Shown piece after piece: positions 1 through 64,000 of a stretch of 64,000 bases of DNA. The DNA is from Flavobacteriales bacterium 33_180_T64 (GTDB lineage: Bacteria; Bacteroidota; Bacteroidia; Flavobacteriales; Flavobacteriaceae). Position 1 is the first letter of the stretch. Each line of letters begins with the position of its first letter. Below the pieces are notes generated by a model. That model ran no database searches. It was not told the origin of the DNA and saw only the letters and a program-made list of their open reading frames with translations. Position numbers and translations under genes: made by a program. Location of the stretch: contig MAAQ01000008.1 of assembly GCA_002162685.1 (NCBI GenBank), positions 62,001 to 126,000 of the forward strand. The letters run 5' to 3'.

Positions 1-594
1 AAAGACTATGATAATTTAGTGAAATATGATACAGAATTTGAAAGTTTTGATGCTACATTTGATAACTCTGGAACAGGTTATGCTCAAGGACTAGATATTT
101 TTTGGAGAGATAATAAAAGTATTAAAAATGTGGATTATTGGTTGAGTTACTCTTACCTTGATACAGAACGTAATTACAAAAATTTTCAAGAACAAGCACA
201 ACCTAATTTTGCAAATACACATAATTTCTCGGCTGTAGCAAAGTATTGGATTGATGATTGGAAAAGTCAGGTTGGTTTTAGCTATTCTTTTGCTTCCGGA
301 CGACCATATACCAATCCAAATACCAATGCGTTTCTTGCTGAAAAAACAAAGAGTTATAATAGCGTAAGTTTAAACTGGGCATATTTAATTAGTCCGCAAA
401 AAATTCTGTATCTATCAGTTAATAATGTATTTGCTTTTAAAAACATAAATGGTTACCAATATGCGAATACACCAGATGTAAATGGCGACTTTGCAAGACG
501 TTCTTTGCAACCTGCAGCAGATCAGTTTTTCTTTATTGGCTTTTTCTGGACTATAAGTGAAGACGGAACAGATAATCAGTTAGATAACTTATAA
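1..594 (+). CDS. TonB-dependent receptor, C-terminal fragment (cut by window edge)
   Basis: The frame is open from base 1, so the gene begins outside the window; 197 codons and a TAA stop are present. The visible part is made of alternating polar and aromatic residues typical of outer-membrane beta strands (for example LYLSVNNVFAFKNINGYQY and FFFIGFFWTIS near the end), as in the last strands of a TonB-dependent receptor barrel. Unusually for such barrels, about 11 acidic residues follow the last strand instead of a terminal aromatic residue. The substrate cannot be judged from this part. Family is assigned from barrel character only. Confidence 0.75.
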   Translation, partial: KDYDNLVKYDTEFESFDATFDNSGTGYAQGLDIFWRDNKSIKNVDYWLSYSYLDTERNYKNFQEQAQPNFANTHNFSAVAKYWIDDWKSQVGFSYSFASGRPYTNPNTNAFLAEKTKSYNSVSLNWAYLISPQKILYLSVNNVFAFKNINGYQYANTPDVNGDFARRSLQPAADQFFFIGFFWTISEDGTDNQLDNL

Positions 595-685
595 AAAAAA
601 CAGAGTGCTATGAAGTTTATTACTCTTCAATTAAATAGCTAGGTTAGAATAGACGTGTTAAAGATTTCATAAAGTGTTTTTTATA

Positions 686-707
686 ATGACCAGTCGTCAT
701 ATATTTG
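686..707 (+). promoter_or_regulatory. TetR-type operator overlapping the -7 box of the TetR gene
   Basis: Bases 686-700 (ATGACCAGTCGTCAT) form a dyad with arms ATGAC and GTCAT. The -7 box TATATTTG occupies 700-707 and the ATG follows at 712. The operator therefore sits in the spacer just upstream of the -7 box, where a bound repressor would block its own gene. The reverse complement matches a site at 1314-1328 in 13 of 15 positions. The autoregulation is inferred. Confidence 0.65.
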
Positions 708-711
708 AAAT

Positions 712-1296
712 ATGAAGCGAAAGATATTTAGAGAAGATATTATAAAAGCAGGTCGTGACTTGATGTTCGTTAATGGTTATTATGCTACAGGAATTAAAGA
801 AATTACCAGTAGCGTAAATATTCCTAAAGGGTCTTTTTATAATCATTTCTCTAATAAAGAAGAGTTTGGATTAGAAGTCTTGAAAGACTACAGTCTTTCA
901 GGTCTTGAGTATTTAAAAAATGTATTAATAACATCTGGAGGTTCGCCTTTAAAACGCTTAGATGTATTTTACTCAGGTATTATTGAGTACCAAAATAATA
1001 TTGCGAAATGTAAGTTAGGTTGTATTATGGGAAATTTTTCTTTAGAACTTGGAGATGTCAATGAAGCTTTTAGAGAAGTCCTCGATGAGGAATTTAACGA
1101 ATATGAAGCAATATTTACAGAATGTTTAAAAGAAGCTCAAGAAAAAGAAGAAATTAGAAAAGATCTAGATGTTGATTTATTAGGTGCTTTTCTACTTAAC
1201 AGTTGGCATGGAGCTTTACTAAGAATGAAATCTACAGGAACAACAAAGCCATTGGAAGATTTTAAGACTTTTGTTTTTCAACAACTAAGTAATTAA
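712..1296 (+). CDS. TetR/AcrR family transcriptional regulator
   Basis: A 194-residue protein with the usual TetR length. Residues about 8-55 form the helix-turn-helix domain; the segment SVNIPKGSFYNHFSNKEEF is the classic TetR recognition-helix region. The C-terminal half is a helical ligand-binding domain and contains two cysteines (KCKLGC). The start codon is only 4 bases after the -7 box at 700-707, so the mRNA may be leaderless. Near-identical operators lie over its own promoter and upstream of the following two exported-protein genes, which suggests that it represses both itself and them. The inducer is unknown. Confidence 0.93.
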   Translation: MKRKIFREDIIKAGRDLMFVNGYYATGIKEITSSVNIPKGSFYNHFSNKEEFGLEVLKDYSLSGLEYLKNVLITSGGSPLKRLDVFYSGIIEYQNNIAKCKLGCIMGNFSLELGDVNEAFREVLDEEFNEYEAIFTECLKEAQEKEEIRKDLDVDLLGAFLLNSWHGALLRMKSTGTTKPLEDFKTFVFQQLSN

Positions 1297-1313
1297 GTTT
1301 TTTTATTCTTTAT

Positions 1314-1328
1314 ATGACGACCGGTCAC
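1314..1328 (+). promoter_or_regulatory. Second copy of the TetR operator, upstream of the exported-protein pair
   Basis: ATGACGACCGGTCAC contains the palindrome ACCGGT and matches the reverse complement of the site at 686-700 in 13 of 15 positions. It is 17 bases past the TetR stop codon and 80 bases before the next start. No clear TAnnTTTG box was found next to it, so the exact promoter it controls is uncertain. Confidence 0.6.
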
Positions 1329-1333
1329 CATTA

Positions 1334-1389
1334 AATTTAATTAAATAATAATTTAATTAAATAATAATTTAATTAAATAATAATTTAAT
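1334..1389 (+). repeat. 16-bp tandem repeat, 3.5 copies
   Basis: The unit AATTTAATTAAATAAT is repeated three times without mismatch (1334-1349, 1350-1365, 1366-1381) and is followed by half a unit to 1389. It is pure A+T and lies between the operator at 1314-1328 and the start codon at 1408, in the probable leader or promoter of the downstream operon. Copy number could vary by slippage. Confidence 0.9.
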
Positions 1390-1407
1390 CAATTAATATA
1401 TATAACA

Positions 1408-1797
1408 ATGAAACACATTTTAATTCTTTTAGTAGCCGTTTTTTCAATGTCTCTTCAAGCTCAAGACAGTAAAAAGGAAACTTTAGAAGCAAAGGAAAAG
1501 AGCTCAAAGTCAATTTTAGTAGTAACTGGTTTGCCTGATTCTAATGAGTCAGAAGCCATGGCCTATTATTCGGAAAGAGCAAAAAAACTTTTTGCTGAAG
1601 CAGGAGGGAAACCCATCTCAAAATATAAAGTGAAAGAGCAGCTTTATGGAAATCATTCAGCAGCATTAGTTTTTATTGCTGAATTCCCTAGTGATCAGGC
1701 CATAAAAAACTTTTTTAATAGCAAGGCTTACAAAGCAATATTGCCTTATAGGAATAAAGCTTTTAAATCTTTAAATATCTATATCGTTAACCAATAA
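1408..1797 (+). CDS. Exported DUF1330-like small protein
   Basis: A 129-residue protein with an N-terminal signal peptide ending near residue 19 (SLQAQ). The mature part resembles DUF1330, a dimeric ferredoxin-like alpha/beta fold: a strand (SILVVTGLPD), the helix EAMAYYSERAKKLFAEAGGK, then ALVFIAEFPSDQAIKNFF and a closing strand. DUF1330 proteins are usually cytoplasmic and about 95 residues long, so an exported version is somewhat unusual. It is the first gene of a pair under the putative TetR operator, with 8 bases to the next gene. The biochemical role is not known. Confidence 0.6.
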   Translation: MKHILILLVAVFSMSLQAQDSKKETLEAKEKSSKSILVVTGLPDSNESEAMAYYSERAKKLFAEAGGKPISKYKVKEQLYGNHSAALVFIAEFPSDQAIKNFFNSKAYKAILPYRNKAFKSLNIYIVNQ

Positions 1798-1805
1798 ATA
1801 AGAAT

Positions 1806-2405
1806 ATGAACATGGCAAAATTAAATTTTAGAAGCTTACTGCTAATTATAGTTGCATTTTTAACATTGCAAATGAATGCACAAAAAGAAGGAAAGGAAAT
1901 AAAATTGAAAACTATTAAATATGAAATGGTCGTAAATGTAACAACCCAAAAGGCTTGGGATGTATTAAATAGCTATGGTGATATTGGAAGTTTTCATGCA
2001 GGCTTAGAGAGTTCAAGTGCTATTAATGGGAGTCCAAATATAGCTCAAATGGACTGTGAAAGAATTTGCTATATACCAAGAACAAAGAATAAGAAGATAA
2101 TGGTTAAAGAAAAAATCATTGACTATAGCGAAGGAAATTATTATACTTATGATGTTTACGAATGGGAGAATTTTCCTCTTAAAAAAATGAACAATACATT
2201 TGGTGTTAAAACAAATGCCCAAGGTGAGACAGTGATTTACCAGGTTACAAATTTTAGATTAAAACCAGGGTTTTTAACCGGAATGATGAAAGGGAAATTG
2301 AGAAGAGGGGCGAGAACAACGTTAATGGGGTATAAACGCTATATGGAAACCGGTGATAAACGTATAGATATTAAAGAATTAAAAAAACAATATAAATCAT
2401 TTTAA
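1806..2405 (+). CDS. Exported SRPBCC (START-like) family protein
   Basis: A 199-residue protein with a signal peptide ending at about residue 26 (LQMNAQ). The mature domain begins with the typical SRPBCC strand and helix (YEMVVNVTTQKAWDVLNSYGDIGSFHAGLE) and continues with strands ending in a long C-terminal basic region. SRPBCC proteins bind hydrophobic ligands in a deep cavity. The two start codons MNM at 1806 and 1812 are both possible. It follows the DUF1330-like gene closely and shares its control. A role in binding or modifying a small hydrophobic compound sensed by the TetR protein is inference. Confidence 0.65.
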   Translation: MNMAKLNFRSLLLIIVAFLTLQMNAQKEGKEIKLKTIKYEMVVNVTTQKAWDVLNSYGDIGSFHAGLESSSAINGSPNIAQMDCERICYIPRTKNKKIMVKEKIIDYSEGNYYTYDVYEWENFPLKKMNNTFGVKTNAQGETVIYQVTNFRLKPGFLTGMMKGKLRRGARTTLMGYKRYMETGDKRIDIKELKKQYKSF

Positions 2406-2497
2406 GATTTTAAGATACTTAAGTTTTTTACTCTTCTAGCTTTTGATTAATAGCATATGAAATAAGTGAAGAGAGTAATATTTTGATGGTTGGTTAT

Positions 2498-2536
2498 AGC
2501 GAATTAGGAAATATATATTTCTAATTCGCTTTTTTC
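2498..2536 (+). terminator. Rho-independent terminator after the TetR-controlled pair
   Basis: Perfect 10-bp arms AGCGAATTAG (2498-2507) and CTAATTCGCT (2521-2530) are followed by a run of T to 2535. The T run is on the plus side only, so it ends the rightward operon and not the leftward redoxin gene. Confidence 0.8.
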
Positions 2537-2543
2537 TTGAATT

Positions 2544-3098
2544 TTATTTCCATTTGATATTACAACCAATACTTGGTTTTTGAATTTCTGTTATTGGCAG
2601 CTGTTGAATTAAATTATCAAGTGTATTTCTAATATCTTGACCCGTTACTGGAATCCCATTCCCTGGCCTTGAATCATCTAATTGACCTCTGTAAATTAAT
2701 TTTAAGGCTTCATCAAAAACATAAAAATCTGGTGTGCATGCAGCATTATAAGCTTTTGCAATACGTTGAGTTTTATCATATAAATACGGAAAAATAAAAC
2801 CGTGATCTATAGCGTTTTGTTTCATCAAAAGGGGAGAGTCTTCAGGATAACTTTCTACATCATTACTAGAAATAGCAATACAATTTACGCCCTTAGAATG
2901 ATAATCTTTTGCTAGCTGAGATAATTGAGCATTCACATGTTTAACAAAAGGACAATGATTGCTAATAAATAAAATTAAGGTTCCGCTGCTTCCTTTAGCG
3001 CTTTCTAAAGATACAAGTGTGTCATTAACTGTATTGACAAGCTCGAAATTTGGAGCTTTAGTACCTAATGGCAGCATGTTTGAAGGTGTAAGTGACAT
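2544..3098 (-). CDS. Thioredoxin-fold redoxin (peroxiredoxin/TlpA-like)
   Basis: A 184-residue protein without a signal peptide. It starts with the redoxin motif PLGTKAPNFEL and has a thioredoxin-fold core LILFISNHCPFVKHV, in which a single cysteine (SNHCPF) replaces the CxxC motif. A later cysteine lies in AYNAACTPDFYVFD before the cis-Pro-like TPD, and two more Cys or Trp positions are near the C-terminus (GCNIKWK). This matches the Bacteroidetes 'thioredoxin family protein' group. It is divergent from csaA with only 20 bases between starts. It probably acts in cytoplasmic thiol or peroxide chemistry; the substrate is unknown. Confidence 0.8.
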   Translation of the reverse strand: MSLTPSNMLPLGTKAPNFELVNTVNDTLVSLESAKGSSGTLILFISNHCPFVKHVNAQLSQLAKDYHSKGVNCIAISSNDVESYPEDSPLLMKQNAIDHGFIFPYLYDKTQRIAKAYNAACTPDFYVFDEALKLIYRGQLDDSRPGNGIPVTGQDIRNTLDNLIQQLPITEIQKPSIGCNIKWK

Positions 3099-3118
3099 AA
3101 TTATTCTATATTTAGCTT

Positions 3119-3463
3119 ATGAATTCAATGGATAATATAATAACTTTCGAAGACTTTACAAAGATAGATTTAAGAGTTGGAACAATCATAGATGTTAACG
3201 ATTTTCCTGAAGCACGTCAACCTGCTTACCAATTAACGATCGATTTTGGAGACATAGGAATTAAAAAGTCTTCAGCTCAAATCACAACACGTTATAATAA
3301 AGAAGACCTAATCAATCAACAAATTGTTGCTGTGGTTAATTTTCCTAAAAAACAAATTGCTAAATTTATGAGTGAATGTTTAGTTTTAGGAGCTGTAAAT
3401 GGTATGGATGTTATACTTTTAAATCCTGAACATAAAGTAAAAAATGGTTTAACTGTCGCATAA
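3119..3463 (+). CDS. csaA: CsaA-like tRNA-binding protein
   Basis: A 114-residue protein made of one EMAP/Trbp111 OB-fold. The diagnostic start FTKIDLRVGTIIDV is followed by PAYQLTIDFGDIGIKKSSAQIT and the C-terminal IAKFMSECLVLGA segment of the family. CsaA homologues bind the tRNA elbow and have been described as export-related chaperones in Bacillus. Met1 at 3119 and Met4 at 3128 are both possible starts. The gene is 3 bases upstream of the symporter gene, so the two are probably cotranscribed. Confidence 0.9.
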   Translation: MNSMDNIITFEDFTKIDLRVGTIIDVNDFPEARQPAYQLTIDFGDIGIKKSSAQITTRYNKEDLINQQIVAVVNFPKKQIAKFMSECLVLGAVNGMDVILLNPEHKVKNGLTVA

Positions 3464-3466
3464 TAC

Positions 3467-4378
3467 ATGGAGCAACTAGATAATGTAAAAATCAATTTTG
3501 ACAGTAACGGACTTTTAGTATTGAATATAGCACTTGCTATAGTGATGTTTGGTGTTGCGCTCGGGATTTCGGCAAATGATTTTAAATCTTTACTCAAACA
3601 ACCTAAATTAGTAATAGCGGGAGTTTTAGCGCAGTTTATACTTTTACCTTTTTTGACATTTTTAGTCATTTTATTCATAAAACCACAACCAAGTATAGCT
3701 CTAGGTATGATGATGGTAGCTGCTTGTCCTGGTGGGAATATTTCTAATTTTATAACACATTTAGCACAAGGAAATACAGCCCTTTCGGTTAGTTTAACTG
3801 CCTTAGGAACATTGTTAGCTATGGTTGTTACACCTTTAAATTTTCAGTTATATGGGAATTTATATGAACCAACAGCTCAAATTCTTAAAAATGTAGAACT
3901 TCAGCCTTTTGAACTAGTAAAGTTAGTATTGCTTATTTTAGGAATTCCTTTACTGCTTGGAATGTTAGTGAGATATAAAAATGAAGCTTTAGCTATTAAA
4001 CTTTCTAAGCTATTAAAGCCTATTTCTATTATTGTTTTTATAATGATTGTTTTGATTGCATTTTCAAAAAATATCGATGTTTTTAATACCTATATCCATT
4101 ATGTATTAATTATAGGAATTAGTCATAATTTTTTCGCTATTTTGCTAGGTTTCTTTACTGCCAAAGCCTTTAAATTATCTTTTAGAGATCAAAAAACACT
4201 AGCTATAGAAACGGGGATTCAGAATTCTGGTTTAGGATTATTACTCATTTTTACTTTTTTTAATGGATTAGGAGGAATGGCAATAATGGCTGCGTTTTGG
4301 GGGATTTGGCATATCGTTTCAGGATTAGCTTTAGCCTTTTATTGGAGTTATAAACCACAAAAAATTGTAGAGATTTGA
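3467..4378 (+). CDS. Bile acid:sodium symporter (BASS) family transporter
   Basis: A 303-residue inner-membrane protein with about nine or ten hydrophobic helices. It carries both crossover signatures of the BASS fold: CPGGNISNF in the first half and ETGIQNSGLGL in the second, whose Glu and Gln/Asn are expected sodium ligands. BASS proteins take up organic anions with sodium; in bacteria substrates include pantoate and other carboxylates, but the substrate here is not evident. It lies between csaA and an acyltransferase whose start overlaps its stop codon (TTGA). Confidence 0.88.
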   Translation: MEQLDNVKINFDSNGLLVLNIALAIVMFGVALGISANDFKSLLKQPKLVIAGVLAQFILLPFLTFLVILFIKPQPSIALGMMMVAACPGGNISNFITHLAQGNTALSVSLTALGTLLAMVVTPLNFQLYGNLYEPTAQILKNVELQPFELVKLVLLILGIPLLLGMLVRYKNEALAIKLSKLLKPISIIVFIMIVLIAFSKNIDVFNTYIHYVLIIGISHNFFAILLGFFTAKAFKLSFRDQKTLAIETGIQNSGLGLLLIFTFFNGLGGMAIMAAFWGIWHIVSGLALAFYWSYKPQKIVEI

Positions 4379-5406
4379 ATCAGTTGTGCTTATATAGTGT
4401 GAGAGCGTATTTGCGTATAGGTCTCTTTTTTTATTTTAAAAAAATAGAAGTACGTAATGCATCTCGTATTCCGAAGAATACACCTGTTTTGTTTTTGGCT
4501 AACCATCAAAATGCCTTATTAGATGCGCTTCTAATTGCAACTAAAAATGGAGGGTTTTCATATTTCTTAACAAGAGCAAGTGTCTTTAACAATGCATTAG
4601 TTGGCAAAATTCTCGAAAGTTTACACTTATTACCAGTTTATAGAATAAGAGATGGTTGGGGCAATTTGTTCAAGAACAATTCTGTGTTTTCTAAATGCTC
4701 TAAATTGTTGAATAAAAAGCAAACTATTGTCATTTTTCCGGAAGGTAACCATAATTTAAAACGGACTGTTAGACCTTTAAGTAAGGGGTTTACACGTATT
4801 ATTTTTGAAACTTTAGAAAATTATCCTGATGCACAAATAAGTTTAATTCCAGTTGGACTAAATTTTGAAAACGCCACAAACTATGGAGATAAGGCTTTGA
4901 TAAATTTTGGAGATGCTATAAAAGTTGACAGTTCTATAGTAACTGATAAAAATAAGAATGTAGTAAAGTTGAAAAATACTGTTTTTAATAAGCTTTGTGA
5001 GTTAACAATTCATATTGAAAGTGAAAATTATGATAAAACATTAAAGCAACTTGAAGACTTAGATGCTGATTTTACCAAACCTAATGATATAAACAAATGT
5101 ATAGCGAGCGGTTTTAAAACATGCAAATCTAATAAACCTAAGTCAGATAATATATTAAAGGTTTTATCTAAATTCTTATTAATAATCAATGTATTTGTCC
5201 CATATCTTATCTGGAAAAAAGTGGTGCAACCTAAAATCAATGAAATTGAGTTTACATCAACATTTAGGTTTGCAATAGCAATTACTTTAGTACCATTATT
5301 TATTGTATTAGTAATGTTAATTTTAACAGTTACTTTTCAGTTAAAATTTGGATTGATCTATGTGTTTAATGTATTGGTTTTAAGTTTGCTCTCAGTTAAA
5401 TTATAA
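4375..5406 (+). CDS. PlsC-like glycerolipid acyltransferase with TTG start
   Basis: A 343-residue protein of the 1-acyl-glycerol-3-phosphate acyltransferase family. The catalytic motif is the variant NHQNALLD (His, five residues, Asp) of HX4D, and the glycerol-phosphate-binding motif FPEGNHNL follows. Two hydrophobic segments at the C-terminus (LFIVLVMLILTV and IYVFNVLVLSLL) suggest membrane association. No ATG exists in the first 290 codons. TTG at 4375 overlaps the TGA of the symporter (TTGA), indicating translational coupling. The gene ends in a 6-bp convergent overlap with the M14 peptidase. Confidence 0.85.
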   Translation: MNQLCLYSVRAYLRIGLFFYFKKIEVRNASRIPKNTPVLFLANHQNALLDALLIATKNGGFSYFLTRASVFNNALVGKILESLHLLPVYRIRDGWGNLFKNNSVFSKCSKLLNKKQTIVIFPEGNHNLKRTVRPLSKGFTRIIFETLENYPDAQISLIPVGLNFENATNYGDKALINFGDAIKVDSSIVTDKNKNVVKLKNTVFNKLCELTIHIESENYDKTLKQLEDLDADFTKPNDINKCIASGFKTCKSNKPKSDNILKVLSKFLLIINVFVPYLIWKKVVQPKINEIEFTSTFRFAIAITLVPLFIVLVMLILTVTFQLKFGLIYVFNVLVLSLLSVKL

Positions 5407-7905
5407 TTCTTCTCTAAAGAAAATAGCATTCATCATTAATTTATTAGTTCCGTACCAAAAAGCTCTGAAATTTGTGTTATCTGTAAAGACAACGACTTTA
5501 CCACTGCCTAAGCTTTTTACTTTAAATGGAACAGTTAACGCTAAACTGTCTAAATTTGATTTTGAAATGTAACCGCTCAACAAAGGATTTTTAGTATAGG
5601 TAATTGGATTGTTATAGCTTTGTTTATCAGCTGTCATGAACATTGTATTATTTCTGAAAAGTGAAATTTTTTCGTTTTTATATCCAAAACTTATCGGGTG
5701 AGAACGATCTATTTTAGCTTCAAAAATTGCACCTCCAATAACCTGTGCTCCACGATAGTTTCCGCGTTGCTCAAATGCAATATTTTTTGCTGTACGTTCT
5801 GTTTTTTTGAAATCTATTTTTATGAATTCATTATTTTTTAACCAATTCAATGCACTTCTGTATCCAATTAGTGTCCCTCCCTTTTGTACCCATTCTTTAA
5901 GTTTTTTTGTAGCATTAGCAGGCACAGTTCCACTAGGCAAAATAATAGTATTATAACGCTCTAGATTTTTTCTATTTAGTGATTTAGTATCTAGTTTAGT
6001 TAATCTCATGTCATAACGTTGATCAAATAAATACCAGATTTCTCCAGCATCATAACTTCGAATACCATCACCTATAATCACAGCTACTTTTGGTTGTTTT
6101 AATGCTCTAAATTGATTGCTTCCTAGATCTATACCTTCTGTTAGTCCAGTATCTACTGCATCAATATTTAAATGGCTATCTCTAGCAATATTTTGCAAAA
6201 AACTGTAAAGCTCGTCAGTGGATTTATTTTGATTTTGAACAGGGATTAATATGGTGCCATAATCATAGCTTTTTCCATTCATACTAAATTGCTTCATCCC
6301 AACTTTCGCTCTTAAACCACTATTTAAGATACTGTTTAGTGCTTTAGGAGAATAGTATTCATGCCATTCCATGAGATATGCATAACTGCTTTTTGCTGTA
6401 ACATTTCCAGTTTGCATATGTAACGTCTCAACTTTTGCTCCTGCTTTTGACGTTGAAATACCTTCTTCATAATCTAAGCCAAAAGCTAAAGGGAATGTCC
6501 AAGCAGATACATCATAAAACAAACTGTCTTGAAATGTTGTTCGTTTTTCAAACATGGCATTGATTAAACGTGTGTTTTTTTGATGCTTCGGAATGAGATA
6601 TCCATAGCCTTTTTTAAAATGCTTTCCGTTGCTTGTGAAATCATTTTTAAGATCATAGAACTCAATATTATGACGTACTAATATTTCAGCTAAATGATGT
6701 GTTTTTGCAGCATCCTTTTCATCTCCAAAAACAATTGCTTTTCCATTTTCCTTTACGGCTTCATTTCGTGCATTTTTATAGAAATCATGTTGGTATCTGA
6801 GAATGTCTTGACGCATAGCTTTACCAGCTTCTAATGTTGATAAAGCTGCAGTAAATTGATTGCGAATAGTAAAAGGAAAAGTTAAAATACCATTGTCACT
6901 TTCTTGAATATGTCCCCGAGAACTGGCTTGCTCAAATAAAATACCAATACCTCCATTAATATCTGGAAAGGTGGATCCTTTTCCATAGTAAAAATCATCA
7001 AAACTCTCTTCGGTATAATAGAGCGATCCAATTTTGTCAAATGCTTTTGCATGAAAAGCACCAATATTTTTAGTTAATTCTTGATTTAATTTTGGCGTTA
7101 ATGGATGTGTACGAGATGGAATTCCTGGTTGAAAAAAGAAACTTGAATTAGTTCCCATTTCATGATGATCTGTTAAGATGTTTGGTAGCCATTTATGAAA
7201 ACTAGCAATACGTGCACGAGATTCTGGTAGCTGAACCGGTAACCAATCTCTGTTCATGTCAAACCAATAATGATTAGTTCTTCCACCAGGCCAAACTTCA
7301 CTATATTCTCTGTCGTTTGGATCTGGGTTTAAATTTTTACTCTTATTTGTATTGGCCCAATACGCAAAGCGTTGTAAGCCATCTGGATTTAAAGACGGAT
7401 CAAATAAAATAATACTATTTTCAAGTAGATCTGTAACAGCATTACTTTCGGCAGCAGCCAAATAATAGGCAACTAATATTGATGCATTAGAACCACTAGG
7501 CTCATTACCATGTATTGAGAACCCTTGATATACTACAATTGGCATATTGCTAGTATCTACAATATTGGTTTCGGTAGACGCGATATGCGTTTTTCTAATA
7601 ATTTCTAGATTATTTTGATTTGTTGGAGATGTAATGGTTAACAAAAGTAGAGGTCTCCCTTCAAAGGTTGTACCTCTGTTTTCAATGCTAATTCTGTCTG
7701 ACGATGAGGCTAATACATTCATGTAATGTACTAACTTATCGTGAGTGATATGCCATTCGCCAACCTGATGACCAATTACAGACTCTGGCGTTGGAATGTT
7801 TTTATTGTAGCTTGTATTTTGCGGAAGGTAATATGATAAATTAGGTTGTGATTGCGCATTAAGCTTAAAAAAGCTTACTACGAGCAAAAGAAGAGTTAGT
7901 CTCAT
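5401..7905 (-). CDS. Exported M14 family zinc carboxypeptidase
   Basis: An 834-residue protein with a signal peptide ending near residue 17 (FKLNAQ). The M14 zinc ligands are visible as His132 and Glu135 in GFSIHGNEPSGS, with His247/248 in ILTDHHEMG; Glu325 in GILFEQASS fits the catalytic glutamate. A C-terminal domain from about residue 600 (KVAVIIGDG, then WVQKGGTLIGYRSA) resembles a class I glutamine-amidotransferase-like fold. Such long M14 proteins are common in Bacteroidetes and are thought to degrade peptides outside the cytoplasm. The stop codon overlaps that of the acyltransferase through the shared palindrome TTATAA. Confidence 0.9.
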   Translation of the reverse strand: MRLTLLLLVVSFFKLNAQSQPNLSYYLPQNTSYNKNIPTPESVIGHQVGEWHITHDKLVHYMNVLASSSDRISIENRGTTFEGRPLLLLTITSPTNQNNLEIIRKTHIASTETNIVDTSNMPIVVYQGFSIHGNEPSGSNASILVAYYLAAAESNAVTDLLENSIILFDPSLNPDGLQRFAYWANTNKSKNLNPDPNDREYSEVWPGGRTNHYWFDMNRDWLPVQLPESRARIASFHKWLPNILTDHHEMGTNSSFFFQPGIPSRTHPLTPKLNQELTKNIGAFHAKAFDKIGSLYYTEESFDDFYYGKGSTFPDINGGIGILFEQASSRGHIQESDNGILTFPFTIRNQFTAALSTLEAGKAMRQDILRYQHDFYKNARNEAVKENGKAIVFGDEKDAAKTHHLAEILVRHNIEFYDLKNDFTSNGKHFKKGYGYLIPKHQKNTRLINAMFEKRTTFQDSLFYDVSAWTFPLAFGLDYEEGISTSKAGAKVETLHMQTGNVTAKSSYAYLMEWHEYYSPKALNSILNSGLRAKVGMKQFSMNGKSYDYGTILIPVQNQNKSTDELYSFLQNIARDSHLNIDAVDTGLTEGIDLGSNQFRALKQPKVAVIIGDGIRSYDAGEIWYLFDQRYDMRLTKLDTKSLNRKNLERYNTIILPSGTVPANATKKLKEWVQKGGTLIGYRSALNWLKNNEFIKIDFKKTERTAKNIAFEQRGNYRGAQVIGGAIFEAKIDRSHPISFGYKNEKISLFRNNTMFMTADKQSYNNPITYTKNPLLSGYISKSNLDSLALTVPFKVKSLGSGKVVVFTDNTNFRAFWYGTNKLMMNAIFFREEL

Positions 7906-7935
7906 ATGTTATGTTGATTAAAGTATAAAAATAAA

Positions 7936-7963
7936 AAAACCACTACTGTAATGTAGCGGTTTT
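7936..7963 (-). terminator. Terminator of the PUR-domain gene
   Basis: Read on the minus strand, AAAACCGCTAC and GTAGTGGTTTT (one mismatch) flank the 6-base loop ATTACA, and a T run with TATTTTT follows. It lies 24 bases after the stop of the DUF3276 gene. Confidence 0.8.
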
Positions 7964-7987
7964 ATATAATTTAACAAAAGAGAAGGT

Positions 7988-8395
7988 TTATATATCTTCA
8001 AAATTGATGTCTGTGAATTTTTCTGCAGAATTAGAGTTGTCTGTAGATTCTTCATTTTTAGAGACATCCTCATTTGCTGTATAGTCTTCTTTTTTGAAGT
8101 CTTTTTGATGACGTTCACTAATCACTTCGTCTCCCTTTTCAGTGATTATATAATCTGTCATCTCTCTTAAAATTTCATTAAACTCAGAAAAATCTTCTTT
8201 GTATAAATAAATTTTGTGTTTTTTGTAATGAAACGACCCATCGTCGTTAGTGAATTTTTTGCTTTCTGTAATTGTAAGGTAATAATCTCCTGCTTTGGTT
8301 GCTCTTACATCAAAAAAGTAGGTTCTTCTTCCTGCTCGTAATACTTTTGAGAAAATTTCCTCTTTTTCCATCATTCCGTGATCACTCATAGCCAA
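7988..8395 (-). CDS. DUF3276 family PUR-domain nucleic-acid-binding protein
   Basis: A 135-residue protein. Residues about 10-90 (EEIFSKVLRAGRRTYFFDV, then DYYLTITESKKF and HKIYLYKEDF) match the bacterial PUR-alpha-like family DUF3276, found across Bacteroidetes and as BpuR in Borrelia; members bind single-stranded DNA or RNA. The last 45 residues are a low-complexity acidic tail rich in Asp, Glu, Asn and Ser. Met1, Met3 and further Met residues near the start are possible initiation sites. It stands alone between two leftward genes and has its own terminator. Confidence 0.9.
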   Translation of the reverse strand: MAMSDHGMMEKEEIFSKVLRAGRRTYFFDVRATKAGDYYLTITESKKFTNDDGSFHYKKHKIYLYKEDFSEFNEILREMTDYIITEKGDEVISERHQKDFKKEDYTANEDVSKNEESTDNSNSAEKFTDINFEDI

Positions 8396-8460
8396 TTTTT
8401 GTTTTTTTGTTCTGATTGTGCATCAAAAATCTAAAAAAAAAGATTAGTAAACAACAAAAA

Positions 8461-10215
8461 TTATAATTCTTTTGTGCTGAGTTGTTTTAAGTAGAGCTCT
8501 TTGTAGTAACCATCGGTGTTTACCAATGATTCATGTGTTCCGTTTTGAATTATTTTACCATCTTCTAGTACAATAATCTTATCTGCGTTTTTAGCAGAAG
8601 ATACACGATGGCTAACTATAATTGTTGTTTTTCCTTTAGAAATTTCACGTAGATTCTTTAATATTTTCTCTTCAGTTTCAGTATCTACAGCAGATAAACA
8701 ATCATCAAACAGCATGATTTCTGGAGCTTTAATTATAGCTCTTGCAATAGATATTCTTTGCTTTTGACCTCCCGATAGTGTAATACCGCGTTCGCCTAAT
8801 TTGGTTTGGTACCCTTTACTAAAGGTTTTAATATTTTTATGAACATCTGCATATTTTGCTGCGGTTATTATTTCATTTTCAGTAGCATCTTCTTTACCAA
8901 ACTTAATGTTGTTTTCAATAGTATCAGAAAATAAAAAGGCATCTTGTGGGACATAACCTATATGATCTCTTAAACTTTTGAGATGTACTTGGTTAATTTG
9001 AGTACCATCAATAGAAATCTGACCTTGTTGAACATCATAAAGTCTTCCAATTAGATCAAGAATTGTTGATTTCCCTGAGCCTGTTTTTCCTAATATAGCT
9101 AATGTTTCTCCTTTTTTAAGTGAAAAACTAACGTTGTCTAGTGCTTTAATATTTGTGTCAGGATAGATATAGGTTACATTACCAAATTCAATATTCCCCT
9201 TGATTTGTGAAGGTGATAAATTCAAGTTTTTTATTTCTGGTTCTTGCTTTAGAAATTCGTTAATACGCTTTTGAGACGCTTCTGCTTGTTGCACTAAGTT
9301 AGTAACCCAACCAACAGTTGCAACAGGCCAAGTAAGCATGTTTACATAAATTAAGAATTCTGCGATAGTCCCTATTTCTTTAATTTCGCCATTTATATAT
9401 TGCATTCCACCAACATATGCTACTAAAATATTACTTAAACCTATAAGTAAAATCATTGAAGGAAAAAATAAAGCTTGAACTTTTGTAAGATCTATTTGTT
9501 TTTGTTTGCTTTCTTCTGAAAGTTTATTGAATTCGTCATAGTTGTTCCTTTCTATTCCATAGGATTTAATTACCGAAATCCCACTAAAAGATTCTTGCGT
9601 GTAAGTTGAAAGATGAGATAAATATTCTTGAACAATTCTACTGCGTTTATTTATAACTCTACTTAATTTATAAATAATGAATGATAAAATAGGTAAAGGT
9701 AAAACAGTATATAGTGTTAATTTAGGAGCTATACTTAGCATATAAATTAGGGCAACTATAAAAAGCGTTACGGTATTTATAGTATACATAATTGCTGGTC
9801 CAGCATACATACGAACTTTACCAACATCTTCACTGATTCGATTCATTAAATCGCCAGTTCTATTAGCTTTGTAGAAGTTTAATGATAAATTTTGATATTG
9901 CTGGTACACCTCGTTTTTAAGATCGTATTCGATATAACGCGAAACATTAATAATCGTTTGACGCATTAAAAAAGTGAAAAACCCTGCAATTACAGCAGCT
10001 CCAATAAGATATAGTATGTTAATAGCTAATTCTTCTTTGAATACCTCAGAAGTGATTTCATTATTTAGTTTTTTAGAAATTGTTGTGATTGATTTGCCAA
10101 TAAACCTAGGTGTAAATAGTGCAAATATTTTAGCGCCTATGGTAATTAATATTCCCAATAAGAGTCTATAACGATACTTGAAAAAGTACTTGTTTATATG
10201 TTTTAGTTCTTTCAT
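8461..10215 (-). CDS. ABC exporter half-transporter (permease-ATPase fusion)
   Basis: A 584-residue MsbA-type protein. Six transmembrane helices occupy about residues 15-300, followed by the nucleotide-binding domain with Walker A GKTGSGKST at 376-384, Q-loop YVPQDAFLF, signature LSGGQKQR at 480-487, Walker B IMLFDD at 500-505 and switch His in IIVSHR. The residue after the Walker B Asp is Asp instead of the usual catalytic Glu, as in many exporters that work as pairs with a degenerate site. No partner subunit is adjacent. It exports an unknown lipid or drug. Confidence 0.92.
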   Translation of the reverse strand: MKELKHINKYFFKYRYRLLLGILITIGAKIFALFTPRFIGKSITTISKKLNNEITSEVFKEELAINILYLIGAAVIAGFFTFLMRQTIINVSRYIEYDLKNEVYQQYQNLSLNFYKANRTGDLMNRISEDVGKVRMYAGPAIMYTINTVTLFIVALIYMLSIAPKLTLYTVLPLPILSFIIYKLSRVINKRSRIVQEYLSHLSTYTQESFSGISVIKSYGIERNNYDEFNKLSEESKQKQIDLTKVQALFFPSMILLIGLSNILVAYVGGMQYINGEIKEIGTIAEFLIYVNMLTWPVATVGWVTNLVQQAEASQKRINEFLKQEPEIKNLNLSPSQIKGNIEFGNVTYIYPDTNIKALDNVSFSLKKGETLAILGKTGSGKSTILDLIGRLYDVQQGQISIDGTQINQVHLKSLRDHIGYVPQDAFLFSDTIENNIKFGKEDATENEIITAAKYADVHKNIKTFSKGYQTKLGERGITLSGGQKQRISIARAIIKAPEIMLFDDCLSAVDTETEEKILKNLREISKGKTTIIVSHRVSSAKNADKIIVLEDGKIIQNGTHESLVNTDGYYKELYLKQLSTKEL

Positions 10216-10267
10216 TTACTGTTTTGAGGCTTGATTTTTAGCAATTTGATATTTTAACATCCTTATT

Positions 10268-10329
10268 TTTGCTAATACTCCAATATTGAGTTAGCTTTGC
10301 AAGCTATTTTATGTATAATTTAAAATAGC
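10268..10329 (+). promoter_or_regulatory. Promoter of the leucine dehydrogenase gene with inverted repeat in the early leader
   Basis: TTTG at 10268-10271 and the -7 box TAGCTTTG at 10292-10299 are 20 bases apart, a good Bacteroidetes promoter. Three bases later begins a perfect 9-bp inverted repeat, GCTATTTTA at 10303-10311 and TAAAATAGC at 10321-10329 with a 9-base loop, which would fold at the very 5' end of the mRNA. Confidence 0.75.
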
Positions 10330-10347
10330 CTTTTAATCTAAATTTAA

Positions 10348-11451
10348 ATGACATCAGACGTTATAAGTTCTAAAGAACTCTCAAAAATTGACCCAGTCTT
10401 CGGACAATTATCTTTTGATAATCACGAGCAAATTGTTTTTTGCAACGACAAAGATACTGGTTTAAAAGCAATAATAGGTATTCATAATACAGTTTTGGGA
10501 CCTGCACTTGGAGGCACAAGAATGTGGTCATATAATAATGAATGGGAAGCCCTTAATGATGTCTTAAGATTGTCTCGTGGGATGACTTTTAAATCTGCAA
10601 TCACTGGATTAAATCTTGGTGGCGGAAAAGCGGTTATCATTGGCGATGCTAAAACACAAAAGACTCCAGAATTAATGAGAAGATTTGGTGAGTTTGTACA
10701 TTCTTTAAGCGGAAGATATATTACAGCTGAAGATGTTGGTATGACTACTGAAGATATGGATATTGTAAGGGGAGTAACACCATACGTAACTGGTATTTCT
10801 GAAAGTAAAGGTGGTGCTGGAAATCCATCACCAATTACTGCTTACGGTGTTTTTATGGGGATGAAAGCGGCTGCTAAATTTAAATATGGAAGCGAAATTC
10901 TAGAAGATAAATCGGTGTTTGTTCAAGGGATTGGACATGTTGGAGAATCATTAGTTGAACATCTATTAAACGAAGGAGCTAAAGTGACCATCGCTGATAT
11001 TAATCAAGAGCGTTTAGAAGCTGTAAAATCAAAGTATGATGTGACCATTTATAAAGGACAAGATATTTATAGCGAACCTATGGATATTTATGCACCTTGT
11101 GCTTTAGGTGCTACAATAAATGATGAAACGATTTATAAAATACAAGCCGATATTATTGCTGGAGCAGCAAACAACCAATTAGCAGATGAAGCTAAGCATG
11201 GAAAAATGCTACAGGATAAAGGTGTTTTATATGCGCCAGATTTCTTAATTAATGCAGGTGGAATTATTAATGTTTATGCTGAGTTAGAAAACTATGATAA
11301 GCAAGAAATTATTCGTAAAACAGAAAATATCTATAATACGACCTTAGAAATTTTTGAAGTTGCTAAGCAAAATAATGTGACAACTAACGTTTCAGCATTA
11401 ACTATAGCTAAAGAACGTATCGAAACCAGAAAAAAAGAGCAGAAAAAATAA
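10348..11451 (+). CDS. Leucine (Glu/Leu/Phe/Val) dehydrogenase
   Basis: A 367-residue cytoplasmic NAD-dependent amino-acid dehydrogenase. The N-terminal domain has LGGGKAVI with the catalytic Lys region, GPALGGTRMW and TAEDVGMTTEDMD. The C-terminal Rossmann domain has VQGIGHVGESLVEHL and CALGATIN. The length and motifs fit leucine dehydrogenase, which reversibly deaminates branched-chain amino acids to 2-oxo acids and is common in Flavobacteria. It is transcribed alone from a clear promoter at 10268-10299. Confidence 0.93.
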   Translation: MTSDVISSKELSKIDPVFGQLSFDNHEQIVFCNDKDTGLKAIIGIHNTVLGPALGGTRMWSYNNEWEALNDVLRLSRGMTFKSAITGLNLGGGKAVIIGDAKTQKTPELMRRFGEFVHSLSGRYITAEDVGMTTEDMDIVRGVTPYVTGISESKGGAGNPSPITAYGVFMGMKAAAKFKYGSEILEDKSVFVQGIGHVGESLVEHLLNEGAKVTIADINQERLEAVKSKYDVTIYKGQDIYSEPMDIYAPCALGATINDETIYKIQADIIAGAANNQLADEAKHGKMLQDKGVLYAPDFLINAGGIINVYAELENYDKQEIIRKTENIYNTTLEIFEVAKQNNVTTNVSALTIAKERIETRKKEQKK

Positions 11452-11495
11452 TTTAAAACCTTATTTAAATAATTTTTCTAGACTTAAAATAATAG

Positions 11496-11533
11496 TATTT
11501 TTGCAAAGCGAAAGGAGATTTACTTTCGCTTTG
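11496..11533 (+). promoter_or_regulatory. nusB promoter and 11-bp leader dyad
   Basis: The -7 box TATTTTTG lies at 11496-11503. It is followed at once by a perfect 11-bp inverted repeat: CAAAGCGAAAG at 11504-11514 and CTTTCGCTTTG at 11523-11533, loop of 8 bases, then a T-rich stretch (TTAATTTTTT). It could be an operator, a 5' stem-loop, an attenuator for nusB or the terminator of the preceding dehydrogenase gene. Confidence 0.65.
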
Positions 11534-11557
11534 TTAATTTTTTAGCTCTTTGCAACC

Positions 11558-12502
11558 ATGTTAAATAGACGACACATTCGGATTAAAGTTATGCAAACAC
11601 TTTACGCTTCTAAAGGAAGTGAAAGTGATAACATAAAAATCAATGAAAAATTTCTACATCAAAGTCTAGACAGCATGTATGATCTGTTTTTGGCACAATT
11701 ATCACTTCTTATAGAGGTACATAAAAAATCAAAAGACAGATTAGAAAAGACACAAAATAAGCTCTTAGCGACTCAAGAAGAGAAAAACCCAAATTCAAAA
11801 TTTGTAAATAATGAGGTTTTAGAACTCTTAAGTTCTAACCAAAGACTACAAGAAAGTATTGAAGATCAAAAAGAAAATCTTTGGTATCTAGATTTTGAAT
11901 ATGTAGATGTGATTTTTAAATCTATTTTGGAAAGTGATGTCTATAAAGAGTATATGTCTACAAAAACATCAACGTTTAAGGAAGATAAGAATTTCGTAAT
12001 TGATATGTTTACTGAAATCATAGCGCCAAATGATAAGCTTTATGATTACTTTGAAGATAAGCGTATTACATGGTTAGATGATTTGCCAGTTGTAAATACA
12101 GCAATTCTAAGACTTTTAAAGAGAGTTAAACTTTCATCTGAAGGAAAATTCTTTACTCCTAAATTATTTAAAGATATAGAAGATAAAGATTTTGGTACTC
12201 ATTTATTAAAAAGAACAATACTTAACCAATCTGTTTTTAGTAAAGAAATAGCATCAAAAACGAAAAATTGGGATGCAGAACGTATTACTCAAATTGATAC
12301 TGTATTAATGCAAATGGCGATTTGTGAATTTCAGAAATTCCCATCAATCCCAGTGAAAGTAACCATTAACGAGTATTTAGAAATTGCAAAGGAATATTCA
12401 ACACCAAAAAGTAGTAACTTTATTAACGGTATTTTAGATAAAATTACTAAAGAATATATTGCCGAAGGAAAATTGAATAAAATAGGAAGAGGTTTACTCT
12501 AA
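11558..12502 (+). CDS. nusB: Transcription antitermination protein NusB (long Bacteroidetes form)
   Basis: A 314-residue protein. It opens with the NusB start LNRRHIRIKVMQTLYA and ends with the conserved helices ITQIDTVLMQMAICEF and VTINEYLEIAKEYSTPKSSNFINGILD. About 150 extra helical residues lie between these parts, as is normal for Bacteroidetes but twice the length of Escherichia coli NusB. NusB with NusE binds boxA RNA and supports antitermination on rRNA operons. It is followed by the DUF1573 lipoprotein and yajC, the latter often next to nusB in this phylum. Confidence 0.93.
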   Translation: MLNRRHIRIKVMQTLYASKGSESDNIKINEKFLHQSLDSMYDLFLAQLSLLIEVHKKSKDRLEKTQNKLLATQEEKNPNSKFVNNEVLELLSSNQRLQESIEDQKENLWYLDFEYVDVIFKSILESDVYKEYMSTKTSTFKEDKNFVIDMFTEIIAPNDKLYDYFEDKRITWLDDLPVVNTAILRLLKRVKLSSEGKFFTPKLFKDIEDKDFGTHLLKRTILNQSVFSKEIASKTKNWDAERITQIDTVLMQMAICEFQKFPSIPVKVTINEYLEIAKEYSTPKSSNFINGILDKITKEYIAEGKLNKIGRGLL

Positions 12503-12561
12503 AGGTCTAGGTTTTATAGGTGATAGACTGTTAATGTTTTGTTTGAAAATGCCTTAAAAAT

Positions 12562-12603
12562 TTTGATTAAATGAAATAATTAGTACATTTGGATTCTCGA
12601 ATC
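12562..12603 (+). promoter_or_regulatory. Promoter of the DUF1573-yajC pair
   Basis: TTTG at 12562-12565 and TACATTTG at 12584-12591 are separated by 18 bases. The palindrome GATTC-TC-GAATC at 12592-12603 follows without a gap, matching the trend of dyads just after the -7 box in this genome. Confidence 0.7.
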
Positions 12604-12627
12604 AAAAATTATATAAAAATTATAGCA

Positions 12628-13125
12628 ATGAAAAAGACAATTTTAGCGTTAAGCGCATTATGTTTAGTAGCTTTTACATCTTGTAAAGAAGATGCAACAA
12701 GCAAAATTAATTCAGACAACGTAGCAGCAGCTGCAGAAAGAGATGCAAGTGCAGCAGATTTCCCCGTGATTTCTTTTGTAGAAACTGAGCATGACTTTGG
12801 TACCATATTAAATGGGACTCCTGTTGAAACAAAATTTAAGTATACAAATACTGGAAAAACACCTTTAGTAGTAAGTAACATTAAGAGTACTTGTGGATGT
12901 ACTGTGCCTTCAGATTGGAATAGAAACCCTCTTGCTCCAGGTGAGTCAGCTGAGTTTACTGTGAAATTTAATGGAAAAGGAGCTAACCAAGTTCAAAAAT
13001 CGATTACATTAACAACAAATACTGAAAAAGGTTCTGAAATTGTTAAGATTAAAGCTTTTGTTCAACCAGATCCTAATGCACCAGCTAAAAAAGCAGGTTC
13101 AGCAGCAATTAAACCTGTAAGATAA
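12628..13125 (+). CDS. DUF1573 domain lipoprotein
   Basis: A 165-residue lipoprotein; the start at 12628 is chosen because it gives a clean lipoprotein signal ending in AFTSC. The mature domain has the DUF1573 pattern: EHDFGTILNGTPVETKFKYTN, then SNIKSTCGCTVP and LAPGESAEFTVKFN, an immunoglobulin-like fold of unknown function found in many Bacteroidetes surface or periplasmic proteins. The longer frame from 12589 would hide the signal peptide behind 13 residues. It is 4 bases upstream of yajC. Confidence 0.9.
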   Translation: MKKTILALSALCLVAFTSCKEDATSKINSDNVAAAAERDASAADFPVISFVETEHDFGTILNGTPVETKFKYTNTGKTPLVVSNIKSTCGCTVPSDWNRNPLAPGESAEFTVKFNGKGANQVQKSITLTTNTEKGSEIVKIKAFVQPDPNAPAKKAGSAAIKPVR

Positions 13126-13129
13126 ATTT

Positions 13130-13420
13130 ATGTCAATCGGAGATATTTTACCTTTTTTAGCAATGTTTGCTGTGGTCTATTTTTTTATGATAGCACCGCA
13201 AATGAAAAGATCAAAGCAAGAAAAAGCTTTTGCTTCAGGTTTAAAAAGAGGTGATAAAGTTGTAACTAAAAGTGGTATGCATGGTAAAATTGTTGATCTT
13301 AATGATAAAGACAATAGCTGTGTTATCGAAACGCTTGCCGGAAAAATTAAATTTGAACGTTCTGCCATTTCTATGGAAATAAGCCGAAAGTTGAATACTC
13401 CAGCAACTGTAAAAAAATAG
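13130..13420 (+). CDS. yajC: Preprotein translocase accessory subunit YajC
   Basis: A 96-residue protein with one N-terminal transmembrane helix (PFLAMFAVVYFFMIAPQMKRSKQ) and a short cytoplasmic domain with RGDKVVTKSGMHGKIVDL and VIETLAGKIKFERSAI, the full YajC signature. YajC associates with SecDF at the Sec translocon. It forms an operon with the DUF1573 lipoprotein and is ended by the terminator at 13443-13476. Confidence 0.95.
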   Translation: MSIGDILPFLAMFAVVYFFMIAPQMKRSKQEKAFASGLKRGDKVVTKSGMHGKIVDLNDKDNSCVIETLAGKIKFERSAISMEISRKLNTPATVKK

Positions 13421-13442
13421 AATAAAATTTATTCAATCAATT

Positions 13443-13476
13443 AAAAAACTCCGAAAGATAACTTTCGGAGTTTTTT
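13443..13476. terminator. Bidirectional terminator between yajC and the YdeI-like gene
   Basis: A perfect 15-bp stem, AAAAAACTCCGAAAG at 13443-13457 and its complement at 13462-13476, with loop ATAA. A and T runs on the two sides let it act for both converging genes. Confidence 0.9.
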
Positions 13477-13480
13477 ATGT

Positions 13481-14080
13481 TTAACAATTTTTGTATTTGT
13501 CATGAAGGCCAACACCTCGAATAATCATAGGTGTTATTTTTTCTAATCGTGTTTGTTTAGTGGCTTCTCTTTTTGCGTCTTTAATATATTCACAATACTC
13601 TCGTTGTTTACCTGGAGTAAGAGATTTAAAGCTTGAATCGAGATCTGTATTTGATTTTAATACGTCTTTTAATTCTTTAGGTATAAGCACCTCTTTTGAT
13701 TTTCGAACGGGTTTTAATTCTCGACCTAAGCGTTGATTTTCTATAGCTTCTTTAATGTAAGTTAATACAGCAGCTTCATTGATATCTGTTTTTGTTTTAA
13801 AACGCATCTGTCTTAATGCTTTTGTTTTGTTTTCTTGAGCATTAATTAAAAGTTTTTGTTGATCTTTAAGAAATACACCATTAAAAAACCAAATACCAAA
13901 ATGCTGTTTAAAAGCACCTAAACCAACCACGTTTTTTCCATTTAGGGTATAGACAGGTGCATTCCATTTAATAGTCTCTTGAAGTTCAGTAGAGTCTATA
14001 ATAGATCTCAAAATTGATAACTCTTCTGCATAATGATCATTGACTTCAATATATTCTTCTATAGAGTTTACTTTTTCCAT
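13481..14080 (-). CDS. YdeI/OmdA-like protein with DUF1801 domain
   Basis: A 199-residue cytoplasmic protein. The N-terminal 110 residues are a DUF1801 (frataxin-like YdhG fold) domain: ETIKWNAPVYTLNGKNVVGLGAFKQHFGIWFFNG. The C-terminal part (LIPKELKDVLKSN, FKSLTPGKQREYCEYIKDAKREATKQTRLEKI) matches the OmdA/YdeI bacteriocin-protection family. The molecular function is unknown. It stands alone, convergent with yajC. Confidence 0.85.
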   Translation of the reverse strand: MEKVNSIEEYIEVNDHYAEELSILRSIIDSTELQETIKWNAPVYTLNGKNVVGLGAFKQHFGIWFFNGVFLKDQQKLLINAQENKTKALRQMRFKTKTDINEAAVLTYIKEAIENQRLGRELKPVRKSKEVLIPKELKDVLKSNTDLDSSFKSLTPGKQREYCEYIKDAKREATKQTRLEKITPMIIRGVGLHDKYKNC

Positions 14081-14126
14081 TTTTGTCGTTTAATGTATTC
14101 ATATGCACGATTAGTTATGCGGAGTA

Positions 14127-15887
14127 CTAATTTACTAAATTACCATTAACAAATGTTTTTAAGCATTTAATTGAACTCAATTCATTTGTCTTAATCTTTA
14201 ACGGATTTTTATCTAGAATAACGAAATCGGCATATTTACCTTTTTCTAGAGACCCAATTTTATGCTCCATATTAATTTGCCAGGCAGCATTTATTGTCAA
14301 TGCTTTTATCGCTTCAATTACAGTTATGTTTTGATTGTCACCTAATATATCTCCTAAAATAGTTTTGCGCTCAACGGCTGTTTGAATTAGTTTAAATGGA
14401 TTACTCTCAAACATGGGTTGGTCTGCATGTATGGAAAACATAATATTTGAATCTTTTACAGAAGCGATTGGTAAAATCTTTTCTGAACGTTCTTCCCCGA
14501 GTATATCTGATTTTAAAACATCGCCATAATAATATAAGTGGTTTATATGGAAACTTGGTGTTAGGTTAAGTCTTTTTATCCGGTCTATATTTTCAATAGG
14601 AAATAATAAACAATGTTCAAGTCTATGTCTTGATGTTGAGAAATCGAGCTCATTTTCAAGATCTTCAAATACATCAACAACCTCGTTTATTGCAGCATCT
14701 CCTTGCGTATGTAAGGCTATTTGCCATCCTTTTTTGTGATAGTCTTTTATAAATGATTTTAGATCATCTTTTTTTAATAAAGCGTTTCCTTTGTGTCCTT
14801 TTGAGATATGTAATTTTTGGTTTGTAATTTTTGAATTTAGATAGCTTTCATTGAGATACATTGAGCCAATATATGGTGAACCATCATACCAATGTTTAAT
14901 ACCTATAATGTCATAAAAGTCGTTTTTCCTGTCGTTGTTTTTAGGTAATAGATGGGCCATATCATGACGCATATAAATGAAATGCCTTGGATTTTGTTTT
15001 CTTTTAGGTAAGTATCCAATTGTTGCTAAAAAATTCCCAAATAATTCTGATTTGTCATTGGATAAATGTTTAAATAACAATAATGGTTTTTCATCTTGAA
15101 TAGTTATTCCAGCAGAAACGATGGTTGTATTTCCATTTTTAGCATAATCTGACATTACTTTAGACGCTGTATTGCTTAGCTTTTTTGGTGTTAAAACCTC
15201 AGATTTTAAAATATCAAAAAATGGTTTTACTGCTTGTTGCTCTACAATTAAGCCGTTTAATTTACCGTTTTTATCTTTACCATAATAGCTACTACTAGTT
15301 GGGGCTTTTGTTTTATTATTAATCCCAACAATTTTAAAAGCTCTAGAATTAGCCCAGTAATTATGTAGACTTTGACTAAAAAAGAGGACTGGGTTTTCGG
15401 GAGCAATTTTATCTAAATATTCTATAGATGGTGTTATGAGATCATTTACTAGTAGTGGGTCAATGCCTTTACAAATAATCCAATCGCCTTTTTTTGTGTT
15501 TTTTACAATGTTTTCAAAACTATTCCAAACGTCTTTATTTGAGTTGTATTTAAATCCGGATAAATCATGCATTTCAGATAAAAACATGCTAATTGAAAAG
15601 TGAGAATGAGCATCAATAAATCCAGGAAGTATTGTAGAACCTTTTAGGTCTACGATAACTGTACCTTTTTGTATATTTCTTTCTAGTTGTTCATTTGTTC
15701 CTAGGTTTAGTATTTTTCCATTTTGAATATACATGGCTTCTACATAGGGCAGGTGTTCATCTAGAGTGATAATATGAGCATTCTTGTATAATGTAGGAGG
15801 AGTACGTTCAAAATCTTGTCTGAGGTATATATATGAAATACATATAACACCAATTATTAGTGAAATTAATTTTAGTGATTTCTTCAT
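14127..15887 (-). CDS. Membrane-anchored amidohydrolase of the YtcJ type
   Basis: A 586-residue amidohydrolase-3 family protein with one N-terminal hydrophobic helix (LKLISLIIGVICISYIYL) serving as an uncleaved anchor or signal. Metal-binding motifs are present in order: GFIDAHSHFS near residue 93, ALHTQGDAAINEVVD, SRHRLEHC and SIHADQPMF, ending with the usual AWQINMEHKIGSLEKGKYADFVILD. Such enzymes hydrolyse amide or ester bonds of unknown substrates. It follows pepT in the same direction, 130 bases downstream. Confidence 0.88.
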   Translation of the reverse strand: MKKSLKLISLIIGVICISYIYLRQDFERTPPTLYKNAHIITLDEHLPYVEAMYIQNGKILNLGTNEQLERNIQKGTVIVDLKGSTILPGFIDAHSHFSISMFLSEMHDLSGFKYNSNKDVWNSFENIVKNTKKGDWIICKGIDPLLVNDLITPSIEYLDKIAPENPVLFFSQSLHNYWANSRAFKIVGINNKTKAPTSSSYYGKDKNGKLNGLIVEQQAVKPFFDILKSEVLTPKKLSNTASKVMSDYAKNGNTTIVSAGITIQDEKPLLLFKHLSNDKSELFGNFLATIGYLPKRKQNPRHFIYMRHDMAHLLPKNNDRKNDFYDIIGIKHWYDGSPYIGSMYLNESYLNSKITNQKLHISKGHKGNALLKKDDLKSFIKDYHKKGWQIALHTQGDAAINEVVDVFEDLENELDFSTSRHRLEHCLLFPIENIDRIKRLNLTPSFHINHLYYYGDVLKSDILGEERSEKILPIASVKDSNIMFSIHADQPMFESNPFKLIQTAVERKTILGDILGDNQNITVIEAIKALTINAAWQINMEHKIGSLEKGKYADFVILDKNPLKIKTNELSSIKCLKTFVNGNLVN

Positions 15888-16017
15888 ATTAGAACTTTTA
15901 ATGCAGCGATTATGTTAGAATATCATCAATTCCTAGTATTGAAATGCAATATTAAACGAAAGTTCGACTATTTTTATAAGAAAGACAAGTCGTAAAACTT
16001 GTTAGTAGAGACTGTCC

Positions 16018-17262
16018 TTACGGCTTGCTTTTCTCGGCAGTTAACTCTGCAATTTTACAAATCACTTCGGTAGCTTTTATCATGCTTTCAACCGGAACAT
16101 ATTCATATCGTCCATGAAAATTATGTCCTCCAGCAAAAATGTTTGGACATGGTAAACCCATATAACTTAGCTGAGAACCATCTGTACCTCCTCTAATAGG
16201 TTTTATTAAAGGTTCAATGTCTAATTGTTTCATGGCTTCTTCAGCGATATCAACAATGTGCATTACAGGTTCTACTTTTTCTTTCATATTAAAGTATTGA
16301 TCTTTAATATCGATAGTAATGACTTCGCGTTCATATTGTACGTTGAGATCATTGGTGAGTTTTTGCATTACTTCTTTTCGAGCTTCAAAATGTAATTTGT
16401 CATGATCTCTTATAATATATTGTAAAACAGTGCCTTCAACTTTTCCTTCGATACTGTAGAGGTGAAAAAAACCTTGATAGTCATCAGTGTGTTCAGGAGT
16501 TTCCATTCGAGGTAAAGAGTTGATGAATTCTGTAGCGATATACATGGAGTTTACCATTTTTCCTTTAGCATATCCTGGATGTACAATTTTCCCTTTGATA
16601 GTTATTTTTGCACCAGCAGCGTTAAAATTTTCATATTCAAGTTCACCTACCTGACTGCCATCCATTGTGTAAGCCCAATCTGCGCCAAATTTTTTCACAT
16701 CAAATTTATGTGCACCTCGACCTATTTCTTCATCTGGAGTAAATCCAACTTTAAGAGTTCCGTGTTTAATTTCTGGATGATTAATTAGGTGTTCCATAGC
16801 AGATATGATTTCTGTAATTCCTGCTTTGTCATCGGCTCCTAAAAGAGTTGTTCCGTCTGTTGTGATTAAAGTTTGTCCTTTGTATAGTAATAAGTCATCA
16901 AAATAATCTGGAGATAATACAATGTTTTCAACGTCATTTAGAATGATATCTTTTCCATCATAGTCTTCTATAATTTGTGGGTTTACATTAGCACCAGTAA
17001 AATCTGGTGTCGTATCAAAATGAGAAATAAAACCTATTGTAGGCACATCATGATCTACATTACTTGGTAAAGTAGCCATAATATATGCGTTTTTATCTAT
17101 GGTTACATCTGTCATACCAATGGCTTTTAACTCTTCAACTAATGCATTTGCTAAATCCCATTGTTTCGCTGTGCTAGGTGTTGTATTACTTTCTGGATCA
17201 GATTCTGTATCAACAATAACGTAACTTATAAAACGCTTTGTAATGTCTCTTTTGTTAATCAT
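16018..17262 (-). CDS. pepT: Peptidase T (tripeptide aminopeptidase)
   Basis: A 414-residue M20 family metallopeptidase, matching PepT in length. Visible motifs are [13 protein letters not shown] with the first zinc His and Asp, [11 protein letters not shown] with the bridging Asp, [12 protein letters not shown] with the catalytic and ligand Glu pair, and [35 protein letters not shown] at the end. PepT releases the N-terminal residue of tripeptides in the cytoplasm. It is divergent from pyrD, with 123 bases between starts. Confidence 0.95.
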
Positions 17263-17359
17263 TTGTGTGAACTATTTTTATACATATGAGTAAGAAAATC
17301 AAAAAACCTTTAAGGTTTATTAATAGGACGAAAGTTAGCGATTTTAATGAAATGAATAG

Positions 17360-17367
17360 TATTTTTG
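17360..17367 (+). promoter_or_regulatory. -7 box of pyrD
   Basis: TATTTTTG lies 18 bases before the pyrD ATG. No clear TTG element was found at the expected upstream distance, so promoter strength is uncertain. Confidence 0.5.
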
Positions 17368-17385
17368 CATTAGAAAATATTTCAT

Positions 17386-18423
17386 ATGTATAAGCTTTTA
17401 CTAAGACCAGTTTTATTCACTTTTGATCCGGAAAAAGTTCACCATTTTACATTTTCTCTAATTCGTAACTTTTCTAAGGTTCCTGGAATGACGTCCTTGT
17501 TTAAAAGTTTGTATCTAGTTAATAATCCATCTTTAGAACGCGAGTTTTTTGGACTCAAGTTTAAAAACCCAGTAGGTTTAGCTGCTGGTTTTGATAAAAA
17601 TGCAGTACTATATAATGAGCTGGCTAATTTTGGTTTCGGATTTATTGAAATAGGAACAGTAACCCCTAAAGGTCAAGTAGGGAACCCTAAAAAACGCTTA
17701 TTTCGTTTAAAGGATGATAAAGGTATTATCAACCGAATGGGTTTTAATAATGAAGGTTTAGAAGCCGCAATAAAACAGTTAAAGAAAAATAAAGGACAAT
17801 TAATTATTGGTGGAAATATTGGAAAAAATACGGATACTAATCCTGAAGATTATACCAAAGATTATCTTGACTGTTTTAATGGTTTACATCCTTATGTAGA
17901 TTATTTTGTACTTAATGTGAGTTGTCCAAATGTTGGTAGCCATGCAAAACTGAATGATAAAGATTATTTATTAGAACTCATTTCCGAAGTACAGAAGGCC
18001 AATAATAAATTTGAGAAACAAAAACCAATTTTGCTTAAAATTGCACCAGATTTAAATGATAATCAATTAGATGAAATTATTGATTTAATTGCTGAAACTA
18101 ATTTAGATGGCGTGATTTCTAGTAACACATCAACAGATAGAACAGGTTTAAAAGCATCAGTTGAGCGATTAGAAGCTATAGGGAATGGTGGTTTAAGTGG
18201 ACAACCCATAAAAGACAAATCTACTAGAGTTATAAAATATTTAGCGAATAAGAGTAATAAAGCATTTCCAATAATTGGAGTAGGTGGTATACACTCTGCA
18301 GAAGATGCACTAGAAAAAATTGAAGCTGGAGCAGATTTAATTCAAGTGTATACTGGTTTTATTTATGAAGGCCCTAAACTTATACGTGACATTAATAGAG
18401 CACTTATAAAAAAAGCGAATTGA
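17386..18423 (+). CDS. pyrD: Dihydroorotate dehydrogenase (quinone), class 2
   Basis: A 345-residue membrane-associated flavoprotein oxidising dihydroorotate to orotate with quinone as acceptor, step four of pyrimidine synthesis. The N-terminal membrane-binding helices are present ([20 protein letters not shown]), followed by [32 protein letters not shown] and [10 protein letters not shown], with the catalytic Ser region of class 2 enzymes. The C-terminal phosphate-binding motifs are [17 protein letters not shown] and [16 protein letters not shown]. The stop codon is inside its terminator stem. Confidence 0.96.
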
Positions 18424-18445
18424 TATGAATCAATTCGCTTTTTTT
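18408..18445. terminator. Terminator overlapping the pyrD stop codon
   Basis: A 17-bp stem with arms at 18408-18424 and 18429-18445 (core GCGAATTGAT) and the loop ATGA. The pyrD TGA (18421-18423) is within the left arm. A and T runs on both sides allow it to serve the convergent protease gene as well. Confidence 0.88.
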
Positions 18446-18461
18446 ATAGTTAAAAGGAGTG

Positions 18462-20207
18462 TTAATTTTTTATAAATGGTAGTGTATTAGAATGATTTCC
18501 TTTAGATATTTTCAGATAATAAACACCTTCACTAAAAGCGTTTGTTTGAATACTTAAATCTTGAGCTTGATGTATTCTCTTACTCATAATTACTTGACCA
18601 AGCATGTTATATATAGTATAAGTGTCTGGTAAATTGTTTGAGTTAGATAACTGTATGTTTAGGGTATTTTTAGTAGGATTAGGATATATTGAGATTGAAT
18701 TATTAGCAAAATAATCCTCAACACTTAGCACATCGTTTGCTAAATACACAATATTTCCGAAACCATAATCTCCACCACTTAATATTGTACTACCTTCTAT
18801 AGTTGTCAAATTAAAAGAGCCAAAGCCAGAAGCGCAACAAATACCATCACCAAAGCTGTCAATTATTTCAAAAGAATAACACTCATTTGTTGCTACAGTA
18901 AAGTTTTCTGTAAATGTTTGAAAATCATCTATTCCTTCTACATAAACAGGACTAGAATATAAAATAGTCCCACTACTATCTTTAAATTCCCATGAGGTTT
19001 CAGCTGGCCAATCATCTGTATTAAGTGTAAGAATAATTTCAGATGTAGAAATATCTTCTCCACCAATTTCAATATACTCTTGAAATACTTTTGTAAGCGA
19101 ACTAGAACCATTAAAAATGGTTAGTGTTACATCATATGCGCCTTCACCTGAATAAGTGTGAGATGGGTTTTGAGTTGTATAGTCTATAATATCATCACCA
19201 TCAACATCCCATTGCCAAAACGTTGCTCCAATACTATTATCGGTAAAATTAACATCTAAAGTATTACTACAATCTCTAGTGTAACTGGATGCAATATCTA
19301 CATTAAAACTAGGGCAAGCCATTACAGCTCTTGACGCTTGATATACACCATAAATACGAGCATATTGTTGAGGTGAGAATTCTGTACGACATACTTTACG
19401 AGAATATGACATAATATTTAATGGGTTTGGAGTAAATGCAGCTCCATTAGCATCTATAGCACTACCAGAATAAATACAAGAAGAAGATACGTTTCCACCA
19501 CCTAATTGTGGGTCTGCAGGCGTATCACAAATGAAATCACCATCTGTGCTACAGTTAGAACCATCAACTAACTCTGATGTTAGTGTACCATTAGTATTTC
19601 CGTGCGTATGAGATAAAGCAAAGAAATGTCCCATTTCATGTGGTAAAGTACTTCCATTTAATGCACAAGAGTTATTCATTAAAATAACTTCTGGTCCACC
19701 AGGAAAAAAGGCATAGCCACATAAACCACCTCCATCTGTAGTGCTTACAGTATTAGCGAAATAGATGTTAATTACATTATCAACATTGTTTACATTTGTT
19801 AATGCGTCTTGTTCATCTGTTGAGTAATCAAAATACGTAGTACTATCTATATAGTTTATACCATCACATAAAAAGAACTCTATAAAAGCATTGGCATAAT
19901 AGGTATTCATACTAGCTATAGCATTGTTTAATTGGGTTTCGCTTAAACCACCTGTTCCACTATCTGTTCTAATAATATGTGCTTTAATAGGAACAGAACT
20001 AATGGCAGTAGAAGAGCGTTGTAATGTTTTTTGGTAATAATCTTGTTCATATTGTCTTATTTGAGGCAATAAGTCTTGAAAGTATTTTTCTGATTCTGCT
20101 GTTGCAACAGTACCACATTGTGGTTCATGCTGAGCTGAAATAAAAGAAATTGAACAAAATACAGTTAATATAAAAAGTGTTTTTTTAATAAAGGCTCCTC
20201 GTTTCAT
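18462..20207 (-). CDS. Secreted M43 (pappalysin-like) metalloprotease with PKD and type IX sorting domains
   Basis: A 581-residue secreted protease. A signal peptide ends near residue 25 (SFISAQ). The zinc site is HEMGHFFALSH (His190, Glu191, His194, His200), with Ala where metzincins usually have Gly, and a Met-turn NIMSYS follows. A PKD-like domain (FWQWDVDGDD, NPSHTYSGEGAYDVTLTIFN) and a carbohydrate-binding-like part with DSFGDGICC come next. The last about 70 residues (SIYPNPTKNTLNIQ to the end) are a type A type IX sorting domain. It probably degrades extracellular protein. Confidence 0.92.
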   Translation of the reverse strand: MKRGAFIKKTLFILTVFCSISFISAQHEPQCGTVATAESEKYFQDLLPQIRQYEQDYYQKTLQRSSTAISSVPIKAHIIRTDSGTGGLSETQLNNAIASMNTYYANAFIEFFLCDGINYIDSTTYFDYSTDEQDALTNVNNVDNVINIYFANTVSTTDGGGLCGYAFFPGGPEVILMNNSCALNGSTLPHEMGHFFALSHTHGNTNGTLTSELVDGSNCSTDGDFICDTPADPQLGGGNVSSSCIYSGSAIDANGAAFTPNPLNIMSYSRKVCRTEFSPQQYARIYGVYQASRAVMACPSFNVDIASSYTRDCSNTLDVNFTDNSIGATFWQWDVDGDDIIDYTTQNPSHTYSGEGAYDVTLTIFNGSSSLTKVFQEYIEIGGEDISTSEIILTLNTDDWPAETSWEFKDSSGTILYSSPVYVEGIDDFQTFTENFTVATNECYSFEIIDSFGDGICCASGFGSFNLTTIEGSTILSGGDYGFGNIVYLANDVLSVEDYFANNSISIYPNPTKNTLNIQLSNSNNLPDTYTIYNMLGQVIMSKRIHQAQDLSIQTNAFSEGVYYLKISKGNHSNTLPFIKN

Positions 20208-20293
20208 AACAAAATATGTAGGTTTAATTTAGGATGTAAACTTATTGAAAAATCGATTTAACACCTAATTTCTAGACGAAATACAGGTTAACT

Positions 20294-21244
20294 TTAGTTG
20301 ATTACGAGCTTCTTTGTAGATTGAGAACCATCTTGAAGCACCATTCTAACTAAATAAATTCCCTTATTTAATGATGTTAAATTGTAATTAATTTGATTTT
20401 TAGAATTTTTGTTTTCAATTCTAGCAACTTCTTTTCCCAACACATCATATACAAATGCTTGTTTGAGTGAATTTGCACTTGAAGTATTAATAGTAATTAT
20501 CCCGTTAGAAGGATTAGGGTATAATAAGGCTTGATTTGCATTGTGTTCATCAATACTAAGGACTTGATTTAATGAGATTGTCATTGTACCAATTGGTTTT
20601 GCATTAAATGGACCTTCATTTATTAAAACAGAAATAGGTTCAAAATTTGGTACAGTTACCTGATTGGCAGCAGTATATGTTGTGCCACTATCTGTGCCAG
20701 CATCATAGGGGAATAATTGTAATATTATTTCATTTTTCCATGTATTCCCATCTCTTAGATTAATGCTATTTATAGCAATCATCCAATCTGGACTTGGAGC
20801 AATCATAGCCACCAAACTTAATAAAGGATAATCTGAGTTTACTACAACATTACTAAGCGTTGCAGAACTGATAGCTGCAAACGGAGAGAAGCTTTGTTGT
20901 AACCATTGGTCTGCATTTTCATTTGTGATTTGAGTATTAACTTCTGTCATTAATGCATCGTTATTCCCAAGTTCAGCAACATCTTTAATACCAGTAGAAG
21001 CTAATGTTCCCATTTCTACCATAGTGTAATTACTATTATGAGTTGTACCGACTAAGTTAGACCAATGTGCATTTCCTGGAATGGCTATAGTGCTATTACC
21101 TTTAATAGGATCAATGATTTCATTCTCCCAATCACTAGTAAATGTGATATTGTAACTTGCTGTAGACTGAGCAAAAGCTAATGTTCCAAAAAGAACTAAT
21201 GCTAAAAAGATTAATGATTTTAAAGTCAAAGTAATTTTTTTCAT
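20294..21244 (-). CDS. Spondin-domain protein with type IX sorting domain
   Basis: A 316-residue secreted protein. The start at 21244 is chosen because the upstream ATG (21292) adds 16 residues before a good signal peptide that ends at LAFAQ. The body matches the spondin N-terminal domain: YNITFTSDWENE, HWSNLVGTTHN and the diagnostic PSPDWMIAINSINLRDG. The last about 75 residues (LLYPNPSNGIITINTS onward) are a type A type IX sorting domain. Spondin domains occur in bacterial surface proteins of unknown role. It is next to a secreted M43 protease in the same direction. Confidence 0.9.
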   Translation of the reverse strand: MKKITLTLKSLIFLALVLFGTLAFAQSTASYNITFTSDWENEIIDPIKGNSTIAIPGNAHWSNLVGTTHNSNYTMVEMGTLASTGIKDVAELGNNDALMTEVNTQITNENADQWLQQSFSPFAAISSATLSNVVVNSDYPLLSLVAMIAPSPDWMIAINSINLRDGNTWKNEIILQLFPYDAGTDSGTTYTAANQVTVPNFEPISVLINEGPFNAKPIGTMTISLNQVLSIDEHNANQALLYPNPSNGIITINTSSANSLKQAFVYDVLGKEVARIENKNSKNQINYNLTSLNKGIYLVRMVLQDGSQSTKKLVIN

Positions 21245-21325
21245 TTCGCAGAAGATTAGTTTTGAGTTTATTAAGTCGTAAGTAGATAGCAATTGCTTAC
21301 ATTATTTTTATAAAAAATAACGATA

Positions 21326-21710
21326 ATGAATTACGATCTTCTCATAATCATTTGTTATTGTGACTTCTGTGCTTGCTATTTTCTCAGAGTCAGATAATAT
21401 ATATGTGTTAATGCAAAGTATTGTAAATAGTAAAAAGTATGGATTGGCAACTGTAGTAAGACTCATGACAAGTTGTTTAGTACATACTAGTTTGATGACT
21501 TTTGGTATGTCTGCAGTGATAAATTTTTAAATTAAGTTATTGGGAGCGTTATATCTGTTGTACTTGGCTTATAAGGTCTTTATGTCTAAAGCAGAATTGA
21601 GTTTGAATGCTGATAATATTCCTAAGAAAAGCTTATCTCAGCTTTTCAAACAAGGGCTTTTAAGTTCTATTCAAAATTTGCTTTCGCAGTATATTCTTTA
21701 TTATCTTTGA
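21326..21710 (+). pseudogene. Decayed LysE/RhtB family amino-acid exporter
   Basis: The remnant starts at ATG 21326 (MNYDLLI), shifts frame near 21348, then reads SFVIVTSVLAIFSESDNIYVL. This matches the LysE start, with SESDNIYVL in place of PGPDNIYVL. It continues with IVNSKKYGLATV, CLVHTSLMTFGMSAV, an in-frame TAA at 21528-21530, then IKLLGALYLLYLAYKVFMSK and LFKQGLLSSIQN, ending at TGA 21708. About 127 codons remain of the usual 200 or more; the C-terminal helices are deleted. The gene once exported amino acids or similar solutes and is now non-functional. The 3' end overlaps the promoter of the next gene. Confidence 0.85.
21677..21709 (+). promoter_or_regulatory. Promoter of the HMG-CoA lyase gene
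   Basis: TTTG at 21677-21680 and TATCTTTG at 21702-21709 are 21 bases apart. The ATG begins 6 bases after the -7 box, so the transcript probably has no, or almost no, 5' leader. The promoter lies within the LysE remnant. Confidence 0.65.
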
Positions 21711-21715
21711 ACACA

Positions 21716-22579
21716 ATGAACAAAGCACTTAAAATAATAGAATGCCCTCGTGATGCTATGCAAGGGATTAAAGACTTTATACCAACGGAAAAGAAAGTGC
21801 AATATATCCAGTCCTTACTTAGAGTAGGCTTTGATACTATTGATTTTGGAAGTTTTGTGTCACCAAAAGCGATTCCGCAAATGGTAGATACAACTGAAGT
21901 TTTATCCCAACTTGATTTGAGTAAAACAACGAGTAAACTTCTAGCAATTATTGCCAATACGAGAGGAGCTATTGACGCTTGCAAGCACCCAGAAATAGAT
22001 TATTTGGGGTATCCGTTTTCCATATCTGAAAATTTTCAAATGCGTAATACGCATAAAACAATTGCGCAATCTGTAGTGACGCTTTCTGAAATTTTAGAAA
22101 TTGCGAATACGCATAATAAAGAAGTTGTAGTTTATATTTCTATGGGATTTGGAAACCCTTATGGAGATCCATGGAATGTTGATATTGTTGGTGAATGGAC
22201 AGAAAGACTCAGTAAAATGGGAGTAAAAATTCTTTCGTTAAGCGATACTATTGGAAGCTCAAGCCCAGAAAGTATTAATTACTTATTTTCTAACCTCATA
22301 CCTAAATATACAGCGATAGAATTTGGCGCACATTTGCACACTACACCAACAACTTGGTTTGAAAAAGTAGATGCAGCATATAATGCAGGATGCATGCGTT
22401 TTGATGGAGCAATTCAAGGATTTGGTGGTTGCCCAATGGCAAAAGATGAGCTTACAGGTAACATGCCTACTGAAAAACTACTATCGTATTTTACATCTAA
22501 TAAAAATAACAATCTCAAAGCGATGAGTTTTGAGAGTGCGTATAACGAAGCGACTAAGGTTTTTACACAATACCATTAA
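21716..22579 (+). CDS. Hydroxymethylglutaryl-CoA lyase
   Basis: A 287-residue TIM-barrel enzyme of the HMGL-like family. The start KIIECPRDAMQGIKDFIPTEKKVQYI carries the metal and substrate residues of the family (Arg-Asp pair), and FDGAIQGFGGCPMAKDELTGNMPTE is the catalytic cysteine loop and C-terminal signature. It cleaves HMG-CoA to acetoacetate and acetyl-CoA in leucine breakdown, which fits the leucine dehydrogenase elsewhere in the window. ATG 21716 is preferred to an upstream in-frame TTG at 21707 that lies inside the -7 box. Confidence 0.9.
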   Translation: MNKALKIIECPRDAMQGIKDFIPTEKKVQYIQSLLRVGFDTIDFGSFVSPKAIPQMVDTTEVLSQLDLSKTTSKLLAIIANTRGAIDACKHPEIDYLGYPFSISENFQMRNTHKTIAQSVVTLSEILEIANTHNKEVVVYISMGFGNPYGDPWNVDIVGEWTERLSKMGVKILSLSDTIGSSSPESINYLFSNLIPKYTAIEFGAHLHTTPTTWFEKVDAAYNAGCMRFDGAIQGFGGCPMAKDELTGNMPTEKLLSYFTSNKNNNLKAMSFESAYNEATKVFTQYH

Positions 22580-22616
22580 AAGAAAACCCCTTGCCATTAG
22601 CAAGGGGTTTTCTTTT
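22578..22616. terminator. Strong terminator after HMG-CoA lyase
   Basis: A perfect 17-bp stem (22578-22594 and 22600-22616; core GAAAACCCCTTGC) with loop CATTA. The left arm begins within the last bases of the stop codon. A and T runs on both sides make it usable from either direction, including the HmuY gene. Confidence 0.92.
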
Positions 22617-22646
22617 AATGGTTTAATCTAAAGGAGATTTTCCATA

Positions 22647-23285
22647 TTAAAATGTGGTTACATTTGTGTTTGGTTGGTAAACATAATTGAACGTGAAATA
22701 TGGGGTTGCGTCTGTAAAGGCATCTGGATTTGCAGGTGCATTTTCGTAATAGCTTAAAATTTCAACTTTTGCATATAACCCATTACGTGTTTTAAATACC
22801 AATATTTTGCCTGGTATAGGTGTAATTAAATGTGTTGGAGGACCTGCATAAGTATACCATCCATTACCACTTCCACTAGGAATTGCATATCCTACATCAG
22901 AATCTTGTGTAAATAATGATGTATCAACATCAGTAACAGATCCTATTGTGCCATTAGCAATATAAACTCCAGCATCACCTGTTCGGTTTGGCTCATCTAT
23001 AGTTCCTAATGTTGTTCCTCCATTTATAATGATTGAAGTACCTCTAAAAGCAATATCCCAATCTGTATCACTTGTTGTTGTTTGACCAGTTGTAAAATCA
23101 AATTTTGTAAACTCGCCAGAGATAGGTTGACCTTGGCCTCCAGATTGTGGTGCATGTAAGTTAGAGATCGTTTCTGTCTCTATTTCTAATAAAGATGCTG
23201 TGTTGTCATCATCATTACTACAAGAATAGAAGCTTATACATAATAGTGTTGCTACTAATAATTGAATTGTTTTCATTGTTTTCAT
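22647..23285 (-). CDS. HmuY-like haem-binding lipoprotein
   Basis: A 212-residue lipoprotein with signal peptide ending in ISFYSC followed by SNDDD. The fold signature of HmuY is seen in GEFTKFDFTTGQ, the Trp-Asp pair SDTDWDIAFRGTSIIING and the later KILVFKTRNGLYAKVEILSYY. HmuY proteins of Bacteroidetes bind haem at the cell surface and pass it to a TonB receptor. The receptor gene lies 18 bases upstream in the same operon, which supports this role. The haem ligands cannot be identified by reading. Met1 or Met4 may be the start. Confidence 0.88.
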   Translation of the reverse strand: MKTMKTIQLLVATLLCISFYSCSNDDDNTASLLEIETETISNLHAPQSGGQGQPISGEFTKFDFTTGQTTTSDTDWDIAFRGTSIIINGGTTLGTIDEPNRTGDAGVYIANGTIGSVTDVDTSLFTQDSDVGYAIPSGSGNGWYTYAGPPTHLITPIPGKILVFKTRNGLYAKVEILSYYENAPANPDAFTDATPYFTFNYVYQPNTNVTTF

Positions 23286-23303
23286 TGTATTTGTGTTTAA
23301 GTA

Positions 23304-25388
23304 TTAAAATTGAATATTAAGTTTTCCGTATATAAGTCGTCCAGCAATATTGCTGATATTTTGTGTGTCTTTAAAATTGAAGATGTTATCAACTCCAAAG
23401 CCTAATTGATAGTTTTTATAAAATGTTTTGTTGATGGCAAAATCTATAATTGCATATCCATCTACGAAGTCATCATAAGTATCTAAATAACCATTTCCAT
23501 TAGAGTCTAATAAGCCATATTCACTACGGTATGTTGCTCTTATGTTAGCATCTAGCTTGTATTTAGGAATATTATAAAACACTTTTAGATTGGCCATATG
23601 GCGTGAACGATTATACAAGCCAAAATAATCGTCTTTATCTAGTTGAAAAGAAGGCGAACTGGGTGTTTCTCTGGCAAATACTTCACCATTTTTAAATGCC
23701 TTTTCGGCAGTTTTATCTTTAGCGTATAGTAATTGATATCCAGCAGATATTTTTAATTGATTATTAGGTTTCCAAGTAGAATTTAATTCTAATCCTTGTG
23801 TATAGACTTTATTGATGTTGTAATAGCTAAATACATTTTGACCATTTGTTTTATTGGCTATAATACGCGTATCAATTAAATCATCTATTGTATTTCTAAA
23901 TGCATTAATACTGAGTTTAATTGTTGAAGTTACTTTATAATCAGTTCCAATATTTACTGAAATAGAATTTTCAGGATTCAATTGGTTTTCAAATTCTGAA
24001 ATTGGAACAATGATATTTGCAATTTGACCTTGTGCTTCCAAATCAGGTATTGCCGTTGAAACAGCATTATAACCTAAAACAGTATATCCTACAGTAGCAT
24101 TGGTAAAGTCGAAATATAATTGTCTGAAATCGGGTGCTTTATACCCATAACCCACAGAGCCTTTAAGTGCTAATTTCTCAGTTAACTCATATCTTAAAGC
24201 AGCTTTTGGACTAAATTGTGATTTGTACTTACTATGATTATCAAATCGAGTACCTAATAAAATATTTAATTTTTCAGTTGGATTGCCATCATATTGAAGA
24301 TATATATATGGCGAATTAAAAACAGGCTCTTTACTAAAATCGGTTCGCTTTAGAGTTTCGTGAGTGACTCCAATTCCTGCTATAAAATTGTTATTGCTAT
24401 TTAGATTATAAGTTGTTCTAAATTCAGGTTTAATCAATAATTGATTAAAGAGACTATTGCTAAAACGTGATCCATTAATTTCATTGAGGTATTCTTTAGC
24501 TTTATAGCGTGATGCATAAAACTCTAAATAACTGTTCCATTTTTTATTATGTCTATGTTTTAATTGTATGTGTGAGTTCCATTCGTTGATATCACTTTCT
24601 CCTTTAAGAGTTTCTGTAGCTACTACATCTTGATTTTGAGTGTAATATCTTCCAGAGATAAATAGGTTAGTATCATCTGAAAAATTATAAGTAAACGTTG
24701 TATTAAAGGTGTAATTACTAAAAGGATCTACTGTATTTAGATTGTCGTTTTCGTTTAGATCATAACCATTGCTACTATATCTATTAATAAAAGTATTAAT
24801 GCCAAATTTGTTTTTTTTATAATTGACTGCTGCACTTAAATCATTAGTATTAAAGCTTCCAAGTCTATTATTAATACGACCATTAAATCCTATTTGAGGT
24901 TTTTCAATTATAATATTGATAACACCACCAAGAGCTTCACTTCCATATAAGCTTGAAGAAGCTCCTTTTACAATTTCTATTTGTTTGATGTTACTAACTG
25001 TAATTCGACTTAGATCTAATGTTCCAGCTGAACGACCAATTAAAGGAACTCCATTAACAAGAATTAATGTATGTTGAGAGTCTAAACCTTGTAATTGAAT
25101 CCCTTCGCCACCACCAAAATCTGGTATAGTAATTAAACCTGTTTGCTCGTTTAATATGTCACTTAACCGAATTGAATTAGAGCGTTTTAAGTCTTTTTTA
25201 CTTACAATTTGTACAGGCAAGGGGAGTGATGATAATTGGCGTATTGTGCGTGTTGCTGTAATGATAACTTCATTTAAGTTTTCTGTTTTTGTAGAATCTT
25301 TCTTAATGGCTTTTGTTTCCTGAGAAAAAGTATATGTCAGAAAAAAAAATGCAAAATAAATGCTTAAATATTTTTTATTTAGACTCAT
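23304..25388 (-). CDS. TonB-dependent receptor, HmuR-type (haem/iron)
   Basis: A 694-residue outer-membrane receptor of complete length. A signal peptide ends near residue 22 (YTFSQ). The TonB box lies in LNEVIITATR, followed by the plug domain (PVQIVSKKDLKR, EGIQLQGLDSQHTLILVNGVPLIGR, EIVKGASSSLYGSEALGGVINII) and a 22-strand barrel ending in GRLIYGKLNIQF with the terminal Phe. It is the first gene of a leftward operon with the HmuY-like lipoprotein, so haem or haem-protein is the likely substrate. Its promoter overlaps the 23-bp dyad at 25418-25440, suggesting iron control. Confidence 0.93.
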   Translation of the reverse strand: MSLNKKYLSIYFAFFFLTYTFSQETKAIKKDSTKTENLNEVIITATRTIRQLSSLPLPVQIVSKKDLKRSNSIRLSDILNEQTGLITIPDFGGGEGIQLQGLDSQHTLILVNGVPLIGRSAGTLDLSRITVSNIKQIEIVKGASSSLYGSEALGGVINIIIEKPQIGFNGRINNRLGSFNTNDLSAAVNYKKNKFGINTFINRYSSNGYDLNENDNLNTVDPFSNYTFNTTFTYNFSDDTNLFISGRYYTQNQDVVATETLKGESDINEWNSHIQLKHRHNKKWNSYLEFYASRYKAKEYLNEINGSRFSNSLFNQLLIKPEFRTTYNLNSNNNFIAGIGVTHETLKRTDFSKEPVFNSPYIYLQYDGNPTEKLNILLGTRFDNHSKYKSQFSPKAALRYELTEKLALKGSVGYGYKAPDFRQLYFDFTNATVGYTVLGYNAVSTAIPDLEAQGQIANIIVPISEFENQLNPENSISVNIGTDYKVTSTIKLSINAFRNTIDDLIDTRIIANKTNGQNVFSYYNINKVYTQGLELNSTWKPNNQLKISAGYQLLYAKDKTAEKAFKNGEVFARETPSSPSFQLDKDDYFGLYNRSRHMANLKVFYNIPKYKLDANIRATYRSEYGLLDSNGNGYLDTYDDFVDGYAIIDFAINKTFYKNYQLGFGVDNIFNFKDTQNISNIAGRLIYGKLNIQF

Positions 25389-25405
25389 TCTTAATTAATT
25401 TGCTG

Positions 25406-25440
25406 CAAATATATAAGTTATTTTAATTCAATCTAAATAA
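25406..25440 (-). promoter_or_regulatory. Receptor promoter with 23-bp dyad, shared by two divergent operons
   Basis: On the minus strand a -7 box TATATTTG lies at 25413-25406. Upstream of it, 25418-25440 is a 23-bp dyad with left arm TTATTTTAA and right arm TCTAAATAA around a 5-base centre. Two other sites of the same length and arms lie at 30963-30985 and 31036-31058. The position covers the -33 region of the receptor promoter and is 41 bases upstream of the rightward DUF6607 start. Binding by an iron-responsive repressor is inferred. Confidence 0.65.
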
Positions 25441-25480
25441 GAATAAACTTTTTTAAAAAAAATAATTTCAATTAATTATC

Positions 25481-26386
25481 ATGAAAAAAAATCTAGTATT
25501 TCCATTAATTTTTTTAGCATTTTCATTTGTAATAAATGCTCAAAGCAAAAAAAAACAAGATCAAAATGCCATAAAAGAAATGTGTGGTTGTTTTGAAGTT
25601 ACCTTCAATTTTGCAGAGACTTTTTCTTATAACCAAGACTCGCTTTATAAACCCTCAAAAACAAAAACAGACAAAGGGTTAGAGTGGGCGCAATTAGTAG
25701 TAGATGAAAAGAATAAAATTTCTATTCAACATTTATTACAAGTAGGGAATCCATCAGATCCATACATTGTTAAGCATTGGCGTCAAGATTGGTTGTATGA
25801 GAATGTCGATTTTTACATGTTTAATGGAGATAATTCTTGGGGTTTTGAAAATAAACCACAAAAAGATATTGATGGCCAATGGACTCAAAAAGTATATCAA
25901 GTAGATGATAGTCCGCGTTATGAAGGTTCGGCAACTTGGGTTCATGTAGATGGAAAAAGCTTTTGGGAAAATACAACAACAGCACCATTACCAAGACGAG
26001 AATACACCAAGCGAAGTGATTATAATGTTACTCTAAGAGGAAACCGACATGAGATTGTAAATGGCGGTTGGGTTCATGATCAGGATAATGCTAAGATTGT
26101 AAGAGAGCAAGGTGTTGAAGATGTGATTATAGCTAAGGAAAAAGGTTATAATACGTATAAAAAAGTAGCCAATAGTCGTTGCCAAGGAGCAATTGATTGG
26201 TGGAGTAAACATCACGAAAAATGGGCTGTTGTTAGAGCAAAATGGGATGAGGTTTATTTGAGAAATCAAGACTTATTATTAGAGACTAAAGTTGATAACA
26301 AATTACTTTATAAGTATTTGTTTGCAGAAGAAATGACAGATGAGACAGCAATTAATACAGTTATAGAGTCTTTTGTAAAAAAGTAA
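25481..26386 (+). CDS. Exported DUF6607-like protein of the iron locus
   Basis: A 301-residue protein with a signal peptide ending at VINAQ. The mature part starts with a conserved Cys pair (MCGCFEVTFNFAETF) and is rich in Trp and aromatic residues (WRQDWLYENVDFYMF, GQWTQKVYQVDDSPRYEGSATWVH). It resembles the Bacteroidetes family DUF6607, whose function is unknown. It is the first gene of a rightward operon running to 30960 with DUF2271 and the PepSY-flavoreductase gene, and it is divergent from the haem receptor. A periplasmic or outer-membrane role in iron or haem handling is inference from context. Confidence 0.7.
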   Translation: MKKNLVFPLIFLAFSFVINAQSKKKQDQNAIKEMCGCFEVTFNFAETFSYNQDSLYKPSKTKTDKGLEWAQLVVDEKNKISIQHLLQVGNPSDPYIVKHWRQDWLYENVDFYMFNGDNSWGFENKPQKDIDGQWTQKVYQVDDSPRYEGSATWVHVDGKSFWENTTTAPLPRREYTKRSDYNVTLRGNRHEIVNGGWVHDQDNAKIVREQGVEDVIIAKEKGYNTYKKVANSRCQGAIDWWSKHHEKWAVVRAKWDEVYLRNQDLLLETKVDNKLLYKYLFAEEMTDETAINTVIESFVKK

Positions 26387-26389
26387 ACT

Positions 26390-27892
26390 ATGAGAGTAAT
26401 TAAATATGTAATCGCTTTTTTTGTTTGTCTTATTTCGACATCCTTTTTTGCGCAAGAGTCTAATGTTTTTTTAGATAGAGCATTTTGGAAAGAGAACCCT
26501 TCAATAGAGACCATTCAAAAGCATATAAATTTAGGAAATGATCCTTCAGAGTTAAATCAACATGCTTTTGATGCGGTGTCATACGCTTTGTTAGAAAAAG
26601 TAGATAATGAAACGATACAGTTTTTGTTATTAAAACCAGGAAATGGAGTCAATAAAATTACTCACGATGGTAGAACTTATATTTTTTGGGCAGCTTATAA
26701 AGATAATCTTGAAATGATGGAATATCTAGTAAATAAAGGCGCAAAAACAGATATTATTGATAGTCATGGATATTCATTATTAAACTTCGCTGCAGTTACT
26801 GGGCAGTTAAATGCAAAACTGTATGATTTCTGTATTGAAAATGGTTCTAAGCTTTCCGAAGAAACAAATCACAATGGTGCAAATTCACTTTTATTACTAG
26901 CACCATTTATAAAAGAGATTAAAACTATAGACTATTTTATATCGAAAGGAATGGATATGAGAAGTACAGATAATAATGGGAATGGTATTTTTAACTATGC
27001 TACTAAAGGCGGTAATATAGATTTATTAAAAACATTAATTGCTAAAGATGTACCTCATAAAAGCTTAAATAAAAATGGAGGTAATACGATGTTATTTGCT
27101 AGTCAAGGTACACGACGTTATCAAAATACATTGGCCATGTACCAGTTTTTGGAAAGTTTAGGCGTTAAAGCCAATGTGACAACAAATAATAATGGTAGAA
27201 ACCCATTGCATGCTATTGCTTTTGAAAATGAAAATTTAGAAGTTTTTAATTTTTTTATTGAAAGGGGTGTTGATGTAAATCAACAGGATGAGAATGGAAA
27301 TTCTCCCTTTATGAATGCAGCGAATAGTAATAATTTAAGCGTTGTAAATTACCTTTCTACCTATGTAAAAAATATCAATTCAAAGACTAAAAATGGGCAT
27401 TCTGCATTAACAATGGCTGTGAATAGAAACTCAGTAGATGTTGTTAAATTTCTTTTAGAAAAAGGCGCAGATATTAAGGAGAAAGATGCCGAAGGGAATA
27501 CATTAGCCTATTATTTACTCAATACATTTAAAACAAATGCACCAGAAGTCTTTGAAGCGAAATTAAAATTATTAAAAACAAATGGGTTAGTTCTAAATAC
27601 AATTCAAAGTGATGGTAATACATTGATACATCTTGCCGTTCAAAAAAATAAGTTAGCCTTACTTAAAACTTTAAAGCCGTTTCATATAGATGTGAATGCA
27701 AAAAACAATGACGGTTTATCTGCATTGCAAATTGCTGCAATGAAATCTAAAACGAAAGCGATTTTAGAATATTTGATTTTAATTGGAGCCGATAAAATGG
27801 TGAAAACTGAGTTTGATGAGTCGGTATACGATTTGGCTAAAGAAAATGAATTACTGAAACTAAACAATATTGATATTAACTTTTTAAAATAA
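26390..27892 (+). CDS. Exported ankyrin-repeat protein
   Basis: A 500-residue protein with a signal peptide ending at SFFAQ. It is followed by about ten ankyrin-type repeats of 33-36 residues; clear units include DGRTYIFWAAYKDNLEMMEY, NGHSALTMAVNRNSVDVVKF and DGLSALQIAAMKSKTKAILEY. Ankyrin solenoids bind proteins; an exported one between DUF6607 and DUF2271 genes, 3 bases from the former and 4 from the latter, probably acts as a periplasmic scaffold of the iron locus. Its partners are unknown. Confidence 0.85.
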   Translation: MRVIKYVIAFFVCLISTSFFAQESNVFLDRAFWKENPSIETIQKHINLGNDPSELNQHAFDAVSYALLEKVDNETIQFLLLKPGNGVNKITHDGRTYIFWAAYKDNLEMMEYLVNKGAKTDIIDSHGYSLLNFAAVTGQLNAKLYDFCIENGSKLSEETNHNGANSLLLLAPFIKEIKTIDYFISKGMDMRSTDNNGNGIFNYATKGGNIDLLKTLIAKDVPHKSLNKNGGNTMLFASQGTRRYQNTLAMYQFLESLGVKANVTTNNNGRNPLHAIAFENENLEVFNFFIERGVDVNQQDENGNSPFMNAANSNNLSVVNYLSTYVKNINSKTKNGHSALTMAVNRNSVDVVKFLLEKGADIKEKDAEGNTLAYYLLNTFKTNAPEVFEAKLKLLKTNGLVLNTIQSDGNTLIHLAVQKNKLALLKTLKPFHIDVNAKNNDGLSALQIAAMKSKTKAILEYLILIGADKMVKTEFDESVYDLAKENELLKLNNIDINFLK

Positions 27893-27896
27893 GATA

Positions 27897-28391
27897 ATGA
27901 AACTTATAAGGATTTTTAAAATTGCTCCACTTTTTATTCTAGTGTCATGTGTTTTTTTAGGGTTTAAATTACAACCTGAAATATCAAAGTATAAATGTAT
28001 GATACAAATGAAAAACTATACAGGTGAAGGTGCCTATATTGTAATTTCACTTCTTAATCCAGAAGGGTTTTATGAAAAAACATTATATGTACAAGGTGAT
28101 GATGAAGAATGGTATTTTGATATTTATGAATGGTGGCAATTTCAAGGAAAAGTTCGTCATGATATTGATGCTATAACTGGAGCAACAATTAGTGGAGGAG
28201 CACGTGCAATTAGTATTATTGAAATTGAGAATATTAAACTAGATAAAGGCTATAAAATTAGATTTGAGTCTGCTGTAGAAGATCAAGACTATTTTAAAGA
28301 TGATGTAGAGTTTGAGTTGACTTCTGAAACTATAAAAAGTAAAATTGAAGGCAATGGATTTATACGTTACATACGTATGATACCACAGTAA
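27897..28391 (+). CDS. DUF2271 protein with flavinylation-like DAITGAT motif
   Basis: A 164-residue protein with an N-terminal hydrophobic segment (PLFILVSCVFLGF), probably a signal peptide or lipoprotein signal around Cys18. The DUF2271 body has YTGEGAYIVISLLNPEGFYEKTLYV and IYEWWQFQGKV. Residues 91-97 read DAITGAT, the form of the ApbE flavin-transfer site in FMN-binding domains, where Thr97 would carry FMN. DUF2271 genes often accompany PepSY reductases, and here the stop codon directly abuts the start of such a gene. Covalent flavinylation of this protein is inferred, not shown. Confidence 0.78.
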   Translation: MKLIRIFKIAPLFILVSCVFLGFKLQPEISKYKCMIQMKNYTGEGAYIVISLLNPEGFYEKTLYVQGDDEEWYFDIYEWWQFQGKVRHDIDAITGATISGGARAISIIEIENIKLDKGYKIRFESAVEDQDYFKDDVEFELTSETIKSKIEGNGFIRYIRMIPQ

Positions 28392-30596
28392 ATGAACAAC
28401 ATGACAATTTCTATATGGAGATTTAGTCATCTTATATTGGCTATAATATCTTCCGTTTTTATCATATTAGCATCGCTTACAGGTAGTATTCTAGCATTTG
28501 AACCGATAACTAATACATTAACATCTCAGCCTATTGACACTATTGAGAATGTGACTATTGCAGAAACAATAGCACATCTTGAAAGTAAATATGATGAGGT
28601 GCTTATGATTAAAAGAGATGAGAATGATTGTATTATAACATCTGTGATTACTTATAAAGGAGAAAGCGAGACATTTTATATCAATCCCATTTCAGGAGAA
28701 AAATTGGGCTATATTATTGAGAAAGCACCAATTTATAAGTTTGCTACTAATTTACATCGCTCTTTGTTTTTAAAATCTACAGGTCGTTTCATTATAGGCT
28801 TAGTCTCTTTCTTTTTGTTTTTAATAACGATTACAGGAATGCTTTTAATCGCTAAGAGGCAAGGGGGTTTAAAACGATTTTTCTCAAAAATTATAAAAGA
28901 AAATTTTGAACAATATTATCATGTTGTGATTGGACGTGTACTATTAATTCCAATCCTTATAATAGCTTTAACAGGTGTTTATTTATCGTTAGAAAAATTT
29001 TCTCTTTTACCAAACCAGGAAATAACTCATTTTATTCAAGAAGAAGAATTAAACATAGTTAAGATTCCAATTACAGAGTTTGATATTTTTAAAGCGGTTA
29101 AAATCTTAGATATTGAAAGTATTGAGTTCCCGTTTTCCGAAGATATAGAAGACTATTTTTATGTTAAACTAAAGGATAAAGAAATTATTATCAATCAATA
29201 TTCTGGTAATGTGGTTAGTGAAAAAAGGTATCCATTGGTACAAATTATGTCACATTGGAGTTTGATTTTACACACAGGAAGAGGTAATTTACTCTGGTCA
29301 ATAGTCTTACTTTTTGCATGCTTAGGGTTACTGTTTTTTATCTACTCTGGCTTTACGATGACTTTAAAACGCAGCCAAACGAAAGGAGTTATAAAGAATA
29401 AGTTTGATAAAGATGAGTCTGAATTTATAATCCTTGTAGGTTCAGAAACAGGAACCACTTATAATTTTGCAGTACTATTTTATAACGCTTTAATTTCAGA
29501 AGAAAAAAGGGTGCATATGATAGAGTTGAACAAGTATTCAACTTACAATAAAGCAAAACATATTGTTGTTTTTACAGCAACTTATGGTGAAGGTGAAGCG
29601 CCTGTAAATGCTAAAAAATTTGAAGCTTTACTTGATAGTACAATTCAAAATAATAATATGACTTATGCAGTCGTCGGTTTTGGGTCGTTGTTGTATCCAG
29701 CGTATTGTAAGTATGCCATTGTTGTTGATTCTCTTTTACAATTACATCAAAAATTTATTCCTAAACTACCATTATATAAAATTAATAACCAATCATTTGA
29801 AGCCTTTTCGAATTGGTCTAAACTATGGAGCAATGACCTCGGATTTGATATACACATTAAAATGCCAACGTTAAAATCGACGCAAGCGCATATTGAAACT
29901 TTTGAAGTTAAAAGTAGTACTAAATTAAATTGTGATAATTCTTTCCTATTAGAATTAAAACCACAAAAAAAAGTAAAATTTAAATCGGGCGATTTATTAT
30001 CAGTCAAATTAAAAGAAAATGAAGCCGCTCGAATATATTCAATAGGAAAAAAGGATGGAAATATTCTATTGAGTATAAAAAGGCATGAGCAAGGTTTATG
30101 CTCAAATTATCTCAATAATCTCAATAAAAATGATAAGATTAAAGCCTCAATTCAGCAAAATAAAAGTTTTCGGTTTCCGTCTAATGCTAAAGCTGTGGTG
30201 ATGATTGCAAATGGAACAGGAATTGCCCCATTCCTAGGAATGATTAATGAAAATAAAAAACGAAAAAACATCCATTTATTTTGGGGAGGACGCACAAAAG
30301 CATCATTTGATATGTATGAAGAAGTCATATATAAAGCTTTTGATCTTAGCTATTTAAAAGAAATACGTATTGCGTATTCACAGGAACAAGAACATAGGTA
30401 TGTACAGAATCTTGTTCGTCAAGACACCTGTTTTATAGCGAAGCATTTAAAAGACGAAGGTGTTATTATGATCTGTGGCTCTATTGCGATGCAAAATCAA
30501 GTGTTAGAGACATTGCACCATATTTCAATGTCAATACTCAATGTGCCTTTGAGTGTATTTGAAAGTAAAGAACAAATAAAAATGGATTGCTATTAA
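28392..30596 (+). CDS. PepSY membrane protein fused to flavodoxin and ferredoxin-reductase domains
   Basis: A 734-residue electron-transfer protein. Residues 1-330 form a PepSY-associated membrane part with four hydrophobic helices (about 12-32, 135-155, 180-200, 300-325) and an extracytoplasmic PepSY region. Residues about 340-490 are flavodoxin-like (LVGSETGTTYNFAVLF, VVFTATYGEGEAP). The remainder is a sulfite-reductase or P450-reductase-type FAD/NAD(P) module (ARIYSIGKKDGNILLSIKR, VVMIANGTGIAPFLGMI, VIMICGSIAMQNQVLE). It should move electrons from NAD(P)H via FAD and FMN through the membrane, probably for ferric iron or haem reduction. Start and upstream stop are adjacent. Confidence 0.88.
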   Translation: MNNMTISIWRFSHLILAIISSVFIILASLTGSILAFEPITNTLTSQPIDTIENVTIAETIAHLESKYDEVLMIKRDENDCIITSVITYKGESETFYINPISGEKLGYIIEKAPIYKFATNLHRSLFLKSTGRFIIGLVSFFLFLITITGMLLIAKRQGGLKRFFSKIIKENFEQYYHVVIGRVLLIPILIIALTGVYLSLEKFSLLPNQEITHFIQEEELNIVKIPITEFDIFKAVKILDIESIEFPFSEDIEDYFYVKLKDKEIIINQYSGNVVSEKRYPLVQIMSHWSLILHTGRGNLLWSIVLLFACLGLLFFIYSGFTMTLKRSQTKGVIKNKFDKDESEFIILVGSETGTTYNFAVLFYNALISEEKRVHMIELNKYSTYNKAKHIVVFTATYGEGEAPVNAKKFEALLDSTIQNNNMTYAVVGFGSLLYPAYCKYAIVVDSLLQLHQKFIPKLPLYKINNQSFEAFSNWSKLWSNDLGFDIHIKMPTLKSTQAHIETFEVKSSTKLNCDNSFLLELKPQKKVKFKSGDLLSVKLKENEAARIYSIGKKDGNILLSIKRHEQGLCSNYLNNLNKNDKIKASIQQNKSFRFPSNAKAVVMIANGTGIAPFLGMINENKKRKNIHLFWGGRTKASFDMYEEVIYKAFDLSYLKEIRIAYSQEQEHRYVQNLVRQDTCFIAKHLKDEGVIMICGSIAMQNQVLETLHHISMSILNVPLSVFESKEQIKMDCY

Positions 30597-30606
30597 AAAT
30601 AAATAT

Positions 30607-30960
30607 ATGTGTCATAATATAAGAACGATATCAATAGTAAAAAGTGGTGAACTCTCTATTTGTGAAAATTGTAATGTATATCATCTAGAGTTTAATAATA
30701 TCTATTTTGAATTCACTATTCAACAATTTAAACAGTTTAAAGACTATCTAGACGCCATCGAAATTGGGTTTTGGGAACGGAAATATACCTGCTCTAAGAT
30801 GAAACGAAAAATACCAATTCCATCAATACAAAACAACCTAGTGTTAATGTTTAATAGGCAGGAAATCAAAGAATTACAGTGTTTATTTTCTTTAGATGCA
30901 AATAGCAGCACTAAGCTTTTGCTGCTTAGTGAAATTGACTATACATTAATCGTTAATTAA
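30607..30960 (+). CDS. Small DUF6686-like protein
   Basis: A 117-residue protein without signal peptide. It begins MCHNIRTISIVKSGELSICENCNVYHLEFNN in spirit: an early Cys-His pair and a CxxC (CENC), a possible zinc or iron-sulfur site, then FTIQQFKQFKDYL. It resembles the small Bacteroidetes family DUF6686, which is commonly found beside iron genes in Flavobacteria, a point I recall and cannot test here. It is the last gene of the rightward operon. A cytoplasmic accessory or sensor role is a guess. Confidence 0.6.
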   Translation: MCHNIRTISIVKSGELSICENCNVYHLEFNNIYFEFTIQQFKQFKDYLDAIEIGFWERKYTCSKMKRKIPIPSIQNNLVLMFNRQEIKELQCLFSLDANSSTKLLLLSEIDYTLIVN

Positions 30961-30962
30961 AT

Positions 30963-31058
30963 TTATTTAAATTTAATCTAAATAAACTTTGGAGATGTTA
31001 ATTAGTAACTTATTTTTGCACTCGAATTACAGATATTATTTGTAATAAGTCTAAATAA
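30963..31058 (+). promoter_or_regulatory. Porin promoter flanked by two 23-bp dyads
   Basis: TTTG at 30988-30991 and the -7 box TATTTTTG at 31011-31018 have 19 bases between them. A 23-bp dyad at 30963-30985 (arms TTATTTAAA and TCTAAATAA) ends two bases before the -33 element. A second at 31036-31058 (arms TTATTTGTA and TCTAAATAA) lies in the early transcribed region. Two sites around one promoter suggest strong or looping repression. ATTACA and TGTAAT at 31026-31031 and 31041-31046 form a further small stem. Confidence 0.7.
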
Positions 31059-31115
31059 AAACAATTAATAACAAAAGTAAATTCGCAGATAGCGAAAATT
31101 TAAAAGCGTATTACC

Positions 31116-32276
31116 ATGAATAAAAAATTATTAGCCCTTATAATTACTTTGTCAGTTGCATTTACCTATGCTCAAACTGTACCAGATTCTTTATATACAA
31201 ATCCTCAAAATCAACAAAATGCAGCTCAACGTATTTTGTCAGGAAATATTAATACAGGAGTTACTGTTGGAGGTTATGGAGAAATTACATACAATCAACC
31301 AGAAGCAGATAATGGCGAGTTAGATGTGCAGCGTTTGGTATTACTTTTTGGTTATAAGTTTAATGATAAAGTACAATTTATTACTGAAGTAGAATTAGAA
31401 CATGTTGAAGAAGTTTTTGTTGAACAAGCATTTATTCAGTATAGCTTAAATGATAATGTTAATCTTCGAGGAGGTTTAATGTTAGTACCTATGGGAATTG
31501 TTAACGAATATCACGAACCTACTACATTTAATGGTGTAGAAAGACCAAGTGTTGATGGAAGTATTGTTCCTTCAACATGGAGAGAAATTGGTTTTGGTGT
31601 TTCTGGACGTTTTGATAATGCTTCATTAAGATACCAGGCTTATGTATTCAACGGTTTTTCATCAGTAAATGGATCTAAAGTTTTAGGCGGAAAAAACGGA
31701 TTGAGAAATGGAAGACAAAAAGGAATCCGTTCTACAGTAGATTCTCCAAATCTAGCGGCTAAATTAGATTACTACGGAATTAAAGGATTACGTTTAGGGT
31801 TATCTGGATATTTTGGTCGTACTCAAGCTGAAGATGATATAGAAGATATTGATGGAACTTCTGTAGGAATCTCTATGCTTGGTTTTGATGCGCGATATGC
31901 ATATCAACGTTTTACTGCACGTGGACAATTTATTCATGCAAGTATCAGCGATAGTGAAGATTATAATACTTTAAATTCTGCAGATTTAGGTAGTGCTTTA
32001 CAAGGGTATTATGTTGAAGCTGCTTATAATTTATTACCACTAGCTAAGGAGCAACAATTATATGCTTTTGCTAGATATGAAGATTTTGATACACATGCAT
32101 CAGTTGATGGTGGATTAATGAAAAATGATAGCTACGATCGTAATGAATGGACCTTTGGTTTGAGTTATAAAATTGCTCCTGGAGCAGTTGTAAAAGCTGA
32201 TTACCAAATTAAAGATAATGAGACAGATGCTGATGTGCCTAATCAATTAAATGTTGGTTTAGGAGTTTGGTTCTAA
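31116..32276 (+). CDS. Outer-membrane porin (OprP/phosphate-selective-like)
   Basis: A 386-residue barrel protein with signal peptide ending at FTYAQ. It has the porin pattern VTVGGYGEITYNQ near the start, then LDVQRLVLLFGYKFNDKVQFITEVELEHVEEVFVEQAFIQY, GGLMLVPMGIVNEYHEPTTFNGVERP, and ends in NVGLGVWF with terminal Phe. The ion or solute is unknown; within this locus, passage of iron chelates or anions is plausible. Its promoter is bracketed by two 23-bp dyads, so it is probably the most tightly controlled gene of the set. A perfect 16-bp-stem terminator follows. Confidence 0.85.
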   Translation: MNKKLLALIITLSVAFTYAQTVPDSLYTNPQNQQNAAQRILSGNINTGVTVGGYGEITYNQPEADNGELDVQRLVLLFGYKFNDKVQFITEVELEHVEEVFVEQAFIQYSLNDNVNLRGGLMLVPMGIVNEYHEPTTFNGVERPSVDGSIVPSTWREIGFGVSGRFDNASLRYQAYVFNGFSSVNGSKVLGGKNGLRNGRQKGIRSTVDSPNLAAKLDYYGIKGLRLGLSGYFGRTQAEDDIEDIDGTSVGISMLGFDARYAYQRFTARGQFIHASISDSEDYNTLNSADLGSALQGYYVEAAYNLLPLAKEQQLYAFARYEDFDTHASVDGGLMKNDSYDRNEWTFGLSYKIAPGAVVKADYQIKDNETDADVPNQLNVGLGVWF

Positions 32277-32305
32277 AACTATTTTGAATATAATTTATCC
32301 TATAC

Positions 32306-32341
32306 TTAGCCAATTAAGAATATATATTCTTAATTGGCTAA
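32306..32341. terminator. 36-bp palindrome after the porin gene
   Basis: Perfect 16-bp arms at 32306-32321 and 32326-32341 (core TTAGCCAATTAAG) flank ATAT, making the full 36 bp palindromic. The T run after it is weak (TAGGGTTTT). The right arm contains the TTG of the next promoter. Confidence 0.8.
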
Positions 32342-32365
32342 TAGGGTTTTAAAAGCTTACTTTTG
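32335..32365 (+). promoter_or_regulatory. Promoter of the FMN-binding protein gene
   Basis: TTG at 32335-32337 and TACTTTTG at 32358-32365 are 20 bases apart. The ATG follows 4 bases after the -7 box, pointing to a leaderless mRNA. The TTG lies in the terminator palindrome of the porin gene. Confidence 0.65.
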
Positions 32366-32369
32366 TAAT

Positions 32370-32897
32370 ATGAAATTTATGCACGTTTTATTGGTATGTT
32401 TATCACTTTTATTTGTGAGTTCTCAATTGCCTAAAAACATTCTAAAAAAAGTTGATAAAGAAATAAAGAATACTTATAATGTTGAAGAATTTGTTTTAGA
32501 AGCTAAGGTTTTTGAAACTGAAATTGTAAAACATCTTCCTTCTAAATTTGGTGCAAATAATTTTTTTAAAATTAAAAAAGATACCACATTATTAGGATAC
32601 GCTTATGTTTCAAAAGCGGCTAGCAAAACAGATCAATTTGACTATTTAATTTTACTAAATAAAGATTTAGTAATTGAAAAAGCTAAAGTCCTTATTTATA
32701 GAGAAAATTATGGAGGAGAAATTGGTAGTAAACGTTGGTTGAAACAATTTGTTGGGAAAACTCCTAAAGACGAACTTAAATATATGCAAAATATTGCTGC
32801 TATTTCAGGAGCAACAATCTCAGTTAGATCTCTAACAACAGCTATAAATGATTTATTAAGATCTTTACAAACTCTTCAAACAAAAAATAGTCTATAA
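32370..32897 (+). CDS. FMN-binding domain protein (SGAT flavinylation motif)
   Basis: A 175-residue protein. ATG 32370 is chosen because it gives a signal peptide (MHVLLVCLSLLFVSSQ) and follows the promoter; the longer frame from 32334 includes the palindrome. The FMN-binding domain has LLGYAYVSKAASKTDQFDYLILLNKDLVIEKAKVL and NYGGEIGSKRWLKQFVGK, then AAISGATIS, in which Thr149 of SGAT is the predicted FMN ester site made by ApbE. The usual Asp at the start of this motif is Ala. It likely carries electrons in the periplasm, possibly from the PepSY reductase. The stop shares TAATG with the next gene. Confidence 0.85.
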   Translation: MKFMHVLLVCLSLLFVSSQLPKNILKKVDKEIKNTYNVEEFVLEAKVFETEIVKHLPSKFGANNFFKIKKDTTLLGYAYVSKAASKTDQFDYLILLNKDLVIEKAKVLIYRENYGGEIGSKRWLKQFVGKTPKDELKYMQNIAAISGATISVRSLTTAINDLLRSLQTLQTKNSL

Positions 32898-33403
32898 TGC
32901 AACTTAATGGAATGCTTTCTACGTTTCCTAAAGAGATAAAAATGTTGATAACAGCATTTATTATCGTATTGAGTATTGGGTTTTATACAGGCTTATTGTT
33001 TGTTAGTGAAACATCTTCGGTTCACCCTAACGGTATTGAAGAACAATATTTAGGGAACGAAGCTGATGAAGATGCTTTAATAATGAAATTTAAAAAAAGC
33101 GAACAAGAAATGCTAACACTTGTTCATGGTCATATTTTATCGATGTCAATTATTTTCTTTTTGGTAGGTGTAATTTTATGTACAACAAAACTTCCCCAAA
33201 AAATAAAAATAATATTAATAGTAGAACCGTTTGCTTCGGTTTTGTTCACTTTTGGAGGGCTCTATTTTCTATGGAAAAATATACTGTGGATGAAGTATAT
33301 TGTCATGATTTCTGGAAGCTTAATGACGCTGTCTTTTACAATTTCTGTTGTAGTAATCCTTTATCAATTATTTGTACCTAGGAAGATCGTTCAGTATAAA
33401 TAA
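32897..33403 (+). CDS. Four-helix inner-membrane protein coupled to the FMN-binding gene
   Basis: A 168-residue protein with four hydrophobic helices (about residues 16-35, 76-93, 101-122 and 130-155) and a periplasmic acidic loop after helix 1. A His occurs in LVHGHILSMS at the start of helix 2, where a metal or haem ligand could sit, though this is speculative. I do not recognise a named family. The start overlaps the stop of the FMN-binding gene (TAATG), so the two are translated together, and the product may be the membrane partner of the flavoprotein. Confidence 0.7.
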   Translation: MQLNGMLSTFPKEIKMLITAFIIVLSIGFYTGLLFVSETSSVHPNGIEEQYLGNEADEDALIMKFKKSEQEMLTLVHGHILSMSIIFFLVGVILCTTKLPQKIKIILIVEPFASVLFTFGGLYFLWKNILWMKYIVMISGSLMTLSFTISVVVILYQLFVPRKIVQYK

Positions 33404-33428
33404 CTATCTTCGTATAAAACAGATTACT

Positions 33429-33935
33429 ATGAATGCAGCTATTGAAAAATTACTAAATAATCAAATCAAATACGAAGCTCAAGCTTCTATGCAATATTTG
33501 GCTATGGCTTCTTGGGCTGATGCTAAAGGATATAATGGTGTAGCAGATTTTTTTTATAGCCAATCAGAAGAAGAACGTGTTCACATGACAAAACTGGTTA
33601 AGTTTGTTAATGAAAGAAGTGGACATGTTATTATTCCTGAATTAGATAAATCTAAACATGATTTTAATACTCTTAACGAACTTTTTGAAACCTTTTTAAA
33701 AAGCGAAATGTTTGTTACAGAACAAATTAACCATGTTATTTATGAATGCTTAAAGCATAAAGACTATAATGTTCATAATTTTATGCAATGGTATGTCACC
33801 GAGCAACTTGAAGAAGAAGCCATGGCGAGAACGTTATTAGATAAGCTAAATATTATTGGTACAGATAAATCAGGACACTATTTGTTTGATCGTGATATAA
33901 ATGCAATTGCAGCGTCTCAGAATAAAACACAATAA
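33429..33935 (+). CDS. Bacterial ferritin
   Basis: A 168-residue non-haem ferritin. The start at ATG 33429 begins the standard helix 1 (AIEKLLNNQIKYEAQASMQYLAMASW); an upstream extension to 33372 would add residues inside the previous gene. Ferroxidase ligands fit Glu in KYEAQ, Glu and His in SEEERVHMTKL, and Glu/Gln in the FVTEQINHV and YVTEQLEEE helices. Ferritin oxidises Fe2+ and stores it as ferric mineral in the cytoplasm, a logical end point for the iron locus. A possible -7 box variant TATCTTCG is at 33405-33412. A terminator follows at 33969. Confidence 0.95.
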   Translation: MNAAIEKLLNNQIKYEAQASMQYLAMASWADAKGYNGVADFFYSQSEEERVHMTKLVKFVNERSGHVIIPELDKSKHDFNTLNELFETFLKSEMFVTEQINHVIYECLKHKDYNVHNFMQWYVTEQLEEEAMARTLLDKLNIIGTDKSGHYLFDRDINAIAASQNKTQ

Positions 33936-33968
33936 AATAAGGTAAACCTGTTGATAACTATATAGTTT

Positions 33969-33996
33969 AAGATTCCTTTTTAGGAATCTTTTTTTT
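33969..33996 (+). terminator. Terminator after ferritin
   Basis: Nine-bp arms AAGATTCCT (33969-33977) and AGGAATCTT (33982-33990), loop TTTT, and a T run to 33996. Confidence 0.9.
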
Positions 33997-33997
33997 G

Positions 33998-34005
33998 TAC
34001 TTTTG
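33998..34005 (+). promoter_or_regulatory. -7 box of the small Cys-rich ORF
   Basis: TACTTTTG matches TAnnTTTG and lies 25 bases before the ATG at 34031, directly after the ferritin terminator. No TTG element is visible at the right distance. Confidence 0.5.
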
Positions 34006-34030
34006 CGTTTATTTAGAATAAATTAAAATA

Positions 34031-34174
34031 ATGAAAGCAGAATTAACTATCGATTCTTTTCCAATTATAATCACATCTTGTATTATCTATTGCGATATTG
34101 ACAAGAAGAAAAAGTGTTGTAAAAAGTTTAAAAAGAAAGGGAAGATAAATTGTAAACGCTGCCCAAGGATTTAA
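34031..34174 (+). CDS. 47-residue Cys- and Lys-rich small protein
   Basis: The ORF starts MKAELTIDSFPIIITSC and ends in a highly basic tail with KKKKCCKKFKKKGK and CKRCPRI. It has 6 Cys and about 16 Lys/Arg in 47 residues, with Cys at 17, 21, 29, 30, 41 and 44. A -7 box lies 25 bases upstream and the ferritin terminator isolates it from the left. I do not recognise a family; small Flavobacteria proteins with a similar basic Cys tail are a vague recollection. It could bind nucleic acid, metal or a membrane. Coding status rests on composition, start codon and promoter. Confidence 0.55.
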   Translation: MKAELTIDSFPIIITSCIIYCDIDKKKKCCKKFKKKGKINCKRCPRI

Positions 34175-34271
34175 ATCTTCTATTTTTCATGAATAACATT
34201 TTATTTATTTATGAATGTACTATTTCATTTAAGATTTAATAAACTCTTAATAATATTCCTTATTTTAATTG

Positions 34272-34304
34272 TATCTTTGCATGCAATTATAACTGTAATT
34301 GCAT
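34272..34304 (+). promoter_or_regulatory. guaB promoter and leader dyad
   Basis: The -7 box TATCTTTG is at 34272-34279. One base later begins a perfect 9-bp inverted repeat, ATGCAATTA at 34281-34289 and TAATTGCAT at 34296-34304, loop TAACTG, ending one base before the guaB ATG. It could be an operator or a 5' stem-loop that covers the start region. Confidence 0.7.
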
Positions 34305-34305
34305 C

Positions 34306-35778
34306 ATGACAGCACACGAAAATAAAATTGTTGGAGAAGGTCTTACTTATGACGACGTACTCTTAATTCCAGCATTTTCCGAAGTTTTACCAAGAGAAGT
34401 AAATATTCAAGCCAAATTCACACGTAACATTACGATAAATATTCCTGTAGTTTCTGCAGCAATGGACACCGTTACCGAAAGTAAAATGGCTATTGCCATG
34501 GCACAAGAAGGTGGTATTGGCGTACTTCATAAGAACATGACTATTGAGCAACAAGCTCAGAAAGTACGTAAAGTTAAGCGTGCCGAAAGTGGAATGATCA
34601 TAGATCCTGTAACCTTGCCGTTAACAGCTAAAGTGAATGATGCTAAGAGCAGTATGGCAGAGCATAAGATTGGTGGAATTCCAATTGTTGATGAACAAGG
34701 CACTCTTATAGGTATTGTAACCAATCGTGATTTGCGTTTTGAGCATGAAAATGATAGACCAATTGTTGAAGTGATGACTAGTGAGAATCTAGTAACTGCT
34801 GCAGTTGGAACATCTTTAAAAGATGCAGAAAAAATACTTCAGCAAAATAAAATTGAAAAATTATTAATTGTTGACGATAATTATAAATTAGTTGGACTCA
34901 TCACATTTAGAGATATTACAAAAGTAACTCAAAAGCCAAATGCAAATAAAGATTCCTACGGAAGATTACGTGTTGCAGCTGCAATTGGAGTTACAGGTGA
35001 CGCTGTTGATAGAGCATCTGCCCTAGTAAAAGCTGGAGTTGATGCCGTAATTATTGATACTGCTCATGGTCATACAAAAGGTGTGGTAATGGTATTGAAA
35101 GCGATTAAAGCACAATTTCCAAATCTAGAAGTTATTGTAGGAAACATAGCAACAGGTGAAGCCGCTAAATACTTAGTAGAAGCAGGAGCAGATGCTGTGA
35201 AAGTGGGTATTGGACCGGGTTCTATTTGTACAACTAGAGTTGTTGCAGGTGTTGGGTTTCCACAATTTTCAGCAGTATTAGAAGTTGCAGCAGCGATTAA
35301 AGGAACTGGTGTTCCCGTAATTGCAGATGGAGGAATTCGTTATACTGGTGATATTCCAAAAGCAATTGCAGCTGGAGCTGATTGTGTCATGTTAGGATCA
35401 TTATTGGCAGGAACAAAAGAGAGTCCAGGAGAAACTATTATCTATGAAGGGCGTAAGTTTAAATCGTATCGTGGAATGGGTTCTGTAGAGGCAATGAAAC
35501 AAGGAAGTAAAGATCGATATTTCCAAGATGTTGAAGATGATATCAAGAAATTAGTTCCAGAAGGAATCGTAGGACGTGTGCCTTATAAAGGAGAATTGTT
35601 TGAAAGTATTCATCAATTTGTTGGTGGTTTGCGTGCAGGAATGGGCTATTGTGGTTCAAAAGATATTGAAACATTGAAAGATATAGGTCGTTTTGTGAAA
35701 ATTACATCTTCTGGAATTAATGAAAGTCATCCTCATGATGTGACTATTACTAAAGAAGCACCTAACTATTCGAGATAG
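34306..35778 (+). CDS. guaB: IMP dehydrogenase
   Basis: A 490-residue cytoplasmic enzyme converting IMP to XMP, the first committed step of GMP synthesis. The TIM barrel starts with [19 protein letters not shown]; two CBS domains occupy about residues 95-205; the catalytic loop [17 protein letters not shown] has the active Cys; the flap [19 protein letters not shown] and the C-terminal potassium-site region follow. The length is typical. The 9-bp dyad right before the ATG suggests control at initiation. Confidence 0.97.
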
Positions 35779-35805
35779 AATTAAAGCTTATAACAGGTTT
35801 TATTT

Positions 35806-36678
35806 TTAAGAGAGTTTTCTTATGATTAAATCATTTATTGGAGTGTCGAGATTGTAATATTTTCCTAATAGTGAGATCATGCCATTTTTTGCACCTAATT
35901 CTATAGGTTTCTTATTACGCAAATCTGCTAGCATAGAACTTCCTTTGGTTTCAGGATAGTGCATTAATTTTGCTAGCATTTTTTCCACGAAATTACTTTC
36001 AATAATTGCACCATCAGCTCTAGCAACTTGTAAGCTCTCATTCATGAGATTTCTATATTGATCTTGTAGTTGTTTGGTCTTAAAAATTCGGCAGGTGTCA
36101 TTATGTAAACAAAGAATAGCGCCAAGTGTAGCGCTTTCGCATAACTTTTTCCAACTTTCAGTTTTGAAATCTTTTACTTGATTGATATTAATATTTGTAG
36201 TATTAAATAACGATTTAAAATACATTCCTAAAGCACTTTCAGCAACAGTTAGTATAGGCATATTTGGACATTGATAGAAACCCGTTTTACTGAGTTGTGT
36301 TGGGCAATCGATAAGGCATTCTAATATTTTATTTCCCGATGTGAAATCTAATAAAGGCGTTTTTAAATGAAGTCCGTTTCTTATTATTACGATTTGTGTT
36401 TTAGAAGTAATAAGCATAGAAAACCAATGCTTTGCTTCTAAGTATTGATGCTCTTTAAGGCAAATAATTAACCAGTCTAATGTTTTTTTTGTCGAAATTT
36501 TAGTTTGAATACCTACAGGAATTTCAATAGGAGTATTTTCTATTATAAGATTTAAGTGACTCTTTTTTGTTCTACTGAAATAGTACAATTCATGTTGTGA
36601 ATTGCGTTGTAAATGATAAGAAATAACAGTTCCAATTGCTCCTATACCTAAAATACCAATAGTTGTTCTAGTTTTCAC
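35806..36678 (-). CDS. Ketopantoate reductase family protein
   Basis: A 290-residue protein with an N-terminal Rossmann motif (TIGILGIGAIGTVISYHLQ) and the family segments LIICLKEHQYLEA, IVIIRNGLH and ESWKKLCESATLGAI, the last carrying the conserved Lys helix. It matches 2-dehydropantoate 2-reductase (ApbA/PanE), which makes pantoate for coenzyme A with NADPH. Sequence is rather divergent, so another oxidoreductase specificity is possible. It shares a leftward run with the SIMPL-domain gene, 14 bases away. Confidence 0.8.
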   Translation of the reverse strand: MKTRTTIGILGIGAIGTVISYHLQRNSQHELYYFSRTKKSHLNLIIENTPIEIPVGIQTKISTKKTLDWLIICLKEHQYLEAKHWFSMLITSKTQIVIIRNGLHLKTPLLDFTSGNKILECLIDCPTQLSKTGFYQCPNMPILTVAESALGMYFKSLFNTTNININQVKDFKTESWKKLCESATLGAILCLHNDTCRIFKTKQLQDQYRNLMNESLQVARADGAIIESNFVEKMLAKLMHYPETKGSSMLADLRNKKPIELGAKNGMISLLGKYYNLDTPINDLIIRKLS

Positions 36679-36692
36679 TATTATCTAAAATT

Positions 36693-37388
36693 CTATTTTT
36701 TAATTTCATATTTGATATAATATGAAAATTTCACATCAAATGTTTCAAAAGCTATTTGTTGGTTATAACCTGATGTTACTATGTTTAAAGCGGTGTTTGA
36801 ACTAAAATTACTTCGAGCAACTATAGCTTTTCTAGAATTATACTCTCTAACTTCAATAGGTTGTCCTAATTCTTCATCAATGGCTTCTAATAAATATTGG
36901 GCTTTTTCTTTAGCAGCTTTTATTGCTTCAATTCTAACTTCTTTTCTGATATCTGTGATTTTAGAATGTTCAGTTTTTATAATTGAAGCTTCATTAATGT
37001 TAATGTCGTTTAAGGCTCTAAAAACATGAGTGACTTCTTCTGAGGTGTGAACTAAAAGGATGAATTCTTTTGTGAGTTTAACACCTGTTTCTCGTCTTTT
37101 ATTTCTTAAAATAATAGAGTTAGAATCTGAAAGTGCCAGTTTGTCTAAACTTATATTTAGAGTATTTAGTTTTGCTCTTAAGTTACTTTCTTGCTCAACA
37201 ATAGTATAGTTTTTTCTATTGATTGCTTTTTCAGATAAGTTGATTTCTATAAAAATCATATCAGGAACTACTTCTTGGATTGAAGTTCCTATGACTTCAA
37301 TAAATGGTTGTTCTTTGTTTTTATTGATTTCTTGAGCAAAATTTATTGAAGAAATAAGTATGATAATTATAAATAAAAGTGTTTTCAT
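36693..37388 (-). CDS. Exported SIMPL-domain (DUF541) protein
   Basis: A 231-residue protein with a signal peptide ending at SSINFAQ. The SIMPL pattern is visible: PFIEVIGTSIQEVVPDMIFIEINLSE, the FRALNDININEASI region, and the helix IEAIKAAKEKAQYLLEAIDEELG followed by the final strands. Members are periplasmic or outer-membrane proteins of poorly known function linked to envelope stress. It is preceded 22 bases upstream by a small membrane-protein gene in the same direction. Confidence 0.88.
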   Translation of the reverse strand: MKTLLFIIIILISSINFAQEINKNKEQPFIEVIGTSIQEVVPDMIFIEINLSEKAINRKNYTIVEQESNLRAKLNTLNISLDKLALSDSNSIILRNKRRETGVKLTKEFILLVHTSEEVTHVFRALNDININEASIIKTEHSKITDIRKEVRIEAIKAAKEKAQYLLEAIDEELGQPIEVREYNSRKAIVARSNFSSNTALNIVTSGYNQQIAFETFDVKFSYYIKYEIKK

Positions 37389-37410
37389 ATGTTTAGGTTT
37401 AAAATAAGGT

Positions 37411-37842
37411 TTAGCTATTAGCTGGCTGTGTTTTTGATTGTTTTAATGCAATTTTACCACCAAGCCAAGCCATAGGAATATAGGCTATAATAAGATCTGT
37501 AATAGTAAACCATACTGGTCCAGGTAACATATAACTTATAGCAAGGCCTCCTAATAAAAATAAAAACCCAATAGCTAAAGCAAATTTCATTTTGTGCTTA
37601 ACTGCAATTAAGCCTGCTACTGTTGCGCCAACTAACGTGCCCAATGCATGAGCTAAAAATGGAAAAATAAAATATTCAAAACTTAGAGTCGGCATAATTT
37701 CAGCATAAGCATTCATGTCATTTGGATCTAAGCCTTCAATAGGTATAAGCTTATGACCTAGTTGTATAAGCCCCATATTGATTAAGCTTCCAGATAGCCA
37801 ACCAAGTATAACGGCCAAAATATTTTTTAGTATTGGATTCAT
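37411..37842 (-). CDS. Four-helix membrane protein, unknown function
   Basis: A 143-residue hydrophobic protein with helices at about residues 5-27, 55-85, 88-110 and 113-135 and Gly-rich packing (ILGWLSGSLINMGLIQLGHKL, GTLVGATVAGLIA). It resembles a small conserved membrane family of Flavobacteria that I cannot name. It is first in a leftward run with the SIMPL and ketopantoate reductase genes. An inverted repeat TTTCCTA-AGG-TAGGAAA at 37907-37923 lies upstream and could be an operator. Confidence 0.75.
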   Translation of the reverse strand: MNPILKNILAVILGWLSGSLINMGLIQLGHKLIPIEGLDPNDMNAYAEIMPTLSFEYFIFPFLAHALGTLVGATVAGLIAVKHKMKFALAIGFLFLLGGLAISYMLPGPVWFTITDLIIAYIPMAWLGGKIALKQSKTQPANS

Positions 37843-37906
37843 AGTTGTTTTTTTAAGTTGTTTAATTAAGGTTGACGTTTTTACTAATTTTATTGCTTTC
37901 CTAAGG

Positions 37907-37923
37907 TAGGAAAAAACAGAGGA
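37907..37923. promoter_or_regulatory. Inverted repeat between divergent genes
   Basis: TTTCCTA (37907-37913) and TAGGAAA (37917-37923) form a perfect 7-bp dyad with a 3-base centre in the 147-base gap between the membrane-protein gene and the GNAT gene. It is a candidate repressor site; nothing shows which gene it serves. Confidence 0.4.
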
Positions 37924-37989
37924 TAATAGTTTTGTTATTCAATTTGATATTTAATAAATTTAACCGAGTTACAACCTAAGTAAATTTAT

Positions 37990-38452
37990 ATGGATGTGTT
38001 ATTTAGAAAGGCCACAAAAAATGATGTCCCGGCAATTGTAGAAATGATTGCAGACGATGCGCTAGGAAAAGTACGTGAAAACTTTCAAATTCCTTTGCCT
38101 AAAAATTACTACAGCGCTTTTGAAAACATAATTGGTGATACAAATCAAGAGCTCATAGTAGTCGAAAATATAAATACTGAAATTATAGGGACTTTACAAT
38201 TGTCTTTTATTCAATATCTTACATATCAAGGAGGTATTAGAGCGCAAATTGAAGCTGTTAGAATTAGAAGCGACAAAAGAGGTTCTGGCTTAGGAACTAA
38301 AATGTTTGAATGGGCTATTAAAAGAGCAAAAGAAAGAGGTGCTCACCTTTTACAGTTAACAACCGATAAAAAAAAGACCTGAAGCTATTCTCTTTTATGA
38401 AAAATTAGGATTTGTAGCGTCTCACGAAGGCATGAAAAAGAAGTTAAATTAG
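37990..38452 (+). pseudogene. GNAT acetyltransferase with a frameshift in an A8 run
   Basis: Codons 1-128 give a GNAT domain (LFRKATKNDVPAIVEMIADDA, IGTLQLSFIQYL, then the acetyl-CoA loop VRIRSDKRGSGLGTKMFEWAI). After TTDKK the frame hits TGA at 38380. One base fewer in the eight A at 38368-38375 would continue as RPEAILFYEKLGFVASHEGMKKKLN and stop at 38452, the normal C-terminal strand of the family with the catalytic FYEKLGF. So the gene is either a recent pseudogene, a slippage-expressed gene or a sequence error. The full protein would have about 153 residues. Confidence 0.88.
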
Positions 38453-38535
38453 ATGTATTGACAATCAATTTATATCCCTTTTAATATGATGAAATTAAGA
38501 TATTCTGTAAGCGTAGTAATCAAACAAAAAAGAGA

Positions 38536-40389
38536 TTACTTCTTATAATCTAACATCTCATCAATTGTATTGGCTGTTACCGAGTGATAATTAGCTCTCG
38601 CTTTTTTGTAAATGGCTAAGGCTTCATCAACTTTATTATTTCGCTTATAGGCTTTATATAAAGTAGAAACATACCAACGTCTTCCAACACGAATTAAAAA
38701 GGCTTCAATATTTTGATCTACAGAATTACCATGATAATCATGATTAATAGCTTGTTCAAACCAAACCATGGCAATATGTGAGTTTGTTGAATGTGTTAGA
38801 TTAAAAGCGTCATCAATTCGCTTCATGTCATCGTTGGTTATCGTTTCTGGGAAGTTTCTAATAAAATGAACCCACTCTTGAGTTGTCCAGTCTTTAGTTT
38901 GTGAAACATCAACAGCTTTTGTGTCTAAGAATACGTGTAATATTCTTTCAGCGTTTTCAAATTTATCAGATACAATAATCGCTTGGTTTTTTGGAATACC
39001 AGGTTGGTAAATCCATTCATCTACATTAAAACTGATAGCGTTAGGTTGTAATAGATTTGTATTGAGATAATCAATAAAATCTTCAGTAGTCACTGTCGAA
39101 AACGCATTAGTTTTGAAATAGCTTTTAAGAAAAGCATCAAATTTTTCACGCCCAACTTTTTCTTCTAGTGTTCTTAAAAATAAATAACCTTTATCATAAG
39201 CAATACTGTTCATGCCATCATCTGGATTCTTATTAGTTAAATCTAATTTGAGTTTTGTCATATTAGGTTCATCTTTAAATCCTTCTACTTCTTCTTCTAA
39301 ATCTTGACGACCAATTAATGCAATCATATTAGCGCGATCTTTTCCATAAAGCGCCTCCATAATTCTAATTTCAAAATAAACTGTAAAACCTTCGTTAAGC
39401 CAGAAGTCATTCCATGTGGCATTAGTAACTAAGTTTCCAGACCATGAGTGTGCTAATTCGTGAGCAATCAACGATGTTAAACTTTTGTCACCAGCAATAA
39501 CGGTTGGTGTAGCAAAAGTTAATCTTGGATTTTCCATACCACCAAACGGAAAGCTAGGCGGCAACACAATCACATCAAATTGATCCCAATCGTAATTACC
39601 ATATAGGTTCTCGGCAGCAACGACCATTTTCTCCATGTCTGAGAATTCAGCGTGCGCTTTATCTATCAATGACTTTTCGGCATAAACACCAGTTCTATCA
39701 CTCACAGCTTTATAGTCGATATCACCAACAGCCAAAGCTATAAGATAAGGTGAGATAGGTTGTCTCATTTTAAAATGATAAACACCATCGTTTGTTTTTG
39801 TCTTCGGATTTTCTGCACTCATCACAGCCATTAATTCTGAAGGAACTTTTACTGTTGCGTTGTAGGTAATTCTAATTTGCGGACTATCTTGAATAGGAAT
39901 CCAAGTACGTGTTAAAATAGCTTGACCTTGTGTAAATAAAAATGGATGCGTCTTGTCTGCTGTTTGCTGCGCGTTTAACCATTGCAGAGCTTCAGTTTTA
40001 TTAGTAGTTTTATAATAAATCGAAATGGTCTTAGTATCATTTTCTATATTAATTTTTAAAGCTTGACCAAGTTGTTCATCAAAGTTCCCTAAAGAAAATG
40101 GAGTGTCTTTACCGTCAGCTTCTACACGATCAATATCTATGAATTTTGAATCTAAAACAATTTCTGAAGCGTCATTATTTTCAATAGTATAAGTGGCTAT
40201 GCCTTCGATTATTTTTTCATCAAAATTAACATCTATATTTAAATCTAAGTGTTTAATAACAGAAATGTTTGGTTGCGCAAATGAATGTGCTTCTTCTACA
40301 TAATTTGAAGTGGTAATATCTTCTTTTTTGTCATTATCACAATTAAATGCTAATACAATTAAAGCGTATAAAAAGGTTTGTTTCTTCAT
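38536..40389 (-). CDS. M1 family aminopeptidase lipoprotein
   Basis: A 617-residue zinc aminopeptidase related to leukotriene A4 hydrolase. The short signal peptide ends in VLAFNC, a lipobox-like Cys. The exopeptidase motif PFGGMENPRLTF and the zinc site LIAHELAHSWSGN with the third ligand Glu 18 residues later in FWLNEGFTVYFE are complete. The C-terminal helical domain (WEQAINHD, YHGNSVDQNIEAFLIRVGRRWYVSTLYKAY) is of LTA4H type. It trims peptides in the periplasm. Downstream of two small genes, 5 bases from the nearest. Confidence 0.92.
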   Translation of the reverse strand: MKKQTFLYALIVLAFNCDNDKKEDITTSNYVEEAHSFAQPNISVIKHLDLNIDVNFDEKIIEGIATYTIENNDASEIVLDSKFIDIDRVEADGKDTPFSLGNFDEQLGQALKINIENDTKTISIYYKTTNKTEALQWLNAQQTADKTHPFLFTQGQAILTRTWIPIQDSPQIRITYNATVKVPSELMAVMSAENPKTKTNDGVYHFKMRQPISPYLIALAVGDIDYKAVSDRTGVYAEKSLIDKAHAEFSDMEKMVVAAENLYGNYDWDQFDVIVLPPSFPFGGMENPRLTFATPTVIAGDKSLTSLIAHELAHSWSGNLVTNATWNDFWLNEGFTVYFEIRIMEALYGKDRANMIALIGRQDLEEEVEGFKDEPNMTKLKLDLTNKNPDDGMNSIAYDKGYLFLRTLEEKVGREKFDAFLKSYFKTNAFSTVTTEDFIDYLNTNLLQPNAISFNVDEWIYQPGIPKNQAIIVSDKFENAERILHVFLDTKAVDVSQTKDWTTQEWVHFIRNFPETITNDDMKRIDDAFNLTHSTNSHIAMVWFEQAINHDYHGNSVDQNIEAFLIRVGRRWYVSTLYKAYKRNNKVDEALAIYKKARANYHSVTANTIDEMLDYKK

Positions 40390-40394
40390 AGTGT

Positions 40395-40631
40395 TTATTC
40401 TGAATATAATTGTCCGCGATGTGGTTTTAGTGCATCCCTAATAGGTTTCATCTCATTGTCATTTACAACCATAAATGCAATACTATGCAATTCATTGAGT
40501 TGCTCAAAACCTGTGATGTTAAGATTGGTGTTTTGAATAGTAATATATTCTTTAAGATGTTTTTCGTGGTGTTCGGCTATTTTTAAAGCATCAGGGCCTC
40601 GAAAATCCCATATTAATTTTAGTTTACGCAT
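40395..40631 (-). CDS. Small conserved protein, unknown function
   Basis: A 78-residue protein starting at ATG 40631, inside the stop region of the upstream SRPBCC-like gene (ATGCGTAA, 8 bases of overlap), so translation is probably coupled. It reads RKLKLIWDFRGPDALKIAEHHEKHL and ends with NEMKPIRDALKPHRGQLYSE, a compact alpha/beta pattern with paired His. A longer frame from 40658 would cover more of the upstream gene. No family is recognised. Confidence 0.7.
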   Translation of the reverse strand: MRKLKLIWDFRGPDALKIAEHHEKHLKEYITIQNTNLNITGFEQLNELHSIAFMVVNDNEMKPIRDALKPHRGQLYSE

Positions 40632-41079
40632 TAGCAACAGATGTTCCATTTTCAGCAAAATCCTTAAAATCTTGCATGTATTTTAGTGATTGCTTTTTAA
40701 AGGTTCTTGGCATCATAAAAAGCATAATTCTCATCACCAAATTTAGTGGTAAAAATTCACTTTTAGAGATCCATTTTGTAAAACCTTCATTTGTCTTTTC
40801 AAAATAGTTTTGTTGTGCATTGTGCATGCTGTTTGTAGTATAGTTGGCATGAAATTCTTTAGGAAAATTACGTTTAGTAATCGTTTCAACAAGTTGCATC
40901 TTGCGTTTCCCAAATAGATATTTGAGTTTCATTTTTGAGCCTAACTCACCAGGAATACCAGAAATATGCTCGGCAGAAATGAATCCACGTTGCCAGTGTT
41001 TCATGTTTTCAATACTGTCCATTTTTTTTATAAACTCATCCAAAGGGATGTTTACCTTTATTTCTGTAGTATACTTCAT
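40624..41079 (-). CDS. SRPBCC family protein
   Basis: A 151-residue cytoplasmic protein with the START/SRPBCC arrangement: first strand TTEIKVNIPLDEFIKKMDSIENM, helix and strands (LGSKMKLKYLFGKRKMQLVETI), and a long C-terminal helix (ALKYMQDFKDFAEN). Such proteins bind hydrophobic ligands; the ligand is unknown. It overlaps the start of the 78-residue gene by 8 bases, and the pair is upstream of the M1 aminopeptidase in the same direction. Confidence 0.75.
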   Translation of the reverse strand: MKYTTEIKVNIPLDEFIKKMDSIENMKHWQRGFISAEHISGIPGELGSKMKLKYLFGKRKMQLVETITKRNFPKEFHANYTTNSMHNAQQNYFEKTNEGFTKWISKSEFLPLNLVMRIMLFMMPRTFKKQSLKYMQDFKDFAENGTSVANA

Positions 41080-41188
41080 TTTTGAATATAGAGGGATAAT
41101 TCAAGATTAAAAGTACAGCCTTTTTTGAAATAAATTAGGGTATGAAAGTTCAATAACCATAATTTTAGACAAGTGGTTCTTTTTATGA

Positions 41189-41926
41189 CTATTTGGATAT
41201 TACTTTTAATGTCTTATGAAATGTTTTGGTAGAAACAGACACAAAATGAACTTGGTTTTTAGGTAATCCTAAATCTATCTTTTGAAGATTTGAATGACTT
41301 ATGGTATTAATTGTTTTAATCAGCTTACCTGTTATATCATAAATTGTAACTAATAACGTTCCTTGATAATCATTTATAATAAGAGTATTATCAAAAAAAG
41401 AAATAGCATTAGAAGGAGAAAAATCCGCTACACTTAATGTATCATCTTTTACGGCATCATCCAAATTAATGTAAAAATCTAAAGTTTGGTTGTTTCCGCC
41501 ACCACCAAATTGGTTTTGAAATAGGAGGTTAAACCCATAAACTGTTGTTCCATTTGGAACTCCTGTATAGTGTTGCGCAAGGTTAATTGTAATACTATAG
41601 GTATTTGGTTGTGCATTATTATCTCCATCTGTTAGTGTCAATTCTGGATGACTTACGATATCATTAAAGTCTGGAGCACTTTGAAAACCACCATTGTCAG
41701 TATCTAATCCGCCATACATGAAAATAGAGTTTTGAAATTGGGTATAGAAATTTTGAATAATATCTGAGTCTTCAAAAACAATAGTAATTGTTTGGTTTAC
41801 ATTAGAAACGGCATTTACCGATACAGTACTACCAGATCCATTATAACCTGAAAATGTTATAGTTTCTTGCGCTAAAAGGGGGGAAGTGAAAAATGTAATA
41901 AGGGCAAATATGTATAAATGTTTCAT
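41189..41926 (-). CDS. Secreted protein with type IX sorting domain
   Basis: A 245-residue protein with signal peptide ending at SPLLAQ. The first about 165 residues form a beta-rich domain (ITFSGYNGSGSTVSVNAVSN, PNTYSITINLAQHYTGV, QTLDFYINLDD) of unknown function. The C-terminal 75 residues (LIINDYQGTLLVTIYDITGK to KTLKVISK) are a type A type IX sorting domain, so the protein is exported to or beyond the surface. No neighbours in the same direction. Confidence 0.85.
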   Translation of the reverse strand: MKHLYIFALITFFTSPLLAQETITFSGYNGSGSTVSVNAVSNVNQTITIVFEDSDIIQNFYTQFQNSIFMYGGLDTDNGGFQSAPDFNDIVSHPELTLTDGDNNAQPNTYSITINLAQHYTGVPNGTTVYGFNLLFQNQFGGGGNNQTLDFYINLDDAVKDDTLSVADFSPSNAISFFDNTLIINDYQGTLLVTIYDITGKLIKTINTISHSNLQKIDLGLPKNQVHFVSVSTKTFHKTLKVISK

Positions 41927-42231
41927 GTCTTTTTTTTGAAAAATAAGGATTATGTTCTTAGTTTAAAAATGAATATACAACTACAACGTTTTCGTGTTTA
42001 TAAGTTTTTGCTCTTCACTTATGATTGTTATAGCATTAACTAACGAAAATGATATAATAAATCTTAAATATGACGTTTAAAAAACAACTTGTTTAATGTT
42101 TGAATTGTATTATTTTTGCTAAAATTGCTGTGTTCAGCATTTGTAATATATAAACACAAGCTTCTTTTAGAGAAAATGAGTTGTATTATCGATGTACATA
42201 TGAATATGAAATCGAATAAAAAAACATAAAT
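41927..42231. other. Intergenic region between divergent genes
   Basis: This 305-base gap holds the promoter of the SurA-like operon (TTG at 42090-42092, -7 box TATTTTTG at 42112-42119, 19 bases between) and a small stem TGCTG/CAGCA at 42126-42139. The leader of the operon is therefore about 105 bases. I see no ORF or RNA gene in the rest. Confidence 0.5.
42090..42119 (+). promoter_or_regulatory. Promoter of the SurA-like operon
   Basis: TTG at 42090-42092 and TATTTTTG at 42112-42119 are separated by 19 bases, a good Bacteroidetes arrangement. The hairpin TGCTG-TGTT-CAGCA at 42126-42139 follows 7 bases later. Confidence 0.65.
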
Positions 42232-44175
42232 ATGAAATTATTAGTGACTACTGTTTTGCTTTGTTTTACTTTGTTTTTACAAGGGCAAGTAAAAGATAAA
42301 GATGTATTATTTACTGTTGATGGAGCCCCAATAATGGCATCAGAATTTATAAGAGTCTATAATAAAAACTTAGACCTTGTAAAAGATGAAAGTCAAAAAG
42401 ACATTGATGCCTATTTAGAACTCTTTGTTAATTATCAGCTTAAAGTAAAAGAAGCACGACGTTTAGGATTAGATAAAGACGCTAAATACCTAAGAGAGTT
42501 TAATAACTACAAAAAGCAGTTAACCAAAAATTTCATGTCTGATAGTAAGGTCACTGATGCTTTAGTTGAAGAAGCCTATCAAAGAACTACAAACGATATA
42601 AAGGCGTCGCATATTTTGATTCGTTTAGATGAAACTGAAACAGATACACTAGCAATATATAATCAATTGCTGAAGTTACGAGAGCGTGTTATTAAAGAAG
42701 GTTATGAAACAGTTCAAAAAGAAATACATAATGGAAAAACAATTTTTGCTGAAGATTTAGGCTATTTTACTGGTTTTAAAATGGTATATTCATTTGAAAC
42801 AGCTGCTTTTAATACAGCTGTAGGAGAAGTGTCAATGCCATTTAGAACGCGTTTTGGCTATCATATTATTAAAGTATTTGAGAAACGTAAATCTTTAGGC
42901 GAGGTAACTGTTGCTCATATTATGGTGTCAAATAAACAAAAAGATACTACTGTTAGTTCGGAAGCGAGAATCCATCAGATTTATAAAAAAATTCTACAAG
43001 GTGAAAAGTTTGAATCCTTAGCGAAACAGTTTTCAGAAGATAAAAGTTCTTCTAAAAAAGGCGGTGTATTATCACCATTCACAGGAGGACAATTAAGTTC
43101 AAAAGAATTTGAAGACGTATCATTTTCTTTAGAAAATAAAGAAGATATTTCTAAACCTTTTAAATCAGACTATGGGTGGCATATTGTGAAATTGCTTAAT
43201 AAAAAAGGAATTCAACCCTTTGAAGAGGTTAAAGCCGAACTTCAAAATAAAGTAAAACGAGATACGAGATCGAACCTTATTAATTCTGCTTTAGTAAAAA
43301 AGCTCGCGTCTAAATATAATGTAGAAGAGCATAAGGAAGCGTTATCTTACTTTGAGAGTATCATGACAAAGGAGTACTTTAAGCAGGCATGGAAAGCTCC
43401 TGAAGGGTTTAAAGCAGATGATGTCCTAATAGAAATAGAAGGTACTGAAATCTTAAATAAAGATTTTCTTGCACATTTAATGAGTAATCAGCGTAAGTAT
43501 CGTGGTAGAAAATTTGCTTCTAATGCGTTAATTAGCAAGGAGTATATCTCATTTTACGAGACAAGTGTTTTAAAGTATCATGAAGCTAATTTAGAATTTG
43601 AAAACGAAGATTTTGCTTTTGTCTTAAAAGAATATAGAGATGGATTATTGTTATTTGAACTTATGGAAAAAGAAGTATGGAATGCTGCAGTTAAAGATAC
43701 TGTTGGCTTAAAAAAATTCTATAAAAATAACACCTCTAATTATGTGTGGAAAGATCGTGTAAATGCTGTTATTATTTCTTCAGCTTCTAAAAATGATATA
43801 GAAAAAGTTAAGAAAGAACTTGAGAAAGGAACTTCAGTAGAAAACATAATGACAACTATAAATATTGGAGGTAAGTTAAACGTTTTACCTACAGCTGATG
43901 TTTTTGAAGCTGGTAATCAAACATTGCCAGAGCACTTTGAATTTAAAGAAGGTGTTTCTCAAATCTATAATCATAATGATGCATTTCATGTTGTAAATGT
44001 GAATTCTGTTATGCTTGCAGGTAATAAAACACTTGAAGAAGCAAGAGGGAAAGTGGTTAGCGATTATCAAAATTATATTGAAAAGAATTGGGTAGAAACA
44101 CTAAACAAACGTTTTGATGTTGAGGTAAATAAATCGGTTTTAAAGCGTGTCAGGAAACAAATTAAAAAAAACTAA
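42232..44175 (+). CDS. SurA-like peptidylprolyl isomerase with two parvulin domains
   Basis: A 647-residue protein with a signal peptide ending at LFLQGQ. An N-terminal chaperone region with VDGAPIMASEFIRVYNKNL is followed by two parvulin domains: first KASHILIRLDETE to EDLGYFTGFKMVY and FGYHIIKVFEKR, then TVAHIMVSN to KKGGVLSPFTGGQL and YGWHIVKLLNKK. A long C-terminal region of unknown fold follows. It likely helps fold outer-membrane proteins in the periplasm. It is first of three tandem SurA-related genes. Confidence 0.9.
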   Translation: MKLLVTTVLLCFTLFLQGQVKDKDVLFTVDGAPIMASEFIRVYNKNLDLVKDESQKDIDAYLELFVNYQLKVKEARRLGLDKDAKYLREFNNYKKQLTKNFMSDSKVTDALVEEAYQRTTNDIKASHILIRLDETETDTLAIYNQLLKLRERVIKEGYETVQKEIHNGKTIFAEDLGYFTGFKMVYSFETAAFNTAVGEVSMPFRTRFGYHIIKVFEKRKSLGEVTVAHIMVSNKQKDTTVSSEARIHQIYKKILQGEKFESLAKQFSEDKSSSKKGGVLSPFTGGQLSSKEFEDVSFSLENKEDISKPFKSDYGWHIVKLLNKKGIQPFEEVKAELQNKVKRDTRSNLINSALVKKLASKYNVEEHKEALSYFESIMTKEYFKQAWKAPEGFKADDVLIEIEGTEILNKDFLAHLMSNQRKYRGRKFASNALISKEYISFYETSVLKYHEANLEFENEDFAFVLKEYRDGLLLFELMEKEVWNAAVKDTVGLKKFYKNNTSNYVWKDRVNAVIISSASKNDIEKVKKELEKGTSVENIMTTINIGGKLNVLPTADVFEAGNQTLPEHFEFKEGVSQIYNHNDAFHVVNVNSVMLAGNKTLEEARGKVVSDYQNYIEKNWVETLNKRFDVEVNKSVLKRVRKQIKKN

Positions 44176-44176
44176 T

Positions 44177-45028
44177 TTGAAACAATTATTGATTTTTACT
44201 ATTTGTGTTATCAGTTTTACGTCGTGTGATTTTTTTAAAGCAAGTGACGATAGAATACCGATTGCTAGAGTTGGAGACGTTTATCTTTATGAAGAAGATA
44301 TCAAAAACTTAGTTGCTGAAGGGACTTCTGCAGATGATAGTACATTAATTGTAAATAGTTTTGTAAATCGTTGGGCAACACAGCAATTATTACTTGATGG
44401 GGCAGAACGCAACCTCTCTGAGCAAAAACAATATGATTTTAATAAATTAGTTGACCAGTATAAAAAGGACTTGTATACAAAAGCATACTTAGAAGCACTT
44501 GTTAAAAAAAGTATAGATACAGTAGTTAATGAAATACAAGCCAGAGAAGTTTATGAAGCTAATCAAGAGGCTTTTAAGCTTAATGAAGAGTTAGTGAAGT
44601 TTAGATACATTACAATTCCACAGAATGCGATTAATGAAAAAGAAATTAAAGAGCGCTTTAAGAGGTTTGATAATCAAGATAAACGTTATTTAGATTCAAT
44701 AGCTGTTCAGTTTAAAACGTATTCATTAAATGACTCTATTTGGATTAAAGCGTCACAAATCACAGAAAGAATTAGTGTTCTAAATTCTGAAAACAAAAAA
44801 GAACTGTTAAAAAAATCTAATTTTGTACAACTCAAAGATTCATTAGACCTATATTTGGTGCAAATAAATGACGTTTTATCTCAAAACGATTTAGCGCCTT
44901 TAGAGTACGTGAAACCTACAATTAGACAAATTGTAATTAACAAAAGAAAATTAGAGTTGATTAAACAACTTGAAAAAGATATTACCAAGGATGCAATTAA
45001 AAACAAACAATTTGAAATTTACAATTAA
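44177..45028 (+). CDS. SurA-N-like lipoprotein with TTG start
   Basis: A 283-residue lipoprotein. TTG at 44177 is chosen: it lies one base after the previous stop and gives a clean lipoprotein signal ending in VISFTSC. An earlier in-frame GTG at 44147 would add 10 residues before it. The body starts IPIARVGDVYLYEEDIKNLV, like the N-terminal domain of SurA, and is mostly helical, but no parvulin domain is seen, so it is probably a chaperone without isomerase activity. It overlaps the next gene by 17 bases. Confidence 0.8.
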   Translation: MKQLLIFTICVISFTSCDFFKASDDRIPIARVGDVYLYEEDIKNLVAEGTSADDSTLIVNSFVNRWATQQLLLDGAERNLSEQKQYDFNKLVDQYKKDLYTKAYLEALVKKSIDTVVNEIQAREVYEANQEAFKLNEELVKFRYITIPQNAINEKEIKERFKRFDNQDKRYLDSIAVQFKTYSLNDSIWIKASQITERISVLNSENKKELLKKSNFVQLKDSLDLYLVQINDVLSQNDLAPLEYVKPTIRQIVINKRKLELIKQLEKDITKDAIKNKQFEIYN

Positions 45029-46448
45029 AACAATCATAATAGCATTTGTAGTATGCATTTTAGCGACTAATGTTTCTGTAGCACAAGAAATTATTGAAGA
45101 CGTTGTTGATACTTCAAAAAAGCAAATGGATTCGACTAAAACATCAGCGCGAAAAAAAGTAGATGGTGTAGCTGCTGTTATTGGAGACTTTGTGGTTTTA
45201 GATTCTGATATCGATAAAGAATACATCCAACTTCAAGCACGTGGTGTTTCTATTGCAGAAATTACAAGATGCCAGTTATTTGGAAAATTATTAGAAGATA
45301 AACTTTATGCACATCATGCCATACAAGATAGTATTACGGTAAATGATTTAGAGATTCGTTCAAATATTGAACAACAAATCAATGCGTTTTTAGAACAAAA
45401 AGGAGGTTCAATGACAGAACTTTTAGAATTCTATAAAAAGGATAGTGAGCAAAGTTTAAGAGAAGAAATGTTTCTAATTAATAAGAATGCAAAGCTAGCT
45501 TCAGACATGCAGCGTAAAATTATTGAAGATGTTGAGGTAACTCCTGAAGAAGTTAGAGAATACTTTAATAGTATTCCTAAAGAAGAACGACCAACTTTTG
45601 GAACAGAACTTAAAGTTGCTCAAATTGTTGTCATTCCTGAAATTAACGAAGCGTCAAAAAAAGCAGTAATTGATAGACTGAAAGAGTTTAAAGCAGATAT
45701 TATAGAAAATGGTGCAAGTTTTACAACTAAGGCAGTGTTTTATTCTGATGATAAAGCAGCTGCAAGTAAAGGTGGGATGTATACATTAAATAGAAAAAGA
45801 CCACAAATGGTTAAAGAATTTCGTGATGTAGCATTTGCTTTGCAAGAAGGCGAAATTTCTGAGCCTTTCGAAACCGATTTTGGATATCATATTATTTTAT
45901 TAGAAAAAATTAGAGGACAAGAATACGATGTAAGACATATTCTTTTACGTCCAGAAATTACTGAAGCTTCTATCTTAGCAGCTAAAGAAGAAATTACTAA
46001 AGTAAGAGAACAAATTATAGCTGGAGATTTAACTTTTGCAGATGCAGCTCGCGAGTTTAGTGATGAAAAGGAAACAAAGTTTGAAGGTGGGCAATTAATA
46101 AACCCTTACACGCAAGATTCTAGTATGGAATTAACAAAAATGGACCCTGAACTTTATGGGCAAATCCAAGACTTAAAAGATGATGAGATCAGTTTAGTGC
46201 TACAAGATCAAGATAGAATTAATCCTATAAAATTTAAAATACTTACTGTTACTGATAGAATTGAAGATCATGAAGCAGATTTTGCTCGCGATTATTTAAA
46301 AATCAAAAATTTAGCATTACAGGATAAACAATACAAAGTGATTCAAAAATGGCAAGAGGAAAAGATTTATGATACCTATGTAAAAATTAATGAGGATTAC
46401 AAAGGATGTGAATTTAGTAGTAACTGGTTGAAAATAGAAAAAGAATAA
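45012..46448 (+). CDS. surA: SurA homologue (periplasmic PPIase chaperone), TTG start
   Basis: A 478-residue protein. TTG at 45012 is preferred because it gives a signal peptide (FTIKTIIIAFVVCILATNVSVAQ); another TTG at 44970 would add 14 charged residues before it. The chaperone domain has VDGVAAVIGDFVVLDSDIDKEYIQL and the helix LLEFYKKDSEQSLREEMFLI. Parvulin domain 1 (TELKVAQIVVIPE to SKGGMYTLNRKR and FGYHIILLEKI) and domain 2 (VRHILLRPEI to FEGGQLINPYT) follow. It assists outer-membrane protein folding. The start overlaps the previous gene. Confidence 0.88.
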   Translation: MKFTIKTIIIAFVVCILATNVSVAQEIIEDVVDTSKKQMDSTKTSARKKVDGVAAVIGDFVVLDSDIDKEYIQLQARGVSIAEITRCQLFGKLLEDKLYAHHAIQDSITVNDLEIRSNIEQQINAFLEQKGGSMTELLEFYKKDSEQSLREEMFLINKNAKLASDMQRKIIEDVEVTPEEVREYFNSIPKEERPTFGTELKVAQIVVIPEINEASKKAVIDRLKEFKADIIENGASFTTKAVFYSDDKAAASKGGMYTLNRKRPQMVKEFRDVAFALQEGEISEPFETDFGYHIILLEKIRGQEYDVRHILLRPEITEASILAAKEEITKVREQIIAGDLTFADAAREFSDEKETKFEGGQLINPYTQDSSMELTKMDPELYGQIQDLKDDEISLVLQDQDRINPIKFKILTVTDRIEDHEADFARDYLKIKNLALQDKQYKVIQKWQEEKIYDTYVKINEDYKGCEFSSNWLKIEKE

Positions 46449-46449
46449 T

Positions 46450-47403
46450 ATGTCTGATGTTGCTGCAATAGAACAGTTTGTTAAAAAATATAATGCCCTA
46501 AAAACAGAAGTCGCCAAAGTTATTGTTGGTCAAGATGAAGTTGTAAATCAAATTTTAATATCCATATTTTCTGGAGGTCATTCATTACTTATAGGTGTTC
46601 CTGGATTGGCAAAGACCCTAATGGTAAATACAATTGCACAAGCTCTAGGTTTAGATTTTAAACGCATTCAATTTACTCCAGATTTAATGCCTAGCGATAT
46701 TTTAGGTAGTGAAATTTTAGACGAAAACAGACAATTTAAATTTGTAAAAGGCCCAATATTTGCTAATATTATTTTAGCCGATGAGATCAATCGTACACCA
46801 CCTAAAACTCAAGCAGCATTATTAGAAGCTATGCAAGAACGTTCTGTTACAGTTTCTGGTCATCATTACAAATTGAGCTTACCATATTTCGTTTTAGCAA
46901 CGCAAAACCCAATTGAACAAGAAGGAACTTATCCTTTGCCAGAAGCTCAGTTAGACCGTTTTATGTTTGCTATTAACTTAGAATACCCTTCATTTGCAGA
47001 AGAAGTGCAAGTTGTAAAAGCAACTACTACAGATGTACAAGCAACAGTAAATGCATTATTTACAGCTCAAGAGATTATAGACTTTCAAAATTTGATTCGT
47101 CGTATTCCTGTTGCAGATAATGTGATTGAATATGCTGTAAATATGGTTAGTAAAACAAGACCAAATACACCTGCCGCATCAGATTTAGTTTCAGAGTTTG
47201 TAGATTGGGGAGCAGGACCAAGAGCATCCCAAAATTTAGTGTTAGCAGCAAAGACACATGCTGCTATTCATGGAAAATTCTCTCCAGATATAGAGAATAT
47301 CCAAGCCGTTGCTTCTGGAATTCTTCGCCACAGAATTATCAAAAATTATAAAGCTGAAGCTGAAGGAATTAGTGATGAGCAAATTATTAAAAGTTTATTC
47401 TAA
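46450..47403 (+). CDS. MoxR family AAA+ ATPase
   Basis: A 317-residue cytoplasmic ATPase. Walker A is GVPGLAKT, Walker B is IILADEINRTPPKTQAAL, sensor 1 is LATQNPIEQEGTYPLPEAQLDRF, and the C-terminal lid domain ends with GPRASQNLVLAAKTHAAIHG. MoxR proteins act as chaperones, often with von Willebrand factor A proteins, but no such gene follows here; the next stretch is non-coding. It starts one base after surA, so it is cotranscribed with the SurA-like genes. Confidence 0.93.
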   Translation: MSDVAAIEQFVKKYNALKTEVAKVIVGQDEVVNQILISIFSGGHSLLIGVPGLAKTLMVNTIAQALGLDFKRIQFTPDLMPSDILGSEILDENRQFKFVKGPIFANIILADEINRTPPKTQAALLEAMQERSVTVSGHHYKLSLPYFVLATQNPIEQEGTYPLPEAQLDRFMFAINLEYPSFAEEVQVVKATTTDVQATVNALFTAQEIIDFQNLIRRIPVADNVIEYAVNMVSKTRPNTPAASDLVSEFVDWGAGPRASQNLVLAAKTHAAIHGKFSPDIENIQAVASGILRHRIIKNYKAEAEGISDEQIIKSLF

Positions 47404-47771
47404 GATTGATGCTTTAATAATTGTTTAATATCTTTTTTTAACGCTCTAAGTCTTCAGTAATAAGAATGTTATAAAGTTCTTTTATTTGTTTTTTTTTTTT
47501 GAAAATTTTTATGTTAGGTCAATCAATCAAAATATTTCGCATTGGAGAGCAAATACTTAAGCAAGGCGCAAAGAAACATTAGAAATAGATACTTTATCTT
47601 TTAGTTTCTGTTCTAAAAACTTACCCTAGTTGGTTGGTGAAACCTTCATAAATAATAATATTACACACTTTTTTTAGCATCATCAATGGTGTAAAATCAG
47701 TACAGGAAATTCATGTATTGAATAACTACAATTCAAAATCAAGATTTGTACACGTAAACAAAAATATCACG
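47404..47771. other. Gene-free stretch with possible coding remnants
   Basis: In 368 bases no intact gene was found. A 12-base T run lies at 47489-47500. Two short open stretches look protein-like: one from ATG 47511 (MLGQSIKIFRIGEQILKQ and a few more residues to TAG) and one near 47695-47778 (VQEIHVLNNYNSKSRFVHV, closing with TGA at 47778). They may be the ends of one decayed gene but match no family I recognise. A TATTTTTG box on the minus strand at 47766-47759 has no gene after it. Confidence 0.35.
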
Positions 47772-48920
47772 TTACTTTGAAAGCTTGTATGATTTCAATT
47801 TGTCATCCATTTCTTTGTCGTATAAAAATACAAACATGCTGGCCATCATATCTTGATTGACATCGGAAGTATTGTTAGTAGTAAGAACGAGTTCGTAGTC
47901 ATGGTCAGGATATAACATGACACCATCTTTACTTGAAAAAGAGGAGACACTCTTTAAGCCAACTTTGTCACTATAATTTTCGACTTTGGAGACAAATAAG
48001 ATAGAGTCAACAGTTTTATCTCTAAAAGCTAAAGTTTCAGCAAATGGATGCAAATGTGTAGCAATATGGTGTAAGGTTGTACTTTCTTTAAGTTGTAATT
48101 GATTTGTAATGGTATAACGGTATACTTTTTTTCCAGGAAAAATAACCCAATGACCTGAAAGAGATTCTCCTTTGTCATTAGTATAGCTATGATTTTTAGT
48201 TTCCACAGGTAAGCACATATTAGAATTATTATCAGTAAGTCTTTGAAATGGGTTTTCCGAATCGTATGGCAACATTATGAACACGGTTTTACTCATGAGT
48301 GGTTTCATTTGTTTTTGATGTGGTTGAAATCCGATAGTGATATCATGTTTTATGGTAAATGAATCACCTTTTATATTGTGGTTTAATGATTGAGTCGATA
48401 AAAATAAATTCTCATCTGTAAATACCGGAAACCCAAACCCATCAGGAAATCGATAACGCTCTATTCCATTACTCATAGAGGTTAACCGAGGGTATTGTTC
48501 TCCAATTCTATGGTTGAGCTGCCATTTTGAATAATGCTCATGATCATAAAAGTCAACATTAGTATGACAAACGTAATCATTTGAAAGTTGGTCAACTTCA
48601 TTAGTACTTACAGCTTTGGTTTTAAAGGAGGTTATCCAAACTAAATCACTTCGGGTATGGTCTAGCTGAAATGAGTTTGTCACCTTAGGACCTTCCATAG
48701 ATTTGTAGATATTGTCGATTACCAGTGTAGGTGTAACTAGGCGGATGAAAGTATCATTAGTTTGTATGTTCCAGCTTTCATCCACAATTCCAAAACCATG
48801 ATAGAATTTCGTTTTAATTATGGCTTTGTGGCGGTTTGGAAGCTTTAAATAATAGATGCCAGCAACAATCATCAATAAAACGATGAACAGCGTTATATAT
48901 TTTAGTATTTTGGACTTCAT
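47772..48920 (-). CDS. Membrane-anchored protein, possible PHM-like copper-site fold
   Basis: A 382-residue protein from ATG 48920, giving an N-terminal hydrophobic anchor (KILKYITLFIVLLMIVAGIYYL); ATG 48941 would add 7 residues. A conserved-looking region DTFIRLVTPTLVIDNIYKSMEGP follows. The C-terminal third has HHIATHLHPFAETL and NNTSDVNQDMMASMFVFLYD, which recall the His-x-His and Met copper ligands and the hydroxylase fold of peptidylglycine monooxygenases. That match is weak and remote. The gene is divergent from an acyltransferase with 38 bases between starts. The function is unknown. Confidence 0.6.
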   Translation of the reverse strand: MKSKILKYITLFIVLLMIVAGIYYLKLPNRHKAIIKTKFYHGFGIVDESWNIQTNDTFIRLVTPTLVIDNIYKSMEGPKVTNSFQLDHTRSDLVWITSFKTKAVSTNEVDQLSNDYVCHTNVDFYDHEHYSKWQLNHRIGEQYPRLTSMSNGIERYRFPDGFGFPVFTDENLFLSTQSLNHNIKGDSFTIKHDITIGFQPHQKQMKPLMSKTVFIMLPYDSENPFQRLTDNNSNMCLPVETKNHSYTNDKGESLSGHWVIFPGKKVYRYTITNQLQLKESTTLHHIATHLHPFAETLAFRDKTVDSILFVSKVENYSDKVGLKSVSSFSSKDGVMLYPDHDYELVLTTNNTSDVNQDMMASMFVFLYDKEMDDKLKSYKLSK

Positions 48921-48958
48921 TTTATTTAACTTCCTAAACAAAACTAAGGCTTTTTTTA

Positions 48959-50095
48959 ATGCGAATAGATTATGAAAAACGAATTTTCGGCTTAGATCTT
49001 ATGCGAGCTATTGCTGTTGTTATGGTTGTGTGTTCGCATACGCTTTGGATTGTTCCAGATATGAGAGGTGTCATTCGAAGGGTGTTTAGCATCTACGGAG
49101 TTTTGGGTGTAGATATCTTTTTTGTATTGAGCGGATTTTTAATTGGAAGGATTTTATACAATATGTATGTTTCTAAAGTATTTAGTTTTAAGGATGTTAG
49201 CTATTTCTGGATTAGAAGATGGTTTAGGACTTTACCTAATTATTATTTAGCGTTAGTATTAAATATTTTAGTGGCCATATATATAGGTAATCAGTTGCCA
49301 GAAGCACTATGGAAGTATGGTTTTTTTCTACATAATTTTAGCACTCAGTTGCCTTGGTTCTTTCCAGAATCGTGGAGCTTGTCTGTAGAAGAGTTCGCTT
49401 ACATTATTGGACCTTTTTTACTTTATATGGTTTTGTTTTTGAAAAGGAAAGTGTCTAGGTCGCGTTTATTTTTAGAGGTGACACTTTTTATCTTGCTATT
49501 TTTCTGCATAACAAAATTGTGGTACAATCACGAAGAGACCATTCGTCATATAAGGTATTGGTCACTTAATGTGAAATCTATTGTAATATATAGAATTGAT
49601 GCTATTTATTATGGTGTTTTGGCAGCATACATTTCGATCGTTATGCCAAAATTTTGGTATAAGATTAGGTATTTAGCTTGTGCAATAGGTATTTTGACCT
49701 TGATTGGAATGAATCTTCTAATTCCGATAAAAAAATGGTATATAGAAACATATCCAGGCTTCTGGAATGTATGGTATTTTTTAATTAAATCTTCTGCTAT
49801 TGTTTGTGTTCTACCGTTGTTAAGCCAGATGAAATCTGCTCCAAAACTAATTAGGATTCCAATAACTTATATTAGTATTTTATCTTATGCTATCTATGTA
49901 TTGCATTATTCCATAATTATGCAACTCATGAAATATTTTATTCCTTCAGAGCAAATGGCAGGTTTAGATATTGTCATTTATATCTTGGTTTATGTACTCA
50001 TAACCTTTTTGGCTTCTTATATAATGTATCGTATTTTTGAAAGACCAATGACCAATCTTCGAGATTCAAATAGAATTAAGAATCATTTTAAATAA
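48959..50095 (+). CDS. Acyltransferase-3 (OafA/NodX type) membrane protein
   Basis: A 378-residue protein with about ten transmembrane helices. The family start is clear: RIFGLDLMRAIAVVMVVCSHTLWIVP with the catalytic His, then GVDIFFVLSGFLIGRIL, the Arg motif WIRRWFRTLPNYYLALV and ESWSLSVEEFAYIIGPFLLY. These enzymes acetylate or otherwise acylate sugars of surface polysaccharides. No glycosyltransferase genes are adjacent, so the acceptor is unknown. It is divergent from the anchored unknown protein, only 38 bases away. Confidence 0.92.
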   Translation: MRIDYEKRIFGLDLMRAIAVVMVVCSHTLWIVPDMRGVIRRVFSIYGVLGVDIFFVLSGFLIGRILYNMYVSKVFSFKDVSYFWIRRWFRTLPNYYLALVLNILVAIYIGNQLPEALWKYGFFLHNFSTQLPWFFPESWSLSVEEFAYIIGPFLLYMVLFLKRKVSRSRLFLEVTLFILLFFCITKLWYNHEETIRHIRYWSLNVKSIVIYRIDAIYYGVLAAYISIVMPKFWYKIRYLACAIGILTLIGMNLLIPIKKWYIETYPGFWNVWYFLIKSSAIVCVLPLLSQMKSAPKLIRIPITYISILSYAIYVLHYSIIMQLMKYFIPSEQMAGLDIVIYILVYVLITFLASYIMYRIFERPMTNLRDSNRIKNHFK

Positions 50096-50236
50096 GATTT
50101 AATTGTTAATTTAATAATTTTCATATATGTTATTTGTTAATTTTTCATTTTAAGTGTAAAAAACATGTGATTTATTGATTTATTTTCAATGTTTTTAGCG
50201 TTTTGTTACATATTTTAAAATACGCTATTAAATTCG

Positions 50237-50244
50237 TAATTTTG
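50237..50244 (+). promoter_or_regulatory. -7 box of the aconitase gene
   Basis: TAATTTTG lies 42 bases before the aconitase ATG. TTTTG at 50201-50205 is 31 bases away, too far for a standard -33 element, so the upstream half of the promoter is unclear. The rest of the 191-base gap is A+T-rich with no other signal. Confidence 0.5.
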
Positions 50245-50286
50245 CTACACTTTTTAAAAACGATAATTAACCTTTAAATAATACAT

Positions 50287-52557
50287 ATGGCTTTTGATAT
50301 AGACATGATAAAAAAGGTTTATGCAAATATGTCTGAGCGTGTTGATGCTGCTCGTGATATGGTTGGTAAACCACTAACACTTTCTGAAAAAATATTATAC
50401 GCTCATCTTTGGGAAGGAAATCCTACCGAAGCATTTACTCGAGGAAAAGATTATGTAGATTTTGCTCCAGATAGAGTTGCATGTCAAGACGCAACTGCTC
50501 AAATGGCATTATTACAATTTATGCAAGCTGGTAAACAAAGGGTAGCTGTTCCAACTACGGTGCATTGTGATCACTTAATCCAAGCAAAAAATGGAGCAAC
50601 TACAGATTTGCAACATGCAATTAATACGAGTAATGAAGTATTTAATTTCTTAGAGTCTGTATCAAATAAATACGGCATTGGTTTCTGGAAACCAGGCGCT
50701 GGAATTATACATCAAGTTGTTTTAGAAAATTATGCCTTTCCAGGAGGAATGATGATTGGTACCGATTCTCATACTGTAAATGCAGGAGGATTAGGAATGG
50801 TAGCTATTGGTGTTGGAGGAGCAGATGCAGTTGATGTTATGGCTGGTATGGCTTGGGAGTTAAAATTTCCGAAGTTAATAGGTGTAAGATTAACAGGTAA
50901 ATTATCAGGATGGACAGCACCTAAAGATGTTATTTTAAAAGTCGCTGGAATACTAACTGCGAAAGGAGGTACTGGAGCAATTGTAGAATATTTTGGACCT
51001 GGAGCAATAGCAATGTCATGTACAGGAAAAGGAACTATTTGTAATATGGGAGCTGAAATTGGAGCAACAACATCTACATTTGGTTATGATGAATCGATGG
51101 AACGTTATTTACGTGCTACAGATAGAGCAGATGTGGCAGATGCCGCAAATGAAGTAAAAGACTATTTAACAGGAGATGCAGAAGTATATGCAAATCCAGA
51201 ACAGTATTTTGACCAAGTTATAGATATTGATTTATCAGAATTAAATCCATTATTAAATGGGCCGTTTACTCCAGATTTATCTACAGCTATAGGACATACA
51301 ATGACTGAGAAAGCAAAAGCTAATGAATGGCCATTAAAAGTTGAATGGGGATTAATAGGCTCTTGTACGAATTCATCATATGAAGATTTATCTCGTGCTT
51401 CATCTGTAGCGCAACAAGCTTTAGATAAAGGTGTGAAAATGAAATCTGAATTAGGAATTAATCCAGGTTCAGAACAAGTGCGTTTTACTGCTGAACGTGA
51501 TGGTATTCTTCAAGTTTTTGAACAATTAGATGCTAAGATATTTACAAACGCATGTGGACCATGTATTGGTCAATGGGCACGTTATGAAGATCCAAAGAAT
51601 GCACCAAAAAATAGTATTGTACATTCATTTAATAGAAACTTTGCAAAACGTGCAGATGGAAATCCAAATACGCATGCATTTGTTGCTTCACCAGAATTAA
51701 CTGCTGCAATTGCTATTGCTGGACGTTTGGACTTTAATCCAATGACAGATAAGTTAATCAATGAAAATGGAGAAGAAGTAATGCTTGATGAACCAACAGG
51801 TTGGGAGTTACCTCTTAAAGGTTTTGATGTTGATGATAATGGATATTTGGCTCCTGTTGCTGATGGAAGCGGTATTGAAGTAAGTGTAGCATCAGATTCT
51901 GAACGTTTAGAATTATTGACACCTTTTGAGCCTATTGGAAACCATATTTCTGGAGCGAAATTATTAATTAAAGCTTTTGGAAAATGTACAACAGATCATA
52001 TTTCTATGGCTGGACCTTGGTTGCGTTATAGAGGACATTTAGATAATATTTCTAACAACTGTTTAATTGGAGCGGTTAATGCTTTCGGAAAAAAGACCAA
52101 CTTTGTTAAGAATCAAATTACTGGTGAGTTTGGAGGGGTTCCGGATACAGCAAGAGCTTATAAGGCTGCGGGAATTAGATCTGTAGTTATTGGAGATCAT
52201 AATTATGGAGAAGGATCATCTCGAGAGCATGCTGCAATGGAACCAAGACATTTGGGTGTTGCTGCTGTAATTGTAAAATCGTTTGCACGTATTCATGAAA
52301 CTAACCTTAAAAAACAAGGAATGTTAGGTTTAACATTTGCTAATGAAAGTGATTATGATTTAATTCAAGAAGATGATACATTTAACTTCGTAGATTTAAA
52401 TGAATTTACACCAGGAAAACAATTAACTATTGATATTGTTCATGCAGATGGAAGCAAAGACATAATAAAAGTAAATCACACCTATAATCAATCTCAAATA
52501 GATTGGTATGATGAAGGTTCGGCATTAAACTTGATTAAAAAAGAAAATGCAGTATAA
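50287..52557 (+). CDS. acnA: Aconitate hydratase (mitochondrial-like type)
   Basis: A 756-residue TCA-cycle enzyme interconverting citrate and isocitrate. Iron-sulfur ligands lie in [16 protein letters not shown] and [18 protein letters not shown], the active-site region is in [34 protein letters not shown], and the C-terminal swivel domain has [18 protein letters not shown] and [21 protein letters not shown]. The length is that of the mitochondrial-type enzyme, shorter than the IRP-like AcnA of Escherichia coli, so the symbol is approximate. It is alone and has its own terminator. Confidence 0.95.
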
Positions 52558-52574
52558 TCTTTAAATAGATAAAT

Positions 52575-52605
52575 AAAAAGCTCTTGAGAAATCAAGGGCT
52601 TTTTT
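52575..52605 (+). terminator. Terminator after aconitase
   Basis: AAAAAGCTCTTGA (52575-52587) and TCAAGGGCTTTTT (52592-52604) pair with one G-T wobble around the loop GAAA, with a T run to 52605. Confidence 0.85.
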
Positions 52606-52671
52606 ATTGAAAAAATGTAAGGAATTTTAAATTATCCCGACTGTTAAAAAATCTAACAAAAAACTCTTAAA

Positions 52672-53343
52672 ATGCAGTCAATATGGTTCTTTGACGATGT
52701 TAACCTTTTTAAGGTGCTCTGTCCTCATAAATTCAAAGCATATAAAGAAATTCATAGTTTTGATGCTTATAAGAAAAAAGATTACATCTATTTTGAGGAA
52801 GATTCAGCAAATAAAGTTTATTTAATTGAAAACGGAAAAGTTAAGATTGGTTACTATAATGAAAATGGTGATGAGATCGTAAAGGCTATTTTGTCTAAAG
52901 GAGAATTGTTTGGAGAAAAAGCAATTCTTGGAGAAAACGTGAGAGATGAGTTTGCGCAGTCCATAGATAATTCAACATCTATTTGTCCTATTGGAGTGAC
53001 AACCATGCATGAATTAATGAGAGATAATCAAACCTTTAGTTTTAAAGTTTATAAGTTTATTGGTTTTAAATTTAAAAAATTAGAGCGCAGACTTCAGCTG
53101 TTATTATTTAAAGATACTAAAACACGTTTGGTTGAGTTTTTAGATGAATTATGTATAGATTATGGTTATGATTGTAAAAAGACAGGTGATCATGTCATTA
53201 AACATCCATATACACAAAAAGATATTGCTTCTTTAATAGGAACTTCTAGACCTACACTTAATATTCTTCTTAATGAACTTAGAGAGGAAAATTATATTAA
53301 CTTCAATAGAAAGGAAATAAGAATTTTAAAAAAAACGGCCTAA
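52672..53343 (+). CDS. Crp/Fnr family transcriptional regulator
   Basis: A 223-residue protein. The cyclic-nucleotide-binding domain is at about 25-145 (KKDYIYFEEDSANKVYLIENGKVKIGYYNENGDEIVKAILSKGELFGEKAILGE). The winged helix has the recognition sequence YTQKDIASLIGTSRPTLNILLNEL. It has no FNR-type cysteine cluster at the N-terminus, so it is probably not an oxygen sensor. The effector and targets are unknown; the neighbours are aconitase and a lipoprotein. Confidence 0.92.
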   Translation: MQSIWFFDDVNLFKVLCPHKFKAYKEIHSFDAYKKKDYIYFEEDSANKVYLIENGKVKIGYYNENGDEIVKAILSKGELFGEKAILGENVRDEFAQSIDNSTSICPIGVTTMHELMRDNQTFSFKVYKFIGFKFKKLERRLQLLLFKDTKTRLVEFLDELCIDYGYDCKKTGDHVIKHPYTQKDIASLIGTSRPTLNILLNELREENYINFNRKEIRILKKTA

Positions 53344-53414
53344 AGTTAGATAGCTAACATTCTATAATTGTTAAGAGTTATAATTTTGAAATATAAATTT
53401 AAAAATTATAAGCG

Positions 53415-54311
53415 ATGATTAAAAAAATGATTTTAGCGGTTTTGGCACTTGGAGTTTTTGCCACCTCTTGCAGTAGTGATGATGATAATAATACTCCTAC
53501 AAATTCAGATTTAACTCTGAACCTTAATGGGCTTGAAGCATTGGGAGATGATTTTGTATACGAAGGTTGGATTGTAGTAGACGGTTCTGCTATATCAACA
53601 GGAACATTTACTAGTGTTACGTTTCCACAGACATTTTCTGTAAATACAACACAATTAAATAGTGCAACAACATTTGTGCTTTCTATTGAACCAGCAGTAG
53701 ATCCTGATCCTGATCCTGCAGCAACTAAAGTTTTAGCAGGTGATTTTACAGGTAATTCAGCAGCTGTATGGGTAGCACCTGTTACAGAAGATGCAGACGA
53801 TTTCACAGCATCTTGGGGACGATTCTTTTTGAGAACTCCTACAGATGAGGTTATGGGGTCTGGTAATAATTTAAATGATGAATTTGGTATATGGTTTGGG
53901 ACACCTGGCACAAACCCACCTGCATCTGGATTAGGTTTGCCTACATTAGCTCCAGGATGGAACTATGAAGGTTGGGTTGTTGTTGAAGGAGTTGGACCTA
54001 TTTCTACAGGGACATTTACTGGATTTACTGAGGTAGATGATTTTAATGGTTTTAGCGGAGCAGAAAATACAGTAGGCCCTCCAATTCCAGGAGAAGATTT
54101 TCTACTAAATGCGCCTGCGGGCTTTACATTTCCTTTAGATATTAGAGGCCGTACAGCAGTAATTACTATAGAGCCGTCTCCAGATAATTCACCTGCACCA
54201 TTTGCGATGAAGCCTTTAAGTGGTACTGCAGGTAATGATACTGCGCCTACAACTTATGATTTGAATTTGGATTTAACATCATTGCCAACAGGAACAGTAA
54301 CAAGAAATTAA
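53415..54311 (+). CDS. Lipoprotein with two copies of an anti-sigma-like domain
   Basis: A 298-residue lipoprotein with signal ending in FATSC and a Ser-Asp linker. Two related units occur: about residues 36-130 (DDFVYEGWIVVDGSAISTGTF, then FVLSIEPAVDPDPDPAATKVLAGDF) and 180-290 (PGWNYEGWVVVEGVGPISTGTF, then AVITIEPSPDNSPAPFAMKPL). This YEGW-STGTF pattern resembles proteins annotated as anti-sigma factor in Flavobacteria, though the exported location makes that label doubtful. A -7 box TAATTTTG is at 53381-53388. Function unknown. Confidence 0.75.
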   Translation: MIKKMILAVLALGVFATSCSSDDDNNTPTNSDLTLNLNGLEALGDDFVYEGWIVVDGSAISTGTFTSVTFPQTFSVNTTQLNSATTFVLSIEPAVDPDPDPAATKVLAGDFTGNSAAVWVAPVTEDADDFTASWGRFFLRTPTDEVMGSGNNLNDEFGIWFGTPGTNPPASGLGLPTLAPGWNYEGWVVVEGVGPISTGTFTGFTEVDDFNGFSGAENTVGPPIPGEDFLLNAPAGFTFPLDIRGRTAVITIEPSPDNSPAPFAMKPLSGTAGNDTAPTTYDLNLDLTSLPTGTVTRN

Positions 54312-54349
54312 GATAACACACAGAATTTAGAGTTTTTGTTGTTAGATTT

Positions 54350-54381
54350 GAAACGCATTGCCGACTATGGTGATGCGTTTC
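54350..54381 (+). terminator. Probable terminator after the duplicated-domain lipoprotein
   Basis: GAAACGCAT (54350-54358) and ATGCGTTTC (54373-54381) form a perfect 9-bp stem, extendable with wobble pairs to CC/GG inside; the following T content is modest (TATTTTATA). Confidence 0.6.
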
Positions 54382-54394
54382 TATTTTATATACT

Positions 54395-54985
54395 ATGGCA
54401 AAATCTAAAAAAGGTAAAATTTATAATCTGATATTCATTGCTATTTTTGCTTTGATTTTGATTCCTCAAACAAGGACGCCTATTCAGGTTTTTATAAATA
54501 AAGGTATTGCTTTAGTCGTTAAACCATCTGTAATTGAAACTTCAGAACGTAAGTCTATTTCTAGTTATGATTGGGAATTAAAAGATATATCTGGTAATGA
54601 TTTTGATTTTAATACTACTGAAGGGAAAGTAATAGTAATTAATTTTTGGGCAACTTGGTGTCCGCCTTGTATTGCCGAAATGTCTAGTCTTGAAGCATTA
54701 TACCAAAACTATAAATCAAATGATAATGTTGTGTTTTTATTTATTTCTAGCGAAGAAACGGCTGTTCTATATGAATTTTTGACACATAGGGATTACAGTT
54801 TTCCAGTTTTTCAATCTAAAAGTAATTACCCAAAAGAGTTTAATGTCTCTGCAATACCAAGAACATTTATATTAGATAAGAATGGGGCTATTGTAATAGA
54901 TAAATCTGGAGCTGCAGATTGGAATAGTGAGCGTGTTATTACTACTATTGATAAATTATTACTGGAATATTATAAAGGAGTTTAA
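54395..54985 (+). CDS. TlpA/ResA-like thiol-disulfide oxidoreductase, membrane anchored
   Basis: A 196-residue protein with one N-terminal transmembrane helix (IYNLIFIAIFALILIPQ) and a periplasmic thioredoxin-fold domain. The active site is NFWATWCPPCIAEM (CPPC), the cis-Pro lies in NVSAIPRTFILDKNG, and the last helix ends before the stop. It probably reduces protein disulfides, for example for cytochrome maturation. It follows the duplicated-domain lipoprotein after a hairpin, so it may have its own promoter. Confidence 0.92.
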   Translation: MAKSKKGKIYNLIFIAIFALILIPQTRTPIQVFINKGIALVVKPSVIETSERKSISSYDWELKDISGNDFDFNTTEGKVIVINFWATWCPPCIAEMSSLEALYQNYKSNDNVVFLFISSEETAVLYEFLTHRDYSFPVFQSKSNYPKEFNVSAIPRTFILDKNGAIVIDKSGAADWNSERVITTIDKLLLEYYKGV

Positions 54986-55005
54986 ATAAGAGAAATCATT
55001 CTAAT

Positions 55006-55809
55006 TTAGGCGACCTTATTTGTAGATTCAAATATATTGTTGGCCGATTTAGTAATAAAGCCATTAAACGTTTTATTTTCAATTATAAACCGTTCTGCGA
55101 ATTCAACATAACAAGATGGTATTTTAACAGTATTTTTTTTGTCTTCAAACTTCACATTAATCTCATCTGCTAATGTGCTTGCCTGTTTTAGACCAAGTTT
55201 TGTGCTGCCTTTTATTGTACCACCAATAGTATTTAATTTAATACCAAACGTTTTTAATTGCGCACAAACATTTTCAATAGAATAGTTTTTTAACTGATTC
55301 ACATTAATTGTAAAGTGATTTACACGGTGTCCATGAATGTATAACCATGCGGCATATTCAGATTCAATTTTAAGTGTTTCATAAGTTTTAAAATTGACAT
55401 TCCATTTACGTCCTGAAGTATGGATACTATCATTCATATTATAATATTTGAAGGTATTTAGTAAGGTGCTTTTTAAAAATGAGGAACATTTATTAAGTAA
55501 TAACTCACTAATAAATATTTTAGGACAATTTTTCTTTTCTAAATGTAAAGCTCTCAAGTTCTTTTCTTTAAAGAAGTAACGGTTCTTATATGTATATCCT
55601 TGTTCAAGAAATGGAATGCTCATTTTCTCTATACCATAATTTCCGAGATTATTTGGAGTAATACCGCTTTTATCATTGATAATAGTTCTAAAGGCTATAT
55701 GATCACAAAAAGAGGTATAGTTATTAAGATTTAAAGCAGATTTAACGTCTTTTATTGTTGGGGTTATTTTAAAATAGTTTTCCCATAATTTTTGTATAGT
55801 AGTGTCCAT
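55006..55809 (-). CDS. DUF1338 family (2-oxoadipate dioxygenase/decarboxylase-like)
   Basis: A 267-residue protein with the DUF1338 pattern. The metal-binding His lies in FCDHIAFRTI, the second in WLYIHGHRVNHFTINVN, and the Glu in SCYVEFAER, with GGTIKGSTKLGLKQASTLAD between. The family includes HglS/YdcJ, which turns 2-oxoadipate into 2-hydroxyglutarate in lysine breakdown with Fe(II) and oxygen. The length is that of the short Bacteroidetes form. It follows a 61-residue ORF in the same direction, 11 bases away. Confidence 0.88.
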   Translation of the reverse strand: MDTTIQKLWENYFKITPTIKDVKSALNLNNYTSFCDHIAFRTIINDKSGITPNNLGNYGIEKMSIPFLEQGYTYKNRYFFKEKNLRALHLEKKNCPKIFISELLLNKCSSFLKSTLLNTFKYYNMNDSIHTSGRKWNVNFKTYETLKIESEYAAWLYIHGHRVNHFTINVNQLKNYSIENVCAQLKTFGIKLNTIGGTIKGSTKLGLKQASTLADEINVKFEDKKNTVKIPSCYVEFAERFIIENKTFNGFITKSANNIFESTNKVA

Positions 55810-55820
55810 ATAATAGGTTT

Positions 55821-56006
55821 TTACATTGATCTAAATAAAATGTCGTTATCTTCTAATTCATGATTAGATAAATAAATAATTCCGAAATGTTTTCTAAAAG
55901 CTTTGTCTAGTAATTCTAATACCAATAACTTTTTTTGAATTGTCATGTTTGAAGTCGTAATTTCTTTGACTAAGTCTTGAGCTAATTTTTTGTCGGTATC
56001 TTTCAT
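55821..56006 (-). CDS. Small protein upstream of the DUF1338 gene, unknown function
   Basis: A 61-residue protein from ATG 56006; a longer frame from 56036 adds ten residues but lacks support. The sequence KDTDKKLAQDLVKEITTSNMTIQKKLLVLELLDKAFRKHF is a two-helix charged pattern without signal peptide, ending in HELEDNDILFRSM. No family is recognised. The closeness to the DUF1338 gene suggests one operon. Confidence 0.55.
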   Translation of the reverse strand: MKDTDKKLAQDLVKEITTSNMTIQKKLLVLELLDKAFRKHFGIIYLSNHELEDNDILFRSM

Positions 56007-56240
56007 AATTCTAAATTTTATGCTGTTACAAGACAAATTTGAAGAATATATTCTTTCGATTTTAGAATTTTAGATGAAGTTGGTTAAACTTTAGATGGCT
56101 GGATTAAAAGTTTAGATGAATTGTAAAAAAAAAATATCGTTTATAATTGCAAAAATAACTTGAATTAGTTACTAAACACACCACCATGTTTATGAATACT
56201 GATATTTAAATAAAATCATAGTGAAGAAGATTAATTGTAT
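56007..56240. other. Intergenic region without recognised signals
   Basis: This 234-base stretch separates the DUF1338 pair from the end of the metal-efflux operon. It holds the likely promoter of the 61-residue gene, but no TAnnTTTG box was seen on the minus strand and no ORF or hairpin stands out. Confidence 0.4.
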
Positions 56241-56654
56241 TTATATGTTGCATTTATCACAAGTCCCTTTTATTAGCATATTTATATTTTCTGGAAGATA
56301 ATTATCTGGAAGGTTTATTTGTGGGATTTGATGTTCTGTTAAACAAACGGTCTTTCCACATTTATTACAATGAAAATGTAAATGCAAATCATTGTGTTTT
56401 TCAGAATGATATTCGTGTTTACATAAAGCATATTTTGGAACTCCCGTACCATCATCAATTTGATGTGCCAATCCTTTTTCTTCAAAGGTTTTTAAGGTTC
56501 TATATAAAGTGATTCGATCTGACTTTTCAAAATGATTTTCTACAGCAGTTAAACTTACTGTTGAATTTTGTGAGGATATATATTGGTATACTAACATACG
56601 CATAGCTGTAGGTCTTATGCCATAGTCTTGTAATTGTTTCTCTATTGTTTTCAT
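56241..56654 (-). CDS. Fur-family metal regulator of the efflux operon
   Basis: A 137-residue protein. The winged helix is MLVYQYISSQNSTVSLTAVENHF plus RITLYRTLKTFEEKGLAHQI. The dimerisation domain has His-rich metal ligands (CKHEYHSEKHNDLHLHFHCNKCGKTVCL) and two CxxC pairs (CNKC, CDKC near the end), as in the Zur/Fur group. It is the last gene of the heavy-metal efflux operon, 6 bases after the adaptor gene, so it is probably the local sensor of the exported metal, perhaps zinc or copper. Confidence 0.92.
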   Translation of the reverse strand: MKTIEKQLQDYGIRPTAMRMLVYQYISSQNSTVSLTAVENHFEKSDRITLYRTLKTFEEKGLAHQIDDGTGVPKYALCKHEYHSEKHNDLHLHFHCNKCGKTVCLTEHQIPQINLPDNYLPENINMLIKGTCDKCNI

Positions 56655-56660
56655 ATATAA

Positions 56661-57890
56661 TTAATGCGAATGTTCAGCTTCACTCTTTTTCATTTCTGCC
56701 ATTAAGTAATAAGCACCGCTTTGTGCTAATAAGATGTTAGATGTTATCGTGTCTTTAAAACCGAAAGCGATATAACCATCACTTCTAGAATTTACAACAA
56801 CTTCTTTAGGTACAAAGCTCCAAGTGTCATTTCTTTCTTTTTTTGCTGTAAAAACATAATATTTTTCGCCTTCTTGAAATACAGCATCTTCAGGTAGTGC
56901 TTGTTTTTCAATGCTTTCAGTTATAATTCGTGCATTGACGTACATACCAGGAATTAAGTTCTTGTCTTTATTTTCAATTTCTGCATGTACATGTAAAGCT
57001 TTTGGTCCTTCTTCAAATGACTTTCCAACTGAATAAATTTTGGCTATCATTTCTTCATTTCCTAAAGCTTCAATACTAAATTTAACTAATTGTCCATCTT
57101 TAACTTTACTAATATCTTTTTCAAATACCATCAAGTCAGCATGTATATGTTCGGTATTTACAACCTCAAAAAGTGGAGTTTGGGGCTGTACAAATTGACC
57201 AGATTTTATTTGAACTTTTTCTATAAAACCATCTATAGAGCTTCTAATTGGGGCTATTTGAACGATATTACCTTCTCTTGCATTTTTAGGTGATAACCCT
57301 AATAAACGTAATTGACTTTCATAACCTTTTGCTAAGCCTTTAGCACTTGAAAATTTAGATTTAGCTTGCTGGTAATCTCGGCCAGAACCTACTTTAGCAT
57401 CATATAATTTTTTTTGCCTATTGTAATCTTGTTCTAAAAATAGTAGCGTATTATATGTTTGTAGATAATCAGTTTGTAAACTAATAATATCTGGATGACT
57501 AACATAAGCCAATACTTGTCCTTTTCTAACTTTATCGCCTTCAATAACTTTTATACTATTAATATTTGCGCCTAAGGTTGTTGTAACTACAGCTTCATTT
57601 TGTGGAGGCACACCTAATTGTCCATTAACCTGAATAAAACCATTCATGTTGCGTTTAGTAAGTGTATCTATTTTAATATTCAAAATATTAAGTTGTTTAT
57701 TAGTTAAAGTGAGTTCTTCTCCATGATCTTCTTCTTCTTCTTCTTCTTCTTTTTCATCTGCATTAGAAGCATTTGTATGGTTTCCTTCGTCATCATGTTG
57801 ATGTGTGTCTTTAGATGAAGTGTTTTTACAACTTGTAAATAATACTGTTGTTAACACTATAGCTATAATATATAAATTGAGATTTTTCAT
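56661..57890 (-). CDS. Heavy-metal RND efflux periplasmic adaptor (CusB/CzcB type)
   Basis: A 409-residue lipoprotein (signal ending in LFTSC). After it comes a metal-binding-like His, Asp and Glu-rich stretch (HQHDDEGNH, then a run of Glu). The adaptor domains follow: barrel-sandwich hybrid (GANINSIKVIEGDKVRKGQVLAYVSHPDI), a helical hairpin (LEQDYNRQKKLYDAKVGSGRDYQQAKSKF), and beta-barrel (IRSSIDGFIEKVQIKSGQFVQ, PLFEVVNTEHIHADLMVFEKDI). It links the RND pump to the outer-membrane channel. It lies 3 bases downstream of the pump gene. Confidence 0.94.
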   Translation of the reverse strand: MKNLNLYIIAIVLTTVLFTSCKNTSSKDTHQHDDEGNHTNASNADEKEEEEEEEDHGEELTLTNKQLNILNIKIDTLTKRNMNGFIQVNGQLGVPPQNEAVVTTTLGANINSIKVIEGDKVRKGQVLAYVSHPDIISLQTDYLQTYNTLLFLEQDYNRQKKLYDAKVGSGRDYQQAKSKFSSAKGLAKGYESQLRLLGLSPKNAREGNIVQIAPIRSSIDGFIEKVQIKSGQFVQPQTPLFEVVNTEHIHADLMVFEKDISKVKDGQLVKFSIEALGNEEMIAKIYSVGKSFEEGPKALHVHAEIENKDKNLIPGMYVNARIITESIEKQALPEDAVFQEGEKYYVFTAKKERNDTWSFVPKEVVVNSRSDGYIAFGFKDTITSNILLAQSGAYYLMAEMKKSEAEHSH

Positions 57891-57893
57891 TTT

Positions 57894-60800
57894 TTAAGAT
57901 TTTGTAGTTAAGAAATATTCTAACTGAATTTTGCTGTTTAAATATGAGTTAAGCATTTGCCAAGAGTCAATTTCTAATTGAATAGCAGCTTTCATGGTTT
58001 GCAAAAAAGCAATATAATCCATAGCACCTTCTTTATAAGATAAAATAGCACCATTGCGTTGCTCAATTGCTAATGGCAAAGCATCATTTTTGTAGTATTC
58101 CCAATTCTTCTGTAACTGTTCATATTGAATTATCATAGTATTAAAAGCATTCTCAAATTCTATTTTTTTTGCTTTATTTTCTTGTTCAATAATATTGATT
58201 TTTATTCTTGAAGCTTTTGCCTCTCCTTTAGTTTTATTATATATTAAAGGAATTTGTATACCTAATTGATAACTATTAAATCCAGATTGATTGCCTATCT
58301 TTTGTAATCCATATTGAGCAGATAGTTTTGGCAAAAATTGTGAATTAGCGACTTTATGCTTTGCTTTAGCCACATCTTCTTGTACATTCCAGTAAGAAAA
58401 TAGAGGATGGGTTTTTAAATCTTCATTAGAAATAAAAAGAGTACCATCAAAATCGTCTAAATGTATTGATGCTACATCATACTTCTCTTTTGAAAGTATC
58501 CATTGATTTAAACTTTGCAATGCCATTTGATAATTTGTAAATGCTTGTTCTTTTTGAAGACTTATAAGTTTGCCTTGATTTGCAGTGGCATTGTATTCTA
58601 ATTTAGAAATAGCTTCAGTTTTATAACGTAAATCAATGGCCTTATTTAGACCAGAAAACACTGAATCTATCTTAGCATATGCTTCATAAACACGTTTTTT
58701 GGAATAAGCTAGAGTCCATGCTATTTGAACGCTTCGTTTTACTTCTAATAGACTTAATTCAGCATTAGTTTCTGCTAATTTGATGTTTTCTTTGGCAAGT
58801 TTACTTTTTGAAGTTATACCAAAAACGTCAATGTTATTTTGGCCAATCCCTAATGTTGTATATGTTTGAGCATTGGTATTACCAATCTCTTCACCAGAGG
58901 TGAATAGCTGTGTTGTTCCAAAATCCCAAGCTGTTGTTTTTAAAGCTTTTTCTTTTTCTATATAGAATTGAGTAGCTTTAAGGGTTGGATGATTTTCGGT
59001 TGCTATTACAACTGCTTCATTCATTGTAATTGTATTTTGCTGAGCTTGCATACTTCCAAAGCAAAATAACAATAGAATAGTAGCAATGGCTGTGTTCGGT
59101 ATTTTGATTCTCATTTTTATCTGTTCTTGATTTTCAATCCATTTATATAAAATTGGGATGATAAATAATGTTAATAATGTAGACGTCAGTAATCCTCCAA
59201 TAACTACTGTTGCTAAAGGTTGTTGTACTTCAGCTCCTGAAGATGTAGAAAGTGCCATTGGTAAAAAACCAAGCATATCAGTTAATGCAGTTAAGAGTAT
59301 AGGGCGTATACGTCTTCGAGTTCCTATTCTTATGCGTTCATTTACATCATTAACACCTTCAGCTTTTAATTCATTAAACCCGCTGATAAGTACTAATCCA
59401 TTTAATACTGCAACACCAAATAATACAATAAAACCAACACCAGCAGAAATACTAAATGGCATATCTCTTAGTATTAGTGAAAAAACACCACCAATAGTAG
59501 CTAAAGGAATTGCTATATATATCATTAATGTTTGTTTAATCGACTTTAATGCAAAGAATATGAGTATAAAAATGAGTCCAAGTGAAATAGGTACTACTGT
59601 TTTTAGTTTACTTGTAGCACGTTCTAAATTCTCGAAAGCACCACCATATCTTATATAATAGCCTGTTGGTAATTTTACCTCTGCTTCAATTTTTTGTTGA
59701 ATTTCTTCAACTAAAGATTTAATATCACGACCTCTAACATTGATACCTACATAAGTTCTACGTTTAGTATTATCTCTACTAATTTGCATTGGCCCTGGTT
59801 TGTAACTAATGTTTGCTACTTCTTTGAGCGGAATTTGATTGCCATTTGGTAGACTTACAAAGAGGTTTTTAACATTACTTAAATCTTGTCGTAATTCTTC
59901 CTTTAATCGAACAACCAAATCGAAGCGTTTTTCTTCTTCAAAAATGGTTCCGGCAACTCCTCCAGCAAATGCTGTTTGAATGAGATTATTCAATTCATTT
60001 ATTTGCAAACCGTATTGTGCGAGTTTATTACGGTTATATGTAATAGTAATTTGAGGTTGACCCGAAATGGCTTCTACTTTCATATCTGCAACGCCTTCAA
60101 CAGTCGCTATAATTTTACCCATTTCTTCTGCTTTTTGAGCTAGAATATCTAAATCATCTCCATATAGTTTAACAGCAATATCTTCACGAACTCCAGTAAT
60201 TAATTCATTAAATCGCATTTCTATGGGTTGTGTAAACTCATAATTAACTCCGGGAACTTGCTCTACAGCTTCTTTAATTTTATTAATGAGCTCTTCTTTT
60301 GAAGTTGCGCTAACCCATTCCGACTTAGGTTTAAGTATTACAAATACATCTGCAATATCCATTGGCATTGGGTCTGTAGGCACATCGGCAACTCCAATTC
60401 TACTAATAATATCTTTTACTTCTGGGAAGTTGTTTTTTACAATTTTTTCAATTTTAGTAGTTGTTGCTATGGTTTCAGAAAGAGAACTGCCTGGTTTTAA
60501 AATAGCGTGAAAAGCTAAATCACCTTCATCTAATTGTGGAATAAATTCAGCTCCCATTTTGGAAAATGTAAAAACCGAAATACTTAATAAAACTAACGCA
60601 GAAATCACAATTAATTTTCCTTTTGTCAAAGCCCTTATTAATCCGTTTTCATACTTGTCTTCTAACCAGTACACAATTGTATCTCCCCAATATTTTTTTT
60701 CTTTTTTTGGCGCTTTTAAAAATATAGATGTAACCATTGGAACGTAGGTTAAACATAACACCATAGCTCCAATCATTGCAAAAATGAATGTCAATGCCAT

Positions 60801-62228
60801 AGGAATAAACATTTTTCCTTCAATACCTTCTAATGCTAAAATTGGTAGGAATACAATTAGAATAATAAATTGACCGAAGAAAGCAGTATTCATCATTTTA
60901 GATGATGCTTTGTAGGTTATTTTATCCCTGTCTTTAGATGAAATAGCGCCAGTTTTTTGAATACGTTGATAAATAAGAAATACGGTACCTTCAACAATTA
61001 TTACAGCACCATCTACTATAATTCCGAAGTCAATCGCTCCTAAACTCATTAGGTTTGCCCAAACATTAAATACATTCATTAAAATGAAGGCAAAGAGTAG
61101 TGATAAGGGAATTGTAGATGCTACAATTAAACCACCACGCCAATTGCCAAGAAAGAAAATTAAAATGAAGATAACGATAAGGGCTCCTTCAATTAGATTG
61201 TTTTTTACTGTAGAAGTCGTATTTGCTATTAATTTACTTCGATCTAAAAATGGTTTTATTGTAATGCCTTCTGGTAACGATTTTTGGATTTCATCCATTC
61301 GTTTTGTTACACTATTAATAACAGCGTTTGTACTCGCTCCTTTGAGCATTAAAATCATACCTCCAACAGCTTCGCCTTCTCCATTTTTTGTTAAAGCGCC
61401 ATATCGAATTGCACTACCAAATTTTACTGTACCAATATCTTTAATTGTTATTGGAATACCATTTATATTCGTAACAACGATATTTTCTATATCATTAAGT
61501 GTTCGAGCTAACCCTTCTCCACGAATAAAATTTGCTTGATGATTTTTCTCTATATATGCGCCTCCAGTATTTTCATTATTATTCTCTAAAGCTTGATAGA
61601 TATCTTTAATGGTTAAATTAATAGCGTTTAATTCATTTGGGTCTATGGTTACTTCATATTGTTTAGCACTTCCTCCAAAAGCATTAACTTCAACGACTCC
61701 AGGAACCATTGCCATTTGTCTTCGAATAATCCAATCTTGAATGCCACGTAACTCCCTAGTATTGTATTTGTTTTTAACTTTTGGGGCAACTTCTAAAGTG
61801 TATTGATAAATTTCTCCTAGTCCCGTAGAAATTGGACCCATCATAGGTGTTCCAAAGCCTTCAGGAATACTCGCTTTAATTTCGCTTAATTTTTCAGAAA
61901 CTAATTGCCTTGGTAAATACGTATCTAAATCATCACTAAACACTATAGTAACAACAGATAAGCCAAAACGTGAAATAGAACGTATTTCAGTAACTTCAGG
62001 TAGATTAGCAACAGCGACTTCTATGGGGTAAGTTATAAATTGTTCTATATCTTCTGTACCCAAATTTGGTGCTTGGGTAATTATTTGGACTTGATTATTT
62101 GTGATATCTGGAACGGCATCTACAGGAACTTGTTTAATACTATAAATTCCGCCTATAATTAATGCAAGTGTACACAATGCAATAACAAATTTGTTATTGA
62201 TTGAAAACTCAATAAGTTTATTAATCAT
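57894..62228 (-). CDS. CusA/CzcA heavy-metal RND pump fused to a TolC-like channel
   Basis: A 1444-residue fusion. Residues 1-1030 are a complete HME-RND pump with 12 helices; the proton-relay motif AIDFGIIVDGAVIIVE is at 398-413, and the family sequence RPILLTALTDMLGFLPMAL is near 980. Met1039 (59112-59114) begins a signal-peptide-like segment (IPNTAIATILLLFCFGSMQAQ), followed by a TolC-type domain of about 380 residues (MNEAVVIATENHPTLKATQF, coiled helices with QLQKNWEYYKNDALPLAIEQ). The fusion is known in Bacteroidetes. It exports Cu, Zn, Co, Cd or Ni. Confidence 0.94.
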   Translation of the reverse strand: MINKLIEFSINNKFVIALCTLALIIGGIYSIKQVPVDAVPDITNNQVQIITQAPNLGTEDIEQFITYPIEVAVANLPEVTEIRSISRFGLSVVTIVFSDDLDTYLPRQLVSEKLSEIKASIPEGFGTPMMGPISTGLGEIYQYTLEVAPKVKNKYNTRELRGIQDWIIRRQMAMVPGVVEVNAFGGSAKQYEVTIDPNELNAINLTIKDIYQALENNNENTGGAYIEKNHQANFIRGEGLARTLNDIENIVVTNINGIPITIKDIGTVKFGSAIRYGALTKNGEGEAVGGMILMLKGASTNAVINSVTKRMDEIQKSLPEGITIKPFLDRSKLIANTTSTVKNNLIEGALIVIFILIFFLGNWRGGLIVASTIPLSLLFAFILMNVFNVWANLMSLGAIDFGIIVDGAVIIVEGTVFLIYQRIQKTGAISSKDRDKITYKASSKMMNTAFFGQFIILIVFLPILALEGIEGKMFIPMALTFIFAMIGAMVLCLTYVPMVTSIFLKAPKKEKKYWGDTIVYWLEDKYENGLIRALTKGKLIVISALVLLSISVFTFSKMGAEFIPQLDEGDLAFHAILKPGSSLSETIATTTKIEKIVKNNFPEVKDIISRIGVADVPTDPMPMDIADVFVILKPKSEWVSATSKEELINKIKEAVEQVPGVNYEFTQPIEMRFNELITGVREDIAVKLYGDDLDILAQKAEEMGKIIATVEGVADMKVEAISGQPQITITYNRNKLAQYGLQINELNNLIQTAFAGGVAGTIFEEEKRFDLVVRLKEELRQDLSNVKNLFVSLPNGNQIPLKEVANISYKPGPMQISRDNTKRRTYVGINVRGRDIKSLVEEIQQKIEAEVKLPTGYYIRYGGAFENLERATSKLKTVVPISLGLIFILIFFALKSIKQTLMIYIAIPLATIGGVFSLILRDMPFSISAGVGFIVLFGVAVLNGLVLISGFNELKAEGVNDVNERIRIGTRRRIRPILLTALTDMLGFLPMALSTSSGAEVQQPLATVVIGGLLTSTLLTLFIIPILYKWIENQEQIKMRIKIPNTAIATILLLFCFGSMQAQQNTITMNEAVVIATENHPTLKATQFYIEKEKALKTTAWDFGTTQLFTSGEEIGNTNAQTYTTLGIGQNNIDVFGITSKSKLAKENIKLAETNAELSLLEVKRSVQIAWTLAYSKKRVYEAYAKIDSVFSGLNKAIDLRYKTEAISKLEYNATANQGKLISLQKEQAFTNYQMALQSLNQWILSKEKYDVASIHLDDFDGTLFISNEDLKTHPLFSYWNVQEDVAKAKHKVANSQFLPKLSAQYGLQKIGNQSGFNSYQLGIQIPLIYNKTKGEAKASRIKINIIEQENKAKKIEFENAFNTMIIQYEQLQKNWEYYKNDALPLAIEQRNGAILSYKEGAMDYIAFLQTMKAAIQLEIDSWQMLNSYLNSKIQLEYFLTTKS

Positions 62229-62260
62229 TATAAAATTGGTGTTAATTCAATTAAAACTGC

Positions 62261-62282
62261 CCCTTTTATAGTCATAAAAGGG
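62261..62282. other. Hairpin between the His-rich gene and the pump gene
   Basis: CCCTTTTAT (62261-62269) and ATAAAAGGG (62274-62282) form a perfect 9-bp stem with the 4-base loop AGTC. Downstream on the minus strand the sequence is only moderately T-rich. It may be a partial terminator that sets the ratio of the two genes or an mRNA-stability element. Confidence 0.6.
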
Positions 62283-62306
62283 TATAAGTGTCTTATAAAA
62301 ATTGAA

Positions 62307-62651
62307 TTAAACCTGTGGTGGTTGTAAAAGGCTTTTTAAATATTTTTTTTCATGAAGAGTTTTATGAAAAAAGATTGCTTTTTTTTCTTGAGGAATTATT
62401 GCAAATGAATAATTGTTATTAGCAGGTACGAAAATGGTAGATATAGTTAAATCAACGCAATGATGATGGTGGTCAGAATTTTTGTCATCTTCACTATCAT
62501 TTTGATGTTGTTTTATTTGATGGTTATCATTGAAGTTATTTGAAGCATCTTCATTGTGTGTTGTAATATCATCAAATGAAATAACATCCAGATGAGTTTG
62601 CACAGGAGGAGCAAGGATTAAAAATGATAATATGACTACAATTATTTTCAC
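62307..62651 (-). CDS. Exported His/Asp-rich small protein of the efflux operon
   Basis: A 114-residue protein, GTG start at 62651, with a signal peptide (IIVVILSFLILAPPVQT). The mature part is acidic and rich in His, with a run DHHHHCVDLT and HNEDASNNFNDNHQIKQHQND, suggesting metal binding. A C-terminal tail ends in LLQPPQV, reminiscent of small proteins that precede CusA genes in Flavobacteria. A TACATTTG box at 62663-62656 lies only 4 bases before the GTG, so the true start may differ. Likely a periplasmic metal-binding partner of the pump. Confidence 0.75.
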   Translation of the reverse strand: MKIIVVILSFLILAPPVQTHLDVISFDDITTHNEDASNNFNDNHQIKQHQNDSEDDKNSDHHHHCVDLTISTIFVPANNNYSFAIIPQEKKAIFFHKTLHEKKYLKSLLQPPQV

Positions 62652-62655
62652 ATCA

Positions 62656-62693
62656 CAAATGTAAAAAGAAAACTAATGCAATGGGTTTGCAAA
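62656..62693 (-). promoter_or_regulatory. Promoter of the heavy-metal efflux operon
   Basis: On the minus strand a -7 box TACATTTG is at 62663-62656. Upstream lies the 10-bp palindrome GTTTGCAAAC at 62684-62693, in the -33 region. It is a candidate operator for the Fur-family regulator of this operon; this is inference. Confidence 0.5.
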
Positions 62694-62732
62694 CTATTTT
62701 TTTTGAATTGATAATAAGTTTTGTAAATATAA

Positions 62733-62820
62733 TGGTGCGCACGAGAAGATTCGAACTTCCACATCCTTAACAGATACTGGCCCCTCAAGCCAGCGCGTCT
62801 ACCAATTCCGCCACGTGCGC
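62733..62820 (-). tRNA. tRNA-Leu (GAG)
   Basis: An 88-base tRNA with acceptor stem GCGCACG/CGTGCGC, discriminator A and encoded CCA. The anticodon arm CTGGC-TTGAGGG-GCCAG has anticodon GAG. The long variable arm typical of tRNA-Leu follows, and the T arm has GTTCGAATC. Strand and anticodon were read from the minus sequence. Confidence 0.95.
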
Positions 62821-62840
62821 TTTATTTTAAGTAAAGATAA

Positions 62841-62872
62841 AAAAAAAGTTAAGCGAATGCTTAACTTTTTTT
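62841..62872 (-). terminator. Terminator after tRNA-Lys
   Basis: A 14-bp stem AAAAAAAGTTAAGC (62841-62854) and GCTTAACTTTTTTT (62859-62872) with loop GAAT. It lies between the two tRNA genes just downstream of tRNA-Lys on the minus strand, so the two tRNAs are probably separate transcripts. Confidence 0.85.
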
Positions 62873-62873
62873 G

Positions 62874-62946
62874 TGACCAGTCTGGGGCTCGAACCCAGGA
62901 CCCTCTCCTTAAAAGGGAGATGCTCTGCCAACTGAGCTAACTAGTC
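62874..62946 (-). tRNA. tRNA-Lys (TTT)
   Basis: A 73-base tRNA with acceptor stem GACTAGT/ACTGGTC (one wobble), D arm TAGCTCAGTTGGCAGAGCA, anticodon arm TCTCC-CTTTTAA-GGAGA with anticodon TTT, and T arm GGTTCGAGCC. The CCA end is not encoded, unlike the neighbouring tRNA-Leu. Confidence 0.95.
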
Positions 62947-63076
62947 TTACATTGTTCCTGTAATGCGGGTGCAAATATAAAAGGTTTAATTAAAAAAACA
63001 ATACTTTTTTATATAATTTTTTGTTTTTTTGTTGTTAAATATCTTATGTTTTTAATAATCAATTTATAAGGAGAAA

Positions 63077-63595
63077 ATGGTACTATTTTTAATTGGCTAT
63101 ATGGGGTCTGGAAAATCAATAATTGGTAAGAAACTAGCTGAAATTTTAAAATATGATCATCAAGATTTTGATGATTATATAGAAGAAAGGGAGAAATCTA
63201 CCATTTCTTCTATTTTTAAAACAAAAGGAGAAATTTATTTTCGAAAAACTGAGCATAAGTATCTAAACGAGATTGTTAAATTACAAAATACAGTTGTAGC
63301 TTTAGGAGGAGGCACACCATGTTATGGTGATAATATGAAAAAAATATTAGATTCTGAAAATTCACTTAGTATATATCTTAAAGCGACTATACCAACATTA
63401 TCTTCTAGGTTATTTGATGAAAAAGCCAAACGACCATTAATCTCACATATTTCATCTAAAGAAGAGCTTAATGAATTTATCGGAAAGCATATATTTGAGA
63501 GAGCTCCTTTTTATGAGCAAGCTCTTGTTAGTATTAAAACAGATGATAAATCAGTTGATGAAATTGTAGAGCAAATAATGGTACAATTATTTTAA
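63077..63595 (+). CDS. aroK: Shikimate kinase
   Basis: A 172-residue cytoplasmic kinase. The P-loop LIGYMGSGKS at residues 5-14 is followed by the Asp/Arg substrate site (DFDDYIEEREKSTISSIF), FRKTEHKYL, the GGG loop VALGGGTPCY, and the LID with KAKRPLIS. It phosphorylates shikimate in aromatic amino-acid synthesis. It ends in a 9-base convergent overlap with the phosphoribosyltransferase gene. Confidence 0.95.
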   Translation: MVLFLIGYMGSGKSIIGKKLAEILKYDHQDFDDYIEEREKSTISSIFKTKGEIYFRKTEHKYLNEIVKLQNTVVALGGGTPCYGDNMKKILDSENSLSIYLKATIPTLSSRLFDEKAKRPLISHISSKEELNEFIGKHIFERAPFYEQALVSIKTDDKSVDEIVEQIMVQLF

Positions 63596-64000
63596 ATAGG
63601 CCTCGTGTTGTTTTCCTGATAAATTAATTTCAACATGTTCATTAAGAGAAGTAGATAACGAAATGCCTTTAAAGTCTGCTTTTACAGGATATTTTTTATG
63701 ATTTCTATTCACTAAAACAGCCGTTTTAAACTGTTTTAAAGGGACATTTAAAAAGTGTTTAACGCCATATATCAATGTGCTTCCAGAACTGAGTACATCA
63801 TCTACAAGAACAATAGATTTGTTTGTATATTCTTCTTGACTTAATGATGTTTTAATTGTTGATAACGGATTCTTTTTGTCTATTTGTACTTTACAGAGTA
63901 TGGGTTTTAAATCAGATATTTTTTCTAAACTTTGCTTAAGTTTTTTTGCGAAAATGTATCCGTTATTTTCAATTCCAGCTAAGATTAGTTCTTCTTCATA
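63587..64000 (-). CDS. Phosphoribosyltransferase (PRTase), N-terminus cut by window edge
   Basis: The frame is open from base 64000, so the start lies beyond the window; 137 codons and the stop are visible. It has LILAGIENNGYIFAKKL and the PRPP-binding signature SIVLVDDVLSSGSTLIYG of type I phosphoribosyltransferases. The sequence resembles PyrR or hypoxanthine-type enzymes, which cannot be separated here. It overlaps the end of the shikimate kinase gene by 9 bases on the opposite strand. Confidence 0.85.
   Translation of the reverse strand, partial: YEEELILAGIENNGYIFAKKLKQSLEKISDLKPILCKVQIDKKNPLSTIKTSLSQEEYTNKSIVLVDDVLSSGSTLIYGVKHFLNVPLKQFKTAVLVNRNHKKYPVKADFKGISLSTSLNEHVEINLSGKQHEAYLK

Follow-up and report, generated by a model that had tools for sequence, protein, structure and literature searches.

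The locus analysed here lies between positions 22647 and 33935 of a 64,000-nucleotide stretch of a Flavobacteriaceae genome (the window). All eleven open reading frames listed in an earlier, sequence-only reading were found there at the same positions; their close spacing is borne out by the coordinates, and Pfam confirmed the domain calls for ten of the eleven genes, from HmuY to ferritin, with the 168-residue protein giving no match. That reading had joined all eleven into a single pathway of capture, reduction and storage. Instead, the locus is made up of two Fur-boxed, separately conserved operons lying side by side and does not form a single conserved unit. Module A (22647-30960) consists of haem-uptake genes of the RhuA-RhuR/RhuH type and a reductase cassette; module B comprises a porin, an FMN-binding protein and the 168-residue membrane protein, with ferritin as an optional member. 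The last gene of module A and the porin gene are 155 nt apart.

Module A begins on the reverse strand with a HmuY-family surface lipoprotein (22647..23285; Pfam HmuY 36.8 bits, cut-off 27), which occupies the position of RhuA in Riemerella anatipestifer and whose Cys22 is kept in all 18 sequences of this class, the window's among them. A PDB search with this protein returned one weak match (8b6a, E=0.027), and a HmuY-type gene is present in 41 of the 47 DUF6607 loci. The adjacent TonB-dependent receptor, at the RhuR position (23304..25388, reverse strand; Pfam Plug and TonB_dep_Rec), finds its best NCBIfam models among B12 and haemin receptors alike, far below cut-off, and so we infer from its neighbours that its ligand would be haem. 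The DUF6607 gene, on the forward strand (25481..26386), had been thought to lack a described role in such a system, which is now outdated: judged by sequence and predicted fold, DUF6607 is a member of the RhuH haemophore family. It aligns with RhuH (8xjc) over residues 2-299 (phmmer, E=6.6e-87), and its AF2 model (pLDDT 90.9) matches the same structure with TM-scores of 0.86/0.93 and 49% identity in the structural alignment. In Riemerella anatipestifer, RhuH binds haem and its gene is divergent from those of the receptor RhuR and the haem-binding outer-membrane protein RhuA, with a Fur box in the promoter between them (PMC11967795); the sections of that paper drawn on here mention no other partner than RhuA and RhuR. 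The role of His96 at the haem iron was shown there by mutation, H96A cutting the haem affinity of RhuH by about six orders of magnitude (section 2.6), and R143, Y144, R170, R183 and Q198 are modelled propionate contacts. Their counterparts in the window (H99, R146, Y147, R173, R186 and Q201, in the same order) are invariant in 47/47 DUF6607 sequences, and by homology the window's protein may be expected to bind haem.

The reductase cassette follows on the same strand, with gaps of 3, 4, 0 and 10 nt separating, in turn, the DUF6607, ankyrin, DUF2271, PepSY and DUF6686 genes. Its first gene encodes an ankyrin-repeat protein (26390..27892; Pfam Ank families) predicted to be exported, as read by eye from its N-terminus. 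The second encodes DUF2271 (27897..28391; Pfam 1.2e-37), a predicted flavinylated periplasmic electron carrier that contains the [S/T]GA[S/T] acceptor as DAITGAT; D91 and T97, the last Thr of the motif, are invariant in 93 sequences, and GA reads GE in some. Flavinylation of DUF2271 has been demonstrated in other organisms (PMC8238504), and two ApbE genes are present in the genome outside the locus. The third gene (28392..30596) encodes a predicted transmembrane reductase in which Pfam finds PepSY_TM, Flavodoxin_1 and FAD_binding_6/NAD_binding_1 fused in one chain. Its residues H13, H122, H177 and H294, invariant in 87 sequences, are predicted to be membrane ligands of two haems; a profile of the membrane half gave 7abw (FoxB) as its sole match (E=0.0022), with only H122 of the four inside the aligned stretch, and the cytosolic half is similar to P450 and sulfite reductase flavoproteins. 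DUF6686 (30607..30960; Pfam 4.7e-44) is an optional companion, found in 11/47 DUF6607 loci and 20/80 named loci.

Module B, also on the forward strand, starts with a porin-like outer-membrane protein (31116..32276; Porin_O_P weak, 7.2e-6), whose gene precedes the FMN-binding gene in 28/30 loci. The latter (32370..32897) encodes an RnfG-like protein (FMN_bind 1.6e-6; RnfG model 6.2e-6, below cut-off) that probably starts at the ATG at 32370, later than the TTG listed before. Its GATIS motif is invariant in 39 sequences. An Asp is expected before this motif; the residue there is Asp in 15 of the 39 and Ala in the window. With a one-base overlap follows the 168-residue protein (32897..33403), whose gene stands directly 3' of the FMN-binding gene in 30/30 loci. 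For this protein, neither Pfam at E 0.1 nor a PDB fold search below E 1 gave a match; its AF2 model (pLDDT 79.6) consists of four long helices, and H77 and H79, on the same helix, are invariant in 34 sequences. When 32 members of the family were scanned with Pfam, the commonest matches reached 5/32 (Claudin_2, best 3e-4; DUF2871, best 0.011). The arrangement resembles the FezC/DUF4405 flavin-associated cytochromes, in whose description a small His-bearing membrane protein likewise lies beside an extracytosolic FMN protein (PMC11334425). Similarity to this group, assessed through the DUF4405 family and the PDB fold search, was not found: DUF4405 is absent from the Pfam matches of the 32 members, and the fold search gave no match. 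Ferritin (33429..33935; Pfam Ferritin 3.8e-34; 1krq, E=2.1e-35), which probably starts at the ATG at 33429 and not at the earlier listed TTG, had been counted as the storage end of the pathway, and yet it lies within 1.5 kb in just 5/30 module-B loci.

The dyads noticed at the locus proved to be real. Scored as matches out of 18 to the extended palindrome TTATTTAGA-N5-TCTAAATAA, all five window sites of at least 16/18 fall in the locus: two in the divergent promoter (25375..25397, overlapping the first codons of the receptor, and 25418..25440; both 16/18), two in the module B promoter (30963..30985, 17/18, and 31036..31058, 16/18) and one further downstream (34009..34031, 16/18). Sites of at least 15/18 number 6 over the 64 kb; 50 dinucleotide shuffles yielded 0.48 on average and 3 at most. 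A looser dyad (24 bases, at most 3 mismatches) exceeds chance only a little, with 45 sites in the window where 30.7 are expected, a count that 3/100 shuffles also reached. The exact pattern TTATTTN8TCTAAATAA has four copies in the 3.75-Mb genome, 4/4 of them at the locus; as the pattern was derived from these sites, only its rarity elsewhere is new information. A TAnnTTTG element lies at 31011, between the two module B boxes.

The dyad agrees with a Fur box published for the order, ATTTAGAATTATTCTAAAT, which Fur of Riemerella anatipestifer binds in EMSA, the hmuR promoter included, and for HmuY, the receptor and the adjoining gene the same paper prints iron-restriction ratios of 6.7 to 7.9 (PMC5609570). 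Iron- and Fur-dependent expression has thus been published for the Riemerella homologues (PMC11967795, PMC5609570). The part of the earlier reading that joins haem capture to flavin redox at the inner membrane, under shared dyads, gains support from this match to an iron-type operator. Across relatives, a box was found within 150 bp 5' of DUF6607 in 41/47 loci (p<0.05 by shuffles), with 6/47 promoters lacking a significant one, in 19/20 fetched porin promoters, 16 of which carry a pair 71-73 bp apart, and in 13/13 cassette loci that follow other receptors or stand alone. Searched against 60 family genomes, the strict 19-mer box returned 18 rows and its reversed control 3. Genome-wide, 23-mers with at most one mismatch (18 against 13 in the control) and 17-mers with at most two (253 against 232) came so close to control that a regulon beyond the best sites has no statistical support. 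The genome encodes two PF01475 Fur proteins, one of them strong at 93.8 bits, and its feoA-feoB pair carries a similar box with one mismatch. Fur, a known iron-sensing repressor, probably controls the haem-capture genes, and homology suggests that it would repress both modules in this host. The paired boxes could serve as a regulon marker for the family.

Conserved linkage in relatives had been set beforehand as a test of the locus, and within module A it was found. Among 120 family genomes, of which 48 have DUF6607 and 44 DUF2271, both occur in 34 (p=2e-10), and in 29 of these 34 they lie no more than 6 kb apart. DUF6607, ankyrin, DUF2271 and PepSY remain adjacent across many genera and surroundings, with the ankyrin gene directly 5' of DUF2271 whether the locus is Rhu-type, has another receptor or stands alone. 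DUF2271 over cut-off is missing from 14 of the 48 genomes with DUF6607, and 10 of those with DUF2271 lack DUF6607; the cassette is therefore not required for haem uptake. Modules A and B, on the other hand, are statistically independent (DUF6607 and module B are common to 15 of the 120 genomes, p=0.56), and they adjoin in only 3/47 DUF6607-family loci, the window counted, and 3/80 named loci. Perceivably, both Fur-boxed operons might merely have landed between an HMGL-type gene and guaB (IMPDH) without any joint function. The usual order around module B is indeed HMGL - porin - FMN-binding - 168-aa (- ferritin) - IMPDH, and the same slot houses module A in several named genomes. Such an account may hold between A and B, but it fails inside A, where the four genes stay together, and it sits poorly with one locus (L068) in which DUF6607 is followed by the FMN-binding and 168-residue genes, and with four others in which it is followed by an FMN-binding gene. 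As an explanation of the whole locus we consider it quite improbable.

The mechanism that we favour, and regard as fairly probable, combines haem import, flavin-driven reduction in the periplasm and entry of Fe(II) by FeoAB. Under iron shortage, Fur would be released from the paired boxes of module A, haem would be captured by the HmuY-like lipoprotein and the RhuH-type haemophore, and the TonB receptor would carry it into the periplasm. The PepSY fusion would draw on NAD(P)H in the cytosol, its FAD and flavodoxin domains relaying the electrons to membrane haems on the four invariant His, from where they would reach the covalently bound flavin of DUF2271. This carrier would reduce the imported iron complex, with the ankyrin protein docking cargo or import proteins onto the reductase and the freed Fe(II) entering via FeoAB. 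Module B would be a second, independent electron-export operon that happens to adjoin module A here. Gene content, linkage, the conserved Fur boxes, the RhuH identity and the conserved cofactor residues can be read from the sequences themselves; the direction of electron flow, the release of iron by reduction, the docking role, haem as the ligand and repression of both modules by Fur are inferred.

The cassette could also be a general reductase of ferric iron or xenosiderophores, in which case haem would enter the cytoplasm intact to be degraded there and the two halves of module A would share only their regulator and neighbourhood. In eight loci, ankyrin-DUF2271 lies behind another kind of TonB receptor, of 803-808 aa, and a lipoprotein of 424-463 aa, with PepSY in 7/8 and a DUF4374 (XusB-family) lipoprotein over cut-off in one (L289); five further loci have the cassette without any receptor, and in Bacteroides a PepSY protein, XusC, has been described as reducing siderophores (PMC13142918). 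However, in 29 of the 44 DUF2271-positive genomes DUF6607 is no farther than 6 kb away. Of the haem-degrading families, two were searched for in this genome at E 0.001, PF01126 (haem oxygenase) and PF02514 (HmuS-type chelatase), and neither was found. Among three FecCD matches no haem-type permease was recognised: the gene surroundings of two point to ABC-3-type metal permeases (one of this pair was scanned), and the best model for the third is BtuC, with a score below cut-off. We hold a general reductase to be somewhat unlikely.

Alternatively, the electrons might serve hand-off, ferric haem being reduced to make it leave RhuH, the receptor or a periplasmic carrier. Since the affinity of RhuH rests on haem-iron coordination, as the H96A mutant indicates (PMC11967795), a redox change at the iron could alter its grip, and in five loci an FMN-binding gene replaces the cassette behind DUF6607. 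Nevertheless, RhuH was found in outer-membrane vesicles, far from inner-membrane electrons, according to the same source, and the cassette is also found beside receptors without an adjoining RhuH gene, which makes hand-off very improbable in our view.

Among known systems, hmu operons pair a lipoprotein of the HmuY type with a TonB receptor that takes up haem. HmuY-HmuR appears in PMC11967795, and a gene pair of this kind is present here; an hmu operon is described for Bacteroides/Porphyromonas (PMC10100974). Membership of HmuYRSTUV was rejected, as PF02514 is missing from the genome at E 0.001 and ABC-transporter genes from the eleven. Unlike the Riemerella rhu locus, the window continues from the haemophore gene into ankyrin, DUF2271 and PepSY-flavodoxin-FNR; the main text of the RhuH paper contains neither "DUF" nor "PepSY" (PMC11967795). 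With the flavinylated iron-reductase clusters (PMC8238504; Alteromonas, PMC7190382; Caulobacter, PMC12004947) the window shares the DUF2271 acceptor motif, a PepSY membrane neighbour, nearby TonB receptors and the Fur link. It differs from them in the fusion of PepSY with flavodoxin and FNR, in that its eleven genes include one for an ankyrin protein and lack DUF4198, in ApbE genes placed outside the locus and in the coupling to a haemophore. XusABC, which serves xenosiderophore piracy in Bacteroides, likewise joins a surface lipoprotein, a TonB receptor and a PepSY inner-membrane reductase, for which the portion of the paper used here names no ankyrin or DUF2271 partner (PMC13142918). Membership was rejected, the DUF4374 lipoprotein XusB being absent and the window's lipoprotein belonging to the HmuY family; the cargo would differ too.

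Two separate gene sets beside the haem-capture genes look able to export electrons through the inner membrane. The conserved linkage of the haemophore to a flavin reductase cassette, itself re-used beside other receptors, offers a direct candidate for the step by which aerobic Bacteroidota get iron out of imported haem; it also suggests roles for the ankyrin protein and for the four-helix protein, which has no Pfam match over cut-off. The occurrence of the cassette beside other iron importers in related species suggests an interchangeable machine that frees iron from captured molecules, and in one genome (G104) the FMN-binding and 168-residue genes lie directly 3' of the haemophore gene. It is conceivable, if speculative and in our judgement unlikely, that flavobacteria reduce haem outside the cytoplasm to release its iron, dispensing with haem oxygenase, HmuS chelatase and haem permease, and that they do so by coupling interchangeable electron-export modules (ankyrin-DUF2271-PepSY, with exported ankyrin as cargo adaptor, or the FMN-binding protein with the 168-residue protein as a new four-helix His-x-His membrane cytochrome) to any outer-membrane piracy system that the cell has.

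Behind ferritin, with the fifth Fur box directly 5' of it, lies an open reading frame of 47 Cys-rich and Lys-rich residues (34031..34174, forward strand) absent from the earlier gene list; similar stretches occur 3' of ferritin in three further loci.

The protein that the sequence-only reading had left without a described role, DUF6607 (25481-26386), is best assigned, from its sequence and its predicted fold, to the RhuH haemophore family, and that statement about its role is thus outdated. A phmmer search of the PDB returned one sequence, 8xjc, named as a haemophore and aligned over nearly the full length (E=6.6e-87), and an AlphaFold2 model built on 47 sequences (pLDDT 90.9) matched 8xjc with TM-scores of 0.86 and 0.93. 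RhuH is described as binding haem with a Kd of 3.44e-11 M, with His96 as the iron ligand, the mutation of which costs six orders of affinity, and with R143, Y144, R170, R183 and Q198 contacting the propionates in an AlphaFold3 model (PMC11967795). All six of these haem-contact residues map to columns that are invariant in 47/47 DUF6607 sequences. The layout in the window is also like that of Riemerella, where rhuH is divergent from rhuR-rhuA, with a 122-bp promoter that carries a Fur box (PMC11967795). The comparison covered 47 of the 48 DUF6607 loci, with genome G015, whose contig is short, left out and several loci cut by contig ends; the nearest named proteins, in a listing from which very near records may be missing, come from Flavobacteriaceae such as Kordia, Winogradskyella and Psychroserpens. 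Our literature search found no paper containing the word DUF6607. The model additionally gave far weaker matches to nitrobindins, which are small haem barrels (4ymy, 2a13 and 2fr2; TM 0.58 by target length, E 3e-4), RhuH having been described as unique.

The eleven ORFs that had been read as one locus for the capture, reduction and storage of iron or haem lie at the positions first assigned to them, in a genome of 3.75 Mb (completeness 99.64%); their domain assignments hold and the observation is confirmed beyond chance. The outline built on it survives for module A (22647-30960: HmuY lipoprotein, TonB receptor, DUF6607, ankyrin, DUF2271, a PepSY-flavodoxin-FNR fusion and DUF6686) and, by homology, for its regulation, but not for a single eleven-gene pathway. 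Across 120 genomes of the family, DUF6607 was present in 48, DUF2271 over the cut-off in 44 and both in 34 (Fisher p=2e-10), and the neighbourhood comparison bore out the linkage expected in relatives, the two genes lying at most 6 kb apart in 29 of these 34. The 47 DUF6607 loci contained a receptor in 42 cases, a HmuY-type gene in 41, DUF2271 in 29, the PepSY fusion in 28 and ankyrin in 26. Among the 80 nearest named loci, which are the best of 583 confirmed and so biased to close kin, the corresponding counts within 8 kb were 74, 72, 70, 68 and 66, with DUF6686 in 20, and ankyrin was the gene directly after DUF6607 in 61/80. The export of the ankyrin protein and the lipoprotein character of the relatives were read by eye. 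Two of 34 rows are left out of A2, and two of 28 out of A3.

Asp91 and the acceptor Thr97 of DUF2271 (93 sequences) and four membrane histidines of the PepSY fusion (87 sequences) are invariant, a pattern that would fit a redox chain. The membrane half of the fusion had a single match in a profile search, the FoxB structure 7abw (E=0.0022), FoxB being named in PMC11334425, and the nearest matches of the cytosolic half are flavoproteins of the P450- and sulfite-reductase types. Published work describes how ApbE flavinylates DUF2271 and connects PepSY and DUF2271 with iron (PMC8238504, PMC7190382, PMC12004947, PMC11334425), and the window's genome holds two ApbE genes. The fusion ends in Asp-Cys-Tyr (30585-30593), invariant in the 87 sequences. 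A family of ~120 aa that is DUF6686-like in outline was seen in 10/47 loci (for example at 15102-15464 of locus L060), and in locus L281 an ORF of this family, with no Pfam match at E 0.01, directly follows the cassette of ankyrin, DUF2271 and PepSY fusion.

This cassette is not confined to the haemophore. Ten of the 44 genomes with DUF2271 have no DUF6607, and together with seven further copies from other genomes they provided 17 extra loci. In eight of these, a TonB receptor of 803-808 aa and a lipoprotein of 424-463 aa accompany ankyrin and DUF2271, with the PepSY fusion in seven of the eight; five carry the cassette without a receptor, two lack ankyrin and have DUF2271-PepSY next to HTTM-type genes, named by Pfam in L282, where an imelysin gene is also present, and by eye in L291; and one carries DUF2271 by itself. 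Since the cassette occurs beside other receptors or alone, the partners of the ankyrin gene are DUF2271 and PepSY rather than the haemophore. The parts are of known kinds, and what is new is the combination of the haemophore with a re-usable ankyrin-DUF2271-PepSY/FNR cassette; no paper on ankyrin and DUF2271 together was found in our literature search. XusC of Bacteroides is reported to be a PepSY reductase whose action follows import by XusAB (PMC13142918). Naming the loci with other receptors Xus systems was considered and rejected: of their eight lipoproteins, one scored over the cut-off as DUF4374 (the XusB family), one was weak (E 0.0016) and six had no relevant family. The DUF4374 protein and one of these six do not give a useful alignment. 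In two cassette trees, Rhu-type and other-receptor labels were more clustered than in shuffles and stand-alone labels were not; a clean split by partner was rejected, neither Rhu-type nor other-receptor cassettes forming a single group in either tree. The remaining locus, L290 (G110:C12), has its DUF2271 match within an open frame of ~520 aa, adjoined by a small PepSY-like ORF, with a FeoB-like gene a few kilobases off (names by eye).

A scan of the 64 kb for the dyad TTATTTAGA-N5-TCTAAATAA found five sites matching 16 or 17 of 18 positions, all within the locus. Two fall in, or overlap, the 92 bp that separate the receptor from DUF6607, two are upstream of the porin and one is behind ferritin. 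Six sites reached 15/18 or better, whereas shuffles gave 0.48 on average and never more than 3. A box precedes DUF6607 in 41/47 genomes (p<0.05, shuffles), commonly as two boxes ~44 bp apart, and precedes 13/13 receptor-led or stand-alone cassettes (14 to 17/18; weakest p=0.04, mononucleotide shuffles). The porin promoter, fetched for 20 of the 44 genomes with the 168-aa membrane protein discussed below, has a box in 19; 16 of these 19 have two boxes at a spacing of 71-73 bp, and in the twentieth genome the contig ends at the promoter. The strict 19-mer ATTTAGANTNATTCTNAAT gave 18 rows in 14 of 60 family genomes, and the reversed pattern, as a control, gave 3. The dyad matches the Riemerella anatipestifer box ATTTAGAATTATTCTAAAT, to which Fur binds by EMSA, and HmuY, its receptor and a neighbouring gene show iron-restriction ratios of 6.7 to 7.9 in that species (PMC5609570). 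We therefore regard the dyads, as judged from their sequence, as Fur boxes. They also resemble the rhizobial ICE box, an Irr-type operator; that reading was rejected on account of the match to a Fur box published for the order and by the genome's strongest Fur-family protein, for which Fur models score above Irr models, all below cut-off. A second, weak Fur-family protein (33 bits; 56316-56621, minus strand) is possibly PerR- or Zur-like.

With at most one mismatch, the 17-base core recurs at five places elsewhere in the genome: in the gap separating hemA from the divergent gene of an AraC-type regulator (an exact copy; locus L128, G000:C16:55808), upstream of aconitase (50073-50095; 14/18, one mismatch in the 17-mer), upstream of feoA-feoB, and twice inside coding sequence. 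Aconitase decreases under iron restriction in Riemerella (PMC5609570). Only strong sites are claimed, because looser searches stay near their controls (253 against 232 for 17-mers with at most two mismatches, 18 against 13 for 23-mers with at most one, genome-wide), and the proposal that all such dyads form a regulon was dropped on these grounds. Also set aside were the idea that a box targets sdhC, a gene named by eye for which Pfam gave nothing at 1e-5, and direct repeats and sigma-70 promoter matches, the latter scarcer than in shuffles (69 against 89.3).

By homology, then, the locus would be under Fur control and DUF6607 would capture haem. The further steps are inferred: the TonB receptor would import it, electrons would pass from NAD(P)H through flavodoxin and membrane haems to the DUF2271 flavin, the imported complex would be reduced, perhaps with the ankyrin protein as an adaptor, and Fe(II) would enter by FeoAB. 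This mechanism is supported by profile searches of the genome for two families, the PF01126 haem oxygenase and the PF02514 chelatase, neither of which was found, and by the setting of the three FecCD matches. Two of these are adjacent in an ABC locus of zinc/manganese type, where the one that was scanned is ABC-3. The third has for neighbours a DUF5074 lipoprotein and a receptor for which a B12 model scores best, and its own best permease model is BtuC, all NCBIfam scores being below cut-off. Bacteroides thetaiotaomicron converts haem to protoporphyrin IX (PMC10100974), which is a precedent for iron removal with the ring intact. Against the mechanism count 14 DUF6607 genomes with no DUF2271 over the cut-off.

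Module B (porin, FMN-binding protein and 168-aa membrane protein, with ferritin optional) is separate from module A, and the reading as a single eleven-gene pathway was rejected. The 168-aa protein occurs in 44/120 genomes, and its presence is independent of DUF6607 (the two share 15 genomes, p=0.56; 42 strong matches of the 44 entered the test). In every one of the 30 loci listed, an FMN-binding gene lies directly upstream of it; 28 of these loci also have a porin, 23 have IMPDH downstream and five have ferritin within 1.5 kb. These genes are most often arranged as HMGL, porin, FMN-binding, 168-aa and IMPDH; in the window, module A sits between HMGL and porin. The two modules are nonetheless connected: in 5/47 loci DUF6607 is followed not by the cassette but by an FMN-binding gene of module B's family, in one of them with the 168-aa gene too, and DUF2271 over the cut-off is missing from four of the five genomes.

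The 168-aa protein, with four long predicted helices and a His-x-His invariant in 34/34, is possibly a membrane cytochrome, by analogy with FezC and DUF4405 (PMC11334425); Pfam on 32 members and a PDB fold search gave this idea no sequence or fold support, and a known fold was rejected at a best PDB match of E 1.3. A relation to DUF2871, matched below cut-off by 5/32 members (best E 0.011), is only a lead. The FMN-binding protein has GATIS in 39/39, and flavinylation is uncertain because the preceding Asp is present in only 15/39 and is Ala in the window. The gap from the porin to the FMN-binding gene holds a perfect 36-base AT-rich palindrome (32306-32341), with TAnnTTTG after it at 32358; the two may be a terminator and an additional promoter serving the distal genes. 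Directly behind the fifth Fur box and a TAnnTTTG element lies a 47-aa Cys- and Lys-rich ORF (34031-34174, plus strand), which we would guess to be a factor for release of ferritin iron, Bfd-like in role. Similar stretches lie downstream of ferritin in loci L254, L047 and L089 (partial), the first two with a 15/18 box of their own and L089 without one.
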